From Prosthecobacter sp. (GTDB lineage: Bacteria; Verrucomicrobiota; Verrucomicrobiia; Verrucomicrobiales; Verrucomicrobiaceae), in contig JAIPJY010000003.1 of assembly GCA_021733925.1 (NCBI GenBank), positions 124,001 to 188,000 of the forward strand: a stretch of 64,000 nt of DNA, given 5' to 3'. Of this stretch, positions 1-64,000 are shown in pieces (position 1 is the stretch's first letter; each line of letters opens with the position of its first letter). The position numbers and the translations under genes are program-made. Under the pieces are notes generated by a model. The model was not told where the DNA came from and searched no databases. It was given only the letters and a program-made list of their open reading frames with translations.

Positions 1-252
1 ATGCGGATACAGCCCTGTCAGCAGCGAGGCGCGCGTGGGGCAGCAGCGTCCCGCATTGTAGAACTGGCTGAGTCGTACCCCTCCCTGCGCCAGTCGGTTC
101 AGGTTGGGCGTTTGGATTTCCCCACCGTAGCAGCCAAGGTCTGAGAAGCCCATGTCGTCTGACATGATGAGGATGATGTTGGGCTGGGCCGCATCTGCGG
201 AGGCAGCCGATAGCAAGAGAGACGCGAGTAAGGTGCAAAAGCGGTTGGGCAT
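1..252 (-). CDS. Sulfatase, N-terminal part (gene runs off the window)
   Basis: The 84 codons present begin with a signal peptide ([21 protein letters not shown]) and then read into the sulfatase fold: [20 protein letters not shown] carries the metal-binding Asp pair. About residue 70 is [12 protein letters not shown], the C-x-P-T-R motif whose first Cys is converted to formylglycine in this family. The protein is therefore expected to be an exported type I sulfatase that hydrolyses sulfate esters, which in Verrucomicrobiota are often algal or mucin polysaccharides. The substrate cannot be read from this fragment. A maturase (formylglycine-generating enzyme) would be needed and is not in the window. 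The C-terminal three quarters lie beyond the left edge. Start chosen at the only ATG before the signal peptide. Confidence 0.9.
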
Positions 253-395
253 GGCAGGGAATGAGAGGTAACGGCTGCAAACGAAGCCGCGATGAGTTTC
301 TCACAGGGACATTTTTGTTTGCCCCAGATGCTGCCTAGTCAGAGACAAACGTTGATTTGTCACGAAGCACTGAGCTCCAGAATTTGCTGCGAACC

Positions 396-1022
396 TCACT
401 TCACCTTCGCCACATCCACCACGTTGAGCTGAATGAACTGGCCGTTGAAAGGCTGCGGGGCAGGTGAGACTTCGGGGACGACGAGTTTGGCGAAGTTGGT
501 GATCATGTGCCCGTTCTGGCCGTCGCCGTGAAGGGTGAGCGTGGCGCCGCCTTCGACCTCGATGGTGGCGGTGTAGTCGATGGTGAAGATCTTGTGGCCC
601 ACCTTGTCCTGGCGATTGAAGAAGAAATGCTGTGCCGGGGCGGAGACGGTGATCTGGTAGATGTTGTAAGTGGCGTTGTTGGGTGTGCCGCCGACGTAGA
701 AGTACTCGCCCACCTGCTGGCCGTCTTTGTACATCATGGGCTCCACCACGCCGCGCACGCGGAGGGTGACCTTGTAGCGCTTGCCGGGCTCGCCGCCAAA
801 CTTGCGCACATCCGTGAACTTGTCGTTGGTCGCGGGATCGTCCGTCGCCCGGGCGGAGATGCCGTCGGCACCGGGCTTGGGGTTTTCCGGCATGGGGTCC
901 TTGCAGGCGAATTCGAAACGGTAGCCATCCAGACTGGCGGCGACGGCTTTCAAATCCTCCGCTTGAGAAGCTGGTGCGATGCAGAGGGTGATGGCGAGGA
1001 GGAGGGTGGAAAGGCGGTGCAT
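396..1022 (-). CDS. Secreted protein of unknown function
   Basis: A 208-residue protein with a clear signal peptide (MHRLSTLLLAITLCIAPASQAEDL, cleavage likely after SQA). The mature part is rich in beta-strand-like sequence (YKVTLRVRGVV, YNIYQITV, IFTIDYTATIEVEG) and contains one Cys and many Asn/Gly turns, so a single secreted beta-sandwich domain is plausible. I do not recognise the family. The frame is open upstream to 1076, but those codons precede the signal sequence and overlap the leader of the divergent helicase gene, so the ATG at 1022 is preferred. It lies between a sulfatase fragment on the same strand and hrpB on the other, with no operon partner that explains its role. Confidence 0.75.
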   Translation of the reverse strand: MHRLSTLLLAITLCIAPASQAEDLKAVAASLDGYRFEFACKDPMPENPKPGADGISARATDDPATNDKFTDVRKFGGEPGKRYKVTLRVRGVVEPMMYKDGQQVGEYFYVGGTPNNATYNIYQITVSAPAQHFFFNRQDKVGHKIFTIDYTATIEVEGGATLTLHGDGQNGHMITNFAKLVVPEVSPAPQPFNGQFIQLNVVDVAKVK

Positions 1023-1126
1023 AAATGGTTGGTAGGGTGAACCGACGAAACGAAGCGAGTGGATGGAATCCACCAACGTTCGTCGAAAAAGGTGAAGATC
1101 TGGTCTATAGCGTGAGGCTTCACTTC

Positions 1127-3676
1127 ATGCCTGCCCCCACCGCGCTCCCCATCTGGAAGATTCACGCTGACATCCTGCGCACGCTGCAAGGGGGCAATCG
1201 ACTGGTTCTGGTGGCCCCGACGGGTTCGGGCAAGACGACGCAGGTGCCGCAGATGCTGCTGGATGCTGGCGTGGCAGGGGACAAGATGATCGTGGTGCTG
1301 CAGCCGCGCCGCGTGGCCGCACGCACGGTGGCGGCACGCGTGGCTTCAGAGCGTGCGGGCAAGCTCGGCGCGGAGGTGGGTTATCAAATTCGCTTTGATG
1401 ATCACACCAGCGTCGGCACGCGCATTTGCTTTGTCACGGAGGGCATCCTGCTGCGCTGGCTGCAGGATGATCGCACGCTGGGGAATATTGGTGCGGTGGT
1501 CTTCGATGAGTTCCATGAGCGCAACCTGCTCAGCGATGTCGCACTGGCCTTGGTGAAGCATTTGCAGCAGAGCCAGCGGCCCGATCTGGTGATGCTGGTG
1601 ATGTCTGCCACGCTCGATGCGGAGCCGGTGGCGGCGTATTTGAACTCGTGCCCGATCCTCGTTTCAGAAGGGCAGAGCTATCCTGTGGAAGTGGACTATT
1701 TGCCGATGCCTGACCAGCGCCCGTTCACGGTGCAGGCGGCGGAAGCGGTGGAGCGCATCATCCATGAAGGTGATCCTGGCGACATCCTCGTCTTCATGCC
1801 GGGGCGTGGCGAGATCAATGGCACCCTGGACGCGCTGAGAGGCCTGCGAACGCAGGAGCGTGTGGCGTGCATACCCTTGCATGGCGAACTGGAGCCGCAG
1901 GAGCAGGATCGAGCCTTTGCCCCGAACGCGCTGCGCAAAGTCATCGTGGCCACCAATGTGGCCGAGACCAGCATCACCATCGACGGCATCCGCCACGTGG
2001 TGGACAGCGGCGTGGCGCGCGTGGCGCGTTATGACGTAGAGCGTGGCATCGGCACGCTGCTGCTGGAGCCGATCAGCCGTGCCAGCGCGGACCAGCGCAA
2101 GGGTCGTGCGGGTCGCACCGCGACTGGCACCTGCCATCGGCTGTGGACCTCAATCGGTCACCAGACCCGCGAAGAACGCAACACGCCCGAGATTCAGCGC
2201 AGTGATCTTGCCGAGGTCGTGCTGCTGCTGCACTCGCTCGGCATTCAGGAAGCCGCCGCGTTTGACTGGCTGGACAAACCTGATCCGCAGGCCGTGGTGC
2301 GTGCGGAGAAGCTGCTGACCATGCTGGGAGCCCTGCACGAGGGCAAGGCGGAGCTTACTCCGGTGGGCCGCCAGATGCTGCGCCTGCCGATGCATCCGCG
2401 CTACTCACGCATGCTCATTGAGGCCAGCCAGCGCGGCTGCGTGCCGGATGCGGCCCTGTGCGCCGCCCTCGTCAGTGGTCGCGATCTGCTCGTGCGGCTG
2501 GATCGTGATGATGCGCAAATGAAGGGGCTGCGCGAGATGTTTGAGGAAAGCGGTGACTCCGATTTCATCACGCTGATGCGGGCCTATGACTTCGCCAAAG
2601 CGAACGGCTTCAGCTTTGAGCGCTGCCGCAGTCATGGCATCAACGCCCAAGTCGCCCGTCAGGTGGAGCAGACCTGCCAGCAGATCCTGCATGCCGCGCA
2701 CCAGCAGCGGCTGTATGATCGCGATGGCGGGACCACGACCCAAAGTGACGAAGCCCTGCTGCGCTGCCTGATGGCTGGCTTTGTGGATCAACTGGCCAAA
2801 CGACGCGTGGCTGGCAAGCCCGAGTGCGATCTCACCGAGCACCGGCAAGGCCAGCTCGTGCGTGAGAGCGTGGTGCAGGACACCGAGTTTTTTGTGGCCG
2901 CCAATCTGCGTGAGGCACCCTCGCGCGGCCCTGTGCCGCTGACCCTGCTCAGCCTCGCTACAGCCGTGCAGCCGGCGTGGATCGCGGAGATGTTTCCCCA
3001 GCATCTGAGCACCACGGTGGAGCATCTCTTTGATGCGCAAAACAAGCGCGTGGCTGCGATGAAGGTGGTGCGCTACCGCGACCTCGTGATCGAGCAGAAG
3101 GCGCAGCAGCGCGATCTCGATCCCATCGCCAGCGGGCGCTGCCTCGCGGAGGCACAGCGTGCTGGAGCCTTTGATCTGCCGCTGATGGATCATCGGCTGA
3201 AACAGTTTATGGCACGCGTGGACCTCGTTCATTCCGTCTTGCCTGAGCTGGAGTTTCCGCGCTTTGATGCTGAGGCCATCACCGCTTGCCTCACTCATGC
3301 GTTCAAGGGCCTTTCCTTGGTCAAAGAAGCCCAGGCCGCCCCGCTGATGGCCGCGTTTCATCAGCATCTGGCCCAAGGGCAGGTGAGCTGGTTGGATGAA
3401 CTGGTGCCGCTCTCCATCCCATGGCCCGCTGGTGGGAGCGTGAAGGTCTCCTATGCGAACGAGTCACCGGAGGTTCAGGTGAAGCTGCACGAGTGTTTCG
3501 CGCTCACGGAGCATCCCACCCTCTGTGAAGGGCGGCTGCCGGTGCTGCTGATTCTCTGCACGCCGGATGGGAAGAAACTGGCCACCACGAAGGACTGGCC
3601 TGCGTTCGTCGCGCGTGAATGGCCCAAGCATCGGCAGACGGTGGCGAAGAAGTTTTCGGGGCTGTTGTGGCGGTAG
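1127..3676 (+). CDS. hrpB: ATP-dependent helicase HrpB
   Basis: An 849-residue DEAH/RHA superfamily 2 helicase. In order it shows Walker A (APTGSGKTTQVPQMLL, about residue 40), motif Ia (LQPRRVAARTVAAR), motif II as DEFH (VVFDEFHERNLLSD, about residue 126), motif III (MSATLD), motif V (VATNVAETSITIDGI) and motif VI (QRKGRAGR). The helicase-associated domain and the HrpB-type C-terminal domain (YRDLVIEQKAQQ, later LPVLLILCTPDGKKLATTKDWPAF) follow. The length matches HrpB (about 810-850) and not the longer HrpA. The cellular role of HrpB in RNA metabolism is poorly defined in bacteria. The open frame begins at 1025, but similarity to the family begins at MPAPTALPIWKI, so the ATG at 1127 is chosen; a weak GAGG lies about 10 bases upstream. 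Confidence 0.93.
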   Translation: MPAPTALPIWKIHADILRTLQGGNRLVLVAPTGSGKTTQVPQMLLDAGVAGDKMIVVLQPRRVAARTVAARVASERAGKLGAEVGYQIRFDDHTSVGTRICFVTEGILLRWLQDDRTLGNIGAVVFDEFHERNLLSDVALALVKHLQQSQRPDLVMLVMSATLDAEPVAAYLNSCPILVSEGQSYPVEVDYLPMPDQRPFTVQAAEAVERIIHEGDPGDILVFMPGRGEINGTLDALRGLRTQERVACIPLHGELEPQEQDRAFAPNALRKVIVATNVAETSITIDGIRHVVDSGVARVARYDVERGIGTLLLEPISRASADQRKGRAGRTATGTCHRLWTSIGHQTREERNTPEIQRSDLAEVVLLLHSLGIQEAAAFDWLDKPDPQAVVRAEKLLTMLGALHEGKAELTPVGRQMLRLPMHPRYSRMLIEASQRGCVPDAALCAALVSGRDLLVRLDRDDAQMKGLREMFEESGDSDFITLMRAYDFAKANGFSFERCRSHGINAQVARQVEQTCQQILHAAHQQRLYDRDGGTTTQSDEALLRCLMAGFVDQLAKRRVAGKPECDLTEHRQGQLVRESVVQDTEFFVAANLREAPSRGPVPLTLLSLATAVQPAWIAEMFPQHLSTTVEHLFDAQNKRVAAMKVVRYRDLVIEQKAQQRDLDPIASGRCLAEAQRAGAFDLPLMDHRLKQFMARVDLVHSVLPELEFPRFDAEAITACLTHAFKGLSLVKEAQAAPLMAAFHQHLAQGQVSWLDELVPLSIPWPAGGSVKVSYANESPEVQVKLHECFALTEHPTLCEGRLPVLLILCTPDGKKLATTKDWPAFVAREWPKHRQTVAKKFSGLLWR

Positions 3677-3697
3677 TCACCGCGTGCGCGAAGCGTC

Positions 3698-3838
3698 TTG
3701 GAGTGCGGTGACAAGCCTAGGCGCGGCACCGCTTTCGCAGGCCGGATGGCAGGCTGCGGCCAGAGATTACGCTACACCTCGCGAAAGCGGTAGCTACGAT
3801 GCAGGCTTGCGCCGTGCATCTTCGCGACCGCACTCCAA
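3698..3838. repeat. Palindromic intergenic element, copy A
   Basis: A 141-bp element just behind hrpB. Its ends are a perfect 12-bp inverted repeat, TTGGAGTGCGGT at 3698-3709 and ACCGCACTCCAA at 3827-3838. Inside it a second perfect inverted pair, CCGCTTTCGC at 3729-3738 and GCGAAAGCGG at 3781-3790, would fold into a nested hairpin. A related copy lies at 11697-11886. It carries no open reading frame of note. The structure resembles a REP/BIME-type or miniature mobile element, but no transposase is present. Confidence 0.65.
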
Positions 3839-3881
3839 AAGGCTGTCGCGCCGAGCTTGATCATTCCTTCCTCGTTCCTCC

Positions 3882-4892
3882 TCACACCCGAATCACAATC
3901 TTCCCAAAGTGCTTCCCGCTGGCGATGCGCTGAAACGCCGATGGGGCGTCGTGAAACTCAAAGACCGAATCGATCACCGGCTGCAGTTTTACCCGCTCCA
4001 TCTCGGCGAGCATTTGGGCAAACATCTCGCGTGAGCCGACGTAGATGCCGTCCAGGCGGATGCCTTTGCGCAGGATCTGCACGGTCTGCACGTCGCCGCT
4101 GGTGCCTGTCAGCACACCGATGAGGGCGATGTGGCCGCCGAAGCGTGTCGCTTTGACGGAGCGATTGAGGGTTTCAGGGCCGCCGATTTCGACCACCTTG
4201 TCCACGCCCAATCCACCGGTTTGCGTCACCGCCCATTGGTCCCAGTCGGGATCGGTTTTGTAGTTGTGCACTGCATCGGCACCGAGCTGGAGGAGGTGCT
4301 TGGCTTTGATGTCGCAGCTCGTTGTGGCCAGCACGCGGGCACCGGCCAGCTTGGCAAACTGCAGGGCGAAGACGGAGACGCCGCCGGTGCCGAGGATGAG
4401 GACGGTTTCTCCGGCCTTCAGTCCGCCACGGCAGTGCAGGGCATCCCAGGCGGTGACGGCGGCGCAGGGCAGGGTGGCGGCGGCTTCGGTGGAAAGGTAG
4501 TCGGGGATGGGCAGCAGGCTCTCGGCGCGGATGACCGCCAGCTCGCGCAGCAGGCCGTCCACGGCACCGCCGAGGGCCTGGGAGGCGTGCGTCTGGCTGA
4601 ATTCCCCGTCCAGCCAGCTGGGCATGAAGGGGCAGACGACGCGGTCGCCGGGCTTGAACTGGGAAACGCCCTCGCCGACAGCTGTGACCTCGCCCGCGCC
4701 ATCGGAGCAGGGAATCCGTGGCACAGGGCCGGTTACCCCTCGGATGCCCATGACATTCATGTAGTCACGGTAGTTGAGGCAGGTGGCCCGGATGCGCACC
4801 AAAACCTCGCCAGGGCCGGGTGTGGGGTCAGGAAGTGTCACGGCCCGCAGTGAGTCGATACCAGTGGTTCCGGTGATTTGATAGGCGTTCAT
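3882..4892 (-). CDS. Zinc-independent medium-chain dehydrogenase/reductase (quinone oxidoreductase-like)
   Basis: A 336-residue MDR-superfamily protein. The N-terminal GroES-like domain contains GPGEVLVRIRATCLNYRDYM, the NYRD signature of quinone oxidoreductase and related NAD(P)H-dependent enzymes. The nucleotide-binding Rossmann domain has GTGGVSVFALQFAKLAGARV (about residue 165). The Cys/His set of zinc alcohol dehydrogenases is not apparent at the catalytic site, so a zinc-less reductase is more likely than an alcohol dehydrogenase. The substrate is unknown. The frame is open to 4931, but the family-like N-terminus begins at MNAYQITG, so 4892 is used. It stands alone, with about 740 bp of non-coding DNA upstream. 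Confidence 0.82.
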   Translation of the reverse strand: MNAYQITGTTGIDSLRAVTLPDPTPGPGEVLVRIRATCLNYRDYMNVMGIRGVTGPVPRIPCSDGAGEVTAVGEGVSQFKPGDRVVCPFMPSWLDGEFSQTHASQALGGAVDGLLRELAVIRAESLLPIPDYLSTEAAATLPCAAVTAWDALHCRGGLKAGETVLILGTGGVSVFALQFAKLAGARVLATTSCDIKAKHLLQLGADAVHNYKTDPDWDQWAVTQTGGLGVDKVVEIGGPETLNRSVKATRFGGHIALIGVLTGTSGDVQTVQILRKGIRLDGIYVGSREMFAQMLAEMERVKLQPVIDSVFEFHDAPSAFQRIASGKHFGKIVIRV

Positions 4893-5629
4893 GGCTGGAA
4901 AGGGTTGGCGGATGAGGCTAACGGCCCTCACTGCTGCAACAAGGCGGAAGTGTGGTTTCTCGGGTTCTCAGAAGGAAAGGTTTCGGACGTCCGGCCCCTG
5001 CAAAAAAACTTTCTCAACATCGGGTGTGAACAATTTGCTTGTGATTCAAGGAAAGATCAGGCCCCTGCGCGATCAGGTGGGCGCGATTGTCAAATATGAA
5101 AGGGTTTAAGTTTAAAACGAACTAATGGCGCGGAGCGATCCACGGGAGGGATGGAGGTATCTCTTCTGAAACACGGCCAGTCGGCAGCTCATTGCAGCTT
5201 GAAGGGTGGCGGACATTTGTGAATTTGATCGGTATTAGACGATTCATTTCTGTGTTAACTGTTTGTAGAGTGCTGAAAATAAGTGACTTAAAAAGTTGTT
5301 AGCTGGGGTGTGACGAGTTTACTAGAGCCAGCTGCCTAGCTAGGTGGCAGGCCTACTGTGTGTCGAAATCGTTTCAAGGTCATATGGCCGATGCACGTTC
5401 CACGATTCAAACTCAAGGGTTCCACGCTCAGTGTTTTCTTCCAGATAACTGACAAATCCTTGGGGGAATTTTCTAGTTTCTGATCCGGCAAGACACAAAA
5501 ATGAGAGATGCCAATTGTTTGTGAATAACCTGTCAAGAAGTGCCCGCAGCGTAGGGCGATTGTGCGAACAATCAGGTATCGTTCGGAGCAAACAAGAAAC
5601 AACGGGAAAGGGGTGCCTGACTGTTCTCT
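4893..5629. other. Long non-coding stretch between two minus-strand genes
   Basis: This 737-bp stretch is clearly richer in A+T than its neighbours, especially 5090-5310. Open frames inside it (for example 5336-5602 minus) have no recognisable domain and poor codon character, so I call no gene. A short palindrome CCTAGCTAGG lies at 5335-5344. The part next to 4892 should hold the promoter of the dehydrogenase gene. A small RNA is possible but nothing in the sequence proves one. Confidence 0.5.
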
Positions 5630-6229
5630 CTACCGCGCTTCTGCGGCCAGTTTCTCGATCCATTTGCCCAGATCCGGTGGCCGGAAGGCCTCCATTCGTG
5701 CGAGCAGCGCTGCGGCTTCGTTTTCCACCAGAACACAGGCGGCGTGCTCGGGCTTGACGAAGCCGCTCTGGCTCATGTGGGCTATGAAGTCGATCAAGCC
5801 GCCGAAAAAGGTGTCCACATTGAGGATGCCCACGGGTTTGTCGTGAAAGGAGAGCTGCAGCCAGGTGAGGGTTTCGAAGAGCTCATCCAGCGTGCCGAAG
5901 CCTCCAGGGAGGGCGATGAAGCCGTCGCTGAGATCGACCATCAGTTGCTTGCGCTCGTGCATGCTGCCGACGACGTGCAGTTCGGTGACGCCGCCATGGC
6001 CGAGTTCTTTTTCCATGAGGGATCGCGGAATCACGCCGATCACCTCGCCCTTTTGCGTGAGTGCCCCGTCTGCGAGGGCTCCCATCAGGCCCACATTGCC
6101 GCCGCCGTAGACGACGCCGATGCCGCGCTGCGCCAGGAAGGCGCCGAGGTCATGCGCGGCGGCGCGATGGACGGGGTCGGTTCCAGAGCTGGAACCACAA
6201 TAGACACAAATTCGGCGCAGGCGGGACAT
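5630..6229 (-). CDS. LOG family protein (cytokinin riboside 5'-monophosphate phosphoribohydrolase-like)
   Basis: A 199-residue protein of the TIGR00730/LOG family. It opens with RRICVYCGSSSGTDP, has the glycine-rich GVVYGGGNVGLMGALADGAL, the catalytic GSMHERKQLM (Arg/Lys) and the diagnostic PGGFGTLDELFE (residues 108-119). Members release the base from nucleoside 5'-monophosphates; many were once mis-annotated as lysine decarboxylases. In bacteria the usual substrate is a purine monophosphate, and a cytokinin role is not implied here. The start at MSRLRRI is chosen because the upstream open frame to 6328 overlaps the start of the divergent gene at 6307. Confidence 0.9.
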   Translation of the reverse strand: MSRLRRICVYCGSSSGTDPVHRAAAHDLGAFLAQRGIGVVYGGGNVGLMGALADGALTQKGEVIGVIPRSLMEKELGHGGVTELHVVGSMHERKQLMVDLSDGFIALPGGFGTLDELFETLTWLQLSFHDKPVGILNVDTFFGGLIDFIAHMSQSGFVKPEHAACVLVENEAAALLARMEAFRPPDLGKWIEKLAAEAR

Positions 6230-6306
6230 GGCGGCATGATGAATGATTTCTGCTGCCGGTGCAAAGGCTTGCGCAAAAGGGAAGTTCTTCGCTACGATTA
6301 AGGAAC

Positions 6307-7236
6307 ATGAAACAGACACGCCGCACATTCCTTGCCTCCTCTGCCGCCGCTCTCACGGGCTGCCATCTTCTCTCGCCTTCAGGAAAAGGTAACTGGATCG
6401 ATGCGCATGTGCATGTGTGGACGCCGGACGTGGAAAAGTACCCGCTCACCCGCGGTTACGCCGTCAGCGACATGCAGCCGCCGAGTTTCACACCGGAGCA
6501 GTTGTTTGCCCACTGCAAGCCGGAAGGCGTAAACCGCATCGTGCTGATCCAGATGAGCTACTACCAGACGGACAATCGCTACATGCTGGACATGATGCGC
6601 GCCCATCCCGGTGTGTTCAGCGGGGTGGCGATCGTGGACGAGCATGCGTCAGGCCTGGCTGAAACCATGCGCAGCCTGGTGCAGCAAGGCGTGCGCGGCT
6701 TTCGCATCCATTCCGGCAAGGAGAGGAATCTCTCCGACTGGCTGGGCTCCCCTGGCATGGCGACGCTCTGGAAGACGGCGGCGGAGCTGAAGGTGAGTGT
6801 CTGCCCGCTGATCAACCCGGACACGCTGCCTCTGCTCGACAAGATGTGTGAGTGGTATCCTGACACGAGCGTGGTGGTGGACCATTTTGCGCGTCTCAGC
6901 ATGGCGGGACCGGCCAAGCCTGAAGAGGTGCGGAACCTGCTGCGTCTGGCACGGCATGCCAAAACGCACGTCAAGGCCTCCGCCTTCTATGCCCTGGGTG
7001 CGAAGAAGGCCCCTTATACCGACATGGGTCCGCTGGTCCGGCAGGTGCGGGATGCCTTTGGCCCCCAGCGTGTGATGTGGGCCAGCGACTGCCCCTTTCA
7101 GGTGGAGCACGGCCATACCTACCACAACGCCATCGCGATCATTCGTGACCGGCTGGATTTCCTCAGTGAGCAGGACAAAGCCTGGATGCTGCGCGACACG
7201 GCGGAGAAGGTGTTTTTCTCGGCGGCGGCGGTGTGA
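6307..7236 (+). CDS. Exported amidohydrolase (2-pyrone-4,6-dicarboxylate lactonase-like)
   Basis: A 309-residue TIM-barrel metal hydrolase. The N-terminus MKQTRRTFLASSAAALTGC has a twin-arginine motif followed by a hydrophobic stretch and a Cys at residue 19, so export by Tat and possible lipidation are likely. The metal-binding DAHVHVW (His34, His36) follows at once. Further barrel features are RGFRIHSGKE, SVVVDHFARL and, near the C-terminus, RVMWASDCPF, which supplies the usual catalytic Asp. The family hydrolyses lactones or amides of small cyclic acids; the actual substrate cannot be told. An AAGGA lies just before the ATG. It is divergent from the LOG gene, and the two ATGs are 77 bp apart. 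Confidence 0.85.
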   Translation: MKQTRRTFLASSAAALTGCHLLSPSGKGNWIDAHVHVWTPDVEKYPLTRGYAVSDMQPPSFTPEQLFAHCKPEGVNRIVLIQMSYYQTDNRYMLDMMRAHPGVFSGVAIVDEHASGLAETMRSLVQQGVRGFRIHSGKERNLSDWLGSPGMATLWKTAAELKVSVCPLINPDTLPLLDKMCEWYPDTSVVVDHFARLSMAGPAKPEEVRNLLRLARHAKTHVKASAFYALGAKKAPYTDMGPLVRQVRDAFGPQRVMWASDCPFQVEHGHTYHNAIAIIRDRLDFLSEQDKAWMLRDTAEKVFFSAAAV

Positions 7237-7322
7237 AATCAATGCCTCGCAGGCAGATGTCTTTTTGAAATCGCCACGACGGGCATATGCTCGTGCGGCA
7301 TACTTCAAAAATCAAAAATCGA

Positions 7323-7392
7323 TTGCTCGACAATCGTCAATCCTCTGGCTGCAGCGCATCGTGGGCACGCGCGATTGACGATTGATGAGCAA
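7323..7392. repeat. Imperfect inverted repeat, 20-bp arms
   Basis: The arm TTGCTCGACAATCGTCAATC at 7323-7342 matches the reverse complement of 7373-7392 at 18 of 20 positions, with a 30-base spacer. It lies between the convergent amidohydrolase and HTH-receiver genes. As RNA it could form a strong hairpin and might serve as a transcript-end structure for the plus-strand gene, but it has no following T-run. Confidence 0.6.
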
Positions 7393-7432
7393 GGATTGCT
7401 GATTGTTGAAGTTCCAAGCTCACCCCGGGCAC

Positions 7433-7463
7433 AAAAAAGCCCCGCCAGCAATGCTGACGGGGC
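7433..7463 (-). terminator. Rho-independent terminator of the HTH-receiver gene
   Basis: Read on the minus strand, GCCCCGTCAGC, a three-base loop and GCTGGCGGGGC form an 11-bp stem with a single G-T type imperfection (7439-7463), followed by six T. It sits 38 bases past the stop codon of the gene at 7501-8070, the expected place. Confidence 0.85.
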
Positions 7464-7500
7464 TGAATGAAGTCGGGAGAGTGACTTGGCTGTCCTAAAC

Positions 7501-8070
7501 TCAGGCGGCGGCTTCGGCGGCACCTTTGTGGCCGAGCTGCTTCACGGCGAGATTGAGCTGATCGTACTCGATCGGCTTTTTGATCACCGTCACCGGGCCA
7601 TGGGAAAGGATGCGGCTGAGGATTTCGCTGTCGGGGTAGCCGGTGATCACCACAATCGGGAGATCCGGGTAGAGCGCCTTGAGCTGCGAATAAACTTCGT
7701 CTCCGGGAACGTCTGGAAGCTTGAGGTCGAGGAAGACGAAGTCAAACTTCTGCTTCTTCGCCATCGTGATGGCTTCAGCACCGGTACCGACCACAAGGCG
7801 TCCGAAACCAGCCTTCTTGAGGAACTGCTTGAAGAGGGCCTGCAGGGCGGGGTCGTCATCGACCACCATGACGGTGGGCTGGCCGGCTTCGTCTTCCTTG
7901 CGCAGCACATCGCGGTCAAGCAGGCTGCGCTTGATACGCCAGCGACCCCCGATCTGAACTGCAGGCAACTGGCCACGCTGGACGAGATAATAAACTGTTG
8001 GAAGAGGGATGCGGAGGTATTCCGCGGTCTCTTTGACAGTCATGAGTTCGGGTGCTGCTAGATCGGCCAT
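7501..8070 (-). CDS. Regulator with N-terminal excisionase-type HTH and C-terminal receiver domain
   Basis: A 189-residue protein. Residues 8-57 (ELMTVKETAEYLRIPLPTVY ... GGRWRIKRSLLDRDVL) are a MerR/excisionase-type helix-turn-helix. Residues 66-180 are a CheY-like receiver with acidic pocket Asp71-Asp72, phospho-acceptor Asp115 in FVFLDLKLPD, Thr143 in VVITG and Lys164 in VIKKP. All phosphorylation residues are present, so control by a histidine kinase is expected, although no kinase gene is nearby. The domain order is the reverse of the common receiver-then-output layout. The gene has its own terminator and a long A+T-rich upstream region, so it is probably transcribed alone. Its targets are unknown. 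The C-terminus ends in an Ala/Glu tail (HKGAAEAAA). Confidence 0.88.
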   Translation of the reverse strand: MADLAAPELMTVKETAEYLRIPLPTVYYLVQRGQLPAVQIGGRWRIKRSLLDRDVLRKEDEAGQPTVMVVDDDPALQALFKQFLKKAGFGRLVVGTGAEAITMAKKQKFDFVFLDLKLPDVPGDEVYSQLKALYPDLPIVVITGYPDSEILSRILSHGPVTVIKKPIEYDQLNLAVKQLGHKGAAEAAA

Positions 8071-8509
8071 AAAGTTTGGGAGTGTGTCGTGTTACCTGCA
8101 ATCAGCTGTAAATCGAAATTGAGTCGCGTGGGGGAGTTATTAACAACCTTAGATGATAATTTCTATTATTACAATGTGATTATCGGTGTTCAGCTAAATG
8201 TGTGGTTCGGGATAATTGGTAGATTTGCGAATTATTGCCACAATTGCAAACCAAAAGTGTGTGGTAGCTAAAAAACTTTGGAAATGCTGAAGTATTTCAT
8301 ACAATTGATATCAATCCAGAATCCAGAGCATCGAACGTGGGGGAATAGAGCCAGTCCACACATCTGATTTTTTTCTCCATGGCAACTACGATGGGTCTTT
8401 GTATTCCAAAGCGTTACGCCAGCGCAGGTGGGAGTGGATTCATTGTAGTGGGTGTGCGTGCGGCATCCAATTTGCCAACTTGCGATGCTTGGCCTAAATG
8501 CATCCTCCC
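8071..8509. promoter_or_regulatory. A+T-rich divergent intergenic region between the HTH-receiver gene and purB
   Basis: About 440 bp separate the two start codons. The part from 8140 to 8310 is much richer in A+T than the surrounding genes and includes runs such as GATGATAATTTCTATTATTA. Promoters for both genes must lie here. Self-regulation by the HTH-receiver protein is a reasonable guess, but I see no clear repeated operator. A 60-codon open frame at 8089-8271 is not believed to be a gene. Confidence 0.45.
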
Positions 8510-9937
8510 ATGTCTGATTCCATCCCCAATGTCCTTGCCGAACGCTACGCCACCGCCTCTATGCGCGCCCTCTGGTCGCCCGAGGGAAAAGTCAGACTGG
8601 AGCGCGATTACTGGATCGCAGTTCTGAAAGGTCAGCGCGATCTTGGCATCGGCGTGCCTGATGGCGTGATCGAGGCCTATGAGAAAGTAAAGGACCAGGT
8701 CAACGTGGCGTCCATCATGGAGCGCGAGCGCGTGACGCGGCATGACGTGAAGGCACGCATCGAGGAATTCTGCGATCTCGCGGGCCACGAGCATCTTCAT
8801 AAAGGCATGACCAGCCGCGACCTCACTGAGAACGTGGAGCAACTGCAGGTTTTCCGCTCTCTATTAGAGGTCCGCTCCAAATGCGTGGCAGCTCTCGCGG
8901 GCCTCGCCCGCCGCGCCAAGGAGACGCGTGACATTCCGCTGACCGCCCGCACGCACAACGTGGCCGCGCAGGTCACCACGCTGGGCAAGCGCCTGGCGAT
9001 GTTTGGCGAGGAGCTGCTCGTCGCCTTTGGCGATCTGCAGCATCTCATTTCCAGCTACCCGGCCCGTGGGCTGAAGGGTGCCGTGGGCACCCGGCTGGAT
9101 CAGATCACTCTCTTCAATGGAGACACGAAAAAAGCGGCGGAGCTGGAAAGCAGCATCCTGCGCCATCTCGGCATGCCTGCGGCCTTCAATGCCGTCGGGC
9201 AGGTCTATCCGCGCAGCCTGGACATGCAGGTCATGGCCTCGCTCTGCCAGGTGGCCAGCGGGCCGTCCAGCTTTGCGCGCACGCTGCGTCTCATGGCCGG
9301 TCAGGAACTCGCCAGCGAAGGCTTTGCCAAAGGGCAGGTGGGCTCCTCCGCCATGCCGCACAAGATGAACAGCCGCTCCTGCGAGCGCATCAACGGTCTG
9401 CACGTCATCCTCAAAGGCTACCTCACCATGGCGTCTGGTCTGGCGGGTGACCAGTGGAATGAAGGAGACGTCTCCTGCTCCGTCGTGCGCCGCGTCATGC
9501 TGCCGGACGCCTTTCTGGCCATGGACGGCCTGCTGGAGACACTGCTCACCGTGCTCAATCAGATGGAAGTCTTTGAAGCCGTCGTGGAGCAGGAGCTCAT
9601 GCGCTACCTGCCCTTCCTCCTCACCACCACCGTCATGATGGAAGCCGTCAAAGCCGGCGCGGGCCGCGAAACCGCTCACGAAGTGATCAAGGAGCACGCC
9701 GTGCAGGTGGCCAAGGACATGCGCACCGGCAAAGTGCGCGAGAACGATCTCCTCGCCCGCCTCGTGGAAGACGTGCGCCTCACCCTCACCGCCGAGGACA
9801 TGCAGCGCCTCGTCGAGGCCGGCAAAGCCAACGCAGGCGACGCCCCGCAGCAGGTGGACGCCTTCTGCGAGCACGTGGCCGCCATCAAGAAAGAGTACCC
9901 GCACGCCGCGAAGTATGAGCCGGGTGTGATTCTGTAG
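8510..9937 (+). CDS. purB: Adenylosuccinate lyase
   Basis: A 475-residue member of the fumarase/aspartase superfamily. It shows the superfamily signature GSSAMPHKMNSRSCER (about residues 280-295), with the flexible catalytic-serine loop, and TARTHNVAAQVTTLGKR with the catalytic His region (about residue 145). MTSRDLTENVEQLQV holds the first conserved segment. PurB acts twice in purine synthesis, releasing fumarate from SAICAR and from adenylosuccinate, in the cytoplasm. The start is either 8498 or 8510; MSDSIPNVLAERYA at 8510 is more family-like and is preceded by CATCCTCCC rather than by a Shine-Dalgarno sequence. A strong terminator follows. purQ near the right edge is another purine gene, but the two are not linked as an operon. 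Confidence 0.95.
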   Translation: MSDSIPNVLAERYATASMRALWSPEGKVRLERDYWIAVLKGQRDLGIGVPDGVIEAYEKVKDQVNVASIMERERVTRHDVKARIEEFCDLAGHEHLHKGMTSRDLTENVEQLQVFRSLLEVRSKCVAALAGLARRAKETRDIPLTARTHNVAAQVTTLGKRLAMFGEELLVAFGDLQHLISSYPARGLKGAVGTRLDQITLFNGDTKKAAELESSILRHLGMPAAFNAVGQVYPRSLDMQVMASLCQVASGPSSFARTLRLMAGQELASEGFAKGQVGSSAMPHKMNSRSCERINGLHVILKGYLTMASGLAGDQWNEGDVSCSVVRRVMLPDAFLAMDGLLETLLTVLNQMEVFEAVVEQELMRYLPFLLTTTVMMEAVKAGAGRETAHEVIKEHAVQVAKDMRTGKVRENDLLARLVEDVRLTLTAEDMQRLVEAGKANAGDAPQQVDAFCEHVAAIKKEYPHAAKYEPGVIL

Positions 9938-9961
9938 GCTTTCAATCGAGCACCCTCACAG

Positions 9962-9991
9962 CGGCGGCTTGTCTCAAGCCGCCGTTTTTTT
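9962..9991 (+). terminator. Rho-independent terminator of purB
   Basis: CGGCGGCTT at 9962-9970 pairs perfectly with AAGCCGCCG at 9976-9984 around a five-base loop and is followed by seven T. It begins 25 bases after the purB stop codon. Confidence 0.93.
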
Positions 9992-10018
9992 GTGGTCCGT
10001 GCCTGCACCAAAATCCTG

Positions 10019-10140
10019 AAATTCTGGAATCTTGTGAATCCTGTCTAAATCCGCGTGGAAGAAGGATGAAGGTGGAAGTGGTGGGTTGCAGGAAGCCAGT
10101 TTGGACAGGATTAACAGAATTGCATGATTCACAGAATTAA
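10019..10140. repeat. Imperfect inverted repeat with AATCCTGTC motifs
   Basis: The segment 10019-10050 (containing GTGAATCCTGTCTAAAT) is an imperfect reverse complement of 10100-10140 (containing TTTGGACAGGATTAACAGAA). The arms share the AATTCTG and AATCCTGTC words in opposite orientation. The element lies between the purB terminator and the VOC gene and may carry that gene's promoter or be a dispersed intergenic repeat. Only this pair occurs in the window. Confidence 0.45.
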
Positions 10141-10169
10141 GTCAGAAGACATCCTTTCTACCACGCTCA

Positions 10170-10526
10170 ATGAACGCCACCTTCCACTCCATCACTCCCA
10201 TGATCCCCACCTGCGGCAGCCTGGCGGAGGCGCTGAGCTTTTACGCGGACCACATGGGTTTCGCCATTCTCTGGCAGGGCGATGGCATGGCCGGCATCGA
10301 GCGCGACGGCGTCTCCCTCAACCTCGTCGTGAACGACAACCAGAACTGGGCGGACAACGCGAGCTTCAGCATCGGCGTCTCCGACCTGGATTCCCTCTAT
10401 GATGAGTATCAGCCGATCCCGGCCCGGGTCGGCCCGCTCGAACTCAAGCCCTGGGGCAGGCGCGAGTTTCATCTCATCGCGCCCTCAGGCGTCTGCTTCC
10501 AGTTTTACCAGCGCGCAGCCGCCTGA
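10170..10526 (+). CDS. VOC (glyoxalase/bleomycin-resistance-type) protein
   Basis: A single 118-residue vicinal-oxygen-chelate module. SITPMIPTCGSLAEALSFYA followed by HMGFAILWQGDG is the usual first beta-alpha-beta unit of the fold; VSLNLVVND, FSIGVSDLDSLYDEY and GRREFHLIAPSGVCFQFYQ complete the second half. Such proteins act as dioxygenases, isomerases or antibiotic-binding proteins, and the sequence does not tell which. The closest general resemblance is to bleomycin-resistance-like members. The metal ligand positions are not all evident, so an enzymatic role is uncertain. The next gene starts about 280 bp downstream. Confidence 0.82.
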   Translation: MNATFHSITPMIPTCGSLAEALSFYADHMGFAILWQGDGMAGIERDGVSLNLVVNDNQNWADNASFSIGVSDLDSLYDEYQPIPARVGPLELKPWGRREFHLIAPSGVCFQFYQRAAA

Positions 10527-10802
10527 CCCGGCGCTGCAGCCCGAGCCGCCAGCGGAGAAACTTCCGCAAATTCCCCAAATACCTCGGGGGGGCGCGCAGC
10601 CGCCTGTCCTGCTCAGCAAGCCGGAGGCTGGCGCTACTGCCGGAGTCTCCACCAGTGGCGACACCGGATGTAGCAATCCCCGCCGTTCATGCCTGTCAAT
10701 AGCTGCTTCGGGCGCAGTGCGTGTTGTGAGCGAGTTCCCCCTTGCGCCCCGCTTCGTAGTCGCTGAGTTTTGGGTGTTCGCCCCACAGGGCTCATTCTGA
10801 CC

Positions 10803-11201
10803 ATGAGAACAGCGATTATCAGCCTTTTCGTTTTGCTTGCTCACGCTGCATGCGCCGCTGACGCCATCACGAGTTCCGAGGAGGCGCTGAGCGCATTCAC
10901 GGCCATCATGCGGAAGTCCATCGAACAGCGCACAGGAAAGAAAGCTCCCGCAGACTCGAAACTCGACGAGCGAACCTCTGCATCATCATCGACCTCGCTG
11001 GAAGTTCATGAGCGGGTGAAGGACACTCTGCTGCCAAACCAGTATGCCAGTTCGGTTCAGGCGGGGACGCTGGGCAGTCTTCTGCCTGATCGCAAGGTCT
11101 GGGTCATCAGCCATTCAGTCGATGTCTTCAGCGGATTCCAAGCCGTGCTGGACGCCAAGGACGGGAAGCTGATTTTTCTCTGGTGGATCCCTGAGGGATG
11201 A
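10803..11201 (+). CDS. Small secreted protein of unknown function
   Basis: A 132-residue protein with a signal peptide (MRTAIISLFVLLAHAACAAD). The mature part starts with a charged helical segment (SSEEALSAFTAIMRKSIEQR), then a Ser/Thr-rich linker, and ends in VWVISHSVDVFSGFQAVLDA and GKLIFLWWIPEG, which read like two beta-strands. I do not recognise the family. The open frame extends upstream to 10770, but the signal peptide fixes the start at 10803. The stop is 32 bases before the next gene, so the two small genes may be co-transcribed. Confidence 0.6.
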   Translation: MRTAIISLFVLLAHAACAADAITSSEEALSAFTAIMRKSIEQRTGKKAPADSKLDERTSASSSTSLEVHERVKDTLLPNQYASSVQAGTLGSLLPDRKVWVISHSVDVFSGFQAVLDAKDGKLIFLWWIPEG

Positions 11202-11232
11202 AGGTTTGTTTCTCCCATCGCACAATCGACCG

Positions 11233-11679
11233 ATGAACCAGAAGATAAAAGAAGAGCTTGCCGAACTGTCCTACCTTTGGACTTCGGGTGAATGGGGGCT
11301 TCGCAGCATTCATCATTCGCGTGCGCGGATCATTCTGATCTTTCAGGCGGGCAGGCCATCGCTGCAGGAGTTGATTGCTGTCCGATCTCTGGTTCCTAAG
11401 TTTGCCCAATCACCGGTGTCGCTGCTCAAAACGGAAGTTGGAGATGTCCCCATGTTCACCGTCGGGGAGTTTGGCAATCTTGAAGCGCGCCGTTTGGAGT
11501 CCGAGGCCAAAGCACGTCGGTTGGAGGTTCGGAGAGAGGATGTGTCATTTACAGGCTACCTACCGGTCAATGTTCAGGGAGCTGCATTGGTCATCGAGGA
11601 CGACGAGTTGGCATCTCTCGCCACCGAAGAAATGCGCCGACGGGGCGTGCCGATCATGTCGTATGAAGAGCACGACTGA
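11233..11679 (+). CDS. Hypothetical protein
   Basis: A 148-residue soluble protein with no signal peptide or membrane segment. The N-terminal part (MNQKIKEELAELSYLWTSGE) is helical and is followed by IILIFQAGRPSLQELIAVRSLVP and a charged region (RRLESEAKARRLEVRREDV). The C-terminus is acidic (IEDDELASLATEEMRRRGVPIMSYEEHD). Some of this recalls ribosomal-protein L7/L12 C-terminal-like folds, but the resemblance is too weak to name. It follows the small secreted protein by 31 bases. The start at 11233 is preferred over the upstream codon at 11206 because it begins a coherent helix. Confidence 0.55.
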   Translation: MNQKIKEELAELSYLWTSGEWGLRSIHHSRARIILIFQAGRPSLQELIAVRSLVPKFAQSPVSLLKTEVGDVPMFTVGEFGNLEARRLESEAKARRLEVRREDVSFTGYLPVNVQGAALVIEDDELASLATEEMRRRGVPIMSYEEHD

Positions 11680-11696
11680 GGTGACCAGGCGCAAAT

Positions 11697-11886
11697 TTGG
11701 AGTGCGGCTGCGCAACGAGGAACGAGTGGAGCTGCCGCTTTCGAGCGTCTCGTGGCGTTCGAAAAAATAATTCGCCTGCGCGTGCCAATCGGCTCTCGCT
11801 TTCGGATGCCTGCGGCCTGCGCATGCTCAGTGGGCCCACGGAAAGCGGTAGCTGCGCTCGTGCCTCGCTGCGCGACCGCAGTCCAT
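11697..11886. repeat. Palindromic intergenic element, copy B
   Basis: This 190-bp stretch starts with TTGGAGTGCGG and ends with GCGACCGCAGTCCA, so its ends match those of copy A (3698-3838) with one change. GAAAGCGGTAGCT occurs in the right half of both copies, and CCGCTTTCG in the left half of both. The middle is longer and diverged. It lies between two convergent genes and has no plausible gene of its own. Confidence 0.6.
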
Positions 11887-11916
11887 ATGGGTGCGCAGCC
11901 TCAGGAAAGTACTCGG

Positions 11917-11969
11917 GAGCTTTAGCTCGCTCTGGAAGGCGCGGAGTTTCCCGGAACGAGCTGAAGCTC
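11917..11969. repeat. Hairpin between convergent genes
   Basis: GAGCTTTAGCTCG at 11917-11929 pairs with CGAGCTGAAGCTC at 11957-11969 over 13 bp with one G-T. It lies 13 bases past the stop of the minus-strand topoisomerase gene and could act as a bidirectional transcript-end structure, though no T-run follows on either strand. Confidence 0.5.
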
Positions 11970-11981
11970 TGAACTACTTTG

Positions 11982-14015
11982 TTACCCCTCCGTCTCCCCG
12001 CTCTTCGGCTCACGCACCACACGGTCCACCGAGTGCTTGGTGATGATGTTCCCCTGGGACTCGCGGCCTTTGATGGCGATGGAGTTGAAGGGGAATTTGA
12101 TCGAGAGATTGCGCAGGTAGAGGGCGGGCTTGAGGTGGACGACGACGTTTTGGGCGTTGGAGTCTTCCTCGGTCTCGTGGCGGATGAAGTACAGGACGTT
12201 GGAGCCGGGGGTGCCTTTGGTGAGCACGTATTCCTTGTCGCGGGTGAAGCCGCCGATGCGGAAGCGCTTGGCCATGAGGCTGCCCTGGCGGCCGTCGCGG
12301 TAGATCATGGTATAAACGGCGCTGTCGTCCTTTTTGAAGAGGTTTACATACAGAGGGTTCTTGCCCACGAAGAACTTCGGCGCGGCTTTGGTGACGCTCA
12401 TGTTGCCCTCGCGGGTAAAGAAGAGGACGTCGTCCAGCGGGGAGCATTTGCAGATCGGGTCGCCTTCGCGCTTCAAGCCGGTGCCGGCAAAGCCTTCCTT
12501 GGCGTTGAGGTAGAGGGTCTCGCCCTGCACGATGACTTCGGCGGCAGCCACGCGGTCAAAGCCGCTCACAACCGTCTTACGCTCGCGGCCGGGGCCGTAG
12601 GTCTTTTTGAGCTCTTCAAAGTGCCGGATGGTGTACCGGGTGAGACCCTTGAGGAATTTCTCGGCCTGGTCGATCTCCTCCTCCAGCTCACGGATGTGTT
12701 CGTCGGCCTCGAAGCTGTTGAACTTCGAGATGCGCTTGATCTTGATCTCGGTCAGGCGCGCCACGTCGTCATTGGTGACTTCGCGCTTGAGCACATGAAG
12801 GTGGGGCTTGAGGCCCTTCCAGATGGCCTCCATCACGGCCTCCCAGGTTTCGGCTTCTTCGATGCGGCGGTAGATGCGGTTCTCGATGAAGATCTTCTCC
12901 AGCGAGCTGAAGTGCCACTTCTCATTGAGTTCGCCGAGCAGGATGCCCAGCTCTTCGCCGAGGATTTTCTTGGTGTTCTCCGCGCTGGCCTTGAGCAGGT
13001 CATTCACATTCATGAAGCGCGGCTTGTCGTCCTGAATGACGACGGCGTTCGGTGAGAGTGAAATCTCGCAGTCGGTGAAGGCGTAGAGCGCCTGGATGGT
13101 CTGGTCGGTGTCGGTGCCTGCGGGGAGATGCACGACGACCTCCACCTTGTCCGAGGTGTTGTCCTCGACGCGGGCGATCTTGATTTTGCCCTTCTCATTT
13201 GCCGCCACGATGCTGTCCATCACGCCACCCGTGGTGGTGCCGTAGGGGATCTCGGAAATGATGAGGATGTTCTTCTTGGGGCCTTCGTCGATCTTGGCGC
13301 GCACGCGGATGCGGCCGCCGCGCAGGCCGCCGTTGTAGTCGCTGGCGTCCATGATGCCGCCGGAGATGAAATCGGGCAGCAGGTTCACTTCCTCATCCCG
13401 GAGTGCTGCGATGCTGGCATCGCAGAGTTCGATGAAGTTGTGCGGCAGGATGCGGCAGGAAAGGCCCACGGCGATGCCTTCGACTCCTTGGGCGAGCAGC
13501 AGGGGGAACTTCACCGGGAGTGTCACGGGCTCCTTGTTGCGGCCGTCGTAGGAGGCGGCCCATTCGGTGACCTTCGGGCTGAACACGACATCCAGCGCAA
13601 ATTTGGACAGACGCGCTTCGATGTATCGGGGAGCAGCGGCGTTGTCGCCGGTGAGGGTGTTGCCCCAGTTCCCCTGGGTGTCGATGAGCAGGTCCTTCTG
13701 GCCGAGCTGCACCATGGCATCGCCAATGGAGGCATCGCCATGCGGGTGATACTTCATCGTGTTGCCGACGACGTTGGCGACCTTGTTGTACCGGCCGTCT
13801 TCGAGCTCATCCATGCTGTGCAGGATGCGGCGATGCACGGGCTTCAGGCCGTCATTGATGTGGGGAACAGCGCGCTCAAGGATGACGTAGCTGGCGTAAT
13901 CGAGGAACCAATCTCCATAGAGGGTATCCACCGGCTTGTGCTCCACAGGGGCGGCGGATGGCAGGATGGGGGAGAAGGCTTCTTCAGCGGATTTTTTGGA
14001 GGACTTTTTGGCCAC
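11982..14015 (-). CDS. DNA topoisomerase IV / gyrase subunit A
   Basis: A 677-residue type IIA topoisomerase A subunit. The DNA cleavage core is complete: YASYVILERAVPHINDGLKP, KVANVVGNTMKYHPHGDASI, and the catalytic tyrosine Tyr131 in AAAPRYIEARLS. A coiled-coil region (EADEHIRELEEEIDQAEKFL) and C-terminal propeller-like blades follow (LMAKRFRIGGFTRDKEYVLT). The C-terminal domain is shorter than in typical GyrA and no clear GyrA box is seen, so a topoisomerase IV-like decatenating enzyme is the better guess. The B subunit is not in the window. The frame is open to 14186, but conserved sequence starts near residue 35 of the chosen product. GTG at 14015 (VAKKSSKKSAEE) is a plausible start with a Lys-rich tail; the upstream part looks non-coding. 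Confidence 0.87.
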   Translation of the reverse strand: MAKKSSKKSAEEAFSPILPSAAPVEHKPVDTLYGDWFLDYASYVILERAVPHINDGLKPVHRRILHSMDELEDGRYNKVANVVGNTMKYHPHGDASIGDAMVQLGQKDLLIDTQGNWGNTLTGDNAAAPRYIEARLSKFALDVVFSPKVTEWAASYDGRNKEPVTLPVKFPLLLAQGVEGIAVGLSCRILPHNFIELCDASIAALRDEEVNLLPDFISGGIMDASDYNGGLRGGRIRVRAKIDEGPKKNILIISEIPYGTTTGGVMDSIVAANEKGKIKIARVEDNTSDKVEVVVHLPAGTDTDQTIQALYAFTDCEISLSPNAVVIQDDKPRFMNVNDLLKASAENTKKILGEELGILLGELNEKWHFSSLEKIFIENRIYRRIEEAETWEAVMEAIWKGLKPHLHVLKREVTNDDVARLTEIKIKRISKFNSFEADEHIRELEEEIDQAEKFLKGLTRYTIRHFEELKKTYGPGRERKTVVSGFDRVAAAEVIVQGETLYLNAKEGFAGTGLKREGDPICKCSPLDDVLFFTREGNMSVTKAAPKFFVGKNPLYVNLFKKDDSAVYTMIYRDGRQGSLMAKRFRIGGFTRDKEYVLTKGTPGSNVLYFIRHETEEDSNAQNVVVHLKPALYLRNLSIKFPFNSIAIKGRESQGNIITKHSVDRVVREPKSGETEG

Positions 14016-14206
14016 GGCGAAAAGGGGGAAGGAACAGGGGTGGCGAGAATAGACACTGACGGGGGGAGTGCAAGGGCTCGCAGCGCCGAAGGCCGAACTA
14101 TCAGCCACTCCCAATGGTTCACCGTCCGAAAGCTCATTTACAATCTCCTGAATTGTCGGGCGGTAGGGTTGGGCGCTTGTTTCCAACTTTGAAAAATTAC
14201 TCGTTC

Positions 14207-17200
14207 ATGATACGCATATTCGCTAGTTCTCGACGAAGTCTGCGGGCTCCACCTCCCGATTGCAGGTGGGGGCTCCTAATGCTTTTTCTCCTCGCTGGTT
14301 ATGTGCAGGCGGACGTCGCCAGTCATGCCGAAGCAGATGCCTTGATGGCGGAGGCAGCACGGCTCGCCCCTGCAGCGGAGGCGGTGGTGATGAGTGTCGG
14401 AGCTGTTTCCCCGGCAGAGTATGTCACCAAGGGCAGTTGGAGTGCCGTCATCCCGTGGACGCCGCACATTCCCACCTCGGCCGCCATGCTGCCGGACGGC
14501 AGGCTGCTGACCTTTGCCTCCAACCAGCGCACCACGTTTCCAGACGGCCCGCAGTTCACTTACGCAGCGGTGTGGGACCCGGCCACGGGCCTGTTTACGG
14601 AGATCAACAACGGCCGGCATGACATGTTCTGCGGCGGGCTTTCGTTTTTGCAGGATGGCAGGCTGCTGGTGAGCGGCGGCAATGGCATCAATGGCAGGAC
14701 GGCGCTGGCCAGCTTGTTTGACTGGCGTACGAATGAATGGGTGCCGGCGCAGACGATGGCGGATGGCCGGTGGTATAACACGAGCATCTCCCTGCCAAAT
14801 GGTGAGGTGCTGACCGCCGGGGGCAATGGCGGCTCCAATGGCAACGGCACAATCGAGCAATGGAATGCCAGCTCCGGCTGGCGGCGAATGAGCGGCATCA
14901 ACTGGCAGGCCGTGGCCAATCCGTCCACCGCGAATGCGATTGAAACGAACTGGCATCCCTTCTTCCTCCTCGCTCCGGATGGCCGGGTGTCGCACTTTGG
15001 TCCGCATCAGTCCCTGAATTGGATCACCGCCACGGGGACCGGAGTGATGACAGCGGCAGGCGCCAGCATTCCGGGGACGCATTATCCCAAGCAGGGAGCC
15101 TGGGCGATGTATGCGCCGGGCAAGGTGATCGTGACGGGTGGCTTGACTGCGATTGATGGCGGGGTGGTGGTGAACAAGGCCTTCACGGTGGACCTCAATG
15201 GCACAGCGCCTGTGGTCGCACCCGCCGCGCCGATGGCGAATGCGCGCTCCTTTGCGAACTCGGTCATGCTGCCGAATGGCGAAGTCATGATCGTGGGCGG
15301 CAACACTTCCGGGCAGTTCTTCAGCGATGTGGGGACGGTTTATTCTCCTGAAATCTGGAACCCCACGACGGGGCAGTGGCGTGCGGTGGCGGATCTCACC
15401 GTGCCGCGCAATTACCACTCTCTCGCGATGCTGCTGCCCGATGGCCGCGTGTGGTCAGGTGGCGGCGGCTTGTCGGGCGACCCGCTGACGGATCATCAGG
15501 ATGCGCAGATTTTCACACCACCACAGTTGTTTAATACGGATGGCACTCCGGCAGTTCGGCCCGTGATCACGGCGGCACCGGATCGCATCAGTCCGGCCTC
15601 GATCTTCACAGTGAACGCCAGCAGCGGCGTGCAGTACTTCAGCGCCATCAGCATGTCCGGGCTGACGCATTCGGTGAGCACAGGCCTGCGGCATGTGCGC
15701 TTCACGCACACGAACCCTTCGGAGGGTCTGTATGCGGTCACTGCGCCATCGAGCATCAATGTGCTCACGCCTGGGTACTGGATGATGTTTGCCGTGGATG
15801 CGAACGGCGTGTGGTCAGTCTCGCACATCATTCAGGTCACCAATTCCACCCTGCCCGTGGTGACGAATCCGGGTCAGCAAAGCCTGGAGCAAAACAGCGT
15901 GCTCTCGCTGCCCATCAGTGCCAGCGCCACAGGCGGCACGCTGAACTATTCGGCCAGTGGTTTGCCAACGGGGCTGGGCATCGATGCCGGCACCGGCTTG
16001 ATTTCTGGCACGGTCACTGCGACTCCCGGAACGTACCGCAGCACGGTTCTGGTGAGCGCGGCAGGGCAGGTGGCCTCCATTACATTCAACTGGATCGTGG
16101 TGCTGCCCAATCTAGGCACTGGCCAGATCATGCGTGAGTATTGGACGGAAATGAACGGCACCACTGTGGCGAGTCTGACCGGCAGCACCCTCTTTCCCGC
16201 AAATCCGAACGGACGTGACCTTCTCGCTTCGTTTAATGCTCCCTCCAACTGGGATGACAACATCGGCCAGCGCCTGCGTGGCTTTCTTTACGTGCCTGTC
16301 ACCGGGCAGTATCGGTTTTACATCACCAGCGATGATGCATCGAGCCTGAAGCTCAGCACCGATGCGAATCCGGCCAATGCGGTGGAAATCGCGAGCCAGC
16401 CTGCCTGGACTCCGCCGGATACCTGGACGTGGTATCCACAGCAGACCTCGGCGCTGATCACGCTGCAGGCCGGCAAGCGCTATTACACCGAGGCATTGAT
16501 GAAGGAAGGCGCGAGTGATGATCATCTCACTGTCGGCTGGAAGAAGCCGGGAGACACGGTGATTGAAGTGATTGGAGGCACCTACCTTTCACCCTATCTG
16601 CCGGTCGATAATCCGGTGGTCGCCTGGAGTTTTGATGAAGCGAGCTGGAACGGCACAGCGGGCGAAGTGAAATCCACCGCTGCAAGCCTGTTCGCCATCA
16701 ATGGCAGCGCGAGCGGTGGGGCGAATACGACCACCACGAATCCAGCGCTCAGCGGCAATCCCGGAACCGGGAGCAGCGCGCAGTTCAATGGCACGAGCCA
16801 GAGCGTCGTCATGCCTTACAGTGCATCGCTTAATCCCAAGGACTTCACCGTTGCCGCATGGGTGCGCAGTGACGCTGCGCTTGGCGCGGCACGCTGCATC
16901 CTTGCCTCGCGTGATGAATCAACTGCCACCAAGAAAGGCTACGGCCTGTGGGTGACTGCCGATGGCTTCTGGCAAGTGCGAACGGGTGCGGACACAACAG
17001 GACTGAAGGGCAGCGCGGTCACCGTGGGGCAGTGGACGCATGTGGCGGCCACGTTCCGCACGACGAGTGTCAGCGGCACGACACTGACCGGTGTACGCAG
17101 GCTGTACATCAACGGCATCCTCGTGAATGAGGACGTCGGCACCTATATTCCAAATACAGCCAAACCCTTGGTCATCGGTGCCGCCGACAGCCCCGGCACG

Positions 17201-20200
17201 GCTTTCTTTGTGGGTGCGGTGGATGAATTCGCGCTGCAGCAGGCACCCTTGTCCCAGCCGGACATTCTCGCACTGCGCGATCTGCGTCACGTCATCAGCA
17301 CCGCAGTGAATCAATCGCCGCAGATCACGAATCCGGGCGCTCAAGCTTCTCTCGTTGGGGCGGTGGTGTCGCTGCCTGTCAGCGCGAGCGATCCTGAAAA
17401 TGATCTCATCACTTTCAGCGCCACCGGTCTGCCTGCGGGGCTGTCGATCTCAGCGGGTTCGGGAGTCATCTCAGGTTCTGTCACGACGGCGGGTGCGTTC
17501 AATGTCTCCGTCAGTGCCACTGATGGCATCAGCACACCCGCAACCGCCGCCTTCACCTGGATCGTCACCGCCGGGCTGACGCTGCAACCACTTGCCGCAG
17601 CGCCGAAAGCCACGGGCGGTGCGCTGACGTTCACCGCGCAGTCAGCGAACGGCATCAACCCTCGCTACAAGTGGAACTTTGGCGACGGCACGCCTGAAAC
17701 CGACTGGCTGACGACCACGAGCATCACGCATACTTATGCCGGACCGGGACGCTATCTGGTGACGCTTACGGCCACCGATGACACCGGCATCACGATCACC
17801 AGCACCTTCTATCAGGCCGTGTATGCCGCGCTGACCACGCTCAAGCCTGCTGCCTCCAGCAGCATCGTGTATGAGCATCCTGCCACCGGCAATGACCGCG
17901 TCTGGTGCGTGAATCCGGACAACGACAGCGTCACTGCTTTTGATGTGGTCACCCGCGCACGCTATGCTGAGATCACCGTGGGCACCGCACCGCGCAGCCT
18001 GGCCCTGGCACCGGACGGCAGGCTGTGGGTGACGAATGTGGAAGCTGCAACCATCAGCATCATCAACCCCACGACGCGCACGGTCGCCTCCACCGTCACT
18101 CTCGCGCATGGATCACGCCCCTTTGGCATCGTCTTTGATCCTGCGGGCACGGCGGCATGGGTGGCGCTGGAAAGCACCGGGCGCGTGCTGAAACTGAACC
18201 CCAGCACCGGAGCGCAGCTGGCTTCGGTGGATGCGGGCGGCCCTGTGCGGCATCTGTCGATCTCCGCCGACAGCGCACGCGTCTATGCCTCACGCTTCAT
18301 CACGCCGCGTGTGGCCGGTGAAAATACCGCCACGCCGATCCTCACGGGAACAGGCGGCCAGGTGGTGGTCATTGGCACAACGGCACTTGCGGTGGAACGC
18401 ACCATTCTGCTGAATCCCAGCACCGCTGCGGATACTTCCACCTCCGCTCGCGGCCTGCCGAATTACCTGGGTGCCGCTGTCATTTCACCCGATGGCCTCT
18501 CGGCTTGGGTGCCATCCAAGCAGGACAACATCCAGCGTGGTGTCTTGCGCGATGGTCTGCCGATGAATCATGAAAACAGCGTGCGTGCCATCGTCTCGCG
18601 CATTGATCTCACCACGCAGGCGGAGAGCCTGCCGTCTCGCGTGGACATTGACAATGCAGGCATGCCCAGCGCCGCTGCGTATGACCCGTACGGCATCTAT
18701 GTTTTCACCGCTCTCGAAGCGAGCCGTGAGGTGGCCATTCTGGATGCGTGGTCGCATCAGGAGATCATGCGCTTTCCAGCGGGTCGTGCACCGCAGGGTG
18801 TCGTCACATCGCCGGACGGCAGCACGCTGTATGTGCAGAATTTCATGGACCGCACGATCACGGTGCATGACGTGAGCGGCATCCTGCAAGGGGCTGGCAC
18901 CGCACCTGTCACCACGGCCACGCTCAGTGCCGTCACCACGGAAAAACTCACTGCCCAGGTGCTGCAAGGCAAACAGCTCTTCTACGATGCGCAGGACCCA
19001 CGTCTGGCGCTGCAGCAGTACGTCAGTTGTGCCGTCTGCCACAACGATGCCGGACATGACGGCCGCGTGTGGGACATGACGGGCTTCGGCGAAGGACTGC
19101 GCAACACGATCACACTCAAAGGCCACGCCAATCACGGCATGCTGCACTGGTCGGGCAACTTTGATGAAGTGCAGGATTTTGAAGGTCAGATTCGCACGTT
19201 CTCCGGTGGCACCGGTCTTATGACGGACACGCAATTCAACACCGGTACAAGCAACCAGCCGCTGGGAGATCCCAAAGCGGGGGTGAGCGCGGATCTCGAC
19301 GCGCTGGCCGCGTATGTGAAGTCTCTCACCGTCAGCGGCACCAGCCCGAGCCGCACTGCAGGCGGAGCTTTGAGCACTGCGGCCTCAGCAGGTCAGCAGG
19401 TTTTTCGCTCACAAAACTGCGCCTCCTGCCACGGCGGTGTGAACTTCACCAACAGCGCACTCAATGTCTTTGCCGACATCGGCACCATCAAACCTGCCAG
19501 CGGCAAGCGCCTTGGAGCTGCGCTCACCGGCCTGGATGTGCCGACACTGCGCGGCAGTTGGGCCACGGGACCCTATTTGCACGATGGCTCTGCGGCCACT
19601 CTGTCTGACGCCATCACCGCGCATCAGGGCGTGACCTTGTCAGCCACCGATCTGTCAAACCTCGCCGCGTTTGTGGCCAGCATTGACGACGCTCCTGCCA
19701 CGGCACCGCTGCCCTTCACCCTCACGCTCGCCACCGCTGCCACCACCGTAACTGCCTCGTTCAATGTCACCGTGACCTTCAGTTCTGTCGCAACCGGTTT
19801 CACGCTCAGTGATATGGTCGTCACCAATGGCGTCGCTTCCACCTTCAGCGGCAGTGGAACCAGTTACACTTTCAAAGTTCAACCAACCGCCACGGGGGTG
19901 GTCACCGTCAGCGTCCCGGCAGGTGCCGCCACGGATGGCACGAGCCTGGGCAATTCAGTCTCCAATCTGCTTAGTGTGAACTATGCCCCCACGGACATCA
20001 CGCCGCCGACGGTGGTTCTCTCCACTCCGTCCTCCAGCGTGAGCGCGCCCTTTGTCGTCACGGCCACGTTCAGTGAAAATGTCACGGGCTTGATTGCTTC
20101 CAAAATTGCAGTCACCAACGGCACCGTCACCGCCCTGTCTTCTGCAGGTGTGGTCTACTCCGCCACGATCACGCCCACGGCTGCGGGAGCCGTGACCGTC

Positions 20201-23200
20201 AGTCTTCCCGCTGGTATGGTGCAGGATGCTGCGGGCAATTTGAACACGGTTTCAAACAGCCTCTCCGCCACTTACACTCCAGTCGTCGTGGTGCCGGTCG
20301 TGAAAATCCAAGCGGAGGACTTTGATGAGGGCGGGGAAGGGGTGGCCTATCACGATGCGGAAGCCATCAATCTCGGCGAGTACGTCTCCGGCCTGCACTA
20401 TCGCGATACCGGAGTCGATATCGAGCCCTCCCGAGACACGGACGGCACTCCGTCCATTGGGTGGATTGCGCCCGGAGAATGGCTGCGCTACACCACGGTG
20501 CTCTCGGCTGGAACCTACTCCATCAATGTGCGTGCGAGCACGCCGTTTGCCGGTCCCGTTCCGGTTCGCGTGCTGATCAATGGCACACTCGCCACAACGA
20601 TCAATCTCACGAACTCTGGCAGCTTTTACTCCTGGAAAACGTTCACTGCCACCGGCGTCAATGTGGCGAATACGGGTCCGGCGGTCGTTCGCTTGGAGTT
20701 CCCGGATGGCAATCTCAACTTCAACTGGATGGAGTTCGTCAACACCACCAGCATACCCGACACCACGCCGCCTGCGGTGGTTCTTGCCACGGTTTCGACC
20801 AGTGTGTCTGCGCCATTCACGGTGAGCGCCGCCTTCAGTGAAGTCGTCACCGGAGTCGCATTGAATGATTTCATGGTCACCAATGGCGTTGCTTCAGCTC
20901 TGAGCGGCAGCGGCTCATCCTACAGCGTTACCATTACTCCCGCAGCCAATGGCGCTGTGACGGTGGCCATGCCTGTGGGCGCGGCTTTTGATGCCTCCAG
21001 CAACGTGAGTCTGGCCTCGAACACCCTGAGTGTGACCTACACCGCGCCGGTGTTGCCTGCGCCCACAGTGCTGCTCAGCACGGCGTCTTCAAGTGTGACA
21101 GGTGCCTTCACGGTGAACGCAGTCTTCAGCCAATCCGTCACAGGAGTGGAATTGAATGATTTCATCCTCACCAATGGCGTGGCCTCGGCGCTCACAGGCA
21201 GCGGAGCCACCTACAGCATCCTGGTGACTCCTGCAGCGGTTGGTGCTGTCACGGTCAGCGTACCCGCGAGTGCCGCCACCAATGCAACTGGAGGTGCGAA
21301 CACGGTGTCGAATCTGCTCACCGCCACCTATGCCCTCCCGGACACCACGCCGCCGACGGTGACGCTGTCCACGCCGGCAACCAGCGTCACAGGGGCCTTC
21401 GTTGTGACTGCCACGTTCAGTGAAAGTGTCACCGGCTTGCTCGCTTCCAACTTCGCGGTCACCAACGGCACCGTCATCGCCTTGTCTTCCACGGGAGTGG
21501 TCTATTCTGCCACGGTCACGCCCACGGCTGCGGGTGATGTCACCGTCAGCCTGCCCGCAGGCATGGCGCAGGATGCCGCAGACAATCAGAGTCTCGCGTC
21601 CAATCTCATCACCGTAAACTACGCGCCTGTTGTCCTCACCAACGGCCTCACGGGTGACTTCTACATCGGTAAAAACTTTGAGCAATTCAGCTTCACTCGT
21701 TTGGAGCCCACGCTCAACTACGCCTGGGGCACGGGCAGTCCCGATCCGCGACTTCCTGTCGACGGCTTCAGCGTGCGCTGGCACGGCTATCTCATCCCGC
21801 GCTATACTCAGACTTATACCATCATCCCCGTGACCGATGACGGCGTGCGTCTCTGGGTCAATGGCCAGTTGATCGTCAATGACTGGAATAATCACGGCGA
21901 CACCTGGAACAACGGCGTCATCGCTCTCCAGGCCGGCGTAGCCGTCTCCATCGTGATGGAGTACTATGAAAGCACCGGTGGCGCCACTGCCCGACTTTTC
22001 TGGGAAAGCCCCGGACAGACCCGCGAGGTGATCCCGCAAAGCCAGTTGCTCGTCAATGCGCCGGGTGCGGCACCGGCTGCTTCGCCGAGTTCCATCACAC
22101 TGACTTCGGTCATTCCCAGCACTCTATCTCTCACCAACAATCTCGCCACGACGAACAGCGATAAAGACGGTGCATCGGATCTCCTCGAAACCGCGCTCGG
22201 CATCTCGCTCACGAGTGGCATCACCCATCCCGGTGAAGGCTTGCAGCTTGTCACGCGCAATAACAATAGCGTCGATGCCACCCTCCTGCGTCCGTCGGGT
22301 CAAGGCACCTTCACGTTCACGCTCGAAAGCAGCAGCGACCTGATCAACTGGGCACCGCTCGACGTGACACCCACAGTCGTCAGTCAGGGCAATGGCCGGG
22401 AACGGGTGACGTGGGCAGACCTCCAGTCTCTCCCTGGGCAAAGCCTTGCGAGTGGCATCATCCGTCTGCGCGTCACACAAAGCGGCGGCGCCAGCACCGC
22501 CAGCACCCCGGTGGGCTGGCAGCAGACCACCCTGAATTCCGGCACGCAGAGCTACGGTCTCAATCTCTCCCATGAGGCTCTTTTTACCGGCAGCCTCAGT
22601 GCCGCCAATGCCTCCAGCGTCACGCTCGGCGAGCAGGCGGCCGTGGCTTCTGCCATGGATCCCGCACAGTATTACTACCTCGAAATCATCAGCGGCCCGC
22701 AGGTCGGGCATCGCCTTGATTTGCAGAGCATCACGGCCAGCGAGTGTTTCATTGCCGCTGACTCGTCCAACACCACACTCTCTGCGAGTGCCATTGCTGG
22801 CTTGTCCGGTGCCCGCGTCTGCTTGCGACCGCATCGCACCATGGGCGAAGTCTTTGATCCCGCACTCTTCAAAGGTTCCTCTGTCGCCACCAGCGCCGAT
22901 CAGATCCTGTTCTACGCACCCGCAGGTTACAGCACCTACTGGCTCTACGCCTCCGGTGGTGCATGGAAATGGGTTTTGAGCGGGGACACTCTTGCCAGCA
23001 TGAATGATACGATCATGCCACCTGGCACAGGCGTGATGCTTCAAATTGCAAGCTCCAGCCCCGCCCCTCTGCTCACTACTGGCAGCGTGCGTACCACACC
23101 TTTCGCCCGTCCGCTTCAGACGGGCTACAATCTCTTCGCCAATCCCTGGCCACTCGACACCACACCCGCCCAGGCGGGTCTGAACTCTACGGCGATCGTT

Positions 23201-23449
23201 GCCAGCACCGCCTTTTCCAGCGCCGATCAATTTCAGCTATGGAAAGGCGATGCCACCCCCGCAGCCTCTGGCTACCTGGGCTACTGGCTTTTCCAAATGC
23301 CCGGCCAGCCCGTTCCCATGTGGATTTCCATGGGCGATGCCTCCCTGCATTCTCAGAACAACGCCACTCTGCTGCGTGCCGGTCGTGCCACCTTCATCAA
23401 AGCTCAGCCCAGAGCAAATCGTGCCGTCTGGATCATTCCGCCGCCTTGA
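14207..23449 (+). CDS. Giant exported multidomain protein: copper-radical oxidase plus di-heme cytochrome c
   Basis: A 3080-residue protein with an N-terminal signal (to about 36). Residues 60-545 match galactose/glyoxal oxidase: HDMFCGGLSF (Cys142) and RWYNTS (Tyr190) fit the thioether-linked pair, RNYHSLAMLLPDGR gives Tyr403 and His404, and GLTHSVSTG gives His488, so every copper ligand is present. Next come Ig-like (552-632), PA14 (637-795), LamG-like (803-1020), Ig-like and PKD (1040-1208) and a beta-propeller (1215-1562). A cytochrome c peroxidase/MauG-like part (1582-1828) has CAVCH (1608-1612) and CASCH (1738-1742). Then follow Ig-like repeats, a CBM6-like domain (2032-2182), more Ig-like repeats, a second PA14 (2478-2616) and a C-terminal domain resembling TIGR02597 (2768-3080). 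It probably works at the cell surface on carbohydrates or aldehydes. No Trp equivalent to the galactose oxidase stacking residue is evident. Start by signal peptide. Confidence 0.88.
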   Translation: MIRIFASSRRSLRAPPPDCRWGLLMLFLLAGYVQADVASHAEADALMAEAARLAPAAEAVVMSVGAVSPAEYVTKGSWSAVIPWTPHIPTSAAMLPDGRLLTFASNQRTTFPDGPQFTYAAVWDPATGLFTEINNGRHDMFCGGLSFLQDGRLLVSGGNGINGRTALASLFDWRTNEWVPAQTMADGRWYNTSISLPNGEVLTAGGNGGSNGNGTIEQWNASSGWRRMSGINWQAVANPSTANAIETNWHPFFLLAPDGRVSHFGPHQSLNWITATGTGVMTAAGASIPGTHYPKQGAWAMYAPGKVIVTGGLTAIDGGVVVNKAFTVDLNGTAPVVAPAAPMANARSFANSVMLPNGEVMIVGGNTSGQFFSDVGTVYSPEIWNPTTGQWRAVADLTVPRNYHSLAMLLPDGRVWSGGGGLSGDPLTDHQDAQIFTPPQLFNTDGTPAVRPVITAAPDRISPASIFTVNASSGVQYFSAISMSGLTHSVSTGLRHVRFTHTNPSEGLYAVTAPSSINVLTPGYWMMFAVDANGVWSVSHIIQVTNSTLPVVTNPGQQSLEQNSVLSLPISASATGGTLNYSASGLPTGLGIDAGTGLISGTVTATPGTYRSTVLVSAAGQVASITFNWIVVLPNLGTGQIMREYWTEMNGTTVASLTGSTLFPANPNGRDLLASFNAPSNWDDNIGQRLRGFLYVPVTGQYRFYITSDDASSLKLSTDANPANAVEIASQPAWTPPDTWTWYPQQTSALITLQAGKRYYTEALMKEGASDDHLTVGWKKPGDTVIEVIGGTYLSPYLPVDNPVVAWSFDEASWNGTAGEVKSTAASLFAINGSASGGANTTTTNPALSGNPGTGSSAQFNGTSQSVVMPYSASLNPKDFTVAAWVRSDAALGAARCILASRDESTATKKGYGLWVTADGFWQVRTGADTTGLKGSAVTVGQWTHVAATFRTTSVSGTTLTGVRRLYINGILVNEDVGTYIPNTAKPLVIGAADSPGTAFFVGAVDEFALQQAPLSQPDILALRDLRHVISTAVNQSPQITNPGAQASLVGAVVSLPVSASDPENDLITFSATGLPAGLSISAGSGVISGSVTTAGAFNVSVSATDGISTPATAAFTWIVTAGLTLQPLAAAPKATGGALTFTAQSANGINPRYKWNFGDGTPETDWLTTTSITHTYAGPGRYLVTLTATDDTGITITSTFYQAVYAALTTLKPAASSSIVYEHPATGNDRVWCVNPDNDSVTAFDVVTRARYAEITVGTAPRSLALAPDGRLWVTNVEAATISIINPTTRTVASTVTLAHGSRPFGIVFDPAGTAAWVALESTGRVLKLNPSTGAQLASVDAGGPVRHLSISADSARVYASRFITPRVAGENTATPILTGTGGQVVVIGTTALAVERTILLNPSTAADTSTSARGLPNYLGAAVISPDGLSAWVPSKQDNIQRGVLRDGLPMNHENSVRAIVSRIDLTTQAESLPSRVDIDNAGMPSAAAYDPYGIYVFTALEASREVAILDAWSHQEIMRFPAGRAPQGVVTSPDGSTLYVQNFMDRTITVHDVSGILQGAGTAPVTTATLSAVTTEKLTAQVLQGKQLFYDAQDPRLALQQYVSCAVCHNDAGHDGRVWDMTGFGEGLRNTITLKGHANHGMLHWSGNFDEVQDFEGQIRTFSGGTGLMTDTQFNTGTSNQPLGDPKAGVSADLDALAAYVKSLTVSGTSPSRTAGGALSTAASAGQQVFRSQNCASCHGGVNFTNSALNVFADIGTIKPASGKRLGAALTGLDVPTLRGSWATGPYLHDGSAATLSDAITAHQGVTLSATDLSNLAAFVASIDDAPATAPLPFTLTLATAATTVTASFNVTVTFSSVATGFTLSDMVVTNGVASTFSGSGTSYTFKVQPTATGVVTVSVPAGAATDGTSLGNSVSNLLSVNYAPTDITPPTVVLSTPSSSVSAPFVVTATFSENVTGLIASKIAVTNGTVTALSSAGVVYSATITPTAAGAVTVSLPAGMVQDAAGNLNTVSNSLSATYTPVVVVPVVKIQAEDFDEGGEGVAYHDAEAINLGEYVSGLHYRDTGVDIEPSRDTDGTPSIGWIAPGEWLRYTTVLSAGTYSINVRASTPFAGPVPVRVLINGTLATTINLTNSGSFYSWKTFTATGVNVANTGPAVVRLEFPDGNLNFNWMEFVNTTSIPDTTPPAVVLATVSTSVSAPFTVSAAFSEVVTGVALNDFMVTNGVASALSGSGSSYSVTITPAANGAVTVAMPVGAAFDASSNVSLASNTLSVTYTAPVLPAPTVLLSTASSSVTGAFTVNAVFSQSVTGVELNDFILTNGVASALTGSGATYSILVTPAAVGAVTVSVPASAATNATGGANTVSNLLTATYALPDTTPPTVTLSTPATSVTGAFVVTATFSESVTGLLASNFAVTNGTVIALSSTGVVYSATVTPTAAGDVTVSLPAGMAQDAADNQSLASNLITVNYAPVVLTNGLTGDFYIGKNFEQFSFTRLEPTLNYAWGTGSPDPRLPVDGFSVRWHGYLIPRYTQTYTIIPVTDDGVRLWVNGQLIVNDWNNHGDTWNNGVIALQAGVAVSIVMEYYESTGGATARLFWESPGQTREVIPQSQLLVNAPGAAPAASPSSITLTSVIPSTLSLTNNLATTNSDKDGASDLLETALGISLTSGITHPGEGLQLVTRNNNSVDATLLRPSGQGTFTFTLESSSDLINWAPLDVTPTVVSQGNGRERVTWADLQSLPGQSLASGIIRLRVTQSGGASTASTPVGWQQTTLNSGTQSYGLNLSHEALFTGSLSAANASSVTLGEQAAVASAMDPAQYYYLEIISGPQVGHRLDLQSITASECFIAADSSNTTLSASAIAGLSGARVCLRPHRTMGEVFDPALFKGSSVATSADQILFYAPAGYSTYWLYASGGAWKWVLSGDTLASMNDTIMPPGTGVMLQIASSSPAPLLTTGSVRTTPFARPLQTGYNLFANPWPLDTTPAQAGLNSTAIVASTAFSSADQFQLWKGDATPAASGYLGYWLFQMPGQPVPMWISMGDASLHSQNNATLLRAGRATFIKAQPRANRAVWIIPPP

Positions 23450-23543
23450 GTCTGGGCAATCTCTGACGGGTGTTGTCTGAGCCGGGAGGGGTACCACTTT
23501 TATCTTGCCACGGCATGATCGATTTTTTAGGCTGTGTGAGGTC

Positions 23544-24395
23544 ATGCAGCTCACGCTCCATCGTACGCTTTTGATTCACACCCTGCTTCCGGTTGGGATC
23601 GGTGGATACTGGGTGGCGCATCGTCGAGTTCCAGACAAGACGGCTCCAGTCAAACACGTGCGCATGCCCACCCAGGCGGAGCAGATGGAGATCATTCGCC
23701 TGAGTGGTGAGACCGGGCTGACGGGTTCGCATGACTCAGAGGCATCCCAGAAGCGTTGCCTGGCGCTGATCGACCTGCAGTTGCGCTACATGCCGCCGGA
23801 GCATCCCGAAGTCGTCAACAACCGAAAGGTCCTGGCACGATCCTTCAACTCCTCACATCGGTATGCGGAAGCGGCGGAGCAGTATCGCGCGTTGCTGAAG
23901 GCATTCCAACGCGTCATGGGCCCGGAAGCCCCGGAGACATTGGAATGTCAGACGAATTTGAAGAGCATGCTAGATCATCTGAGCGAATCTGAAAAACGAC
24001 TGCAGGAATGTCGTGATTCTTATCAGGCGCAGTCGCTTGCTCTTGGAAAAGAACACCCTCAGGTGCTGAGGCTTCAGACGGAACTTGCCGAGCGTCTGTT
24101 GGAAATGTCGAAGTATGAGGAGGCCGAGAGGGAGCTGCGCTTTCTGGTGAATGTTCAGCGAAAAATGCAGAAAGACATCGATGACACTGCAAATCAGAAC
24201 CTGCTTAATCTGGCCGTATGCCTCAAAGAGAAGGGCCAGCGGAAGGAGGCTTTGGAGATTGTTGAAGAGGTGGAATGGATCGTAGCGGATTTTCCCAGAG
24301 CAGATGCCCTGGTATTCGGTGCGGGTGGCCGACCTGCGTGCCGAAATCAACGCAGGACGGATCAAGCGCCACGTGAAGCAGAAGGGGCATGCTGA
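23544..24395 (+). CDS. TPR-repeat protein, C-terminus possibly frameshifted
   Basis: A 283-residue protein with one N-terminal membrane/signal segment (LTLHRTLLIHTLLPVGIGGY). About five tetratricopeptide-like helical pairs follow, of the kinesin-light-chain type: EHPEVVNNRKVLARSFNSSH, YAEAAEQYRALLKAF, KEHPQVLRLQTELAERLLEM, YEEAERELRFLVNV and LLNLAVCLKEKGQRKEALEI. The last 35 residues (after IVADFPRAD) are Gly/Arg-rich and unlike the rest. In the +1 frame the DNA from about 24296 to the stop at 24474 reads FPEQMPWYSVRVADLRAEIN and on, which looks like genuine protein. A one-base shift near 24295 is therefore likely, in nature or in the assembly. The extended form would overlap the convergent nitrilase gene by 47 bp. 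Start at 23544, preceded by GTGAGGTC. Confidence 0.65.
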   Translation: MQLTLHRTLLIHTLLPVGIGGYWVAHRRVPDKTAPVKHVRMPTQAEQMEIIRLSGETGLTGSHDSEASQKRCLALIDLQLRYMPPEHPEVVNNRKVLARSFNSSHRYAEAAEQYRALLKAFQRVMGPEAPETLECQTNLKSMLDHLSESEKRLQECRDSYQAQSLALGKEHPQVLRLQTELAERLLEMSKYEEAERELRFLVNVQRKMQKDIDDTANQNLLNLAVCLKEKGQRKEALEIVEEVEWIVADFPRADALVFGAGGRPACRNQRRTDQAPREAEGAC

Positions 24396-24427
24396 AGCGG
24401 AGCGCGGACTTGGCATGCCTCACTCCA

Positions 24428-25756
24428 CTATTCCTGCAAAGCAGGCGGCCGGTGGCTCTGAATCTGCGCCTTGAAGTCTCCGAGGCTGTTCCAGTGGGTG
24501 GGTGCATTCAGATCGACTTCCGCGATGGCGAGGGTGCCAAACACATCCGCCTTCGCCAGCACATCGCCATAGTGATCGAAGATGCCTGAGATCATCCACT
24601 GGTGCTTGGTGGCGTCGGTGTAGGTGCTGCTGACGATGTAAACATGGTTCTCGCAGGCACGGGCGGCGGCGAGCATGGGATTGCAGCCCCAGACCGGCCA
24701 GGCGATCACTTCCGCACCATGAATGGTCAGAGCGCGGGCCACTTCAGGGAAGAAGCCATCGTAGCAGACCATCATGCCCACTTTGCCAAAGCGCGTGTCA
24801 AACACCGGGTAGTCATGGCCGGGTGTGATGCCTGCCTCGATTTCACTTCGTGGCAGAGTCACTTTGCGATACTTGCCGATGAGCGCTCCATCCGGACCAA
24901 GGAGTGCGGAGGTGTTGTAGAGTGTCTTGCCCTCGCGCTCAACAAGGCCCGCGACGATGTAGAGATTGTGCTCCTTCGCCAATTTGCCAAAATACTCCGT
25001 GCTAGGGCCCGGCACACTCTCCGCACACTCGGCCATCGTCTTGCCCGTGCCATAGTAGGTGAGCGTCTCGCCGAGCACGACGAGGTCCGCCTTTTGCTTG
25101 GCAGCTTCAGCGATGAGCGGCGCATACTGCGGTGGTTTCTCAGCGGGGTTCTTGCCGTCCTTTGGCTGGAGGTGAATCGTGGCCAGCCTGACTTTGCGCG
25201 GGGCAGGGGCGGGCACGGTGGCGAGTGAGACTTCGCTCCACTCCACCCGCGCATTGGCAGCCCACTGGAGATAAAGCTCGATCTTCGCCTGTGTGGCCTT
25301 CACCGGCGCACGCAGGGTGCTCTCGCAATGAATCCATTGGTTGGCTTCGCCGTCTGGGACCAGCGGATACTCGGGTTCCGCACGTGGCACGGTGCCTTTG
25401 GCATAGCCTTGCTTGGCGGGCTCCTCCCAGCTGACGGGCTTGCCGTTTTCATCCTGCCAAAGAATGCGTGCATACACGCTGCGCCGCGCGGTGGGCATGG
25501 AGCTGGCTTTTTTCCAGGCACTGAACTGGTAATGCTGGCCGCCCGTCACCGGCAGCGTGCGCGTCCAGCAGCCGATCCAGTGCTCGCCGACGCCGGTTTC
25601 CAAAACCAGCGCGCCTTTGCCATCATGTCCGCCGTCCTGGCTCTGCACTGCGGAGGGCTTTGTCTCATCGCGCGGAGACCACAGGGACCAGTCTTCAGAG
25701 ACTGCCGCATGGGAGGCGGTGGCGAGAAGGAAGAGGAGGGCGGTGAGGGATTGCAT
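24428..25756 (-). CDS. Exported nitrilase-superfamily amidase with N-terminal carbohydrate-binding-like domain
   Basis: A 442-residue protein with a signal peptide (MQSLTALLFLLATASHAAVS). Residues 20-185 form a beta-rich jelly-roll-like module (QHYQFSAWKKASSMPTARRS, WIHCESTLRAP). Residues 190-440 are a carbon-nitrogen hydrolase with the full triad: Glu in DLVVLGETLTYYG, Lys in GKYRKVTLPRSE and Cys in MVCYDGFFPEVARAL. The family cleaves nonpeptide C-N bonds in amides and nitriles; the substrate is open. Export of a nitrilase fused to a binding module suggests action on an envelope or polymer substrate. AGGAG stands 4-8 bases before the ATG, one of the few Shine-Dalgarno-like sequences in the window. 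Confidence 0.88.
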   Translation of the reverse strand: MQSLTALLFLLATASHAAVSEDWSLWSPRDETKPSAVQSQDGGHDGKGALVLETGVGEHWIGCWTRTLPVTGGQHYQFSAWKKASSMPTARRSVYARILWQDENGKPVSWEEPAKQGYAKGTVPRAEPEYPLVPDGEANQWIHCESTLRAPVKATQAKIELYLQWAANARVEWSEVSLATVPAPAPRKVRLATIHLQPKDGKNPAEKPPQYAPLIAEAAKQKADLVVLGETLTYYGTGKTMAECAESVPGPSTEYFGKLAKEHNLYIVAGLVEREGKTLYNTSALLGPDGALIGKYRKVTLPRSEIEAGITPGHDYPVFDTRFGKVGMMVCYDGFFPEVARALTIHGAEVIAWPVWGCNPMLAAARACENHVYIVSSTYTDATKHQWMISGIFDHYGDVLAKADVFGTLAIAEVDLNAPTHWNSLGDFKAQIQSHRPPALQE

Positions 25757-25875
25757 GCACTCCTATACGCACCCAAAGACTGCAATTTACGCAGAGACGT
25801 TGTTTGCTGGGTTACAACCCTCTGGGTTGGGTGGTAATTGAATACGATGACTAGGTGATGCGCGCGAAAAGAAAT

Positions 25876-26013
25876 CTAGGTTCATTGGGTTCAGGGTTCA
25901 CGGGTTCATACCTTATATATAGGGTATGAACCCGTGAACCCAAAACCCACCCTCCAACGGGTGAACCTGAACCCACCGGTGAACCTGAATGAGCCCACTG
26001 AACCCGCCGCAGC
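25876..26013. repeat. TGAACCC-rich palindromic repeat, copy 1
   Basis: The segment is built from GGGTTCA/TGAACCC words. A 48-bp palindrome lies at 25894-25941 (centre TATATATA, one mismatch at 25913), and GTGAACCTGAACCCACCGG follows. The reverse complement of this element matches 59684-59868 over nearly its whole length, apart from a segment of about 40 bases present only there. It fills most of the 287-bp gap between the metalloprotease stop and the nitrilase start. No coding potential is seen. Confidence 0.85.
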
Positions 26014-26043
26014 ACCGCCGCCGCTTGAAGACAGCGGCAAGCC

Positions 26044-28800
26044 TCACTTCTCATCCAGCCCACGCCTGATGCGGTACTTGATCGCAAGCTGATGCGCGGG
26101 GGAATTGGCAAAGGTCATGCCTTTGATGCGTTCGAGCTGCAGCAGCGCCACACTCTGCACGGCAGGGTAAAAGCCGCTGTTGTGGGCGATGTTGAGCAGG
26201 CGGGTGAGGTATTCGAGCTGGAGGTTCTGCCGCATGATGCTCACCGGTTTGGCGGGATCATCTCCGGTGCAGATGGCGGTGGTGAGGGTGTCCATGACTT
26301 CATCCAGGCTCACTTCATTTCCATAGAGGGCTGTGTCTTCGATGCGCTTGAGAGTGCGGGAATGAAGGAGCTGGTCCAGCAGGGCATGCTGGATCTGGAA
26401 GACGCGATCGTGGAGTCTGGGGTCTTCACCTTCGTCACGATGATCAAAGCCACGGCGCTGCAACTGCAGGTGCGCATAGAGCTCTGGCGGTGCGGCGAGC
26501 GCATCCGGGGCAAAAGCGTACTTCGCGAGTGCTGCGAGAGCCTGGCGCTGTTTGTCGGCCTCCACTGCTTTGAACGGCACGGCGCCTGGAGCCTGGCCTT
26601 GGACGGCACGCTCGACATAGACACCGCCGACGTAACGTGAGATGGCATTGAGCGAGCCGCTGGCCTCCTTCGTCAGGGAGGCAAAAGCCTGTGCGACTTC
26701 CTGCCAGCTCTGGCCGGGATCGGAGACATCTTTGAGGATGTTGGCGAGTTCTCCATTCACGGTTTCGCAGCGCTGTTCTGCATAGGTGATGGCATCGCTG
26801 CTCATGTCATAGAGCATGGCGCGTGGATCGATGGCCTTGCCGGGCATGCGCATGTCATCGGCGTCGTTGGCAAAGGCCAGCTCCGGCTGGTGCGAGAGCG
26901 CGGCGATGGCTTCGAGGCGCTTCGCTTCTTCGACGGGATCTTCCAAGGCTTCGCTGTAGCCGTAATTGATGACCCAATGGTCATACGGGCCGGGCTTGGT
27001 GGTGAAGTACTGGCCCTGCTTCACGCCTTTGGGGGCGATATTGATCGGCGGATAGTCCATGACGGAGCCGGTGAGGCCGGTCTTTTCTGTGAGCTCAGCA
27101 TTGTGGATGTCCTTGAGGCTGTGGAGCTGGCTGCCACGGAAATTGTGGTTCAGGCCGAGGGTGTGGCCGACTTCGTGCAGGCAGAGGTAGTAGAGAGATT
27201 CTTTGAGGAGGCGGTCCATCTCCACACGGTCGCTTCTCTGCAGGCGCAGCATGGTCTGGCCAAACAGGAGGCCGTTGCGGGCAGAGCCGCAGGCATCGCA
27301 GGCATGCGGGTTGAAGGCCTTGGTTTCGTCTGCCGTCTCGGCCTCCGTGCCCAGGTCAGCAAAGAGCTTTTTGGTGAGCAGGCGCTTGGTGATGAAGCTG
27401 TACTCCAGCATGATGTCTGCGCCGATGATTTCACCGGTGCGTGGATTGGCAAAGCTGGGGCCGTAGCCACCGAAGGGCGGAGCCACGCTGCTGGTCCAGC
27501 GCAGGACGTTGTGCTCGATGTCATCCGCATTCCATTTCGCATCATCGGGCTGTTGTTTGACGACGACGGCGTCTTTGAATCCGGCTGTTTCGAAAGCTTC
27601 ATTCCACTTGAGCACGGCGGTGCGGATGGTGTCGCGGAATTCGACGGGCGTGGTGTTCTCAATCCAGAACACGATCGGCTCCACCGGCTCGCTCAGCTTC
27701 GTTCCAGGCTTTTGCTTCACCAGCCTCCAGCGGTGGATGACGTCAAGATACGGAGCCACGTCCGTGCTGGTCATGTCGGTGATCTGGTGGGTGAAATAGC
27801 CGATGCGAGGATCATCGAGGCGCGGCTTGTAGTCGCTCTCCGGCATGGCGATGAGCGAGTGCTGCACGTGCACGGTGATGTAGCGCGCGTTGGCCACATC
27901 GGCGGCGGTTTCCCAGGTGGGCATGGGGTTTTCAAACACGTATTCCGCCGTGATCGTGGTGTTTTTGGGGTAGCCGTTGATGCGCAGGACCTTGGACTTG
28001 GATTCGGACAGCTTGCCCAGCACCGCCTTGTCGCCGCCACTGTGGCTGAATTTCACCTGGGCGAGGTTTTCACGCAGAAACAGGTTGGTGCAGGGGATGA
28101 GATAGCCGTCCGCGTCTTCCGCAACGATGGTTTCGCTGTTCAGAATGGCGCTGCTGGTATTGGCCTTGTCAGCTTTGGCGAGAGCGCTTTGCGGATTGAA
28201 GTAGAGCTTGGTGTTTTGCTCGATGAGCTCGACGCGGTCGAAGATCTTGCGAAACTTGAAGACCAGCGAGTCGCCGTAACGCCCCCGGTTGTGACCCGAT
28301 GCCACGGGGCCATCGACGCTGTGATTGAAATAGATGAATTCGGGGCCGATCTGGCTTTTTGAGACAAACAGCCACGGGCTGCCGTGCTCGACATCCAGGT
28401 AGGTGCGGAAGAGGCCGTCGATGCGTTTGAAGTTCTTGGTGAATTCAGCGATGGTTTTGCGCTTGGGCTTATTGTCGCCGTCGTTGCTGCTGCTGCTCTT
28501 CGTCAGCGTCACCGTGGTGGGTGCTGCCGCAGGGGCTGGCGTGCTGGGCTGGGCCGGTGGATTTGAGGGCGCTGGTTTGGCAGGCTCCGGTTTCGCTGGC
28601 TCCGGTTTAGGCTCCGGCTTGGGCTCCGGCTTGGGCTCCGGCTTGGGCTCACGCTTCGGCTCGGGCTTTTCCGGCTCCGGTTTGCCGGGTGCCGGTTTTG
28701 CAGGTGCCGGTTTGGGCTCAGGTTTACCCTCAGGAGCCGCAGGCAGGCTGTACAGAGGCAGGAGCAAGGCTGAGCAGGCAATCAGAAGGCGGCGAGGCAT
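26044..28800 (-). CDS. Exported zinc metalloprotease, metzincin type (DUF5117/DUF4953-like)
   Basis: A 918-residue protein. A signal peptide (MPRRLLIACSALLLPLYSLP) is followed by a low-complexity Pro/Glu/Lys/Ala linker of about 65 residues (KPEPKPAPAKP and similar). The N-terminal domain (FRTYLDVEHGSPWLFVSKSQ) and the catalytic domain follow. CLHEVGHTLGLNHNFRG near residue 540 is a full metzincin motif HExxHxxGxxH. The C-terminal helical part (AMLYDMSSDAITYAEQRCET) resembles DUF4953. Homologues are large exported or outer-membrane-associated peptidases of unknown target. The frame is open to 29067, but that part overlaps the divergent gene and precedes the signal peptide. The gene is divergent from the DUF1549 gene, with 205 bp between start codons. 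Confidence 0.88.
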   Translation of the reverse strand: MPRRLLIACSALLLPLYSLPAAPEGKPEPKPAPAKPAPGKPEPEKPEPKREPKPEPKPEPKPEPKPEPAKPEPAKPAPSNPPAQPSTPAPAAAPTTVTLTKSSSSNDGDNKPKRKTIAEFTKNFKRIDGLFRTYLDVEHGSPWLFVSKSQIGPEFIYFNHSVDGPVASGHNRGRYGDSLVFKFRKIFDRVELIEQNTKLYFNPQSALAKADKANTSSAILNSETIVAEDADGYLIPCTNLFLRENLAQVKFSHSGGDKAVLGKLSESKSKVLRINGYPKNTTITAEYVFENPMPTWETAADVANARYITVHVQHSLIAMPESDYKPRLDDPRIGYFTHQITDMTSTDVAPYLDVIHRWRLVKQKPGTKLSEPVEPIVFWIENTTPVEFRDTIRTAVLKWNEAFETAGFKDAVVVKQQPDDAKWNADDIEHNVLRWTSSVAPPFGGYGPSFANPRTGEIIGADIMLEYSFITKRLLTKKLFADLGTEAETADETKAFNPHACDACGSARNGLLFGQTMLRLQRSDRVEMDRLLKESLYYLCLHEVGHTLGLNHNFRGSQLHSLKDIHNAELTEKTGLTGSVMDYPPINIAPKGVKQGQYFTTKPGPYDHWVINYGYSEALEDPVEEAKRLEAIAALSHQPELAFANDADDMRMPGKAIDPRAMLYDMSSDAITYAEQRCETVNGELANILKDVSDPGQSWQEVAQAFASLTKEASGSLNAISRYVGGVYVERAVQGQAPGAVPFKAVEADKQRQALAALAKYAFAPDALAAPPELYAHLQLQRRGFDHRDEGEDPRLHDRVFQIQHALLDQLLHSRTLKRIEDTALYGNEVSLDEVMDTLTTAICTGDDPAKPVSIMRQNLQLEYLTRLLNIAHNSGFYPAVQSVALLQLERIKGMTFANSPAHQLAIKYRIRRGLDEK

Positions 28801-29005
28801 GGCAAAGCAAGGGTGGGTGGTGGATCGTAAATATGACAATACCCAACACAACGGCCCAGCAGCGAGATCATTGTATAAAAATGTGACGGCCGGGCGGAAC
28901 ACCTCCTGTCGCGCTCTCCGCCATACCCGATTCACATTTAATGGTAAGAATGGTAAGAAAGCTGAAAGCCCTTCGTTTTCGCGGCTGGAAGACACCTCCA
29001 CCCCT

Positions 29006-31168
29006 ATGAAAGCCCCCCGCCTCCTCCTCACGTGCCTGCTTGCCACTGCCTCGTTGCAAGCCTCCACACTGCCGGAAAGTCAGAAAATTGACCAGCTTCT
29101 CAGCAAGGACTGGGAGAAAGCCGGTCAGAAGCCAAACGCGCCCGCCAGCGACGAGGTCCTCGTGCGCCGGCTTTACCTCGACATCGCCGGGCGCATCCCC
29201 ACCATGGATGAAGCCAAGGCCTACATGAATTCCAAGGATCCGCAGAAGCGTGCCAAGCTCATCGACACCCTGCTGGCCTCCGACGGCTACACCAGCCACA
29301 TGTTCAACTACTGGGCCGATGTGCTGCGCCTGACCGACAACGTGAAAGGACGCATCACCGCCGAAGCCTATGAAGAATGGCTCAAGAAACAGATCAAGGC
29401 CAACACGCCCTATGACCAGTTTGTGAAAAACCTCCTCACCACCGACGGCGGTGTGTGGGACAGTGGCAGCATCGGTTTCTGGCAGCGCGATGAGAACAAG
29501 CTCGACCACCTCGCCTACACTGTGCAGGTCTTCCTCGGCACCAGCATCGTCTGCGCCCAGTGTCACAACCACCCCTTCGACAAGTGGTCGCAGATGGACT
29601 ACTACCACATGGCCGCCTTCACCTACGGCATGGACACCAAGAGCCGGGGCGTGGATTTCGGCAGCAAGAACAAGACGATGGCGCTCGACAAGAAAGCCGT
29701 ACAGGCCATGAGCAAGGAGGAGCAGAAAGCCTACCGGGCCAAGATGGTGGCGGAGCGCAAGGCGGAAGAATCCAAGGTCAGCCGGGAGGACATGGCGCAG
29801 GTCAAACGTGCCATGCAGGACGTGATGAAGCCGCTGCGCTACACCAGCGCCGAGTGGCAGGATGGCAAGCTCCCCAGTCTCCCCGCCGACTACAAATACC
29901 CCGATGCCAAGCCCGGCTCCAAAGTCGAAGCCAAAACCATCTTTGGTGAGGATGCCGTGATCAAGCCCGGTGAAACTCGTCTGAACGCCTTCGCTGATTG
30001 GATGGCCAGCCCGGAGAATCCGCGCTTCACTACGGTGATCGCCAATCGCATGTGGAAGAAAGCCTTCGGCGTCGGCTTGATCGAGCCCGTCGATGAAATC
30101 ACCGACAGCACCGTCGCCAGCAACCCAGCGCTGATGGACTACCTGAGTGAACTGATGATCGAGAAAAAGTACTCGCTCAAATCCTTCCTGCGCGTGCTTT
30201 ACAACACCGACACCTACCAGCGCGCCGCCACCACACAGGAGGTTCCTCTCGGCGAGACCTACCACTTCACCGGCCCGATCCTGCGCCGCATGAGCGCCGA
30301 GCAGATCTGGGACTCCTTTGTCACGCTCTCCAAAGGCAACATCGATGACACCGTCGATGACGAAAATACCCGCCTGCATCAGTATCTCGACGATCTCTCC
30401 ATGTTCCTCGGCACGGTCAAATCCAAGGGCGCAGAAGGCCTGGTGCAGATCGCCAAAGATGGCAGGGCCAAAATGGATGCCAACCAGAAGCAGATCGATG
30501 CGATGAAGGCCAAGCTCGAAGCGGACAAGGCGAAGGGCATCGATGTCACGGCAGAGGCCAAAGAACTCGCCAGACAAGCCGCCACTCTGCGCAAATCCTC
30601 TGAGAAGGACATCCTCGTCGCCCTGCTAGGCCAGGATCGCGCAGATGATCTGCGCCAGGGCTACCGGCCCGAAAAAACCGCGCAGAGCAAGCGCCCCCAG
30701 ATTGATCCCAAGGCCCTTGTGTCCATGACCAAGCAGCAGCGCAAGGAGTTCATGAAGACCTATCAGCGCACCAGCAGCGCCAAGGACGGTATGGGCCTTA
30801 CCTCCCGCGCCTCCGAGCAGCCCAGCCCGGCACGCCCCGGCACCTTCCTGCGCACCTTTGGCCAGAGCGACCGCGAGCTCATCCAGAACGCCAGCGACGA
30901 CGCCTCCGTGCCGCAGGCCCTCACCCTGCTCAATGGTCCGGCGGCTGATGTGATCAACAATCCAGCCTCCAAATTGAATCAAGCCATCGCCGAAGCCGGG
31001 ACACCCGCACAGAAAATCGCCACCCTCTATCAGGCCCTCCTGAGCCGAGCCCCCACAGCAGATGAGCAGGCCATTCTCAATGGCGTCATCAAGGAGCGCG
31101 GAGACAAGGCCGTCGCCGATGTCACTCACGCGCTCATCACCGGTTCCCAGTTCCTCTTCGTTCAGTAA
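29006..31168 (+). CDS. DUF1549/DUF1553 exported protein
   Basis: A 720-residue protein with a signal peptide (MKAPRLLLTCLLATASLQAS). The DUF1549 part shows VLVRRLYLDIAGRIPTMDEA and CAQCHNHPFDKW, with C183-x-x-C186-H187 as a possible heme c site. A Lys-rich insertion follows. The DUF1553 part then shows FADWMASPENPRFTTVIANR and, later, YLSELMIEKKYSLKSFLRVL and LTLLNGPAADVINNPASK. Such proteins are widespread in planctomycetes and verrucomicrobia, with no proven function; they are nearly always followed by a DUF1501 gene, as here (18 bases downstream). A role in degrading or capturing complex organic matter is often suggested. No classical cytochrome domain precedes DUF1549, unlike many homologues. 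The open frame extending to 28403 is rejected because it overlaps the divergent gene. Confidence 0.9.
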   Translation: MKAPRLLLTCLLATASLQASTLPESQKIDQLLSKDWEKAGQKPNAPASDEVLVRRLYLDIAGRIPTMDEAKAYMNSKDPQKRAKLIDTLLASDGYTSHMFNYWADVLRLTDNVKGRITAEAYEEWLKKQIKANTPYDQFVKNLLTTDGGVWDSGSIGFWQRDENKLDHLAYTVQVFLGTSIVCAQCHNHPFDKWSQMDYYHMAAFTYGMDTKSRGVDFGSKNKTMALDKKAVQAMSKEEQKAYRAKMVAERKAEESKVSREDMAQVKRAMQDVMKPLRYTSAEWQDGKLPSLPADYKYPDAKPGSKVEAKTIFGEDAVIKPGETRLNAFADWMASPENPRFTTVIANRMWKKAFGVGLIEPVDEITDSTVASNPALMDYLSELMIEKKYSLKSFLRVLYNTDTYQRAATTQEVPLGETYHFTGPILRRMSAEQIWDSFVTLSKGNIDDTVDDENTRLHQYLDDLSMFLGTVKSKGAEGLVQIAKDGRAKMDANQKQIDAMKAKLEADKAKGIDVTAEAKELARQAATLRKSSEKDILVALLGQDRADDLRQGYRPEKTAQSKRPQIDPKALVSMTKQQRKEFMKTYQRTSSAKDGMGLTSRASEQPSPARPGTFLRTFGQSDRELIQNASDDASVPQALTLLNGPAADVINNPASKLNQAIAEAGTPAQKIATLYQALLSRAPTADEQAILNGVIKERGDKAVADVTHALITGSQFLFVQ

Positions 31169-31186
31169 GCCTCACGCATCATCCTC

Positions 31187-32482
31187 ATGAAAACTCTCCT
31201 CAACTCCTGTGACGATGTCACCCGCCGTGACTTTGCCAAAAACATCGCCAAGACTTGTCTCGGTGTGACCGTGATGAGCGCCCTGGCACCACGCGGCTAC
31301 GCGGCGTTTGAAGGCTCCAGCAAAGCCAGGCAGGCCGCCACGGCCAAGCGCGTCATCTACCTCTACATGTCCGGTGGCATGACGCATCTGGACACCTTTG
31401 GCTGCGTGCCCGGTGCGGACACGATGGGCGGCACCAAGACCATTCCCACCAGTGCGGATGGCGTGCAGATCGGCGAACTGCTGCCCCACACCGCGAAGAT
31501 GATGCATCGCGGTGCCATCATCAATTCGCTTTCCTCGACTCAGGGCGCCCATGCGCAGGGCAACTACTTCCAGCACACCAGCTACACCATGCGCGGTGCC
31601 ACACGGCATCCCACGATGGGCGCGTGGATGCAGAAATTTCAGGGCAAGGGCAATGCCGATCTGCCCGGCTCCGTCATCATCACTGGCGACAGCAAGCACC
31701 CCGGTGGCGGTTTCTTCGAAGCCGCCTGCCAGCCGCTCATCCTCAACGACCCCGCCAAAGGCCTGCAAAACAGCCACCGCCCGACCACACTCAGCGAAGG
31801 CGACTTTGACTATCGCCTCGGTTTGTCTGCCAAGCTCGATCAAGGCTTCCAGCAGGCCTACAACTACAAAAACGTCAAAGCCTATGCCGACGTCTATAAA
31901 GACGCCATCCAGGTCATGAAGAGCGAAGACCTCGACGCTTTCGATCTCAGCAAGGAATCCGCCGAAACCCATGTGGCATACGGCTCCGGCAACTTCGCGC
32001 AGGGCTGCCTCCTCGCCCGTCGCCTCGTCGAGCACGGCGTGCGCTTTGTGGAAGTGAACCTCGGCGGCTGGGACATGCATCAGGACATCGGTGCCCGCCT
32101 GCCCGAGCGCTGCGGCGATCTCGATCAGGCGCTGGGCTCACTGCTCACCGATCTCGAACGCCGTGGCCTGCTGGATGACACCCTTGTCGTACTCACCTCC
32201 GAATTCGGCCGCACGCCGAAGATCAATCAAAACGAAGGTCGCGACCATTATCCGAAAGCCTTCAGCTCCGTCCTCTGGGGTGGCGGCATCGCCGGCGGTC
32301 AGGTCTATGGCAAGACGGACAAAGGCATCGAAGTCACCGAAAACAAAGTCGGCGTCCCCGACTTCAACGCCACCATCGCCTACGCCCTCGGCCTGCCGCT
32401 TGATCTAGTGCTGTATTCAAATACCAAGCGTCCCTTTACTGTCACTGATAAGGGACAGCCGATTGCTAGCTTGTTTGCCTAG
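31187..32482 (+). CDS. DUF1501 protein, Tat-exported
   Basis: A 431-residue protein of the sulfatase-like alkaline-phosphatase-fold family DUF1501. The N-terminus DDVTRRDFAKNIAKTCLGVT has a twin-arginine motif and a hydrophobic stretch, so folded export is likely. The family core is seen in RVIYLYMSGGMTHLDTFGC, VIITGDSKHPGGGF, FVEVNLGGWDMHQDI and VVLTSEFGRTPKINQNEGRD; the DH/DT/H positions probably bind metal. It forms a two-gene operon with the preceding DUF1549/DUF1553 gene (18-base gap). The enzyme reaction is unknown. Start ATG is preceded by CATCATCCTC, without a Shine-Dalgarno. Confidence 0.9.
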   Translation: MKTLLNSCDDVTRRDFAKNIAKTCLGVTVMSALAPRGYAAFEGSSKARQAATAKRVIYLYMSGGMTHLDTFGCVPGADTMGGTKTIPTSADGVQIGELLPHTAKMMHRGAIINSLSSTQGAHAQGNYFQHTSYTMRGATRHPTMGAWMQKFQGKGNADLPGSVIITGDSKHPGGGFFEAACQPLILNDPAKGLQNSHRPTTLSEGDFDYRLGLSAKLDQGFQQAYNYKNVKAYADVYKDAIQVMKSEDLDAFDLSKESAETHVAYGSGNFAQGCLLARRLVEHGVRFVEVNLGGWDMHQDIGARLPERCGDLDQALGSLLTDLERRGLLDDTLVVLTSEFGRTPKINQNEGRDHYPKAFSSVLWGGGIAGGQVYGKTDKGIEVTENKVGVPDFNATIAYALGLPLDLVLYSNTKRPFTVTDKGQPIASLFA

Positions 32483-32509
32483 GTGTTCTAAGTTTTCGCA
32501 TCAGGATTA

Positions 32510-32537
32510 TTGATAATTTTTTACGGCTTTTTATCGA
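32510..32537 (+). promoter_or_regulatory. Possible sigma-70 promoter before the MoxR operon
   Basis: In the A+T-rich 88-bp gap between the DUF1501 stop and the next start, TTGATA at 32510-32515 and TATCGA at 32532-32537 stand 16 bases apart. The pair lies about 35 bases before the start at 32574. It is a pattern match only, and other placements are possible. Confidence 0.3.
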
Positions 32538-32573
32538 CAAAATTTTTCGCCATGATCAAGATGGCGGAAAATG

Positions 32574-35429
32574 ATGCGATTCAGGAAAGCACTGCTTCAC
32601 CTTGAGATTCTTGCCGGTCTCCTGTGGACTCTGCCGACGGCAGGTGCCGAGCTCACGGACGCGCAACTGCGCGGCGGACTGACACAGCTTGCCGCGTTGC
32701 TGGCGGCGGATGTGCCGAAGGACGCACGCTGGGTGCTCGCAGAGAGCCAAGGGCGGCGGTTTGGCATCTTCGCCCAGGAGGAGGATGTATTCCGCACCGA
32801 GGGCAACACCTTCCTTTTCGACGAAAAGCCCGGGGTCGAGGCCCGCATCCTGTTCTTGTCCACCGGCACGGTTTATACCGTCAAAGCAGAGAGCGAAGGA
32901 GGTAATGAGACAGAACGCCGCGAACGCGAATTTCGCGCCACGTGGAAAAATGCCGGCGTGACCAAGGACGTGGCGGCAGCGGCGGAGTGGCTGACGAAAG
33001 AGGCGAAGAAAAGCTCTGCCAGCCCGGGATCTGGTGACACCGATCCTTTCGGTGGCAGTGACAGTGACAACTCAGGCAACCAACTGGCCACGCATCAGCA
33101 GACCGCCTTGTTATGGGCCGCTGTCTTGCAGCGCACCGGGCATGAGGCGGAGTCCCTCACTCTCGCCAGGGCGGCTCTGACCAATGCCGATGACAAACGC
33201 CGCAAGCAATTGCTCGACGGCTGTTTCGACACCCGGGCCAATCAGGCATTCCAACAGGTGATGGAGGATTTTGCCAAGCTGCACGACTGGAGCAAACTGC
33301 GTGATGCACTGGCTGGACTGGTGGGCCAATACCCGCTCGGCTGGCAGAATCGCGACGCGGTGCGGGTATTGCTTCACAACGTCACCGAACGCGCAAAACA
33401 GCCAGCAGTGCCGCCGCTTCAAACAGCGCGCCCTATCTCTGACGCGGACCAGAAAGTGCTGCTGGCATGGGTGCAGGAGCTTGAAGCTGGCAAACAGCTT
33501 GAGTATTCACGGTGGTCCCTGCCTGCATTGACAAATGAGGATGGTGAAGAGAATCGAGCGGTTCAGGGCAACGGGGCTGCATTCCCGCGCAGCCACGGTT
33601 TTGCCGCCGTGCCACTGCTGGCTGCGCTCTTGGGGGATGACACCCTGACGCTCGTGGATCTGAACAGGGGGCAGGGCATGGGCAGCGGTTCCTTTGGTGG
33701 TCGAGATGAGGATGCGGTCACAAAACTCCAGAATGCTTACAACGCGCTCCCCAAGCCAATGACCCGTGCACAGCTGGCCTGGAATCTTCTGGAACGTGTG
33801 GTGCCCAGCGAACTGCGCCGCTCCGGCTCCGAAAATCTCAAGGAGCAGGCTCCGGAAATTCTCTCCTGGTACAACAGCCTCAAGGATTCCACTCCCGCTG
33901 ACCTCGCGCTCGCCTATCTTGAGGCAGGCGACGGAGGCCAGGAAATCATCAAGCAGGCGATGGAGGTGACCGATCCGAAGAAATTCGCCCGTTTGGAAAA
34001 CAGCATGCTCGAACAGGCTCAAATCTATGACTTGAGCAACCTGGTTCCTTTCGTCGAAAAGCTCGGTCCTGAAAAGGGGCCCGCCTTCGTCACCAAAGTA
34101 CGGCAAAAGCTCGAAGGCGAACTCAGCCGCTACGGCTCAGATAATCAGGACAGGCAGCGCAAGCAGATGGAGTCCAGCCTCAAGCGCCTCGAAACAGCGG
34201 CCAAGGGTGAAAAGAAAAAGCCGGATCTCAATGAGCTTCTGGTGATGCTGGCAGCTTACGATGAGACAGCAGAAGAAGAGGATCTGGTGGCGGCGCGAGA
34301 GGCCTTTCAGGAATTCCCCAAGCTCATGCGCAAACGACCTGCTGCTGAACGTCTCGATTTGATTTTAGCGGCGCTGCCGGATTTCAAATCGAAATCTCTG
34401 GCGGTCAACATGCTGCAATACGCCTTGCATGGCGATGAGAGTGATGGAGAAAAAATCAAACCCGAGGAGCGTGTGGCGTTGCTGGAACGTACCCGGCCGC
34501 ACTGGCAGAAACTCCTGGCAGCATCGACGAATGAGAAGGATGGGCAGTCCCAGAACCTGCTCATCCAGCTTGTGGCAGCACTGGAGCGACTGGTAAGTGG
34601 AGATGTGCAGCAAAGAGAGTTGTCCCAGATATCCATTCTGGGGGATCGCGGAGCGGTCATCCTGCGGGAACGCGCCACCGCCTTGCTGGCGGGCCAGAAG
34701 GTGGATCCGCTGCCCAGTGCCGCCGAGATCAAATCAGACGCGCGCGAAAAGCTCCTCGCAGAATGGAGTAAAAAGACGACGGATGAAATGACGCGTGATC
34801 TTGAAACTCTGCCAGTGGACCAGCTGCTGGCGCTCAATGAAACACTCGCCCGCAGTTCAGACCTTCCCGGCAGCTTCAAAGAGTACGTTGGCCTGATTCA
34901 ATCGGTGCAGCTCAAAGACGTGGCCGATGCCGCGCCATGGCAGGCATTTCGCGGCAAGGCCTGGAGCAAGGACATGCTCCTGGCTCTAGCCAGACAAGTT
35001 TCCACCTACAGCGGTGGGCGTCTCGTGGTGCAGCTTCAGCGCAATGCGCCGCTCTTCGGCTTCAAGCTGCAGGTGAGCGAGGTGCCAAAATTCATAGGCA
35101 TGTGGCAGGTGCAGCAATTGGAAAATACGGCGGAGAATTTGGGCGAGAACTTCCCCAAACTCGGCAAACGCCTTTCTGCCGCCAGCTTTCAGCAAGCGCG
35201 TGCCAATGAACAGTGGATCTGGCTGGATTCGCCCACGGTCGAAGCTTCCAAGGAAACTCCCAAAGCCGGGAATGATGACGAAGAAGCCGCCGAATCACTT
35301 CTGGAAATGCGCCAGGAGGAGCTGAAGGCATGGGAGGCTCTGTCCAAGGCCGTGGAAAATTCCAAAGCACTTCCCACCGTACTGACTTTCCTCAGCGCTC
35401 CCACTGCCGAACTCGTCAAAAAAGACTAA
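32574..35429 (+). CDS. Large secreted protein of unknown function heading the MoxR/VWA operon
   Basis: A 951-residue protein with a signal peptide (RKALLHLEILAGLLWTLPTAGAELT). The mature sequence is mainly alpha-helical with TPR-like stretches (TALLWAAVLQRTGHEAESLTLA, TRAQLAWNLLERVVPSELR), a Ser/Asp/Gly-rich linker near 150-165 (GDTDPFGGSDSDNSGN) and long charged helices. No catalytic motif is visible. It ends 12 bases before moxR and is the first gene of the run that continues to 49 kb, so it probably acts with that envelope complex. I do not recognise the family. The start may be 32571 (MM); both lack a Shine-Dalgarno. The name hypothetical is the honest one. Confidence 0.7.
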   Translation: MRFRKALLHLEILAGLLWTLPTAGAELTDAQLRGGLTQLAALLAADVPKDARWVLAESQGRRFGIFAQEEDVFRTEGNTFLFDEKPGVEARILFLSTGTVYTVKAESEGGNETERREREFRATWKNAGVTKDVAAAAEWLTKEAKKSSASPGSGDTDPFGGSDSDNSGNQLATHQQTALLWAAVLQRTGHEAESLTLARAALTNADDKRRKQLLDGCFDTRANQAFQQVMEDFAKLHDWSKLRDALAGLVGQYPLGWQNRDAVRVLLHNVTERAKQPAVPPLQTARPISDADQKVLLAWVQELEAGKQLEYSRWSLPALTNEDGEENRAVQGNGAAFPRSHGFAAVPLLAALLGDDTLTLVDLNRGQGMGSGSFGGRDEDAVTKLQNAYNALPKPMTRAQLAWNLLERVVPSELRRSGSENLKEQAPEILSWYNSLKDSTPADLALAYLEAGDGGQEIIKQAMEVTDPKKFARLENSMLEQAQIYDLSNLVPFVEKLGPEKGPAFVTKVRQKLEGELSRYGSDNQDRQRKQMESSLKRLETAAKGEKKKPDLNELLVMLAAYDETAEEEDLVAAREAFQEFPKLMRKRPAAERLDLILAALPDFKSKSLAVNMLQYALHGDESDGEKIKPEERVALLERTRPHWQKLLAASTNEKDGQSQNLLIQLVAALERLVSGDVQQRELSQISILGDRGAVILRERATALLAGQKVDPLPSAAEIKSDAREKLLAEWSKKTTDEMTRDLETLPVDQLLALNETLARSSDLPGSFKEYVGLIQSVQLKDVADAAPWQAFRGKAWSKDMLLALARQVSTYSGGRLVVQLQRNAPLFGFKLQVSEVPKFIGMWQVQQLENTAENLGENFPKLGKRLSAASFQQARANEQWIWLDSPTVEASKETPKAGNDDEEAAESLLEMRQEELKAWEALSKAVENSKALPTVLTFLSAPTAELVKKD

Positions 35430-35441
35430 CCACCTCATCCT

Positions 35442-36425
35442 ATGCCACCACCCGTTCCACAACCCTCCTGGGAGCACGTGCTCAAGCAAGTCGCTCGCGT
35501 TCGCGAAGAAACCGGCCGTGTCATCGTCGGCCAGAATGCGGTCGTCGAGCAGATGCTCACCGCCTTGCTCTGCCGTGGCCACTGTCTGCTGGTAGGGGTG
35601 CCGGGTCTGGCGAAAACGCTGCTTGTCTCCACGCTGGGGAAAATCCTCGGCCTCAAATTCCAGCGCATTCAGTTCACGCCGGATCTGATGCCCACAGACA
35701 TCCTCGGCAGCGAGGTGCTGCAGGAGACGCCCGGCGGTGGACGCAGCTTCAACTTCGTCCCCGGTCCTATCTTTGCGAATCTGATCCTCGCGGACGAAAT
35801 CAACCGTACGCCGCCCAAAACGCAGGCCGCGCTGCTCGAAGCCATGCAGGAAAAGCAGGTCACCGTGGCCGGCAAAACGCGTGCGCTCGAAGAGCCCTTC
35901 CTCGTCTTCGCCACACAAAATCCGATTGAGCATGAAGGCACCTACCCGCTGCCGGAAGCGCAGCTCGACCGCTTCTTCTTCGACATCCGTCTCGACTACC
36001 CCACGCTGGCTGAGGAGGCTGAGGTGCTTGCCCGCACCACCGGCAAAACCTCCGCCACCGTCGAGGCTGTGCTGGATGCCACCAGCCTGATGGCGCTGCA
36101 AGAGGCCGTGCTGGAGGTGCCCGTGCCGGACCACGTCACGCAGGCCATCCTGCAGCTCACGCATCGTTCCCGTCCCGGGGGCGAACTCGCGGATGACTTC
36201 ATCAAAAACTACGTTGCCTGGGGCGCAGGCCCGCGTGCATCGCAGTCGCTGGTACGTGCCGCCCGTGCGCTCGCGCTGCTGCGGGGTCAAGCCGCTGCCT
36301 CCATCGAGGAAGTCAAAGCCGTGGCCGCCCCCGTGCTGCGCCATCGCATTCTGCCGAACTACAACGCCACCGGCGACAACATCACCGTCGAGCAGATCAT
36401 CACCCACCTGCTCGGCAAAATTTGA
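35442..36425 (+). CDS. MoxR-family AAA+ ATPase
   Basis: A 327-residue AAA+ protein of the MoxR/RavA group. Walker A is GVPGLAKTLLVSTLG (about residues 50-64). Walker B is NLILADEINRTPPKTQAALLEAMQE, sensor 1 is VFATQNPIEHEGTYPLPEAQLDRF and the C-terminal lid carries SQSLVRAARALALLRG. MoxR ATPases act as chaperones that assemble or activate metal- or cofactor-containing enzymes together with VWA-domain partners; here the partners are the next genes. It lies 12 bases after the large secreted protein and 12 bases before the DUF58 gene. The start ATG follows CACCTCATCCT. Confidence 0.94.
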   Translation: MPPPVPQPSWEHVLKQVARVREETGRVIVGQNAVVEQMLTALLCRGHCLLVGVPGLAKTLLVSTLGKILGLKFQRIQFTPDLMPTDILGSEVLQETPGGGRSFNFVPGPIFANLILADEINRTPPKTQAALLEAMQEKQVTVAGKTRALEEPFLVFATQNPIEHEGTYPLPEAQLDRFFFDIRLDYPTLAEEAEVLARTTGKTSATVEAVLDATSLMALQEAVLEVPVPDHVTQAILQLTHRSRPGGELADDFIKNYVAWGAGPRASQSLVRAARALALLRGQAAASIEEVKAVAAPVLRHRILPNYNATGDNITVEQIITHLLGKI

Positions 36426-36437
36426 TCTGACATCACC

Positions 36438-37325
36438 GTGGCCAGCACCTTCAAACACCTCAAGCCCGAGGACGTACGCAAGCTCAGGAACTATGAGCTT
36501 TCGGCACGTCTCATGGTCGAAGGCTGGCTCAGCGGCAGGCATCGTTCACGGCAGCGTGGTTCCTCCATCGAATTCCACGAGTATCGCGGCTACACCCCTG
36601 GCGATGACCCGAAGCTGGTGGACTGGCGCGTGTTTGCGCGCACCGACCGCGTGTTTCTGAAAACCTTTGAGCAGGAGACGAACATGGAGATGCACCTGTT
36701 CGTGGACAGCAGCGCCAGCATGGGCTTCCCAATCGCTGACGGTGTTTCCAAGCTCGATCACGCCTCCTTCTTCGCCGCCTGTCTCGCCTGGCTCGTCGTG
36801 AGGCAGACGGACAAGGTCAGCCTGCATCTCTTTGATGACCGCATCCGCGCCTCCTTTCCGCTGGGCAGCACACGCACGCATTTGCACCAGTGCCTCAGCG
36901 CGCTGGAAAATAACCAGCCGGGCCAGAAGACATCCCTAGCCGCAGCGCTGGAGCGCTCGCTGCCCGTGCTGAACCGCCGAGGCACCCTCGTCATTCTCAG
37001 CGACTTCTACGAAGACCCCACCGCTGTGTTCAAGGCGCTCAATCCTTATATCCATCGCGGCTTTCGCATTCATCTCTTCCAGGTGCTCACGCCGATGGAG
37101 CTCGACATTGGCGAAGTCGGCCTCGCGCGCTTCACCGATCTGGAAACCGGTGAGAAGCTCACCATCCACAGCCAGCAGGTGCGCGAGAGCTATCGCGAGG
37201 CGGTGCGTGATCGCATTCAAACGCTGCGCAACCTCGCCGTCAGCCGCCGCGTGGACTGGATGCTCGCCCGCACGGATGAAAGCTACTTCGCGCTGCTGGA
37301 TCGTCTCACCCAACTCCACGGATGA
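36438..37325 (+). CDS. DUF58 domain protein (VWA-like)
   Basis: A 295-residue protein. It has the DUF58 hallmark GSSIEFHEYRGYTPGDDPKL followed by VDWRVFARTDRVFLKTFEQE, and then a VWA-like segment with LFVDSSASMGF (DxSxS metal-ion-dependent adhesion site) and VILSDFYEDP. DUF58 proteins sit next to MoxR in most bacteria and are thought to connect the ATPase to its substrate. No membrane segment is seen, so it is cytoplasmic. It starts with GTG (ATCACCGTGGCC) and its stop overlaps the next gene's ATG by four bases, so translation is probably coupled. Confidence 0.92.
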   Translation: MASTFKHLKPEDVRKLRNYELSARLMVEGWLSGRHRSRQRGSSIEFHEYRGYTPGDDPKLVDWRVFARTDRVFLKTFEQETNMEMHLFVDSSASMGFPIADGVSKLDHASFFAACLAWLVVRQTDKVSLHLFDDRIRASFPLGSTRTHLHQCLSALENNQPGQKTSLAAALERSLPVLNRRGTLVILSDFYEDPTAVFKALNPYIHRGFRIHLFQVLTPMELDIGEVGLARFTDLETGEKLTIHSQQVRESYREAVRDRIQTLRNLAVSRRVDWMLARTDESYFALLDRLTQLHG

Positions 37326-39337
37326 ACTTCTCGCTGCTCAATCCCGCACTGCTCGCCGCCACGGCTCTCATCGTGGTGCCGCTGCTTGCGCATTTGTTTG
37401 CGAAGGCCAAGCCGCGTGAGTTTCCATTTCCCTCGCTGCAATGGCTGCGGCAGGTCGAGCGCAAGACCACGAGGCTGCGCAAGCCCAAAGACTGGCTGCT
37501 GCTCCTGCTACGCACACTCATCGTCGCGGCGCTGGTGACCGCATTCCTGCAGCCGTTGCTTTTTAGCGGAGCCCAGCTCACGGCCGCCAATGCGCGCAAG
37601 ACCATCGTGCTCGTGGTGGATCGCTCCGCCTCCATGGGATTTGTCGAGCAGGGCCAGTCGCGCTTCGTGCGTGCCACCGCCCAAGCCGAAGAGGTCCTGA
37701 AGGGCGCGGGCTCGCAGACACTGGCCAATGTGATCTGGATGGATGCCGAGCCTGAGGCGGAATTTCCCGATCCGGCGGTGAATGTGAGCGCCCTGCGCGA
37801 GTCGCTGCGGCGTGCGCAGGTCACGCAGGAACCCGGGGAAGTGAACGAGGCCATGCGCAGCGCCATGGAGCAGCTTGGACGCGGTGAAGGCGCAAAGGAG
37901 CTGTATGTCATCAGCGATTTTCAAAGCACAGCCTGGAAGCAGGTGGACCTGAACATCCCGCCCAATGTGAAGCTGCTGACCATTCCCGTGGCGACCACTC
38001 CTGCCACCAACACAGCGCTCACCAGTCTGGTGGTGCAGCCGGAGCGTCCTGTCAGCGGAACTGAGGCGCGCATTCTCTGCCGTGTGCGCAATTTCAGCGG
38101 CACCGAGACGAAAACGACGGTGCAGCTCGCCTTTGCAGAGGTGCGGCAGACGCGTGCGCTCACCCTGCCTGCCTGGGGAGAGGGCGTGGCGGAGTTTCGC
38201 GTGCCATGCGGTGCGGCAGGTCTACAATGCATCACCGCTTCACTGCCGGAAGATGCATTTCCTGCAGATGACCACCGCTTTGCCACCGTGGAAATCCGCG
38301 ACAACTGGCGTGTCGCCGTCGAGGGGCCGCCGCAGGATGCGGACTTCCTGCTGTGGCAGCGTGCGCTGGGCTCACTGGGCTGGCTGGATTTGAAAAGCAC
38401 CGCGCCTGATCCTGATGTGCGTCTGGCAGTACATGCCGCTCCTGATCGTGCTGCTGAACTTCGCGCCGCTGCCGAACGCGGTGCCACCGTGATCTGCCAG
38501 CCCGGCGAAGACTGGAGCGGCAGTGCGTGGATGGCCTTCTGGAATGCCGGTGCCAAGGATGCCGCGCTGCAAGTCGAACAGCTCAACCGCGACAAGGACA
38601 AACCCTGGACATTGCAAACCGTTCAGGAAGACCACCCGCTGTGGCAGATCTTCCGCAGCGGAGAATTTGGCGATCCCGCAGGCGGCAATGTCTGGCGACG
38701 GTTGAAAGTCATGCCTGGCGATGCGCAAACGCTGCTGCGCTACACGGATGGCGTGCCTGCGCTGGCCGTACAGCGGGCGGGCAAGGGATGGCTCGTGCTG
38801 TGGAACATTGAGCTGGATGAGGCCCAGAGTGACCGCGTGCAGCAGCCTTCTTTTCTTGTGCTGCTGGGCGAGCTGTTGCTGCAATACGGCGAAGCTGGTG
38901 GGAACTCGGCGCTGAGGCAGTTCATACCACCGCAGAACATTTTCTGGCAGCCTAGGCAGCCCGTCGCCGCAGACCAGGTGCGTTTGCAGGATGATGCCGG
39001 TGCCGAGCGTCCCTTCGTGTACGATGCCTCGCAGTCGCCCGCCGTGTTTCGTGCGCGTGAGGCGTTGCCACCGGGCAACTACAAATGGCTGCTTGATGCC
39101 CAGGCTGTGGAACGTGCCAGCGTGAACTTCCCAGCGGATGCAGAGAGTGATCTGCGCACACTGGACCCTTCTTCGCTCGGCATTGGCAAATCGCTCACGT
39201 TAAGTGCCGCCGCCGCGCTCGCTGCGCAGCGCGATGGGATGCCGCTTTGGCCGTGGTGCGTGGGCATCGCTTTGTGCGCACTCGTTCTTGAAAGCCTCGT
39301 GGCCCGCAGCGCCATCCGCCAGCCCTCCCTCGCATGA
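37322..39337 (+). CDS. BatA-like membrane protein with VWA domain
   Basis: A 671-residue protein starting with the BatA N-terminal motif (FSLLNPALLAATALIVVPLL followed by AHLFAKAKPREFPFPSLQWL, the TIGR02226 type), with membrane segments near residues 8-27 and 58-82. The VWA domain follows, with Asp100 in VLVVDRSASMGF. A long periplasmic or extracellular part follows (GTEARILCRVRNFSGTETKT), and a C-terminal membrane segment (PLWPWCVGIALCALVLESLV) near 650. It overlaps DUF58 by four bases and its own stop overlaps the next gene by four bases, giving a tight translationally coupled block. It is probably the membrane anchor of the MoxR/DUF58 complex. Confidence 0.88.
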   Translation: MNFSLLNPALLAATALIVVPLLAHLFAKAKPREFPFPSLQWLRQVERKTTRLRKPKDWLLLLLRTLIVAALVTAFLQPLLFSGAQLTAANARKTIVLVVDRSASMGFVEQGQSRFVRATAQAEEVLKGAGSQTLANVIWMDAEPEAEFPDPAVNVSALRESLRRAQVTQEPGEVNEAMRSAMEQLGRGEGAKELYVISDFQSTAWKQVDLNIPPNVKLLTIPVATTPATNTALTSLVVQPERPVSGTEARILCRVRNFSGTETKTTVQLAFAEVRQTRALTLPAWGEGVAEFRVPCGAAGLQCITASLPEDAFPADDHRFATVEIRDNWRVAVEGPPQDADFLLWQRALGSLGWLDLKSTAPDPDVRLAVHAAPDRAAELRAAAERGATVICQPGEDWSGSAWMAFWNAGAKDAALQVEQLNRDKDKPWTLQTVQEDHPLWQIFRSGEFGDPAGGNVWRRLKVMPGDAQTLLRYTDGVPALAVQRAGKGWLVLWNIELDEAQSDRVQQPSFLVLLGELLLQYGEAGGNSALRQFIPPQNIFWQPRQPVAADQVRLQDDAGAERPFVYDASQSPAVFRAREALPPGNYKWLLDAQAVERASVNFPADAESDLRTLDPSSLGIGKSLTLSAAAALAAQRDGMPLWPWCVGIALCALVLESLVARSAIRQPSLA

Positions 39338-41532
39338 CCTTCGCACCCGCCATTCCTGAACCCTGGCCCTGGATCGCCCTCGTGGCGCTGCCACTGTTCG
39401 GCGGTTGGCTGGCGTGGCGTTCCGGCCTCACTTTGAGCACCGGCATGCGCTGCCTCTTCATGACCTTGCGCGGCCTTGCTTTTGCCGCACTGGCGCTGCT
39501 GCTGCTCAATCCGGGTGAATGGCAGCAGCCGGAGCACAAGGAGGAGAAACTGCACGCCGTGCTGCTGGACCGCAGCGCCTCCATGGCCGTGCGCGATGCG
39601 GGCGACGCCACACGCTGGGCAGATGGACTTGCCATGGCACAGGCTCTCTCCAAGGCCGGAGGAGAGCAGATCAAAGCCCTGACCTTCAGCGATGCGTTGG
39701 AAAGCGATGCATTCAAAGACGGGCTCAAACCAGACGGGCAGGCGAGTGCCATCGTTCACAGCGGCAATGCGCTCTTCAGCGGTGCTTCGGGGCTTGGTCG
39801 CAAGCTCGCCAGCATCACCATCATCAGCGACGGACATCAAACGCGCGAAGACCCCGCTGCCGAGCTCATCCTGCGAGCCCGAGCCGCGCAGGTGCCGCTG
39901 CACGTTGTGCCTCTTGGCGGTGACTGGGGCGGGCGCGATCTCATTCTGCATGCCACCCGTCGTTTGGTCATGGCGCTGCCGGGGAAGCCAGTAGCCATTG
40001 GCGTGAGCCTTGAAAATCGCGGCCTCGGTCTCATCAAGCCGCGCGTGCAACTTGTCGATGCCAACGGCAAAACGTACGCCGAGCGGGATGTCGAGATGGA
40101 CAGCGGTGCACGAAAAACCATCACGCTGGAGATGCCAAAACTCGCCGGGGGCGACTACCGCGTCGTCGTCGCACCGCAGCAAGGGGAGGACATCACCCGC
40201 AACAACGAGGACCGCGTGCGTGTGCAGGAGCTCACCAGTCGCACTCGGGTTTTCATCGCCGAAGGTGCGCCGTATTGGGACAGCAAATTCCTCGCCCAGC
40301 TGCTGCGGGAACAGGGCTTCATGGACGTGCGCGCGATCTACCGCCTCAATGATCAACGCTACTTTCGCGTCGATGCCGGCACTTCCGAGCCGGTGGTCAG
40401 CGGTGAATCCACCTTTCCTGAAACAGCGGAGGACTTTGCCAAGATCGACCTCGTCGTGCTGGGCAAAGGAGCGGAGGGTTTTCTCGATGCCAAGCGCATC
40501 GAAGCCTTGAAGAGCTTCGTGCGAGATCGCGGCGGTGCTCTGCTGCTGGCGCGCGGTAAATCCTATGCCGACCGGCTGGCTGAACTCGAAGTGCTGGAGC
40601 CCGTCGAATGGGGAACCGCGATGACAGGCGACTTCCGCTTTGAACCCGGCAGTGTCGGCGAAGCAGCAGGCCTCTTCGGTCAGGCTCTGCCCGAAGCGCA
40701 AGACCCGCTGTGGCGACAGCTGCCACCGCTGAGCGATGTGGTCACGATTGCCAAACTGAAACCCTTCACTCAAGTCATGGCCATGGGTGTCAAGCCTGCC
40801 GTGGGTCGTGAGGAACGCGTGCCATTGCTGGCAGCGCGACATTTTGGCCGTGGAGTCGTAGTGGCCTTAAACGCCGATGGTTTGTGGAAGTGGGACTTTG
40901 ATCCCAAGGCCCGCAAGCTGGGCAACATGTATGAGGAGTTCTGGACGCAGCTCCTGCAATGGACGGCCAGCTATGCGGAATTTTTGCCGGGGCAGGAACT
41001 GTCGCTACGCCTCGGCGAATCGAATGTGAAAATGGGGCGCGGCGTGCGTGCCAGCATCGGCTGGCGCGGTGGCAAGGACGTGCCACAGCCGAAGCTGCGT
41101 GTCTTTTATGAAGGCAAGCAACTGCCCGACATCAGCGCCAGTGAAGCGGAAAGTGATGCCGAAGGCCGCCGCTCATGGTCCGCGCTGCTGCAGCCTGAAA
41201 ATCCCGGCACGTACCGCGTGCAGGCTTTCAATGGTGACAAAGCTGGACCTGAGGCCGTCCTCAATGTGCTCGCGCCTCCCACCGAGCAGGAGTCTCTCTC
41301 CGCCGATCCTGCCTTTCTCAATGAACTGGCCGATGCCACGGGCGGCAAAGTCTGGAAGCCTGCCCAGGCGGCGGAGCTTGCCAAGCTGCTGCTCACCCCT
41401 CCGCTGGATCAGGTGCAGGAGCGTGCGCAGGCCGTCTGGCATCCGCTGTGGCCGCAGTACTGGCTGCTCATACCTCTCATCCTCCTGCTCGCCTTCGAGT
41501 GGTGGTCACGTCGTCGTCTTGGTCTGCTGTAA
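39334..41532 (+). CDS. Membrane VWA protein with glutamine-amidotransferase-like domain
   Basis: A 732-residue protein. Two N-terminal membrane segments (IALVALPLFGGWLAW and RGLAFAALALLLLNP) precede a VWA-like domain with Asp79 in VLLDRSASMAVRD and IISDGHQTREDPA. The middle resembles a class-I glutamine amidotransferase fold (VFIAEGAPYWDSKFLAQLLR, LVVLGKGAEGFLD, VRDRGGALLLARG) but lacks an evident catalytic Cys. One membrane segment lies near the C-terminus (YWLLIPLILLLAFEWW), followed by basic residues, so it is inserted at both ends. Such proteins occur next to BatA in planctomycete and verrucomicrobial MoxR clusters and are thought to be structural. Coupled by overlap to the preceding gene; 12 bases to the next. 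Confidence 0.85.
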   Translation: MTFAPAIPEPWPWIALVALPLFGGWLAWRSGLTLSTGMRCLFMTLRGLAFAALALLLLNPGEWQQPEHKEEKLHAVLLDRSASMAVRDAGDATRWADGLAMAQALSKAGGEQIKALTFSDALESDAFKDGLKPDGQASAIVHSGNALFSGASGLGRKLASITIISDGHQTREDPAAELILRARAAQVPLHVVPLGGDWGGRDLILHATRRLVMALPGKPVAIGVSLENRGLGLIKPRVQLVDANGKTYAERDVEMDSGARKTITLEMPKLAGGDYRVVVAPQQGEDITRNNEDRVRVQELTSRTRVFIAEGAPYWDSKFLAQLLREQGFMDVRAIYRLNDQRYFRVDAGTSEPVVSGESTFPETAEDFAKIDLVVLGKGAEGFLDAKRIEALKSFVRDRGGALLLARGKSYADRLAELEVLEPVEWGTAMTGDFRFEPGSVGEAAGLFGQALPEAQDPLWRQLPPLSDVVTIAKLKPFTQVMAMGVKPAVGREERVPLLAARHFGRGVVVALNADGLWKWDFDPKARKLGNMYEEFWTQLLQWTASYAEFLPGQELSLRLGESNVKMGRGVRASIGWRGGKDVPQPKLRVFYEGKQLPDISASEAESDAEGRRSWSALLQPENPGTYRVQAFNGDKAGPEAVLNVLAPPTEQESLSADPAFLNELADATGGKVWKPAQAAELAKLLLTPPLDQVQERAQAVWHPLWPQYWLLIPLILLLAFEWWSRRRLGLL

Positions 41533-41544
41533 TTTTTTCCTCCC

Positions 41545-44286
41545 ATGAACACCTTTGACTCTGCGCTCTCCCGCTTCGCCACCCGCTGGCGTCAGGGCTT
41601 GTTGCTGGTGGCCGTGTTGATGACACTGGCCATGGGCTGGCTGGTTTTTCTGCTGCTGGGCGTCTTCGATTTCATGGCGCCGCTGAGTGATGAGGTGCGC
41701 CCCGTGGTGTTCATGGCGTGGTGCAGCGTGATGGTGCTGCTGGCGCTGAATTTCCTGCTGCCGCTGATCAGGCTGAACCGTTCAGCCGCTGCAACTCATG
41801 CTGATGAAACACTCTCCGAGCGACGTCCCGTGACGACAGCGCTGGAGGTTTCCCAGCAGCAGGGCGAGGCAACTCCGCTGCGGCAGTTCTTGATCGACAA
41901 AGCACTCTGGCAGGGGGCGAAGGAAGTCACGACTTTGAAGTTTCCTGCCACTCTGCCTTGGCACTCTCTGCGGCGCGCAGGCTGGTTCAGCGCAGTCGTA
42001 CTCATGCTGTTTGTCGGTCTGTATCTGGCGAATGGCGCTGCGGTGAAAACCATCGCCGCTCGTCTGCTTCATCCGTATACGGATGTGCCGCCGTACTCGC
42101 CGTTGCAGTTTGAGGTGACGCCTGCGCGGCCCAAGGTGGTTTATGGTTCCGATGCGGAGCTGGAGGTGCATGTCACCGGCGGTGCCGTGCCAGAGGGCGT
42201 GGTGCTGCTCACGCGCGAAGACACCACATCTCCAGTCAGCAGCGCAGGTGCGTTTGCGATGGGTGGCGGTCGTTTTGGCCAGCGGTTGCAGCGCGTGACT
42301 CAGCCCGTGCAGATCGCCTTCGCCGCCGGGGCAGCGCGCAGCCCATGGCTGACGGTGGATGTGATGCGCCAGCCGCGCGTGGAGAGTGTGATGCTGAAAA
42401 TCATTCCGCCTGCCTATGCGGGGCAGCCCGCACGTGAGTTTGTTCTGGGTACTTCGGAACTCGTGGCGCTCGCAGGCTCGGAGATCGAAGCACGGGTCAG
42501 CAGCAATCGACCACTCAGTGGTGGTGAGGTGACCTTAACGCCGCCGCGCAGTCTGAGCCGCGACAAGCCTGAAACCGTGGTCGCACGTGCCAATGGCGGC
42601 AAGGAGGTGACGCTGCGCTGGAAGGTGAAATATGCCTGCCTCGTGCGGCTGGACCTGAAGGACATCACCGGGGCAAACTCTGCCGCCCCCGTCGAACTGG
42701 AGCAAAAGATGCTGCCGGACAATCCGCCGGTGGTTTCACTGGAGTCACCAGCAGGAGTGACTCTGGCCACACCGGAAAGCGTGGTGCCGTTGAAAATGGA
42801 AGTGGAGGACGATCTAGGTCTCGCGCGCATTGATCTGGTGAGAAAACTCAGTGGCTTCCGTGACCGTGGCCATCGCCTGACGGAGGATGCCGTGGAACAG
42901 GTCTATGCGCTGGATGAAAAGCTGGAGATGAAGAAACTCGGCGTGGTGCCTGGGCAGATGCTGGAACTGCATGCCGAGGCGCATGATCACAATCCATCCC
43001 TGATGGGCATCGCGAGTTCAAGCGTGGGCCGCATCCAGATCATCAGCACCGCAGATTATGCGGAACTCATGCGTGCACGCACCACCATGCAGGAATTTCA
43101 AGCGCGCTTCAGTGCCTTGAATGAAGCCGTTGAACAGGTGAGAGAAGCACTCGACAAAGGAGACAAAGCCGCCGCGCAGCAGGCCATGCAGCAGGCGCAG
43201 GAGCTTGCCGAAGCCATGGCGAAGGACTTCCAGGCGTTCGATGCGGAGAAGCAGGTCGCTACACAGGCGCAGAAGATCGCGCAGATGATGAAGGACATGC
43301 AGCAACGGCTTGCCAGTGGCTCGAAGGAGGAAATAGAAAAGATGAAGCAAGAGCTCGGCGAAGCCGCCAAGCGCACGCAGGCTATCAAGGAGAAGGGGAA
43401 GCAATTGGCGGAGATCGGCCGTGTGCTGGAGATGGCTGCAGAGTTCAAGGCCATGCATGCGCAGCAGCAGCGCCTCACCAAGCAGCTCGAAGAACTGGCG
43501 CGTGAGATCATGCTGGGAGACATGCGCAATGCCGCCAAGCTGGACAGCCTCTCGCGCCAGCAGCAGACCGTGCTCAATCGTTGGAAGGAGTGGCTGCCAG
43601 AACTGCGTGCCGCCGCCGAAGCTCTGCCGGCCAGTGAGGGTGAGTTGAAAAAAGAAGCTCTCGATTTTGCCAATGCCGCCGACAGCGCAGGCATCCAGCG
43701 CAGCATGGAGACGGCGATGCAGCAGGCGAAGAAGGACAACACGCCAAACACCTTCGTGAATTCACAGCTCGCGCTGGTGGGCATGGATACCCTCATGAAC
43801 AGCGACAACAAGCTCTGCAAAAGCTGCAAGGACGGCGGGATTCATTTCATGACGACGGAGGGCATGTCCGAGACGCTGGCCCAGATGCTCGCTGGCATGC
43901 GCAAGCGACGTGGCATGGGCAAGGGGGAGAAGCCGGGAGAGAAGCCAGGGCAGAGCCCTTCCGGCGGCGACGGCGACAATGGAGACGGCTTCAGCACCGA
44001 GGGAGACCCCATGCTGAATGCCCCAGTGTACGGGCCTGACCGCATGGCCTTCAACGGTGACAACTCCATGCGCGGCAAACACGATTCACGCGGGAAAAGC
44101 GGTCAGGGCAAAAACGTCGTCACGCCGCAGCACGCCAGCACCATTTCCACGGAGACGGTGCGTGATGCCGCGAAGCGCCAGATCTCCCTCCGTGATGTGC
44201 CTGAACGCTATCGCGAAGCCGTTCGGAAATTTTACGGTGAAGATGCCGTGCTGGAGACTTCAAGTTCCAAGGAGGTAAAGCCATGA
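41545..44286 (+). CDS. Large membrane/coiled-coil protein (DUF4175-like)
   Basis: A 913-residue protein. Two or three N-terminal membrane segments (LLLVAVLMTLAMGWLVFLLL, PVVFMAWCSVMVLLALNFLL, AGWFSAVVLMLFVGLYLANG) are followed by Ig-like beta regions to about residue 500. A Gln/Glu/Lys/Ala coiled coil spans about 520-720 (KAAAQQAMQQAQELAEAMAK, QQQRLTKQLEELAREIML). A Gly/Lys-rich tail follows (GMGKGEKPGEKPGQSPSGG). A CxxC pair appears in NKLCKSCKDGGIHFM before the tail. It resembles DUF4175-type proteins of these clusters. The CxxC could bind metal or a redox partner. It shares the operon with VWA proteins and is 12 bases behind the preceding gene. Confidence 0.8.
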   Translation: MNTFDSALSRFATRWRQGLLLVAVLMTLAMGWLVFLLLGVFDFMAPLSDEVRPVVFMAWCSVMVLLALNFLLPLIRLNRSAAATHADETLSERRPVTTALEVSQQQGEATPLRQFLIDKALWQGAKEVTTLKFPATLPWHSLRRAGWFSAVVLMLFVGLYLANGAAVKTIAARLLHPYTDVPPYSPLQFEVTPARPKVVYGSDAELEVHVTGGAVPEGVVLLTREDTTSPVSSAGAFAMGGGRFGQRLQRVTQPVQIAFAAGAARSPWLTVDVMRQPRVESVMLKIIPPAYAGQPAREFVLGTSELVALAGSEIEARVSSNRPLSGGEVTLTPPRSLSRDKPETVVARANGGKEVTLRWKVKYACLVRLDLKDITGANSAAPVELEQKMLPDNPPVVSLESPAGVTLATPESVVPLKMEVEDDLGLARIDLVRKLSGFRDRGHRLTEDAVEQVYALDEKLEMKKLGVVPGQMLELHAEAHDHNPSLMGIASSSVGRIQIISTADYAELMRARTTMQEFQARFSALNEAVEQVREALDKGDKAAAQQAMQQAQELAEAMAKDFQAFDAEKQVATQAQKIAQMMKDMQQRLASGSKEEIEKMKQELGEAAKRTQAIKEKGKQLAEIGRVLEMAAEFKAMHAQQQRLTKQLEELAREIMLGDMRNAAKLDSLSRQQQTVLNRWKEWLPELRAAAEALPASEGELKKEALDFANAADSAGIQRSMETAMQQAKKDNTPNTFVNSQLALVGMDTLMNSDNKLCKSCKDGGIHFMTTEGMSETLAQMLAGMRKRRGMGKGEKPGEKPGQSPSGGDGDNGDGFSTEGDPMLNAPVYGPDRMAFNGDNSMRGKHDSRGKSGQGKNVVTPQHASTISTETVRDAAKRQISLRDVPERYREAVRKFYGEDAVLETSSSKEVKP

Positions 44287-44397
44287 GAGAAATGACGAAT
44301 GACGAATGTGGAATGTGGAATGTCGAATGACAGAAGTGTGACGAAAACAAGTTGGTGGCGGACATTTGTCCTGCTGCCTTTGTCATTCGTCATTTTT
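44285..44397. repeat. Inverted pair of GAATGACGAATG-type repeats
   Basis: GAGAGAAATGACGAATGACG at 44285-44304 recurs in reverse as CATTCGTCATTTTTCTC at 44384-44400, and the first arm continues with GAATGTGGAATG and GAATGTCGAATGAC units. A related stretch (AAATGACGAATGTCGAATTC) lies at 55472-55491. These arms lie at the beginning of the DUF4159 gene and appear to encode part of its N-terminus. Confidence 0.55.
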
Positions 44398-45003
44398 CTC
44401 TCCCCGCTGGCCGCCAAAGACGGCGCCATCCAGTGCGGCATGCTGATCTATGCAGGCACCAAGACCTCCCGCTGCTTCAGCGACGAGTTTTTGAGCACGG
44501 TGCAGCAGAAGACCAGCATCGCGACGGAGCGGCGCTTCAAGTTTGTGAAGATGGGGGCGGATGACCTGTTCGCGTTTCCTTTTGTGGTGATGACGGGGGA
44601 GGGGGATTTCACCCTGAGCCAGCGCGAGCGGGAAAATCTGCAGAAGTATCTCAGCAACGGCGGCTTCCTGCTGGCCAGTGCGGGCTGCTCCAACAAAGAC
44701 TGGGACAACGCCTTCCGCCGTGAGATGAAGAAGGTGATGGCGAAGGAACCCCTGAAAGGCATCGCCAGCACGCATGCGCTGTTCCGAACGGTGTTCGAGC
44801 TGGATAAAATGAAGCTCTCCAAGTCAAGCGGAGAGGCCAAGCTGGAAGGAGTGGAGCACAATGGAAGGCTGGTGGTCATTTATTCCGGCCAGGGTTTGAA
44901 CAACACCGCCAACACCAGCGGCTGCTGCTGCTGCGGTGGCAATGAGATTGGCAATTCACTCGAAGTGAACGTGAACATCGTCGCCTATGCGCTGCTGCAT
45001 TGA
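44299..45003 (+). CDS. DUF4159 exported protein
   Basis: A protein of up to 234 residues. A membrane/signal segment (TFVLLPLSFVIFLSPLAAKD) is followed by the DUF4159 domain: CGMLIYAGTKTSRCFSDEFL, FVKMGADDLFAFPFVVMTGE, LQKYLSNGGFLLASAGCSNK and HALFRTVFELDKMKL. DUF4159 proteins are typical last members of MoxR/VWA clusters; their function is unknown. A run of four Cys (SGCCCCGGNEI) near the C-terminus is encoded by TGC repeats and could bind metal. The start is uncertain: 44299, the in-frame ATG at 44320, or GTG at 44338. The first 13 codons are made of repeat sequence. The stop overlaps the next gene's start by 17 bases. Confidence 0.82.
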   Translation: MTNVECGMSNDRSVTKTSWWRTFVLLPLSFVIFLSPLAAKDGAIQCGMLIYAGTKTSRCFSDEFLSTVQQKTSIATERRFKFVKMGADDLFAFPFVVMTGEGDFTLSQRERENLQKYLSNGGFLLASAGCSNKDWDNAFRREMKKVMAKEPLKGIASTHALFRTVFELDKMKLSKSSGEAKLEGVEHNGRLVVIYSGQGLNNTANTSGCCCCGGNEIGNSLEVNVNIVAYALLH

Positions 45004-48000
45004 AATCACCACACTGCTGCTGCTGTCGGGTCTGCTCACGCAGGCTCAGGACCGGCCTGTGCTCGATGCCGGGCCGGAGCGTGTGCGGGTGGATGCCAGT
45101 GAGCTGAATCCCAAGCTCCGCGAGGCTGCGGCCACGCTGGATTCCATGCGTGAGGATGACCTGAAGCCGACGCCCGAGCAGTGGGCGGTGGTTTGCGAGG
45201 CCTGTGGTCTGCATGTGGGGCTGCGTGGTTACGCGGCTGCGGCCAAGCCGTTTCCTTCTGAAATCACCGTGGGCCTGCTCACGCACCCGCAGTTTGCCGT
45301 GCGAATGGGGGCCTTGGAAATTTTGGAGGAGCGCACCAATCAAGATTCCACCTTTGATCCATGGGCACCGAAGAATGCCACAAGCCAAGAAGCACTGCGG
45401 CAGTGGCAGGCCTGGGCCATCGGAAAGAAGCCGACGGAGGAACCCAAAGCGGTGCCTGCTTTCGATGAAGCCAGGATGCGAGTTTATCTGGTGGACTTCG
45501 TTGGCAACGATGTTGGCAAGCAGGAGCGTGCGTTTGAATCCATGGCTCAGGCGGGCATGAAGTCGGTGGCGTTTTTGGAGCAGTACCTGCATGACACGCC
45601 CCAGCTCACAGAAGGTGTACGGGCGAAGGTCAAGCAGGCCCAGTACCGCATCGTGATTGCGGAGTCTCTGCCCAAAGACGCACAGCGGCTCTCCCGCGAT
45701 CTGGTCTTCGGCACGCGGGATCAAAAACTCGCCGCGATGCAGCCGCTGCCACGCTGCCGCAGCAAGGCGGTGCCCATCCTCGCGGAGTTCCTGACTCATG
45801 AGGATGCACTGATTCGCGAGGCGGCCATGGATGCGCTGATTCAGGCTGGAGAAGAGGCTGTCTATGATCTTGTGCAGAAACATCTGAAGACAGAGACGGA
45901 TCAAAATGTGATCCATGCCGTGCTGCGGCGTGTGAGCCCCCAGTCAGATCGTGGTGCTGCATTGATCGCGAGCTTCATGACCTCGAAGAACGAGGATCTG
46001 CTGGTGGCGGCGCTGAATGCCCTCTCAGACGGCCATTCAAGCGCGGGCAAAGATGGAGTCATGGCCTGCATCTCCGATTCGCGCTGGCGCGTGCGCGTGG
46101 CGGCGCTGGAGTATGCCGGAAAGATGAAGGTCACCAAAGCAGGCCCCGCCGTGACCGCTGCCTTCAGCGACAAGGACGAGTTTGTGCGATACGCCGCCAT
46201 GAAGGCTGCGGCAGACATGAGTTTGGAAAACGCCGTGCCGCTGATCACCAAGATGGCGCTCACAGATGACACGCTATTGGGCCCCGCCACGGACGCCATT
46301 GTGCGCATGGGGCGCCTGCTGCCACCGGAGTTGGTGAAAGTGCTGCCGGAAAAGTCTGGCGAGTCACTGCTGGGAGTGCTGCGTGCCTTTGGCAAACAGG
46401 CGGGGCATGATGGCGAACACATCGAATGGTACAAGATCGCAGAGCCGAGCTCCGGCTCCCGTGCGGACAAGGAGCGTGATGCCGCGATGCAGGCGCTGAA
46501 CATTGTCCGCATGCTGTCCACGCATCGCGATCCAGATGTGCGCAGCATGGCGATTCAATACCTCGCCGGAATCATGCTGGAACCCGAAGATAAAAAGCGG
46601 GTTTTTGAAGCGCTGCAGCAGGCGGATGTGGATGGCAAAATCGCCATGCTGGAAAGCATGGAACCCGGCCCGTTTGATTTTCGCGAATCACAGGTCGAGG
46701 AGCCTGAGGATGACACGGGAGTGTCTCCCGGAGGCGAAGGTGATGTCTTCGCCCAAATCTTGCGCGAGCCACCGCCGCGCAATGCAGCCCAGGAGGCGGT
46801 TTATGCCGCGTTTGGTGTGGCTGTTGAAGTGCCTGCGGAGAAGGCGGTCGCGGCGAATGCTGCGCCGGGCGAACGAACGTGGCAGCCGATGGAAAAGGAA
46901 TTTCATGACCTGCTGGTGGAGTCGATGCTGCAGAAGGAGAGTCCTGAACTGGCATTTCATGCGGCCACGCAGCTTGCCTTTGGCGGCCAGCGGCGTGCGA
47001 TTGAAGAGATCTACCGGCTGCTGCCGAAACTGGAGCCGCATCAGCGTGCGCGTCTGGCGTCGTTCCTGAACATGGATTCGCGCCTCACTTCGCAGAAAAC
47101 CGGAATCGCCCTGCTGCGCAGCCTGTTGCAGGATGAATCACCCGAAGTGCGCGGAGATGCCGTGTATGCAACCCTGCGTGGAGACAAGGCTGACAGGTTG
47201 AAGTTATTGCTCGAAGAGGTGAGCAGACCGGAAGGAAATTTGGAGGCGGTGAATGCGTATAATTACAGCCTTACCAATGCGGTGGAGCACCCGACATCAA
47301 GAGGGGTGATGCAGACATGGAGCACCGAAATGCTGTCCCAGCCGCAGGCCAAGGATGAGGCGAAAACTCTGGCTCTGGTGCTGCTGGGAACAATTAACAA
47401 GGCAGAGAACATGCCTCTGGTGGAGGCTGCGCTGGTAACTCCGAATATCTGGCAGCGCCGTGCCGCCTGGCATTCTCTGGTGCAGCTGGATCGGGATGAG
47501 TTTGAATCCAAAGCGGCCCAGGTGGCGGCAGACAACTCCCCACGGGTACGTGAAGTGCTGGCAGCGGCGTATCTCAAAACGGACGGCAGCGACCACTGGC
47601 GTGTGTGGTTTGGTGAGCGTGATTATGAGCAGGAAACGCTGCCGTATCGGCAGCGTTCCAAGGTGTACTCCATTCCAGAGACGATCATCCCGCTGCTGGT
47701 GAAGCTGACACGCGATACCGATGTGCAGGTGAAAGTGCAGGCCATGCTGACGCTTCTTGGCCACGGGCAGAGGGTCGAGCCACTGGCCCTGCGCGAGGCC
47801 TTTTCGGGCCTCACTGACGGTGATGAGCGGCGCAAGCTGCTGGAGCCCTTTTTGGAATCCTCCTACCTCACGCTCTCGCCCCAGTATGGGTTCCTGCTCG
47901 ATCAGGTGGAGGAAAAATGGTTCGATGATGATCTTTGGAAGAGGATGCAGGAGCATTTGAATCCTAATGCTCAGGATGAGCTTGACTGGGTGCTGCCCAG

Positions 48001-49159
48001 CTTTGCCCAATTGGTAAAGGCCAGTACTCCCGCCCACAGCAAAGCACCCGCTGCCACACCAGCGGTGGTTGCCGCTCCCGTCGTTGCTCAGGCTGGGCCG
48101 GTGCGTGTTTTGTTCTTCTACAAACCGGGGTGCAAGGACTGTGAACGCATCCGCGACATGCTGCACAGCATTAGCGCGGACCAGCCGCTGGCGCTGGAGG
48201 AATACAATGTGGAACGCAGTGATGGGGCGGAGCGCAATGAAGCCCTCTGCGCACGTTTCAAAGTCTCGCCTGAACTGCATCAGGTGACACCCGCCGTTTT
48301 TACGCAGGCGGGGGCGCTGGTGAAAACAGCCGTCACTTTCAATGCGCTGCAGCGTCTCATTGAAAAGACCTCGGAGCAGGCCCCGGATGACTCTTGGTAT
48401 CGTGTCGCTGAGGCGGAACGTGCCGAAGCAGGCGCGGAGATCGCCCAGCGGTTTGACCATTTCAGCATCGGCTGGGTGGCGCTGGCGGGTCTGCTGGATG
48501 GCATCAATCCCTGCGCCTTTGCCACGATCATTTTCTTCCTGAGCTACCTGCGCATTGCACGGCGCAGTCCGCGTGAGATCCTGATGGTCGGTGCGGCGTT
48601 CATCGCTGCGGTGTTCATCGCTTACTTTGCCGTGGGTCTCGGCTTGAGCCATCTCGTGGCCAGGCTGGAGGCCTTCGCCTGGGTGCGTGTCTGGCTGAAC
48701 CGGCTGCTGGCATTCGTTGCGCTGGTGCTGGCCTGGCTGAGCTTCCGCGACGGGCTGCGGGCGTGGCGCGGGCGGATGAGAGACGCGACGCTGCAACTGC
48801 CCGAGTTTTTGAAAACCCGGATTCGCGGCGTGATCCGCACGCAGACGAAAAGCTCGCGCTTCGTCATCGCCGCCTTTGCCAGCGGCATCATCATCAGCCT
48901 GCTGGAACTGGCCTGCACCGGGCAGGTGTACCTGCCCACCATCATTTACATGATGAAACAGGGCAGCCTGGGAGCCGTGGCCTATCTGCTCCTCTACAAT
49001 GTCGCGTTTGTGCTGCCGCTGATCGCCATCTTCATCCTGGCCTGGCTGGGCATGACCAGTGATGCGCTGATCGAGTTTCAAAAGCGGCACACCGTCACGG
49101 TACGATTTGCGACGGCTCTGCTATTTCTGGCTCTGTGGATCGTTTTGCTGGTGGCGTGA
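44987..49159 (+). CDS. HEAT-repeat, thioredoxin and DsbD/CcdA-type membrane fusion protein
   Basis: A 1390-residue protein starting with a signal peptide (MRCCIEITTLLLLSGLLTQA). About 1000 residues are helical HEAT/PBS-like repeats (AAMDALIQAGEEAVYDLVQK, VRYAAMKAAADMSLENAVPL). A thioredoxin-like domain follows with VLFFYKPGCKDCERI (Cys1049-x-x-Cys1052). The C-terminal 240 residues form six membrane segments of DsbD/CcdA type, with the conserved Cys1176 in LLDGINPCAFAT and Cys1310 in LLELACTGQVYLP, one in each half. The protein should carry electrons from the cytoplasm to outside, as DsbD does, while its HEAT part lies in the periplasm. It overlaps DUF4159 by 17 bases. A perfect copy of its last 59 coding bases plus stop region occurs downstream at 49970. 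Confidence 0.85.
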   Translation: MRCCIEITTLLLLSGLLTQAQDRPVLDAGPERVRVDASELNPKLREAAATLDSMREDDLKPTPEQWAVVCEACGLHVGLRGYAAAAKPFPSEITVGLLTHPQFAVRMGALEILEERTNQDSTFDPWAPKNATSQEALRQWQAWAIGKKPTEEPKAVPAFDEARMRVYLVDFVGNDVGKQERAFESMAQAGMKSVAFLEQYLHDTPQLTEGVRAKVKQAQYRIVIAESLPKDAQRLSRDLVFGTRDQKLAAMQPLPRCRSKAVPILAEFLTHEDALIREAAMDALIQAGEEAVYDLVQKHLKTETDQNVIHAVLRRVSPQSDRGAALIASFMTSKNEDLLVAALNALSDGHSSAGKDGVMACISDSRWRVRVAALEYAGKMKVTKAGPAVTAAFSDKDEFVRYAAMKAAADMSLENAVPLITKMALTDDTLLGPATDAIVRMGRLLPPELVKVLPEKSGESLLGVLRAFGKQAGHDGEHIEWYKIAEPSSGSRADKERDAAMQALNIVRMLSTHRDPDVRSMAIQYLAGIMLEPEDKKRVFEALQQADVDGKIAMLESMEPGPFDFRESQVEEPEDDTGVSPGGEGDVFAQILREPPPRNAAQEAVYAAFGVAVEVPAEKAVAANAAPGERTWQPMEKEFHDLLVESMLQKESPELAFHAATQLAFGGQRRAIEEIYRLLPKLEPHQRARLASFLNMDSRLTSQKTGIALLRSLLQDESPEVRGDAVYATLRGDKADRLKLLLEEVSRPEGNLEAVNAYNYSLTNAVEHPTSRGVMQTWSTEMLSQPQAKDEAKTLALVLLGTINKAENMPLVEAALVTPNIWQRRAAWHSLVQLDRDEFESKAAQVAADNSPRVREVLAAAYLKTDGSDHWRVWFGERDYEQETLPYRQRSKVYSIPETIIPLLVKLTRDTDVQVKVQAMLTLLGHGQRVEPLALREAFSGLTDGDERRKLLEPFLESSYLTLSPQYGFLLDQVEEKWFDDDLWKRMQEHLNPNAQDELDWVLPSFAQLVKASTPAHSKAPAATPAVVAAPVVAQAGPVRVLFFYKPGCKDCERIRDMLHSISADQPLALEEYNVERSDGAERNEALCARFKVSPELHQVTPAVFTQAGALVKTAVTFNALQRLIEKTSEQAPDDSWYRVAEAERAEAGAEIAQRFDHFSIGWVALAGLLDGINPCAFATIIFFLSYLRIARRSPREILMVGAAFIAAVFIAYFAVGLGLSHLVARLEAFAWVRVWLNRLLAFVALVLAWLSFRDGLRAWRGRMRDATLQLPEFLKTRIRGVIRTQTKSSRFVIAAFASGIIISLLELACTGQVYLPTIIYMMKQGSLGAVAYLLLYNVAFVLPLIAIFILAWLGMTSDALIEFQKRHTVTVRFATALLFLALWIVLLVA

Positions 49160-49168
49160 GTTTTGCGC
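49101..49168. repeat. 68-bp direct repeat, left copy
   Basis: This begins with TACGATTTGCGACGGCTCTG and ends with GTGAGTTTTGCGC, and contains the last 18 codons and stop of the HEAT-DsbD gene. It is identical over 68 bases to 49970-50037, after which the sequences differ (TGGC against CGCC). It marks the left edge of the toxin-antitoxin unit. Confidence 0.95.
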
Positions 49169-49216
49169 TGGCACTTCACTTCATAGAGAAGAGGGCAAAG
49201 AATATCCGAAAGTGGT

Positions 49217-49648
49217 TCATGGCTTCAGCGGATTGATCCAACGTAGACCGGGAAACTTGGCGAAATCCGTGTCGCAGGAGGCGAGTTCGAGACCGTGCTC
49301 GATGGCAAGGGCGGCGAGGTGGGAGTCGCTAACCAAATTGCCCGTTGCGCGGGTCTGCTTGAGCAGGCCCGAGAAAAGACGCCAGTGATGGCTGGACGAA
49401 TTGATGAGCCGCGTTCCAGGGAGGGCGAGCCACTCGTGAATCTTGTCGCAGGCTTCTTCTATGGTCATCGGGCTTTGCAGCACTTTGGCATTCGTCCCAA
49501 TGCGGATAAATCCTGAGATCACTGGCCAGCATAAAGCAACTCCATCAGGTTGGTTGAAGAGTTTGGTCAACCATGGTTTTACGATAGCATGATGCGACGA
49601 ACCAGCATCCACCGCATAGAGCAGCACATTGATGTCCACCAGAATCAT
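49217..49648 (-). CDS. VapC-like PIN-domain toxin
   Basis: A 143-residue PIN-domain protein of the Mtu-type VapC group. It starts with MILVDINVLLYAVDAG (Asp5), continues with VALCWPVISGFIRIGTNAKV, and has the C-terminal acidic cluster SDSHLAALA (Asp108) and LASCDTDFAKF (Asp126, Asp128). These acids would bind Mg for endoribonuclease action. In this group the second acid is often replaced in the ALxWPxxxxF segment, as seems true here, though the enzyme fold is intact. The toxin gene overlaps the upstream antitoxin by four bases, so translation is coupled. The unit lies opposite in direction to the surrounding operon. GAGGACTGG precedes the ATG. Confidence 0.88.
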   Translation of the reverse strand: MILVDINVLLYAVDAGSSHHAIVKPWLTKLFNQPDGVALCWPVISGFIRIGTNAKVLQSPMTIEEACDKIHEWLALPGTRLINSSSHHWRLFSGLLKQTRATGNLVSDSHLAALAIEHGLELASCDTDFAKFPGLRWINPLKP

Positions 49649-49890
49649 TTCCAGTCCTCGCCTTCCGCTTGAGTCAGCAATTCGCCTATATTGTCATAAC
49701 TCAATCCCGGTTTCAAACCGAGCGGTCGTGCCTGGATCTCGTAGCGTTTGCCTGGTGGTGGCAGATTGGGAGCAGGCTGCTTGCGCCGAGCCATGGCCAG
49801 CATTTCCAGCAGGGCACGCTGAATGCTCTGCACGTCCTCAGGTTCGAGGGCTTCAAACTCCTTTTCGAGGTTCACAGCAATGGCGTTCAT
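49645..49890 (-). CDS. VapB-like antitoxin
   Basis: An 81-residue acidic protein (NLEKEFEALEPEDVQSIQRA) with a helical N-terminal half for folding or dimerisation and a Pro-rich middle (RRKQPAPNLPPPGKRYEI). The C-terminal tail (LSYDNIGELLTQAEGEDWK) is of the type that wraps into a toxin's active site. The DNA-binding domain is not recognisable by eye, so the assignment rests on size, order and the four-base overlap with the PIN toxin. The start is preceded by pyrimidine-rich TTCTCCCACC. It belongs with the toxin as a two-gene module inserted between operon genes. Confidence 0.78.
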   Translation of the reverse strand: MNAIAVNLEKEFEALEPEDVQSIQRALLEMLAMARRKQPAPNLPPPGKRYEIQARPLGLKPGLSYDNIGELLTQAEGEDWK

Positions 49891-49969
49891 GGTGGGAGAA
49901 TAACGGATTTGGCCTGATTGGCAATGAGTGGCTGGAAAGTAGTGGTGGCCCCGGGGCTGACTGTTGCGA

Positions 49970-50037
49970 TACGATTTGCGACGGCTCTGCTATTTCTGGC
50001 TCTGTGGATCGTTTTGCTGGTGGCGTGAGTTTTGCGC
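49970..50037. repeat. 68-bp direct repeat, right copy
   Basis: This is identical to 49101-49168. It reads the end of the HEAT-DsbD gene but is no longer part of an open frame joined to that gene. The next gene's ATG follows 15 bases after it, which fits the original spacing of that junction. Confidence 0.95.
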
Positions 50038-50052
50038 CGCCACCTTGTCATC

Positions 50053-52590
50053 ATGATCCGAACGATTGCTTCAGCCGTTTTGTTGTGTGCCGTGTCTTTG
50101 CAGGCGCAGCAGATCGACCTCGAAAAAATCTTTGAGGAGCGCAATCTGGGGCCGGTGGGGGAACTGCTGGCGAGAGGGGACTACGAACTCGTGGCGCGCA
50201 TCGGCGAAGCGGCGGTTGAAAAGGGATTGAAGGCGCCCGACTGGCGGATTCTGCGGTTCAAGGCGCTGCGCGAAATGGGACAGATCGAAACTGCTCTGGA
50301 AGAGACGGGAAAGGCGCTTGCGGTGTTTCCAGGGCATTTCGAAATATTGCTGCTTCGCCATGATCTGGCGCAGATGCTGGGCCGGGCCGATGTCGCGGCG
50401 GAGGCTTTGAAGGGAATCAATGAAGCTGCGAAATCAAAGGCTGCGAAGGATCGCACCGCCATGGAATCGGTCATGCTTGGCCGGGCAGCCGTGATGCTCG
50501 GTGCCGACGCGCAGAAAGTGATCGCTCAATATTTCAAACTGGCGCAGGGCAAGGATGCCAAGCTGGAGGCGGCGTATCTTGCTGAAGGGAATCTCGCGCT
50601 CGACAAAGACGATGCGCAACGTGCCGCAGATGTTTTTCGTGCTGGGCTGAAAGCGCATGGGGAAACGGCAGACCTGCGGCTTGGGCTTGCACGAGCTTTC
50701 CAATCGAGCGATCGGGAGAAAGCCGGGGAGAGCTTGAAGAAGGCGCTCGAATTGAATCCTCACCATGCTGCCTCTCACCTGCTGCGGGCGGAACAGCTCA
50801 TCGGCGGTGAAAAATTCATCGAAGCCGAGGCCGCGATCCAGCAGGTGCTTGATCAGGACGAGAAACAACCCATGGCCTGGGCTCTGCGAGCAGTCGTGGC
50901 CTATCTGTTTCAGGCCGATGCAGGCAAGATGGAGGAGGCACGACTGCATGCTTTGGAGAGGTGGGGCAGGAATCCCGAGGTGGATCACACTATCGGTCGC
51001 TGTTTGTCACGGGCCTATCGCTTTGCCGAGAGTGCGGCACGTCAGCGTCAGGCGCTGGAGTTTGACCCGAAGTATCTGCCGGCCAAGATGCAGCTTTGCC
51101 ATGATCTGCTTCGGCTCGGTGAAGAAGAGGAGGCATGGAAGCTGGCGGAACTGATTCGCAAGGAGGATGGCTACAACATCCAGGCGCACAATCTGGCGCT
51201 GCTGGAGAAGGAGATGAATGGCTATACCACGCAGACCTTCGAGGACTTCATCTTGAAAATGCCAAAGCGCGAATGGCCCATCTATGGCGCACGTGCACTC
51301 GCCCTGCTGCGCGATGCGAAGGCGGTGCTGGGCGCGAAATACGGCCTGGATTTGAAGCGGCCTGTGCTGGTGGAGTTCTTCGGTGCGCAGCAGGATTTTG
51401 CCATTCGCACCTTCGGTGCGCTGGGCGGACAGGGGATGCTGGGCGTGTGCTTTGGTACTGTGGTGACGATGAACAGTCCCGGTAGCCTGGCGCACGGCCG
51501 CAACAACTGGGAAAGCACCCTGTGGCATGAGTTCTGCCATGTGATCACGCTGACCGTGACGAAGAACCGCATGCCTCGCTGGTTGAGCGAAGGAATCAGC
51601 GTCCATGAAGAGCGCCAGCGCGATCCCGCGTGGGGCATGTGGATGAACGACAAGTTTCGCGAGATGGTGCTCGACGAAGAGACGCTGACGCCCATGTCGC
51701 AGCTCAGCGGAGCGTTCATGGGACCCAAGACGCAGGATCATCTGATGTTTGCCTACTATGAGTCGAGCCAGGCCGTGGAGTTTCTGCTGGAGAAATTCGG
51801 CACGGACAAATTTCAGGGCATTCTGCGTGACCTCGCAGCAGGAAAGCGGATCAATGATGCGATTGCCGCGAGCGTGGGGGGCATTGAAGAAGTCGAGAAG
51901 CAGTTCGCCCAATTCATCACAGCCAGGGCCAAAAGCTTTGGTGCCAAGGCCGACTGGAATGAGCCAAAGCCCGAAGAGCTGAATCCCTTTGATGCGGGTT
52001 CGTTCACCGAGTTTCTCAAAAAGAATCCCAACAACCTCTGGGCACTTCGCAAAGAAATGGAGGCGCTGATACAGGTCAAAAAGTGGGCCGAAGTATTGCC
52101 GCTGGCTGACAAGCTGATCGAACTGCTGCCTGACAGTTACGATGCCGACAGCGGCTATGCGCTCAAGGTGCAGGCGCTGCGGCAGATGAAGCGTACGGAT
52201 GAGGAAGTCGTTGTCCTGCGGCAGATCGCGGCGAAATCATCGAGCTCGCAAAGCTCCTTCCTGCGCTTGATCGAATTGGATGTGCCCGCAAAGCGCTGGG
52301 CTGAAGTCAAAGCCAATGCCCAGCGTTCGATGGCGTTGAATCCATTTCTCGTGACGCCGCAAAAGGCCCTGGCAGACGCCTGTGCCGCACTGAACGAAAC
52401 GCCCGAGGCGATTGCCGCGTATGAGCGTGTGCTGGTGCTTGACCCCAGCGGCGGCGCGCAGACGCATTTTAAACTGGCTGAATTGTTGCGGGCATCCGAT
52501 ACCACGAAAGCGAAGCGGCACCTGCTGGATTCGCTGGCACTGGCACCAAGGAATCGTGATGGGCTGGCGTTGCTACAGGAGTGGAAGTGA
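50053..52590 (+). CDS. TPR-rich exported gluzincin metalloprotease
   Basis: An 845-residue protein with a signal peptide (MIRTIASAVLLCAVSLQAQQ). TPR-like repeats fill both ends (AEGNLALDKDDAQRAADVFR, KKALELNPHHAASHLLRAEQ; C-terminal LAELLRASDTTKAKRHLLDS). In the middle, STLWHEFCHVITLTVTK carries the HExxH zinc motif (about residue 492), and RWLSEGISVHEERQ supplies the downstream Glu of gluzincins (about residue 511). It resembles the peptidase MA-like proteins paired with TPRs in other bacteria. Substrate unknown. It lies directly behind the TA module; the original neighbour is the HEAT-DsbD gene, so it was probably the next gene in that operon. No Shine-Dalgarno before the ATG. Confidence 0.87.
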   Translation: MIRTIASAVLLCAVSLQAQQIDLEKIFEERNLGPVGELLARGDYELVARIGEAAVEKGLKAPDWRILRFKALREMGQIETALEETGKALAVFPGHFEILLLRHDLAQMLGRADVAAEALKGINEAAKSKAAKDRTAMESVMLGRAAVMLGADAQKVIAQYFKLAQGKDAKLEAAYLAEGNLALDKDDAQRAADVFRAGLKAHGETADLRLGLARAFQSSDREKAGESLKKALELNPHHAASHLLRAEQLIGGEKFIEAEAAIQQVLDQDEKQPMAWALRAVVAYLFQADAGKMEEARLHALERWGRNPEVDHTIGRCLSRAYRFAESAARQRQALEFDPKYLPAKMQLCHDLLRLGEEEEAWKLAELIRKEDGYNIQAHNLALLEKEMNGYTTQTFEDFILKMPKREWPIYGARALALLRDAKAVLGAKYGLDLKRPVLVEFFGAQQDFAIRTFGALGGQGMLGVCFGTVVTMNSPGSLAHGRNNWESTLWHEFCHVITLTVTKNRMPRWLSEGISVHEERQRDPAWGMWMNDKFREMVLDEETLTPMSQLSGAFMGPKTQDHLMFAYYESSQAVEFLLEKFGTDKFQGILRDLAAGKRINDAIAASVGGIEEVEKQFAQFITARAKSFGAKADWNEPKPEELNPFDAGSFTEFLKKNPNNLWALRKEMEALIQVKKWAEVLPLADKLIELLPDSYDADSGYALKVQALRQMKRTDEEVVVLRQIAAKSSSSQSSFLRLIELDVPAKRWAEVKANAQRSMALNPFLVTPQKALADACAALNETPEAIAAYERVLVLDPSGGAQTHFKLAELLRASDTTKAKRHLLDSLALAPRNRDGLALLQEWK

Positions 52591-52627
52591 TCAGCCGAAA
52601 GGTGAACTAAAGGTGGCGAACAAAACC

Positions 52628-52963
52628 ATGATAAAATTTGCTGTTAGAATTCATGGTGTGAACTTTCTGATTCGGGAGTCTGAAGATAAGAGGCCAAAGC
52701 TCATGGGGTTTTACATCAACGCTTTACTTGAGGCTGACTCAAGTGAGCGGGCCGAGATCGAGGCTGTTGAAATGGTGCGCACATCACGGATAAGGGCTGT
52801 TGTAATCAACAGTCCAACCGATCCTCCGCAAATGTTCGTTGATGAGATCTTTGAACTGGAAGATTGGCCCGAGGGGCAGTCAAGGCCCCTGAGCGGTTTT
52901 ATTTTTTATGAAGACCCAAAGGCGGACTGGCGCAAAGAGCACAGTGCCTCAACGCCTTCGTAG
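52628..52963 (+). CDS. Small hypothetical protein
   Basis: A 111-residue protein (MIKFAVRIHGVNFLIRESED and on). It reads as alternating strands and helices with no signal peptide or membrane part. Acidic (FVDEIFELEDWPEGQSRPL). I do not recognise the family. A GTG at 52613 preceded by GAACTAAAG is an alternative start that adds five codons. The longer open frame to 52412 overlaps the metalloprotease gene in another frame and is rejected. It stands 37 bases after that gene and may be its operon mate. Its A+T is somewhat higher than its neighbours', which hints at a later arrival. Confidence 0.6.
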   Translation: MIKFAVRIHGVNFLIRESEDKRPKLMGFYINALLEADSSERAEIEAVEMVRTSRIRAVVINSPTDPPQMFVDEIFELEDWPEGQSRPLSGFIFYEDPKADWRKEHSASTPS

Positions 52964-52993
52964 CGGGCGTGCAGCACGATATACCCAAAGAGT

Positions 52994-53860
52994 CTATACA
53001 GCGATTTCCAAAGCTTCAACGCCTTCATAGCGCGAGCACAGCGCATCAATCTCCTCCTGCTCCATCACCATGAACGCGGTCGAGAGCGCATCCGACAACG
53101 CTGCGGTGGGGGCAAGAGCATAGGTGCGGCGCTTCTTGAGGGGAACAGGGGCAAACAGGCGCGGATTCATGATGTGCGCACCTTTGACGGCGAAGCCAGA
53201 ACCGCTGACCGCGCGATTGAGGAGAGGGGTCCGCTTTTCACCGCCGCCGAGTGTGATGGACCATGCCTCTTTGCCAAACGGAGCTCCGCAGGCGAGGATG
53301 GTGCTGTCTCCGGCGTTGAGGACGAAGTTGGTGACCTTCCAGTCCTGCAGCACGTCGGCGGCTTGATCGAGCGCGTAGCCTTTGCCCATGGCTCCGAGGT
53401 CGAAGATCATGCTCGTGGCATGCACAGTGACGCTCATGGTTTCCTCTTCGAGGTCAAAGCGCTGGCTGCCGATGATCAGGCGAGCCTGCTCCAGCGCGTC
53501 TTTGCTGACCTGGCGTGGCTCGCCTTCGGACGTGATGAACAAATTCATGAGCGGGCCGATGGTGATGTCGAAGGCTCCTCTGGTTTCCTGATGCATGGCC
53601 TTGGCCAGCGAGAGGCAGTCCCACGCGGCCATGCCGACGCGGATGCTCTCGCCTGCTTTGAGCTGCCCGAGGCGATAGATATCACTGGTGGCGCGGAAAC
53701 GGCTCAGATCATCTTCAAGCCGGGCGATTTCTTGAAACACCGCCTGTGCGGCCTGGGCCGCGTAGGTTTCATCGGCATCCGCATGATTGATGATGACGTC
53801 GAAGGTGGTGGCCATCGCATTGCAGGTATAGCGATGGTGCTGTGGGGTGGGCTCGCTCAC
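52994..53860 (-). CDS. apbE: ApbE: FAD:protein FMN transferase
   Basis: A 288-residue protein of the ApbE family. Conserved parts are MATTFDVIINHADAD (the N-terminal core), LEDDLSRFRATSDIYRL, TRGAFDITIGPLMNLF, FDLGAMGKGYALDQAADVLQ (FAD-binding Gly-rich loop) and NFVLNAGDSTILACG. ApbE attaches FMN covalently to Thr/Ser of flavoproteins at the outside of the membrane, usually for Nqr/Rnf complexes or other flavin reductases. No such target is in the window. The GTG start at 53860 overlaps the stop of the upstream membrane gene by four bases (GTGA), which settles the start. No clear lipobox is visible, so export is uncertain. Confidence 0.9.
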   Translation of the reverse strand: MSEPTPQHHRYTCNAMATTFDVIINHADADETYAAQAAQAVFQEIARLEDDLSRFRATSDIYRLGQLKAGESIRVGMAAWDCLSLAKAMHQETRGAFDITIGPLMNLFITSEGEPRQVSKDALEQARLIIGSQRFDLEEETMSVTVHATSMIFDLGAMGKGYALDQAADVLQDWKVTNFVLNAGDSTILACGAPFGKEAWSITLGGGEKRTPLLNRAVSGSGFAVKGAHIMNPRLFAPVPLKKRRTYALAPTAALSDALSTAFMVMEQEEIDALCSRYEGVEALEIAV

Positions 53861-55467
53861 GGTGCGGTGTTTTGCTTCTGCTTCTCCTGATCCTTGCGGA
53901 GGGTGTGGCGGTCCCAGAGGGATTGCTCGATCCACATCTTGAGAAGTACTCCTGGGCGAAGCCCGAAGAAGGAATCGTGCGAAATGTAGCTGCGGCCTGC
54001 AAATTTGGACTCCAGCGCGGCCTGCATTTCGGGTTCGGCAATGATGATCCGTGCGTCAATGGTTTCAGGCACGGTGTTGGTGTAATGCACGCTCTTGATG
54101 TCGCGCCAGTACCAGGGCAGAGGCCAGCCATTGTCACGATTGATGACGAGCACATTGAAGGCATCATCTGGCGCGGTCTTCTGCAGTTCGCGCACCTTTG
54201 GCAGCAGCTGCATGAAATTGGTCGAAGTGTGCGAGTAAACGTAGGGATTGCGCGAATCAGCGGCGTAGAGATGAATGGCGAGGTTGGTCTGGGCGATGAG
54301 ATGGTACATGCCGAGGCCGAAGAGGATTCTGAAAACGATCCGCGACAGCCTGCCTGCGAGCGCGCCTGAAATGGCGGCGGCACCCACTCCGGCGAGCAGG
54401 GTCAGCGCATGCTGCGCGCTGAGGATGGACCAGGGAGTCTTGTAGGCGAGAAACGAGTAGATGAAGAAGAGGGCCAGGGTGTAAACCGAAAGGAAGACGA
54501 GAAAGGCCTGCCGTGCGGGCTGCTTCGTGTGGTTTCCCAGAAAGGCATACAGCATGCCGACGATGCCGAGGCCGCCGATCATGGCCTCGCTCCACACGAG
54601 GCCGTCTTTGCGCCAGAAGATGAGCGTGAGGTAGTAGTACCAGGGCTTCTCGTGGCCGCTGCCACCGGAGCGTTCAAAATAGTTCAGATAGGTCAGGGCG
54701 CTGTCTTTCACGGCCTGCCAGTCTTTGAAGCCGCCCGAGTAGATTGTGATACTGGTCACGACGGCGGCGATGGTCACCCACAGCCAGGGGGTGGCTGCGC
54801 GGCGCTTGTTGGCACCGATGTCATAGCCGCTGCGCCGTGGTGCGAAGTCGCCGATCATCATTTTGGTGACGGCGAATCCGACGAGTCCGGCGACGACATT
54901 GATGACGAAGGTCTCCTTGGTGGCGTGCTGCAAGCCGATGGCGAAACCAGCCAGCACCAGCCACCAGCGCCCGCCCCCCTGGGAGTATTGCCAGAGCGCG
55001 GCGATGCTGATCGTGATGAACAGCACAAGCGGCACTTCCATGATGAAGTAGCGCGAGTAGTACACCATCATCGGCGAGATGGAGATGAGCAGCATCGCGA
55101 AACCCGTGGCGAGCCGGCCGAGGGCGTTGCGCAGCAGCAGGGTCGAAAGCAGAAGCAGCAGGCCACAGACCACTGTCACGGTACGCAGCTGGGCTTCAGT
55201 CCATGTCGAGGAGTCGCCCCAGCCTGCGAGCTTGGACCAGACGCGTGTGACATAGTGCAGGCCTGGACCGTGGAAATCTTTGGGATCGTATTGAAAATGC
55301 CCGGTGGCCTGGAATTCAGCGGACTTCATCGCGAGGATGGCCTCGTCCGTGTGCATGGGGCGGTCGCCGAGTGAAGGAAGGCGGTAATAGGCACCGAGGA
55401 CGAGTGCGACAAGGGTGAAGATGGTCAGGCCAAAGAGACCGAGGGAATTTTTCTGAGGAGGGGGCAT
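53857..55467 (-). CDS. Membrane protein of the GT39/TIGR03663 (dolichol-mannosyltransferase-like) family
   Basis: A 536-residue polytopic protein with about ten membrane segments (LFGLTIFTLVALVLGAYYRL, VTVVCGLLLLLSTLLLRNAL). The first loop carries DRPMHTDEAILAMKSAEFQ, with the acidic pair typical of GT-C glycosyltransferases, and the motif YYSRYFIMEVPLVLF follows. The length and the pattern match TIGR03663, a family of predicted sugar transferases. The donor would be a lipid-linked sugar; the acceptor is unknown. The stop overlaps apbE by four bases, giving a two-gene unit, which may link glycosylation with flavinylation by location only. The upstream DNA contains a GAATGACGAATG-type repeat just before the start. 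Confidence 0.84.
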   Translation of the reverse strand: MPPPQKNSLGLFGLTIFTLVALVLGAYYRLPSLGDRPMHTDEAILAMKSAEFQATGHFQYDPKDFHGPGLHYVTRVWSKLAGWGDSSTWTEAQLRTVTVVCGLLLLLSTLLLRNALGRLATGFAMLLISISPMMVYYSRYFIMEVPLVLFITISIAALWQYSQGGGRWWLVLAGFAIGLQHATKETFVINVVAGLVGFAVTKMMIGDFAPRRSGYDIGANKRRAATPWLWVTIAAVVTSITIYSGGFKDWQAVKDSALTYLNYFERSGGSGHEKPWYYYLTLIFWRKDGLVWSEAMIGGLGIVGMLYAFLGNHTKQPARQAFLVFLSVYTLALFFIYSFLAYKTPWSILSAQHALTLLAGVGAAAISGALAGRLSRIVFRILFGLGMYHLIAQTNLAIHLYAADSRNPYVYSHTSTNFMQLLPKVRELQKTAPDDAFNVLVINRDNGWPLPWYWRDIKSVHYTNTVPETIDARIIIAEPEMQAALESKFAGRSYISHDSFFGLRPGVLLKMWIEQSLWDRHTLRKDQEKQKQNTAP

Positions 55468-55506
55468 TGGGAAATGACGAATGTCGAATTCAGAATGACG
55501 AATGAG

Positions 55507-56004
55507 TCATATGAGTTCGCGGCGTTCTACCTGGAGGCTTTGCTGACGGGTGCGGCGCAGATGAAAGCGCTCGCGCGTGGGACTTAGAGTTTCACTGCCG
55601 CCATGCTCAACAAGCACGGTGACATTTTGCGGATGAACGGACATTTCGAGAAAGCGCAGCAGGGGGGTGCCGCGCGTGCGAAAGAAGCAATTCAGGGGTA
55701 TGTGCGGATGTGCGGCATTCCACAGCCAGCGTGCCGGCGAAAAGCGCTCTTCATCCATCAGGGCACACAGGATTTCACGAATCACCATCTCGCCATGTTT
55801 GCGCGACCACTTCCAGGCCTCTCGGCGGTTCATGAGTTCATTGAACTTGGCGACAAGCGGGTTGGCATGCGCCTGCTCCATTTCCTGGATGAGCTCGCCC
55901 GTATGCACAGCCATCGCCGTGCGGAATTCCTCACGTGAGATATGGCCGCTGTCCAGCCAGCGGAAGAGCTGCTGCGGCGTGGGGACTGGATCGAGGGAGA
56001 GCAT
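55507..56004 (-). CDS. Hypothetical protein
   Basis: A 165-residue soluble protein beginning MLSLDPVPTPQQLFRWLDSG. Its N-terminal 55 residues are helical (ISREEFRTAMAVHTGELIQE), the middle has RKHGEMVIREILCALMDEER, and the C-terminus is basic (PTRERFHLRRTRQQSLQVER). No signal or membrane part. I do not recognise the family. It lies between two minus-strand membrane genes, 39 bp from the GT39-like start and 49 bp from the spermidine-synthase-like stop, so the three could be one transcript. It has normal GC and coding character. Confidence 0.65.
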   Translation of the reverse strand: MLSLDPVPTPQQLFRWLDSGHISREEFRTAMAVHTGELIQEMEQAHANPLVAKFNELMNRREAWKWSRKHGEMVIREILCALMDEERFSPARWLWNAAHPHIPLNCFFRTRGTPLLRFLEMSVHPQNVTVLVEHGGSETLSPTRERFHLRRTRQQSLQVERRELI

Positions 56005-56053
56005 GGCGAATCGCCCAAGTTTGGCGCGTTCGCGGACGTTCGCAAATTCGCTG

Positions 56054-58513
56054 TTAGGCTGCAGGACTATTCTTCGGAGACTGCGTGTTCTGCGGGATGT
56101 TGAGGATGCGGAGCAGATTGTGATAGCGATCAGTCCAGAGGCGAACGTCCTCCTTCAGTTCGGTTTCGTTGCCGAGCAGGTCTGGCGGAGTCGCTTTGAG
56201 GAAGGCTTCGTTGCGGGTGACGAGGATGTAGTCGGTCGAGTCAATGTCATCGTCTTCGGCTTCGGTGGCGATGCGGGTTGTTTTGAAACCATTCGCCGCA
56301 GCGATTTTTTCGATCACCGGAGCCAGCACAAGATAAGTGTTGGTGATGTGGACGGCGATGATGCCGTCCGGTTTCATATGGCGGTCATAGATGGTAAAGG
56401 CTTCCTTTGTCAGCAAGTGCACCGGCACCGAGTCACCACTAAAGGCATCGAGCAGCAGCACATCGAACTGCTGCGACTGCTCACGCTCAAGCGCCAGACG
56501 CGCATCAGAGACCACGATCTCCACCTTGGCATCGCGCATTTTCGCATCTTCGAGGTAGGTGAAATATTTCTCCGCGATGCGCACCACCTCGGGATTGATG
56601 TCGTAGAAGCGGAAGGTCTGGCCGCTCCTGGCGTAGCAGGCGACGGTGCCTGCCCCCATGCCCACCACGCCGACGCGTGCGTCCGGGCGGTCCTTGAGGC
56701 TGTCCAGTGCCTTGCCAATGCCCGTCTGGCGGCCGTAGTAGCTCGTGGGTTCCTCCTTCAAGGAGGCATCGAGGTGTTGCATGCCGTGGATGATACCGCC
56801 GTTGGTGAGCTGGCGTGACTTGAAGGTCTCACCATCGCTGTCGTAGGTTTCCTCCGAGACGGAGAGCATGCCGTAAAAATTGCGTACGCGTTCAATTTTG
56901 CGTACGCGTTCAGTTTGTTCGTCATGCTTGAAACCGAAGTCCTTCATCATGAGCAGGACAATGGTGAAGTAGATGCCCAGAAGTGTGATGGTCGCCATGG
57001 CTGGCCGCATGCGCCCGCGCTGAATGAACCGGAAAATGAGAAGAGCCAGGCAAAGGCCGATGATACCCAGGGTGCCGTAGATCACCGCGGCTGGTGGCAT
57101 GGCATCATGCTTCATCATTTGCTTCAACATGTCATAGGTGAGGATGCCGTTTTGATTCAACTCCCAGATCAACCAGCCAGTTGCGCCGGTGATGAGCAAT
57201 GCCAGCAGCCATTCCCACACTTTTTTGACCTTCAGCATGGAACGCAGCAAAACGTAGCAGGCGAGGGCGGCCACCACGATGAGGCTGATCGGCCATTCGG
57301 CAAAGGTGGTGAACAGATGCGGAGCACCGAGGCTCACGAACAACCCGCCCAGCGCACCGCCGAAGGACATGAGCAGATAAAACTCGGTGAGCCGCCGTGG
57401 GGCCGGCTTCAGCCGCGTGAGTTCGCCATGGCAGAGCATGCAGGCGATGAACATGGCGCTGAAGGACCAGCCCAGCTCCCAGATGAAATTGGGGGTGAGA
57501 TCGATGTTGCTCAGGTGGAACTTCTGTCCGGTCAGCTGGTTCAGAAGGGGCTCCACATGGGTGTGCATCATCTTCTCGAATTCAGACCACATGGGCTGGC
57601 CCTGAAGGCGGCTTTCCGTGCAGGTGAGGAATAAAACAGGCAGCGCCAGCAGCGCCCACAGTGCGCAGATGCGTGCATACCAGCGCTCATGCTCAAAACA
57701 GATGATGAAGGTGAGCAGGTAGAGGCTCAGCGGCACGACCCACAGGAAGGGGATCACCGCCACGTCCTGGCACACGTGATTGGTCGCTGAAAGCAGCACG
57801 CAGCTAGCCAGTGCAGGCAGCAGCACCCACTGGATCCTCTTCAACCAGCCCGGATGATCGGCGGCGGTGTCGACGACTTCGACGGGCTTGGACTCCGCTT
57901 CGATGGCGTGAGTGCGGTCCAGCCAGATGCCGGCCAGCGAAAGAACGACGAAGGCTCCAAAGCCCACCGCCCAGAGCGTCGTCTGCTCCACCACATCCCA
58001 GTGAACTTCGAAGAACAGCGGATAGCTCAGCAGCGCTGCAAGGGAGCCGATGTTGGACAGCGCATAGAGCCGCCATGGACTGGCGCCGTTCGTGGTGCGG
58101 GTGAACCACACCTGAACCAGCGGGCTGGTGCTGGAGAGCACGAAATAGGGCAGCCCCACGCTCACGAACAGCAGCAGCAGAATGCGCAGCGCGGGATCTT
58201 CCATGCCCGTCGGCTTCCACATTTCACTTGGTGCGATTGGCAGCATGGCGATCGCCGCGCCGAGCAGCACCCCATGCAAAATGCCCTGCCAGCGCCGTGG
58301 CAGGAGCGTCAGCGTGTGTGCATAGGCATAGCCGGCAAACAGCACCACCTGGAAAAACAGCATGCACGTCGTCCACACTCCGGGGCTGCCGCCGAACCAC
58401 GGCAGGATGAATTTGCTGATGATCGGCTGCACCTGAAACAGCAGAAAGGCGCTCAAAAGACTCAGTGCCGCAAGGATGAGACCGGGGACGGCACGGGAAG
58501 GGGAGGTGGACAT
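56054..58513 (-). CDS. Fused membrane transporter-like and spermidine-synthase-like protein
   Basis: An 819-residue protein. Residues 1-500 carry about 12 membrane segments (AVPGLILAALSLLSAFLLFQ, MLFFQVVLFAGYAYAHTL). Residues 560-800 are a Rossmann methyltransferase/aminopropyltransferase fold: RVGVVGMGAGTVACYARSGQ, FRFYDINPEVVRIAEKYF, VSDARLALERE and QFDVLLLDAFSGDSVPVHLL. This architecture is called fused MFS/spermidine synthase; true polyamine synthesis by such proteins is not established. The N-terminal part lies in the membrane, so the catalytic domain may act on an exported or membrane-bound substrate. The start ATG is shared as a divergent pair with the methyltransferase gene (107 bp apart). 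An 18-bp tandem repeat inside it gives ERVRKI/ERVRNF. Confidence 0.85.
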   Translation of the reverse strand: MSTSPSRAVPGLILAALSLLSAFLLFQVQPIISKFILPWFGGSPGVWTTCMLFFQVVLFAGYAYAHTLTLLPRRWQGILHGVLLGAAIAMLPIAPSEMWKPTGMEDPALRILLLLFVSVGLPYFVLSSTSPLVQVWFTRTTNGASPWRLYALSNIGSLAALLSYPLFFEVHWDVVEQTTLWAVGFGAFVVLSLAGIWLDRTHAIEAESKPVEVVDTAADHPGWLKRIQWVLLPALASCVLLSATNHVCQDVAVIPFLWVVPLSLYLLTFIICFEHERWYARICALWALLALPVLFLTCTESRLQGQPMWSEFEKMMHTHVEPLLNQLTGQKFHLSNIDLTPNFIWELGWSFSAMFIACMLCHGELTRLKPAPRRLTEFYLLMSFGGALGGLFVSLGAPHLFTTFAEWPISLIVVAALACYVLLRSMLKVKKVWEWLLALLITGATGWLIWELNQNGILTYDMLKQMMKHDAMPPAAVIYGTLGIIGLCLALLIFRFIQRGRMRPAMATITLLGIYFTIVLLMMKDFGFKHDEQTERVRKIERVRNFYGMLSVSEETYDSDGETFKSRQLTNGGIIHGMQHLDASLKEEPTSYYGRQTGIGKALDSLKDRPDARVGVVGMGAGTVACYARSGQTFRFYDINPEVVRIAEKYFTYLEDAKMRDAKVEIVVSDARLALEREQSQQFDVLLLDAFSGDSVPVHLLTKEAFTIYDRHMKPDGIIAVHITNTYLVLAPVIEKIAAANGFKTTRIATEAEDDDIDSTDYILVTRNEAFLKATPPDLLGNETELKEDVRLWTDRYHNLLRILNIPQNTQSPKNSPAA

Positions 58514-58620
58514 GAGGAAAAGTGCGTGAGGCTGGCATATCGCCTTGTTTCAGGGAAGATAAAAGTAAGGACATTGTGCAGAGCCGCTGGCAATCCACGC
58601 CTGCCGCGACATCATGCCGC

Positions 58621-59571
58621 ATGCCGCAGCCGCCCCGCCGCCCCTTCCGTCCTCGTCCCTCACCGCAACGTGAGCCGGGCAGTCGTGAGCAGGAGAATCG
58701 TCAGCAAGGTGGTCGCGAGCAAGGCGAGCGCCCACAGGGGAATAATGAGCAAGGCAACCGCGAATACGGCAAGCGTCCGCAAGGCAACCGTGCCCAACGC
58801 AAACTTGCAAAAAGCGGCCACACGCACGGCACATCCTGGGAAAAATCCGCCGACTGGTACGATGGCATCATCGGCGAGCGCGGCTCCGAACTTTATCAGG
58901 CCGTCGTGATTCCCGGCGCGCTCGGCCTCCTAGCTCCAAAGCCCGGCGAGCGCGTCCTCGACCTCGGTTGCGGTCAGGGTGTTTTCAGCCGCGCGCTTGC
59001 GCAGGCTGGTTGTCTGGTCACCGGAGTCGATGCCGCCCCAACGCTGATCCAAAAAGCACGCACCTACCCCGTCAAGCCCCCGGTGCGCTACCTCGCCCGT
59101 GATGCCGCACAGATCGAAGACCTTGGCGAGTTCGATGCCGCCTCCGCCATTCTTTGCGTGCAAAACATGGAGCACCTCGATGTCGTCAGCGCCGCCGCCG
59201 CTAAAGTGCTCAAGCCGGGCGGTCGCATGCTCTGGGTCGTCAATCATCCCGCCTTCCGCATCCCGCGTCAGACGAGTTGGGGCAATGATCAAGCCACCAA
59301 GGTTCAGTATCGCCGCATCGATGCCTACAGCAGCACCCTGAGCATCCCCATCATCATGCACCCCGGCAGGCCCGACAGCGAGACCACCACCTCCTTCCAC
59401 CGCAGCCTGCAAACCCTCACCGGTACTGGCTTTGGCGCGGGGTTAAGGCTTGCTGGAATCGAAGAATGGTACTCCCACAAAGAGAGCCAGCCCGGTCCCC
59501 GCGCTGCCGCCGAAAACCGCTACAGGAAGGAGTTCCCGCTGTTTCTGGCGCTGCTGTGGGAGAAACGCTGA
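58621..59571 (+). CDS. SAM-dependent methyltransferase with disordered basic N-terminus
   Basis: A 316-residue protein. Residues 1-60 are a low-complexity Gly/Arg/Gln/Glu/Asn tract (REQENRQQGGREQGERPQGN). Residues 75-300 are a class I methyltransferase: ADWYDGIIGERGSELYQ, ERVLDLGCGQGVFSRALAQA (motif I), VTGVDAAPTLIQKA (Asp binding SAM), LARDAAQIEDLGEFDAASAI and LKPGGRMLWVVNHPAFRIPR. The closest general resemblance is to small-molecule methyltransferases of the Methyltransf_11 type, so the substrate is not known. The low-complexity part may bind nucleic acid. The start at MPQPPRRPFRPRP is the first ATG without overlap with the divergent gene. No Shine-Dalgarno is evident. Confidence 0.85.
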   Translation: MPQPPRRPFRPRPSPQREPGSREQENRQQGGREQGERPQGNNEQGNREYGKRPQGNRAQRKLAKSGHTHGTSWEKSADWYDGIIGERGSELYQAVVIPGALGLLAPKPGERVLDLGCGQGVFSRALAQAGCLVTGVDAAPTLIQKARTYPVKPPVRYLARDAAQIEDLGEFDAASAILCVQNMEHLDVVSAAAAKVLKPGGRMLWVVNHPAFRIPRQTSWGNDQATKVQYRRIDAYSSTLSIPIIMHPGRPDSETTTSFHRSLQTLTGTGFGAGLRLAGIEEWYSHKESQPGPRAAAENRYRKEFPLFLALLWEKR

Positions 59572-59683
59572 TTTTTAAAAGTGCGACTGTGTAACTCGGT
59601 CCCCGCCACTTCCGGGCATCCTTCTCCGGCGCCCTTCCATTATACCAGCATCTGGCAGGAAGTGGGCATCTTGGAGGCCGTGG

Positions 59684-59868
59684 CTGCGGCGGGTTCTGGG
59701 TTCATTCAGGTTCACCGTTGGGTTCAGGGTCAGGTTCAGGTTCACCCGTTGGAGGGTGGGTTTTGGGTTCACGGGTTCATACCCTATATATAGGGTATGA
59801 ACCCGTGAACCCTGAACCCAATGGGTTCAAAATCCGTTTTGAACCCATTTTGAACCCAGTGAACCTAG
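59684..59868. repeat. TGAACCC-rich palindromic repeat, copy 2
   Basis: A 185-bp element matching the reverse complement of 25876-26013. Its core at 59765-59812 is a perfect 48-bp palindrome with centre TATATATA. To its left are GGTTCAGGTTCACCCGTTGG and GAGGGTGGGTTTTGGGTTCA; to its right GAACCCATTTTGAACCCAGT and more, with about 40 bases absent from copy 1. The unit repeated is GGGTTCA/TGAACCC, spaced about once every 7-15 bases, like iterons. Confidence 0.88.
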
Positions 59869-59949
59869 CGGCCATTTGATACCACGCTCAGTTGAAAACG
59901 GGTTTGATTTCATCTTGGGTGCTGGGGGGGGGCGGAGCGGTGGGGGAAC

Positions 59950-60048
59950 GCGGAGCGTTGAGGGATCGGGACGATCCCCCTCCTCCAAGGCATTCGTCTG
60001 GGCGAAGCTGTGGCGGAGAGGGACCATCCTGGTCCCTCAGCGCTCCGC
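59950..60048. repeat. Inverted repeat with 16-bp arms
   Basis: GCGGAGCGTTGAGGGA at 59950-59965 is the reverse complement of TCCCTCAGCGCTCCGC at 60033-60048 apart from one base. Smaller nested palindromes lie inside (GGATCGGGACGATCC at 59963-59977; GGGACCATCCTGGTCCC at 60020-60036). It could be a dispersed extragenic element or a transcript-end structure between convergent genes. Confidence 0.55.
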
Positions 60049-60147
60049 TGGGGATGGCATTCTTATATCACCAGCCGTCGAAAAGATGCCCATGAGGTCG
60101 CATCGGTCAGATCCGTCCGATGATGGCTATCCTTTTTGCTATCGCCC

Positions 60148-61068
60148 TCATTCTTTGCTCCAGCTTGGGGAGAATGAACTGGTGGTTCCTTCGTTGAAAG
60201 TGACAGGGCGCTGCTCGCTGCCATCACTTTTCATGATCCAAATATCCATGGCGTTGGAGTCCTCCGGCGTTCGTGTGAACGCGATCCACTGGCCATCCGG
60301 TGACCATGCAGGCTCCGAATCACGGACTTTACTTCGGCTGATATTCTTCTTGGCCGAGCCATCACTCTTCATGGTGAAGATCGCTCCATGCTTCATGTAG
60401 GCGATGTGTTTTCCATCCGGAGACCAGGAGGCATGATGGCCGTAGGAGTTGGGGGTCAGATTGGTCTGATTCTTTCCATCGGCATCCATCACATAGATGT
60501 CGCGCTGTCCGCCGCCTCCCGAAGTGGCCGGGGTTTCATTGCGGGTGGTTTCAAACAGCAACTGACGGCCATCGGGCGACCAGCGTGGCGTCCAGTTAAA
60601 GTACGGGCCTTCGGTGAGTTGCTTGAGGTGCGTGCCATCAACGTCTGCCACCATGATCTGCGAGCTGTTTTCCTCGGACTGGTAAAAGGCAATCCGTCTG
60701 CCATCCGGAGACATGGCGGGTCCTCTCACGTCATTCGTGTTGGGAATCAGTTGGGTGTTCGTTTGCTGCGCCAGATCGTAGAGGTAAATGCCGAAGGCAT
60801 TCGGATCATTGGCCGCATAGATGATTTGCCTGCCCTCTGCGACAAACTCAGGATCCCGCGTTTGATGCGCCAGAGTCATCACTCGAACATTGCCCGTCAT
60901 GACAAAAATGTTCCCAGCGCGTCCGAAGTCTGCGCTCGTGACAAAGGCGATCTTCCCCATGGGAAGTGGTATCGACGCTTCCTTTTTCACTTGTTCCTGG
61001 GCTGGCAGTGCGCTGCTGATGAATGCCAAGCCACAGGCAGCTAAAAACAGAGCGCGAGTTGTTTTCAT
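60148..61068 (-). CDS. TolB-like beta-propeller protein
   Basis: A 306-residue protein with a signal peptide (MKTTRALFLAACGLAFISSALPA). It contains PD40-type propeller repeats, each with (S)PDGRxIAF-like words: AMSPDGRRIAFYQSEE, RWSPDGRQLLFETTRN, SWSPDGKHIAYMK and AWSPDGQWIAFTRTPED, plus DIWIMKSDGSEQRPV at the end. Such repeats occur in TolB and in many periplasmic enzyme-associated proteins. No other domain is present, so a binding role is likely, but a partner cannot be named. tolB itself is usually larger and near tolA/pal, which are not here. The start is preceded by A+T-rich DNA (CATTTAAAATAAAAGC), where its promoter may lie. Confidence 0.82.
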   Translation of the reverse strand: MKTTRALFLAACGLAFISSALPAQEQVKKEASIPLPMGKIAFVTSADFGRAGNIFVMTGNVRVMTLAHQTRDPEFVAEGRQIIYAANDPNAFGIYLYDLAQQTNTQLIPNTNDVRGPAMSPDGRRIAFYQSEENSSQIMVADVDGTHLKQLTEGPYFNWTPRWSPDGRQLLFETTRNETPATSGGGGQRDIYVMDADGKNQTNLTPNSYGHHASWSPDGKHIAYMKHGAIFTMKSDGSAKKNISRSKVRDSEPAWSPDGQWIAFTRTPEDSNAMDIWIMKSDGSEQRPVTFNEGTTSSFSPSWSKE

Positions 61069-61189
61069 ACGCAGCTTTTATTTTAAATGGCGGCGGAATG
61101 CCAGATCAATGTTTCGATTAAAACATGCTGACACTGGCTAGGCAATTCTATTTGAGATAGCCGGTCAACAGCCCATGGCAGGCTTGGTC

Positions 61190-62290
61190 TCACACCAGCC
61201 TCACATACCTTCTTCCCGGCAGTGCACGGATCATCCGCTTCATCTCCAGCCGCATCAGCGTCGCGGACACCGTCGCGGTGGTCAGGCCGGAATGGGTGGT
61301 GATGTCGTTGATGTGCGCTTCGTCGGTGCTGATGGCGTTGTAGAGGATTTCTTCCTCCAGCGTGAGTGTGACGGTGGGGCGGGACTCTTCGACCAGCGGC
61401 GCTTTGGGCGCGGTGGGGAAGAGGGTCATCAAATCATCAAGCACATCGGCACCATCCATGATGAGCTTGGCTCCTTGCTGAATGAGGCGGTTGCAACCGG
61501 CGGAGGTCGGTTTGTCGATGGGACCGGGCACGGCATAGACGGTGCGGCCCTGCTCGGTGGCCTGCTGCGCGGTGATGAGGGAGCCGCTGCGCAGCGGGGC
61601 CTCGACGACGATCAAGCCGCAGGTCCAGCCCGCGACGATGCGGTTGCGGTAGGGAAAGGTTTGTTTGTCGGCGGGGCGATCCACCGCATACTCGCTGATC
61701 ACCGCACCGTTTTGAGCGATGCGTTCGGCGAGGGCCATGTTCTCCGGCGGATACAGTTTGCCCATGCCAGAGCCGATGACCGCCACCGTGCGGCCTTTGG
61801 CAGCCAGCGCGGCTTCATGCGCCGCAGTGTCGATGCCACGAGCGAGTCCACTAACCACCGTGTAACCAGCATACGCGATCTGGAAGCTGAGCTTCTTGGC
61901 GGTGCTGAGACCGTAGTGCGTGGCATGGCGGCTGCCGACGACACCGAGGGCGTTGTGGTCACGCTTGGTGAGTTCACCCCAGACGGTGAGGACGAGCGGC
62001 GGATTGTAGATTTCACGCAGCAGGGGAGGGTAGAGCTCATCTTCCTGCGTGAGCAGCGTGAGGTCGCGTTCTTGGACCTTCTTCAGCTCGCCTGCGAGAT
62101 CGACCTGCGATTCCCATGCGGCGATGTTCTCTGCCTGCGCGAGGCCGAAACCTTCGATTTGCAGAATGTCGCTGCTTTTGGCGCTGAGGATGCGCTCAGG
62201 ACTGCCGAAGTGCTGCAAAAGTTTGCGCACACGTACGGGTCCGACCTGTGGGAGCAGGTTCAGCACGAGCCATGCCTCGGTGCGGGTCAT
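61190..62290 (-). CDS. dprA: DNA-processing protein DprA
   Basis: A 366-residue protein with the DprA Rossmann fold: LGVVGSRHATHYGLSTAKKL, VVSGLARGIDTAAHEAALAA, VAVIGSGMGKLYPPENMAL, LIVVEAPLRSGSLITAQQAT and GRTVYAVPGPI. The N-terminus has an HhH-like helical region (LNLLPQVGPVRVRKLLQHFG) and the C-terminus a winged helix (EEEILYNAISTDEAHINDIT). DprA loads RecA on incoming single strands during transformation and also helps in recombination. No other competence gene is in the window. The start at MTRTEAWL (62290) is preferred to the longer frame (62530), which overlaps the upstream gene. The gene is 13 bases behind that upstream gene, hence probably co-transcribed. Confidence 0.94.
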   Translation of the reverse strand: MTRTEAWLVLNLLPQVGPVRVRKLLQHFGSPERILSAKSSDILQIEGFGLAQAENIAAWESQVDLAGELKKVQERDLTLLTQEDELYPPLLREIYNPPLVLTVWGELTKRDHNALGVVGSRHATHYGLSTAKKLSFQIAYAGYTVVSGLARGIDTAAHEAALAAKGRTVAVIGSGMGKLYPPENMALAERIAQNGAVISEYAVDRPADKQTFPYRNRIVAGWTCGLIVVEAPLRSGSLITAQQATEQGRTVYAVPGPIDKPTSAGCNRLIQQGAKLIMDGADVLDDLMTLFPTAPKAPLVEESRPTVTLTLEEEILYNAISTDEAHINDITTHSGLTTATVSATLMRLEMKRMIRALPGRRYVRLV

Positions 62291-62303
62291 TGCACGCTGA
62301 GGC

Positions 62304-62816
62304 TCAGGCGGCGGAGGCGGTGGCTTCGCCGTTTTTTGCGGCAGAAGCGGCGGATTCAGGCAGGGCGACGTTGGTTTGCGCCGAACCGGAACCGATGAGT
62401 TTGCGGAAGATCTTCTGGGGGAAGGACTGGCCCTTTTCCTCGTTTTCAAGCTGGCCAAGTGCCGCCGATTTGGCCATCTCCCACGCCGGGGCGAATCCAG
62501 GGGCGCTGATGACCATCTGCTTTTCGGCACGGGCCAGGATTTCGAGCTCGCGCTGCATCTTGTTGTCGGAGCGCTCGTTGAGGCGGGCGACCTGCATGCG
62601 CAGGTTTTCGTTTTCCTGCTTCAGCGCGTTGCGCTCTTTGTTGATGTCCTGGCTTTGCTTGGAGTCGAGGTCCAGCTTGTCGCTGAGCATGCCTTTGTAG
62701 CGTTTGAGTTCACGCTTGGTCTTCCAGTGGCCCCAGAGGGACTGCACCAGGAAAATGCCGCAGAGCACGACGCCGTAAATGAAAGTGTTCTGGGGGGAGA
62801 GGAGGTCTTTAAACAT
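62304..62816 (-). CDS. Membrane-anchored coiled-coil protein
   Basis: A 170-residue protein with one N-terminal membrane segment (TFIYGVVLCGIFLVQSLWGH). A long coiled coil follows (LDSKQSQDINKERNALKQEN, LRMQVARLNERSDNKMQREL). After this comes a region with APGFAPAWEMAKSAALGQLE, and the C-terminus is Ala/Ser-rich (LPESAASAAKNGEATASAA). Its general layout resembles DivIC- or YhcB-type small membrane proteins, but no specific family is recognised. It sits directly upstream of dprA in the same direction, so co-expression is likely. The start is preceded by GTTTTCTCCAGCC, without a Shine-Dalgarno. Confidence 0.72.
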   Translation of the reverse strand: MFKDLLSPQNTFIYGVVLCGIFLVQSLWGHWKTKRELKRYKGMLSDKLDLDSKQSQDINKERNALKQENENLRMQVARLNERSDNKMQRELEILARAEKQMVISAPGFAPAWEMAKSAALGQLENEEKGQSFPQKIFRKLIGSGSAQTNVALPESAASAAKNGEATASAA

Positions 62817-62949
62817 GGCTGGAGAAAACTAATGCAAGCTCCGGCGTGTGCAACCGGGCAAAGCGCGGCGGGATGTGCATTCCGCCACGACTTTGCCTCT
62901 TCATACGAGTCTCCGGCAAAAAAGGACGACAGGTAGAGTTGGGATGGTT

Positions 62950-63000
62950 TTATTATTACCCGGATAATATTCCTGTTGAATTTTATCCGGGTAATAATAA
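62950..63000. promoter_or_regulatory. Perfect 18-bp inverted repeat, operator-like, before the DUF2239 gene
   Basis: TTATTATTACCCGGATAA at 62950-62967 is the exact reverse complement of TTATCCGGGTAATAATAA at 62983-63000, with a 15-base spacer. It ends 12 bases before the DUF2239 ATG, in an A+T-rich patch between GC-rich genes. The half-site TTACCCGGATAA is itself nearly palindromic, so two repressor dimers might bind. Its place right before the start codon suggests control of that gene, or a stem in its leader RNA. Confidence 0.7.
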
Positions 63001-63012
63001 ATAGGGTGCCAC

Positions 63013-63669
63013 ATGATTGAACAAAGCCCGAACTCCACCTTCACTACCTTTGATGGCCACCGACTGATCGCTACGGGGGCTTTGCGTGAGAACGCTCTGG
63101 CACTCAAGAGAGCGCTCGAAAGCGGCTCCCTCAGGCCAATCTTGATTTTTGACGATGCCACGGGACGCACCGTCGAGGTGGATACCCGGGGAACGGACGA
63201 GGAGTGTTGCGGCCGACTGGCTGCGCTGTGGCCACCTCATGCGCCTGCGCTGGCAGGTGAGGCGGCGGAAGAGACTGCCCAGCCTCGGGGGCGTGGGCGG
63301 CCCAAGCTGGGGGTGGTGCCGCGTGAGGTGACGCTGCTGCCTCGGCATTGGGCGTGGCTGGATACTCAGCCGGGGGGCTCATCCGTGGCTCTGCGGAAAC
63401 TGGTCGAAGAAGCCCGACGCCAGAGCAGCGAGAAGGACCAGGTGCGAAGAGCCTTGGACCGGGCGTACCAGTTCATGGTCACCCTGGCTGGCGACCTTCC
63501 GGGCTTTGAGGAGGCTTCCCGCGCGCTGTTTGCCAATGATGCGGTGAGGATGCGCGGCCTGCTCTCCGCCTGGCCGCGTGATGTCTGTGCCCATGTGATG
63601 CGTCTTGCCTGGGGAGATGAAGGGGCGGCTGCCACTGTGGCTTCCGCTGAGCCGGAGAGGCAGCCTTGA
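63013..63669 (+). CDS. DUF2239 family protein
   Basis: A 218-residue protein with the DUF2239 pattern: TFDGHRLIATGALRENALAL, LRPILIFDDATGRTVEVDTR, RGRGRPKLGVVPREVTLLPR and HWAWLDTQPGGSSVALRKLV. A C-terminal helical region carries EASRALFANDAVRMRGLLSA and WPRDVCAHVMRLAWGDE. The family has no proven function. It is a soluble protein and stands alone, but its start codon is only 12 bases from a perfect inverted repeat, so the gene is likely under its own repressor. ATG preceded by GGTGCCAC, without Shine-Dalgarno. Confidence 0.88.
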   Translation: MIEQSPNSTFTTFDGHRLIATGALRENALALKRALESGSLRPILIFDDATGRTVEVDTRGTDEECCGRLAALWPPHAPALAGEAAEETAQPRGRGRPKLGVVPREVTLLPRHWAWLDTQPGGSSVALRKLVEEARRQSSEKDQVRRALDRAYQFMVTLAGDLPGFEEASRALFANDAVRMRGLLSAWPRDVCAHVMRLAWGDEGAAATVASAEPERQP

Positions 63670-63801
63670 GTGCAGCAGGGGTGCATGAAACTGCAACTGC
63701 TACGGCGATATGCGCGGAGGGCAGGGGGATGGAACTGCTGACTGTGCGCATGTGTGGTTGCAACACGAGGCGGCTTCGCCTAGATGCGGGTTCGATTCAC
63801 C

Positions 63802-64000
63802 ATGCCCCACGCTCTACTTCTCAAATTTCCCGGAACCAATTGCGATGCCGAAACCGCTCGTGCGCTGGAGGCGGCGGGCTTCACTGCGGAGGTGCTGCCT
63901 GTGGCCCTGCTGGAAGCCAGCTCACTCGACAAGGCACAGATGATCGTATTCTCCGGTGGCTTCAGCTACGGCGACTACGTGATGTCGGGCCGCATCGCGC
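63802..64000 (+). CDS. purQ: Phosphoribosylformylglycinamidine synthase, glutaminase subunit (start only)
   Basis: The first 66 codons are present. They read MPHALLLKFPGTNCDAETAR, then VLPVALLEASSLDKAQMIVF and SGGFSYGDYVMSGRIA, which is the PurQ glutamine-amidotransferase N-terminus (family signature GTNCD and GGFSYGDY). The catalytic Cys lies beyond the window edge. PurQ supplies ammonia from glutamine to PurL in the fourth step of purine synthesis. The gene continues past 64000. Its upstream DNA (63719-63809) resembles part of a tRNA, discussed in the findings. Confidence 0.93.
   Translation, partial: MPHALLLKFPGTNCDAETARALEAAGFTAEVLPVALLEASSLDKAQMIVFSGGFSYGDYVMSGRIA

Follow-up and report, generated by a model that had tools for sequence, protein, structure and literature searches.

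A copper-radical oxidase fused to a hydrazine-synthase-type propeller and di-heme module in Verrucomicrobiota

Introduction

Copper-radical oxidases drop into a non-radical, inactive form and are revived by one-electron oxidants such as peroxidases generate (excerpt of PMC10928124), and in Colletotrichum an alcohol oxidase is paired with an activating tandem peroxidase (excerpt of PMC9770985). The AA5 enzymes closest to the protein described here are bacterial galactose oxidase (9g43/9g8h), Fusarium galactose oxidase (1gof), Streptomyces GlxA (4unm) and Fusarium glyoxal oxidase (9n3u). Fused AA5 enzymes are as such known, since the reference list of PMC11267884 names one more AA5 fusion from bacteria, to a CE3 domain. 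The remaining systems that invite comparison are the beta and gamma subunits of hydrazine synthase (5c2v, B and C), the di-heme enzymes bCCP and MauG, and the copper-protein pairs MbnP-MbnH and CorA-CorB. In the first of these pairs, MbnH makes kynurenine in MbnP. In CorA, Cu(I) is bound by two His and a kynurenine, and its gene shares a transcript with that of a di-heme peroxidase-like protein. The excerpt of PMC3912023 from which this is taken also suggests that the kynurenine of CorA forms as in MbnP; MbnP is described as not markedly similar to CorA in the part of PMC3621798 concerned.

Here we analyse a long reading frame within a 64,000-nucleotide stretch of a Prosthecobacter genome (the window), located on contig 75 of a 7.3 Mb assembly that is 93% complete. 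The initial annotation, made from the letters alone, had read it as one exported protein that joins a copper-radical oxidase to a di-heme cytochrome c domain, and knew of no described protein of this kind. As far as the literature was searched, each part is of a known kind and the combination was not found described: the open literature, together with the few subscription papers covered, yielded neither a fusion of an AA5 enzyme with a beta-gamma module of the hydrazine synthase type nor a tie of one to MbnP-MbnH.

Architecture of the gene

The frame runs for 3080 codons without interruption from an ATG at 14207. An in-frame ATG at 14114 is a second possible start, and the start at 14207 yields an N-terminus that by eye resembles a signal peptide. 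According to Pfam and NCBIfam, the domains follow one another in the order AA5, Ig-like, PA14, LamG, Ig-like, PKD, YVTN propeller, di-heme c, five Big_12, CBM35 and PA14, with the propeller at about 1206-1560, the di-heme c domain at 1582-1828 and some 1000 residues separating the oxidase from the propeller/di-heme part:

14207..23449, + strand, whole gene, 3080 codons
14207..14311, + strand, signal-peptide-like N-terminus, residues 1-35 (sequence, by eye)
14384..15841, + strand, AA5 copper-radical oxidase domain, residues 60-545 (Pfam, NCBIfam, PDB match, family alignment)
15854..16099, + strand, He_PIG Ig-like domain, variable module (Pfam)
16109..16711, + strand, first PA14-like domain, variable module (Pfam gives two PA14 stretches; limits estimated, approximate)
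16787..17266, + strand, LamG-type domain (Laminin_G_3 861-1020), present in the window-type clade and in L130 (Pfam, loci, tree)
17600..17806, + strand, PKD domain (1132-1200), start of the conserved PKD-propeller-di-heme core (Pfam, relatives)
17822..18886, + strand, seven-bladed YVTN-type beta-propeller, best structural match hydrazine synthase beta (NCBIfam, PDB/structure comparison)
18950..19690, + strand, di-heme cytochrome c domain, best profile match hydrazine synthase gamma (Pfam, NCBIfam, PDB, family profile)
19997..20272, + strand, best-scoring of five Big_12 Ig-like repeats (Pfam)
20402..20731, + strand, CBM35/CBM6-like module (CBM_35_2 2066-2175), missing from several relatives (Pfam, relatives)
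21641..22042, + strand, second PA14 domain (Pfam)
22064..23446, + strand, C-terminal region common to close relatives, no assigned role (C-terminal query against relatives)

An Rfam scan of 10000-27000 returned no family at threshold. Next to the gene lie a gene that by eye looks topoisomerase-like, on the opposite strand, and those of a TPR protein and a carbon-nitrogen hydrolase. Further along the window lie a large protein with DUF4953 met-zincin and DUF5117 domains (26047-29067, - strand) and three long ORFs on the + strand, of 952, 732 and 913 aa (32571-35426, 39334-41529 and 41545-44283), with no Pfam match at 1e-5, the latter two directly after a BatA/VWA gene.

Distribution and integrity of the fusion

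To place the protein among its relatives, we used two genome samples. An even sample of the phylum (387 genomes; thresholds of E up to 1e-20 for the oxidase and up to 1e-30 for the propeller-di-heme stretch) contains the oxidase in 9 genomes and the propeller-di-heme stretch in 15, and in a sample of the order the oxidase occurs in 51 of 386 genomes, at 64 places and in 15 of 50 genera. The 68 loci considered below are these 64 places, the window's own included, plus L027, L028, L029 and L037; two pairs of contig-end pieces among them (G412 C73/C263 and G427 C7/C323) are probably one gene per pair. Fusions in one ORF make up 57 of the 68, the others being eight genes cut at a contig end, one split by a stop, one unfused oxidase and one fragment (L164). 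When only the 60 loci not cut at their 3' side are counted, 57 are one-ORF fusions, one is stop-split and two lack the module, one of these being the fragment. In the stop-split locus (L130:4840-11700, genome G726) the stop codon parts the oxidase half from the propeller-di-heme half that follows, either through a sequencing error or as a split gene. The unfused AA5 oxidase (L163:9093-10709, genome G423) has 539 aa, comes from the same family as the window's genome and offers a natural control for the fused form.

Since the one-ORF architecture recurs in 57 loci from many assemblies, a frame error, which the initial annotation had named among the things that would undo its proposal, is ruled out, as is a chimeric assembly, and homologues do carry both domains together. 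The combination of oxidase and di-heme c domain on one chain is thus, judged from Pfam and PDB matches and from these loci, real and conserved across genera, with export read by eye from the signal-like start. All but one of the records are Verrucomicrobiota, the exception (L029) being a Rhodothermales record whose fusion ends in a type 9 secretion tail, a feature that fits surface export; the range outside Verrucomicrobiota comes from one genome-contig scan with a single protein query. Among named records, the closest relatives are metagenome-assembled genomes that carry the labels Verrucomicrobia, Verrucomicrobiaceae and Prosthecobacter and, in one case, Akkermansia muciniphila. Fusions of the window type form one clade (13 rows, support 100).

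Throughout the family the oxidase-PKD-propeller-di-heme core is constant, while the stretch between oxidase and PKD and that after the hemes differ among members, the distance from oxidase to di-heme domain varying from about 540 to 1330 residues. The PA14, CBM6-like and LamG-like modules, to which a place between the two catalytic parts had been ascribed, are present in the protein but vary and fall outside this conserved core.

The copper/radical site

The N-terminal part has the features of the AA5 fold, a seven-bladed kelch propeller and an E-set domain. Pfam recognizes GO-like_E_set at 451-544 (5.5e-15) and Glyoxal_oxid_N at 137-281 (2.4e-12), a PDB search matches galactose oxidases at 7e-97, and the NCBIfam model of GlxA scores 153.8 bits against a curated cut-off of 800. 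The five copper and radical residues, picked out earlier by motif match, fall in the family alignment with 2eid on their galactose oxidase counterparts (equivalences counted by hand; each count refers to those of the 68 rows that cover the position):

14630..14632, + strand, Cys142 = galactose oxidase C228, thioether partner (64/64)
14774..14776, + strand, Tyr190 = Y272, radical Tyr (65/66, the sole exception being the fragment L164)
15413..15418, + strand, Tyr403-His404 = Y495, H496 (64/64 each)
15668..15670, + strand, His488 = H581 (64/64)

The substrate is a different matter. Trp290, Arg330 and Gln406 are residues with roles in galactose oxidase proper, and at the equivalent positions, likewise found by hand count, the family differs from the AA5 oxidases named above: the Trp290 position is Gly (Gly208) in 61 of 66 rows, that of Arg330 (Glu246 in the window) is Arg in none of the 63 covering rows, and that of Gln406 (window Asp317) is Gln in none of 50, with 18 rows gapped. 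As none of the three is conserved, we ruled out galactose as the likely substrate; of the sugar or aldehyde proposed at the outset, the galactose option thus becomes unlikely, but an aldehyde stays a candidate, as does an alcohol other than galactose.

The propeller and di-heme module

Four positions define the heme part, both CxxCH sites standing where they had been placed (the count of 57 takes in the window protein):

19028..19042, + strand, heme 1 site CxxCH, 1608-1612 (57/57 fused proteins)
19418..19432, + strand, heme 2 site CxxCH, 1738-1742 (57/57 fused proteins)
19148..19150, + strand, Trp1648, aligned with the inter-heme Trp of bCCP/MauG (57/57)
19622..19624, + strand, His1806, candidate distal ligand of heme 2, at what we take to be the position of MauG Tyr294 (MauG numbering; 56/56)

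To which family this domain is closest depends on how one searches. CCP_MauG is found at 1585-1657 (3.5e-7), above the Pfam cut-off, and a single-sequence PDB search of the di-heme part places 3o5c (5.8e-15) ahead of hydrazine synthase gamma, whereas with the family profile it is hydrazine synthase gamma, and not a peroxidase, that comes nearest. Together, profile and structure comparison make hydrazine synthase beta the closest solved relative of the propeller and gamma that of the hemes, and the order of a beta-type propeller followed by a gamma-type di-heme domain is that of hydrazine synthase beta-gamma. The list of structural matches is filled by the propeller and barely covers the di-heme domain, so that nothing about the di-heme fold is drawn from it. 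The scores lie far below the NCBIfam cut-offs: the beta-gamma fusion model gives 54.7 bits where the curated value is 1250, and on the bCCP/MauG side TIGR03791 gives 44 bits against 443.85.

The initial label of MauG-like agrees with the CCP_MauG match and with the two CxxCH sites and the inter-heme Trp, which are common to bCCP and MauG, but as an exact label it is ruled out by the His at the heme 2 ligand position, where MauG has Tyr and bCCP has Met. From hydrazine synthase gamma the domain differs in having Trp1648 in place of His144, a residue of the active heme (57/57), an equivalence that, like the role of this position as inter-heme Trp, is taken from the cited part of PMC12758564. In excerpts of that paper and of PMC12607021, the gamma II heme is a bis-His, electron-transfer heme. 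At heme 1, the family alignment holds no obvious counterpart of Glu114. This Glu is the acid residue of bCCP, and a short search fitting it to heme 1 gave weak, partial alignments only.

The module also occurs by itself. At 13 of the places fetched from the phylum sample, PKD, propeller and di-heme domain stand without an oxidase, in one case (L064) with a stop between propeller and hemes. These large YVTN propeller/di-heme proteins (L061-L073) reach up to three copies per genome (G307, G189). Three of the 13 were run against Pfam, and all three show an N-terminal LVIVD match, weak in two of them, together with Big_5 and a PKD-type domain. Because the module is present without an oxidase, its original job would not have been oxidase activation, and it thus appears to have a job of its own; with LVIVD standing in front in the oxidase-free proteins, the oxidase may have taken the place of another N-terminal propeller.

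An MbnP-MbnH gene upstream

In 40 of the 68 loci, a gene fusing MbnP and MbnH lies upstream of the oxidase on the same strand (at positions outside the window coordinates). It ends 135-570 nt ahead of the oxidase domain in 39 of the 40 and 2.5 kb ahead in one (L158); at L154 only the MbnH half is visible, at the contig end. A further 23 loci show at least 2 kb of upstream sequence and no MbnP-MbnH in it, and the remaining five show less than 2 kb. The partner at L034 scores 84.2 bits for MbnP (cut-off 27) and 177.7 for CCP_MauG (cut-off 25.6) in Pfam, with MbnH 6e1c as best structure (2.6e-47), and falls below the NCBIfam equivalog cut-offs of TIGR04039 and TIGR04052 (248.6 against 362.85 and 39.8 against 140), as does that at L028 (267.2 and 43.4). 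The 41 aligned partner rows share two near-invariant motifs (each in at least 39), HWxW and, late in the sequence, HY, the Tyr of the latter standing by eye where the fused domain has His1806. With MbnP-MbnH and CorA-CorB the neighbour gene has in common the two parts, here in one protein, and the near-invariant WxW motif; it is distinguished by their fusion in one ORF, by adjoining a copper oxidase gene and, in the members tested, by scores under the NCBIfam cut-offs.

Fusions of the window type have no adjoining MbnP-MbnH. Of eight genomes with only such a fusion, however, seven contain an unlinked partner, 62-64% identical to the reference copy, so that loss of the partner in the window's clade is ruled out for these seven; G468, which has a window-type oxidase, gave no MbnP-MbnH match at E up to 1e-60. 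Of the 335 genomes that lack the oxidase, 20 are listed, and one of these, G533, has the oxidase-tied partner class (61%), its copy starting 179 bases short of a contig end, namely the end at which a fusion would lie; the rest of the list shows either a more distant partner class (up to 55%) or nothing at E up to 1e-60. Comparing the first 8 with 13 genomes, Fisher's exact test gives p 7e-5, a descriptive value only, as the genomes share ancestry. The tree places the seven unlinked copies within the linked clade and sets the distant class apart as a separate clade (12 rows, support 100).

The window's genome encodes two fused MbnP-MbnH proteins, one of the oxidase-tied class (L079:7209-9023) and one of the second, unlinked class (L080:7165-8961), the latter preceded on its strand by an ORF of ~600 codons (L080:8978-10777). 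L139, L142, L143 and L144 match L079 across the partner gene plus the downstream flank, and L139 and L144 do so in the upstream flank as well. Between partner and downstream flank, those four loci hold a second oxidase-heme gene, where L079 has about 0.4 kb.

A partner without an adjoining oxidase thus occurs where another, unlinked oxidase exists, as would be expected of a partner that acts for the oxidase in trans. The partner may instead have a role independent of the oxidase.

Discussion

The most likely reading, to which we assign a probability of roughly 0.4 on the strength of the sequence comparisons, is that the heme module is the built-in redox partner of the oxidase. The oxidase would turn an extracellular alcohol or aldehyde, probably not galactose, and O2 into H2O2, with its copper supplied or buffered by MbnP-MbnH; H2O2 or some other oxidant would react at heme 1, and the oxidising equivalents, passed on through heme 2 and Trp1648, would re-oxidise those copper sites that had lapsed into the non-radical, inactive form. 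The result would be an enzyme kept switched on while its peroxide is removed. Use or detoxification of peroxide by the di-heme domain, as suggested at the outset, is plausible, though the same module also stands on proteins that lack the oxidase. Both sites, their conservation and the gene association with MbnP-MbnH are read from the alignments and loci, and from there we infer that heme 1 uses peroxide, that the copper site is re-oxidised and that copper is transferred. The overall scheme of a surface oxidase with an attached heme partner and a dedicated copper supply draws by analogy on the peroxidase activation of copper-radical oxidases, the tandem fungal pair and the CorA precedent. The fungal pair likewise couples a copper-radical oxidase with an activating heme enzyme, although there, in the excerpt of PMC9770985, the two are separate secreted proteins and the peroxidase is of another superfamily; one chain would here do what the fungus does with two proteins. 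As a tentative extension, one could speculate that the oxidase is self-activating, H2O2 from the Cu-Tyr site feeding a hydrazine-synthase-type module that keeps the radical on, and copper being loaded by MbnP-MbnH with its di-heme-made copper site.

Several observations speak against a built-in partner: the PKD-propeller-di-heme module at 13 fetched places without an oxidase, the lack of an obvious Glu114 counterpart at heme 1, the genome with an unfused oxidase (L163), the 23 loci without an upstream MbnP-MbnH together with the missing match in G468, and a linker so variable, at about 540-1330 residues, that direct intrachain electron transfer need not be possible. The first of these, along with the free variation of the modules between the two parts, would also be accounted for by two independent activities on a surface scaffold, the AA5 domain having merely replaced an N-terminal propeller and the module keeping the redox job of its oxidase-free relatives. 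We consider this rather unlikely, as 57 of the 60 loci uncut at their 3' side are one-ORF fusions and the catalytic residues of the two parts are conserved jointly.

The His at the heme 2 position in 56 of 56 rows, as in the bis-His, electron-transfer gamma II heme of hydrazine synthase (PMC12758564, PMC12607021, in the excerpts cited), could instead point to an electron outlet. Electrons would then pass from the copper site or the product through the hemes to cytochromes of the cell, and the protein would work as a dehydrogenase, not as an oxidase that produces H2O2. A cytochrome domain on a flavin oxidoreductase is known from cellobiose dehydrogenase. Known AA5 enzymes nevertheless use O2, to which the sequence reveals no barrier, and none of the eight window ORFs scanned with Pfam is a cytochrome, which makes such an outlet unlikely. 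Plain detoxification, with the di-heme module removing peroxide by means of an outside electron donor, would suit the kinship to di-heme peroxidases seen in the CCP_MauG match and in the single-sequence rank of 3o5c, but is improbable given the family profile and the absence of the bCCP Met ligand. Finally, a role in cofactor making, in which the di-heme module or MbnH would introduce the Cys-Tyr crosslink or modify some other residue of the oxidase after the manner of MauG and MbnH, is very improbable despite the MbnP-MbnH gene upstream in 40 of 68 loci and the near-invariant Tyr of MbnH at the apparent MauG ligand position (by eye), as the fused domain lacks the MauG-type Tyr and, in galactose oxidase, copper and O2 suffice for the crosslink to form.

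If the built-in partner is real, its interest is also practical. Copper-radical oxidases serve as biocatalysts whose weak point is the inactive state, revived by added peroxidase, and a natural single-chain solution would be directly useful. The link to MbnP-MbnH provides a candidate client outside the methane oxidisers, where we know of no earlier client candidate of such a copper protein, and a gene pair for the study of copper transfer. The gene also presents a module of the hydrazine synthase beta-gamma type recruited beside an unrelated oxidase, and the protein would, if the self-activating reading is true, be an integrated copper-and-heme radical machine through which MbnP-MbnH gains a client enzyme outside methanotrophs.
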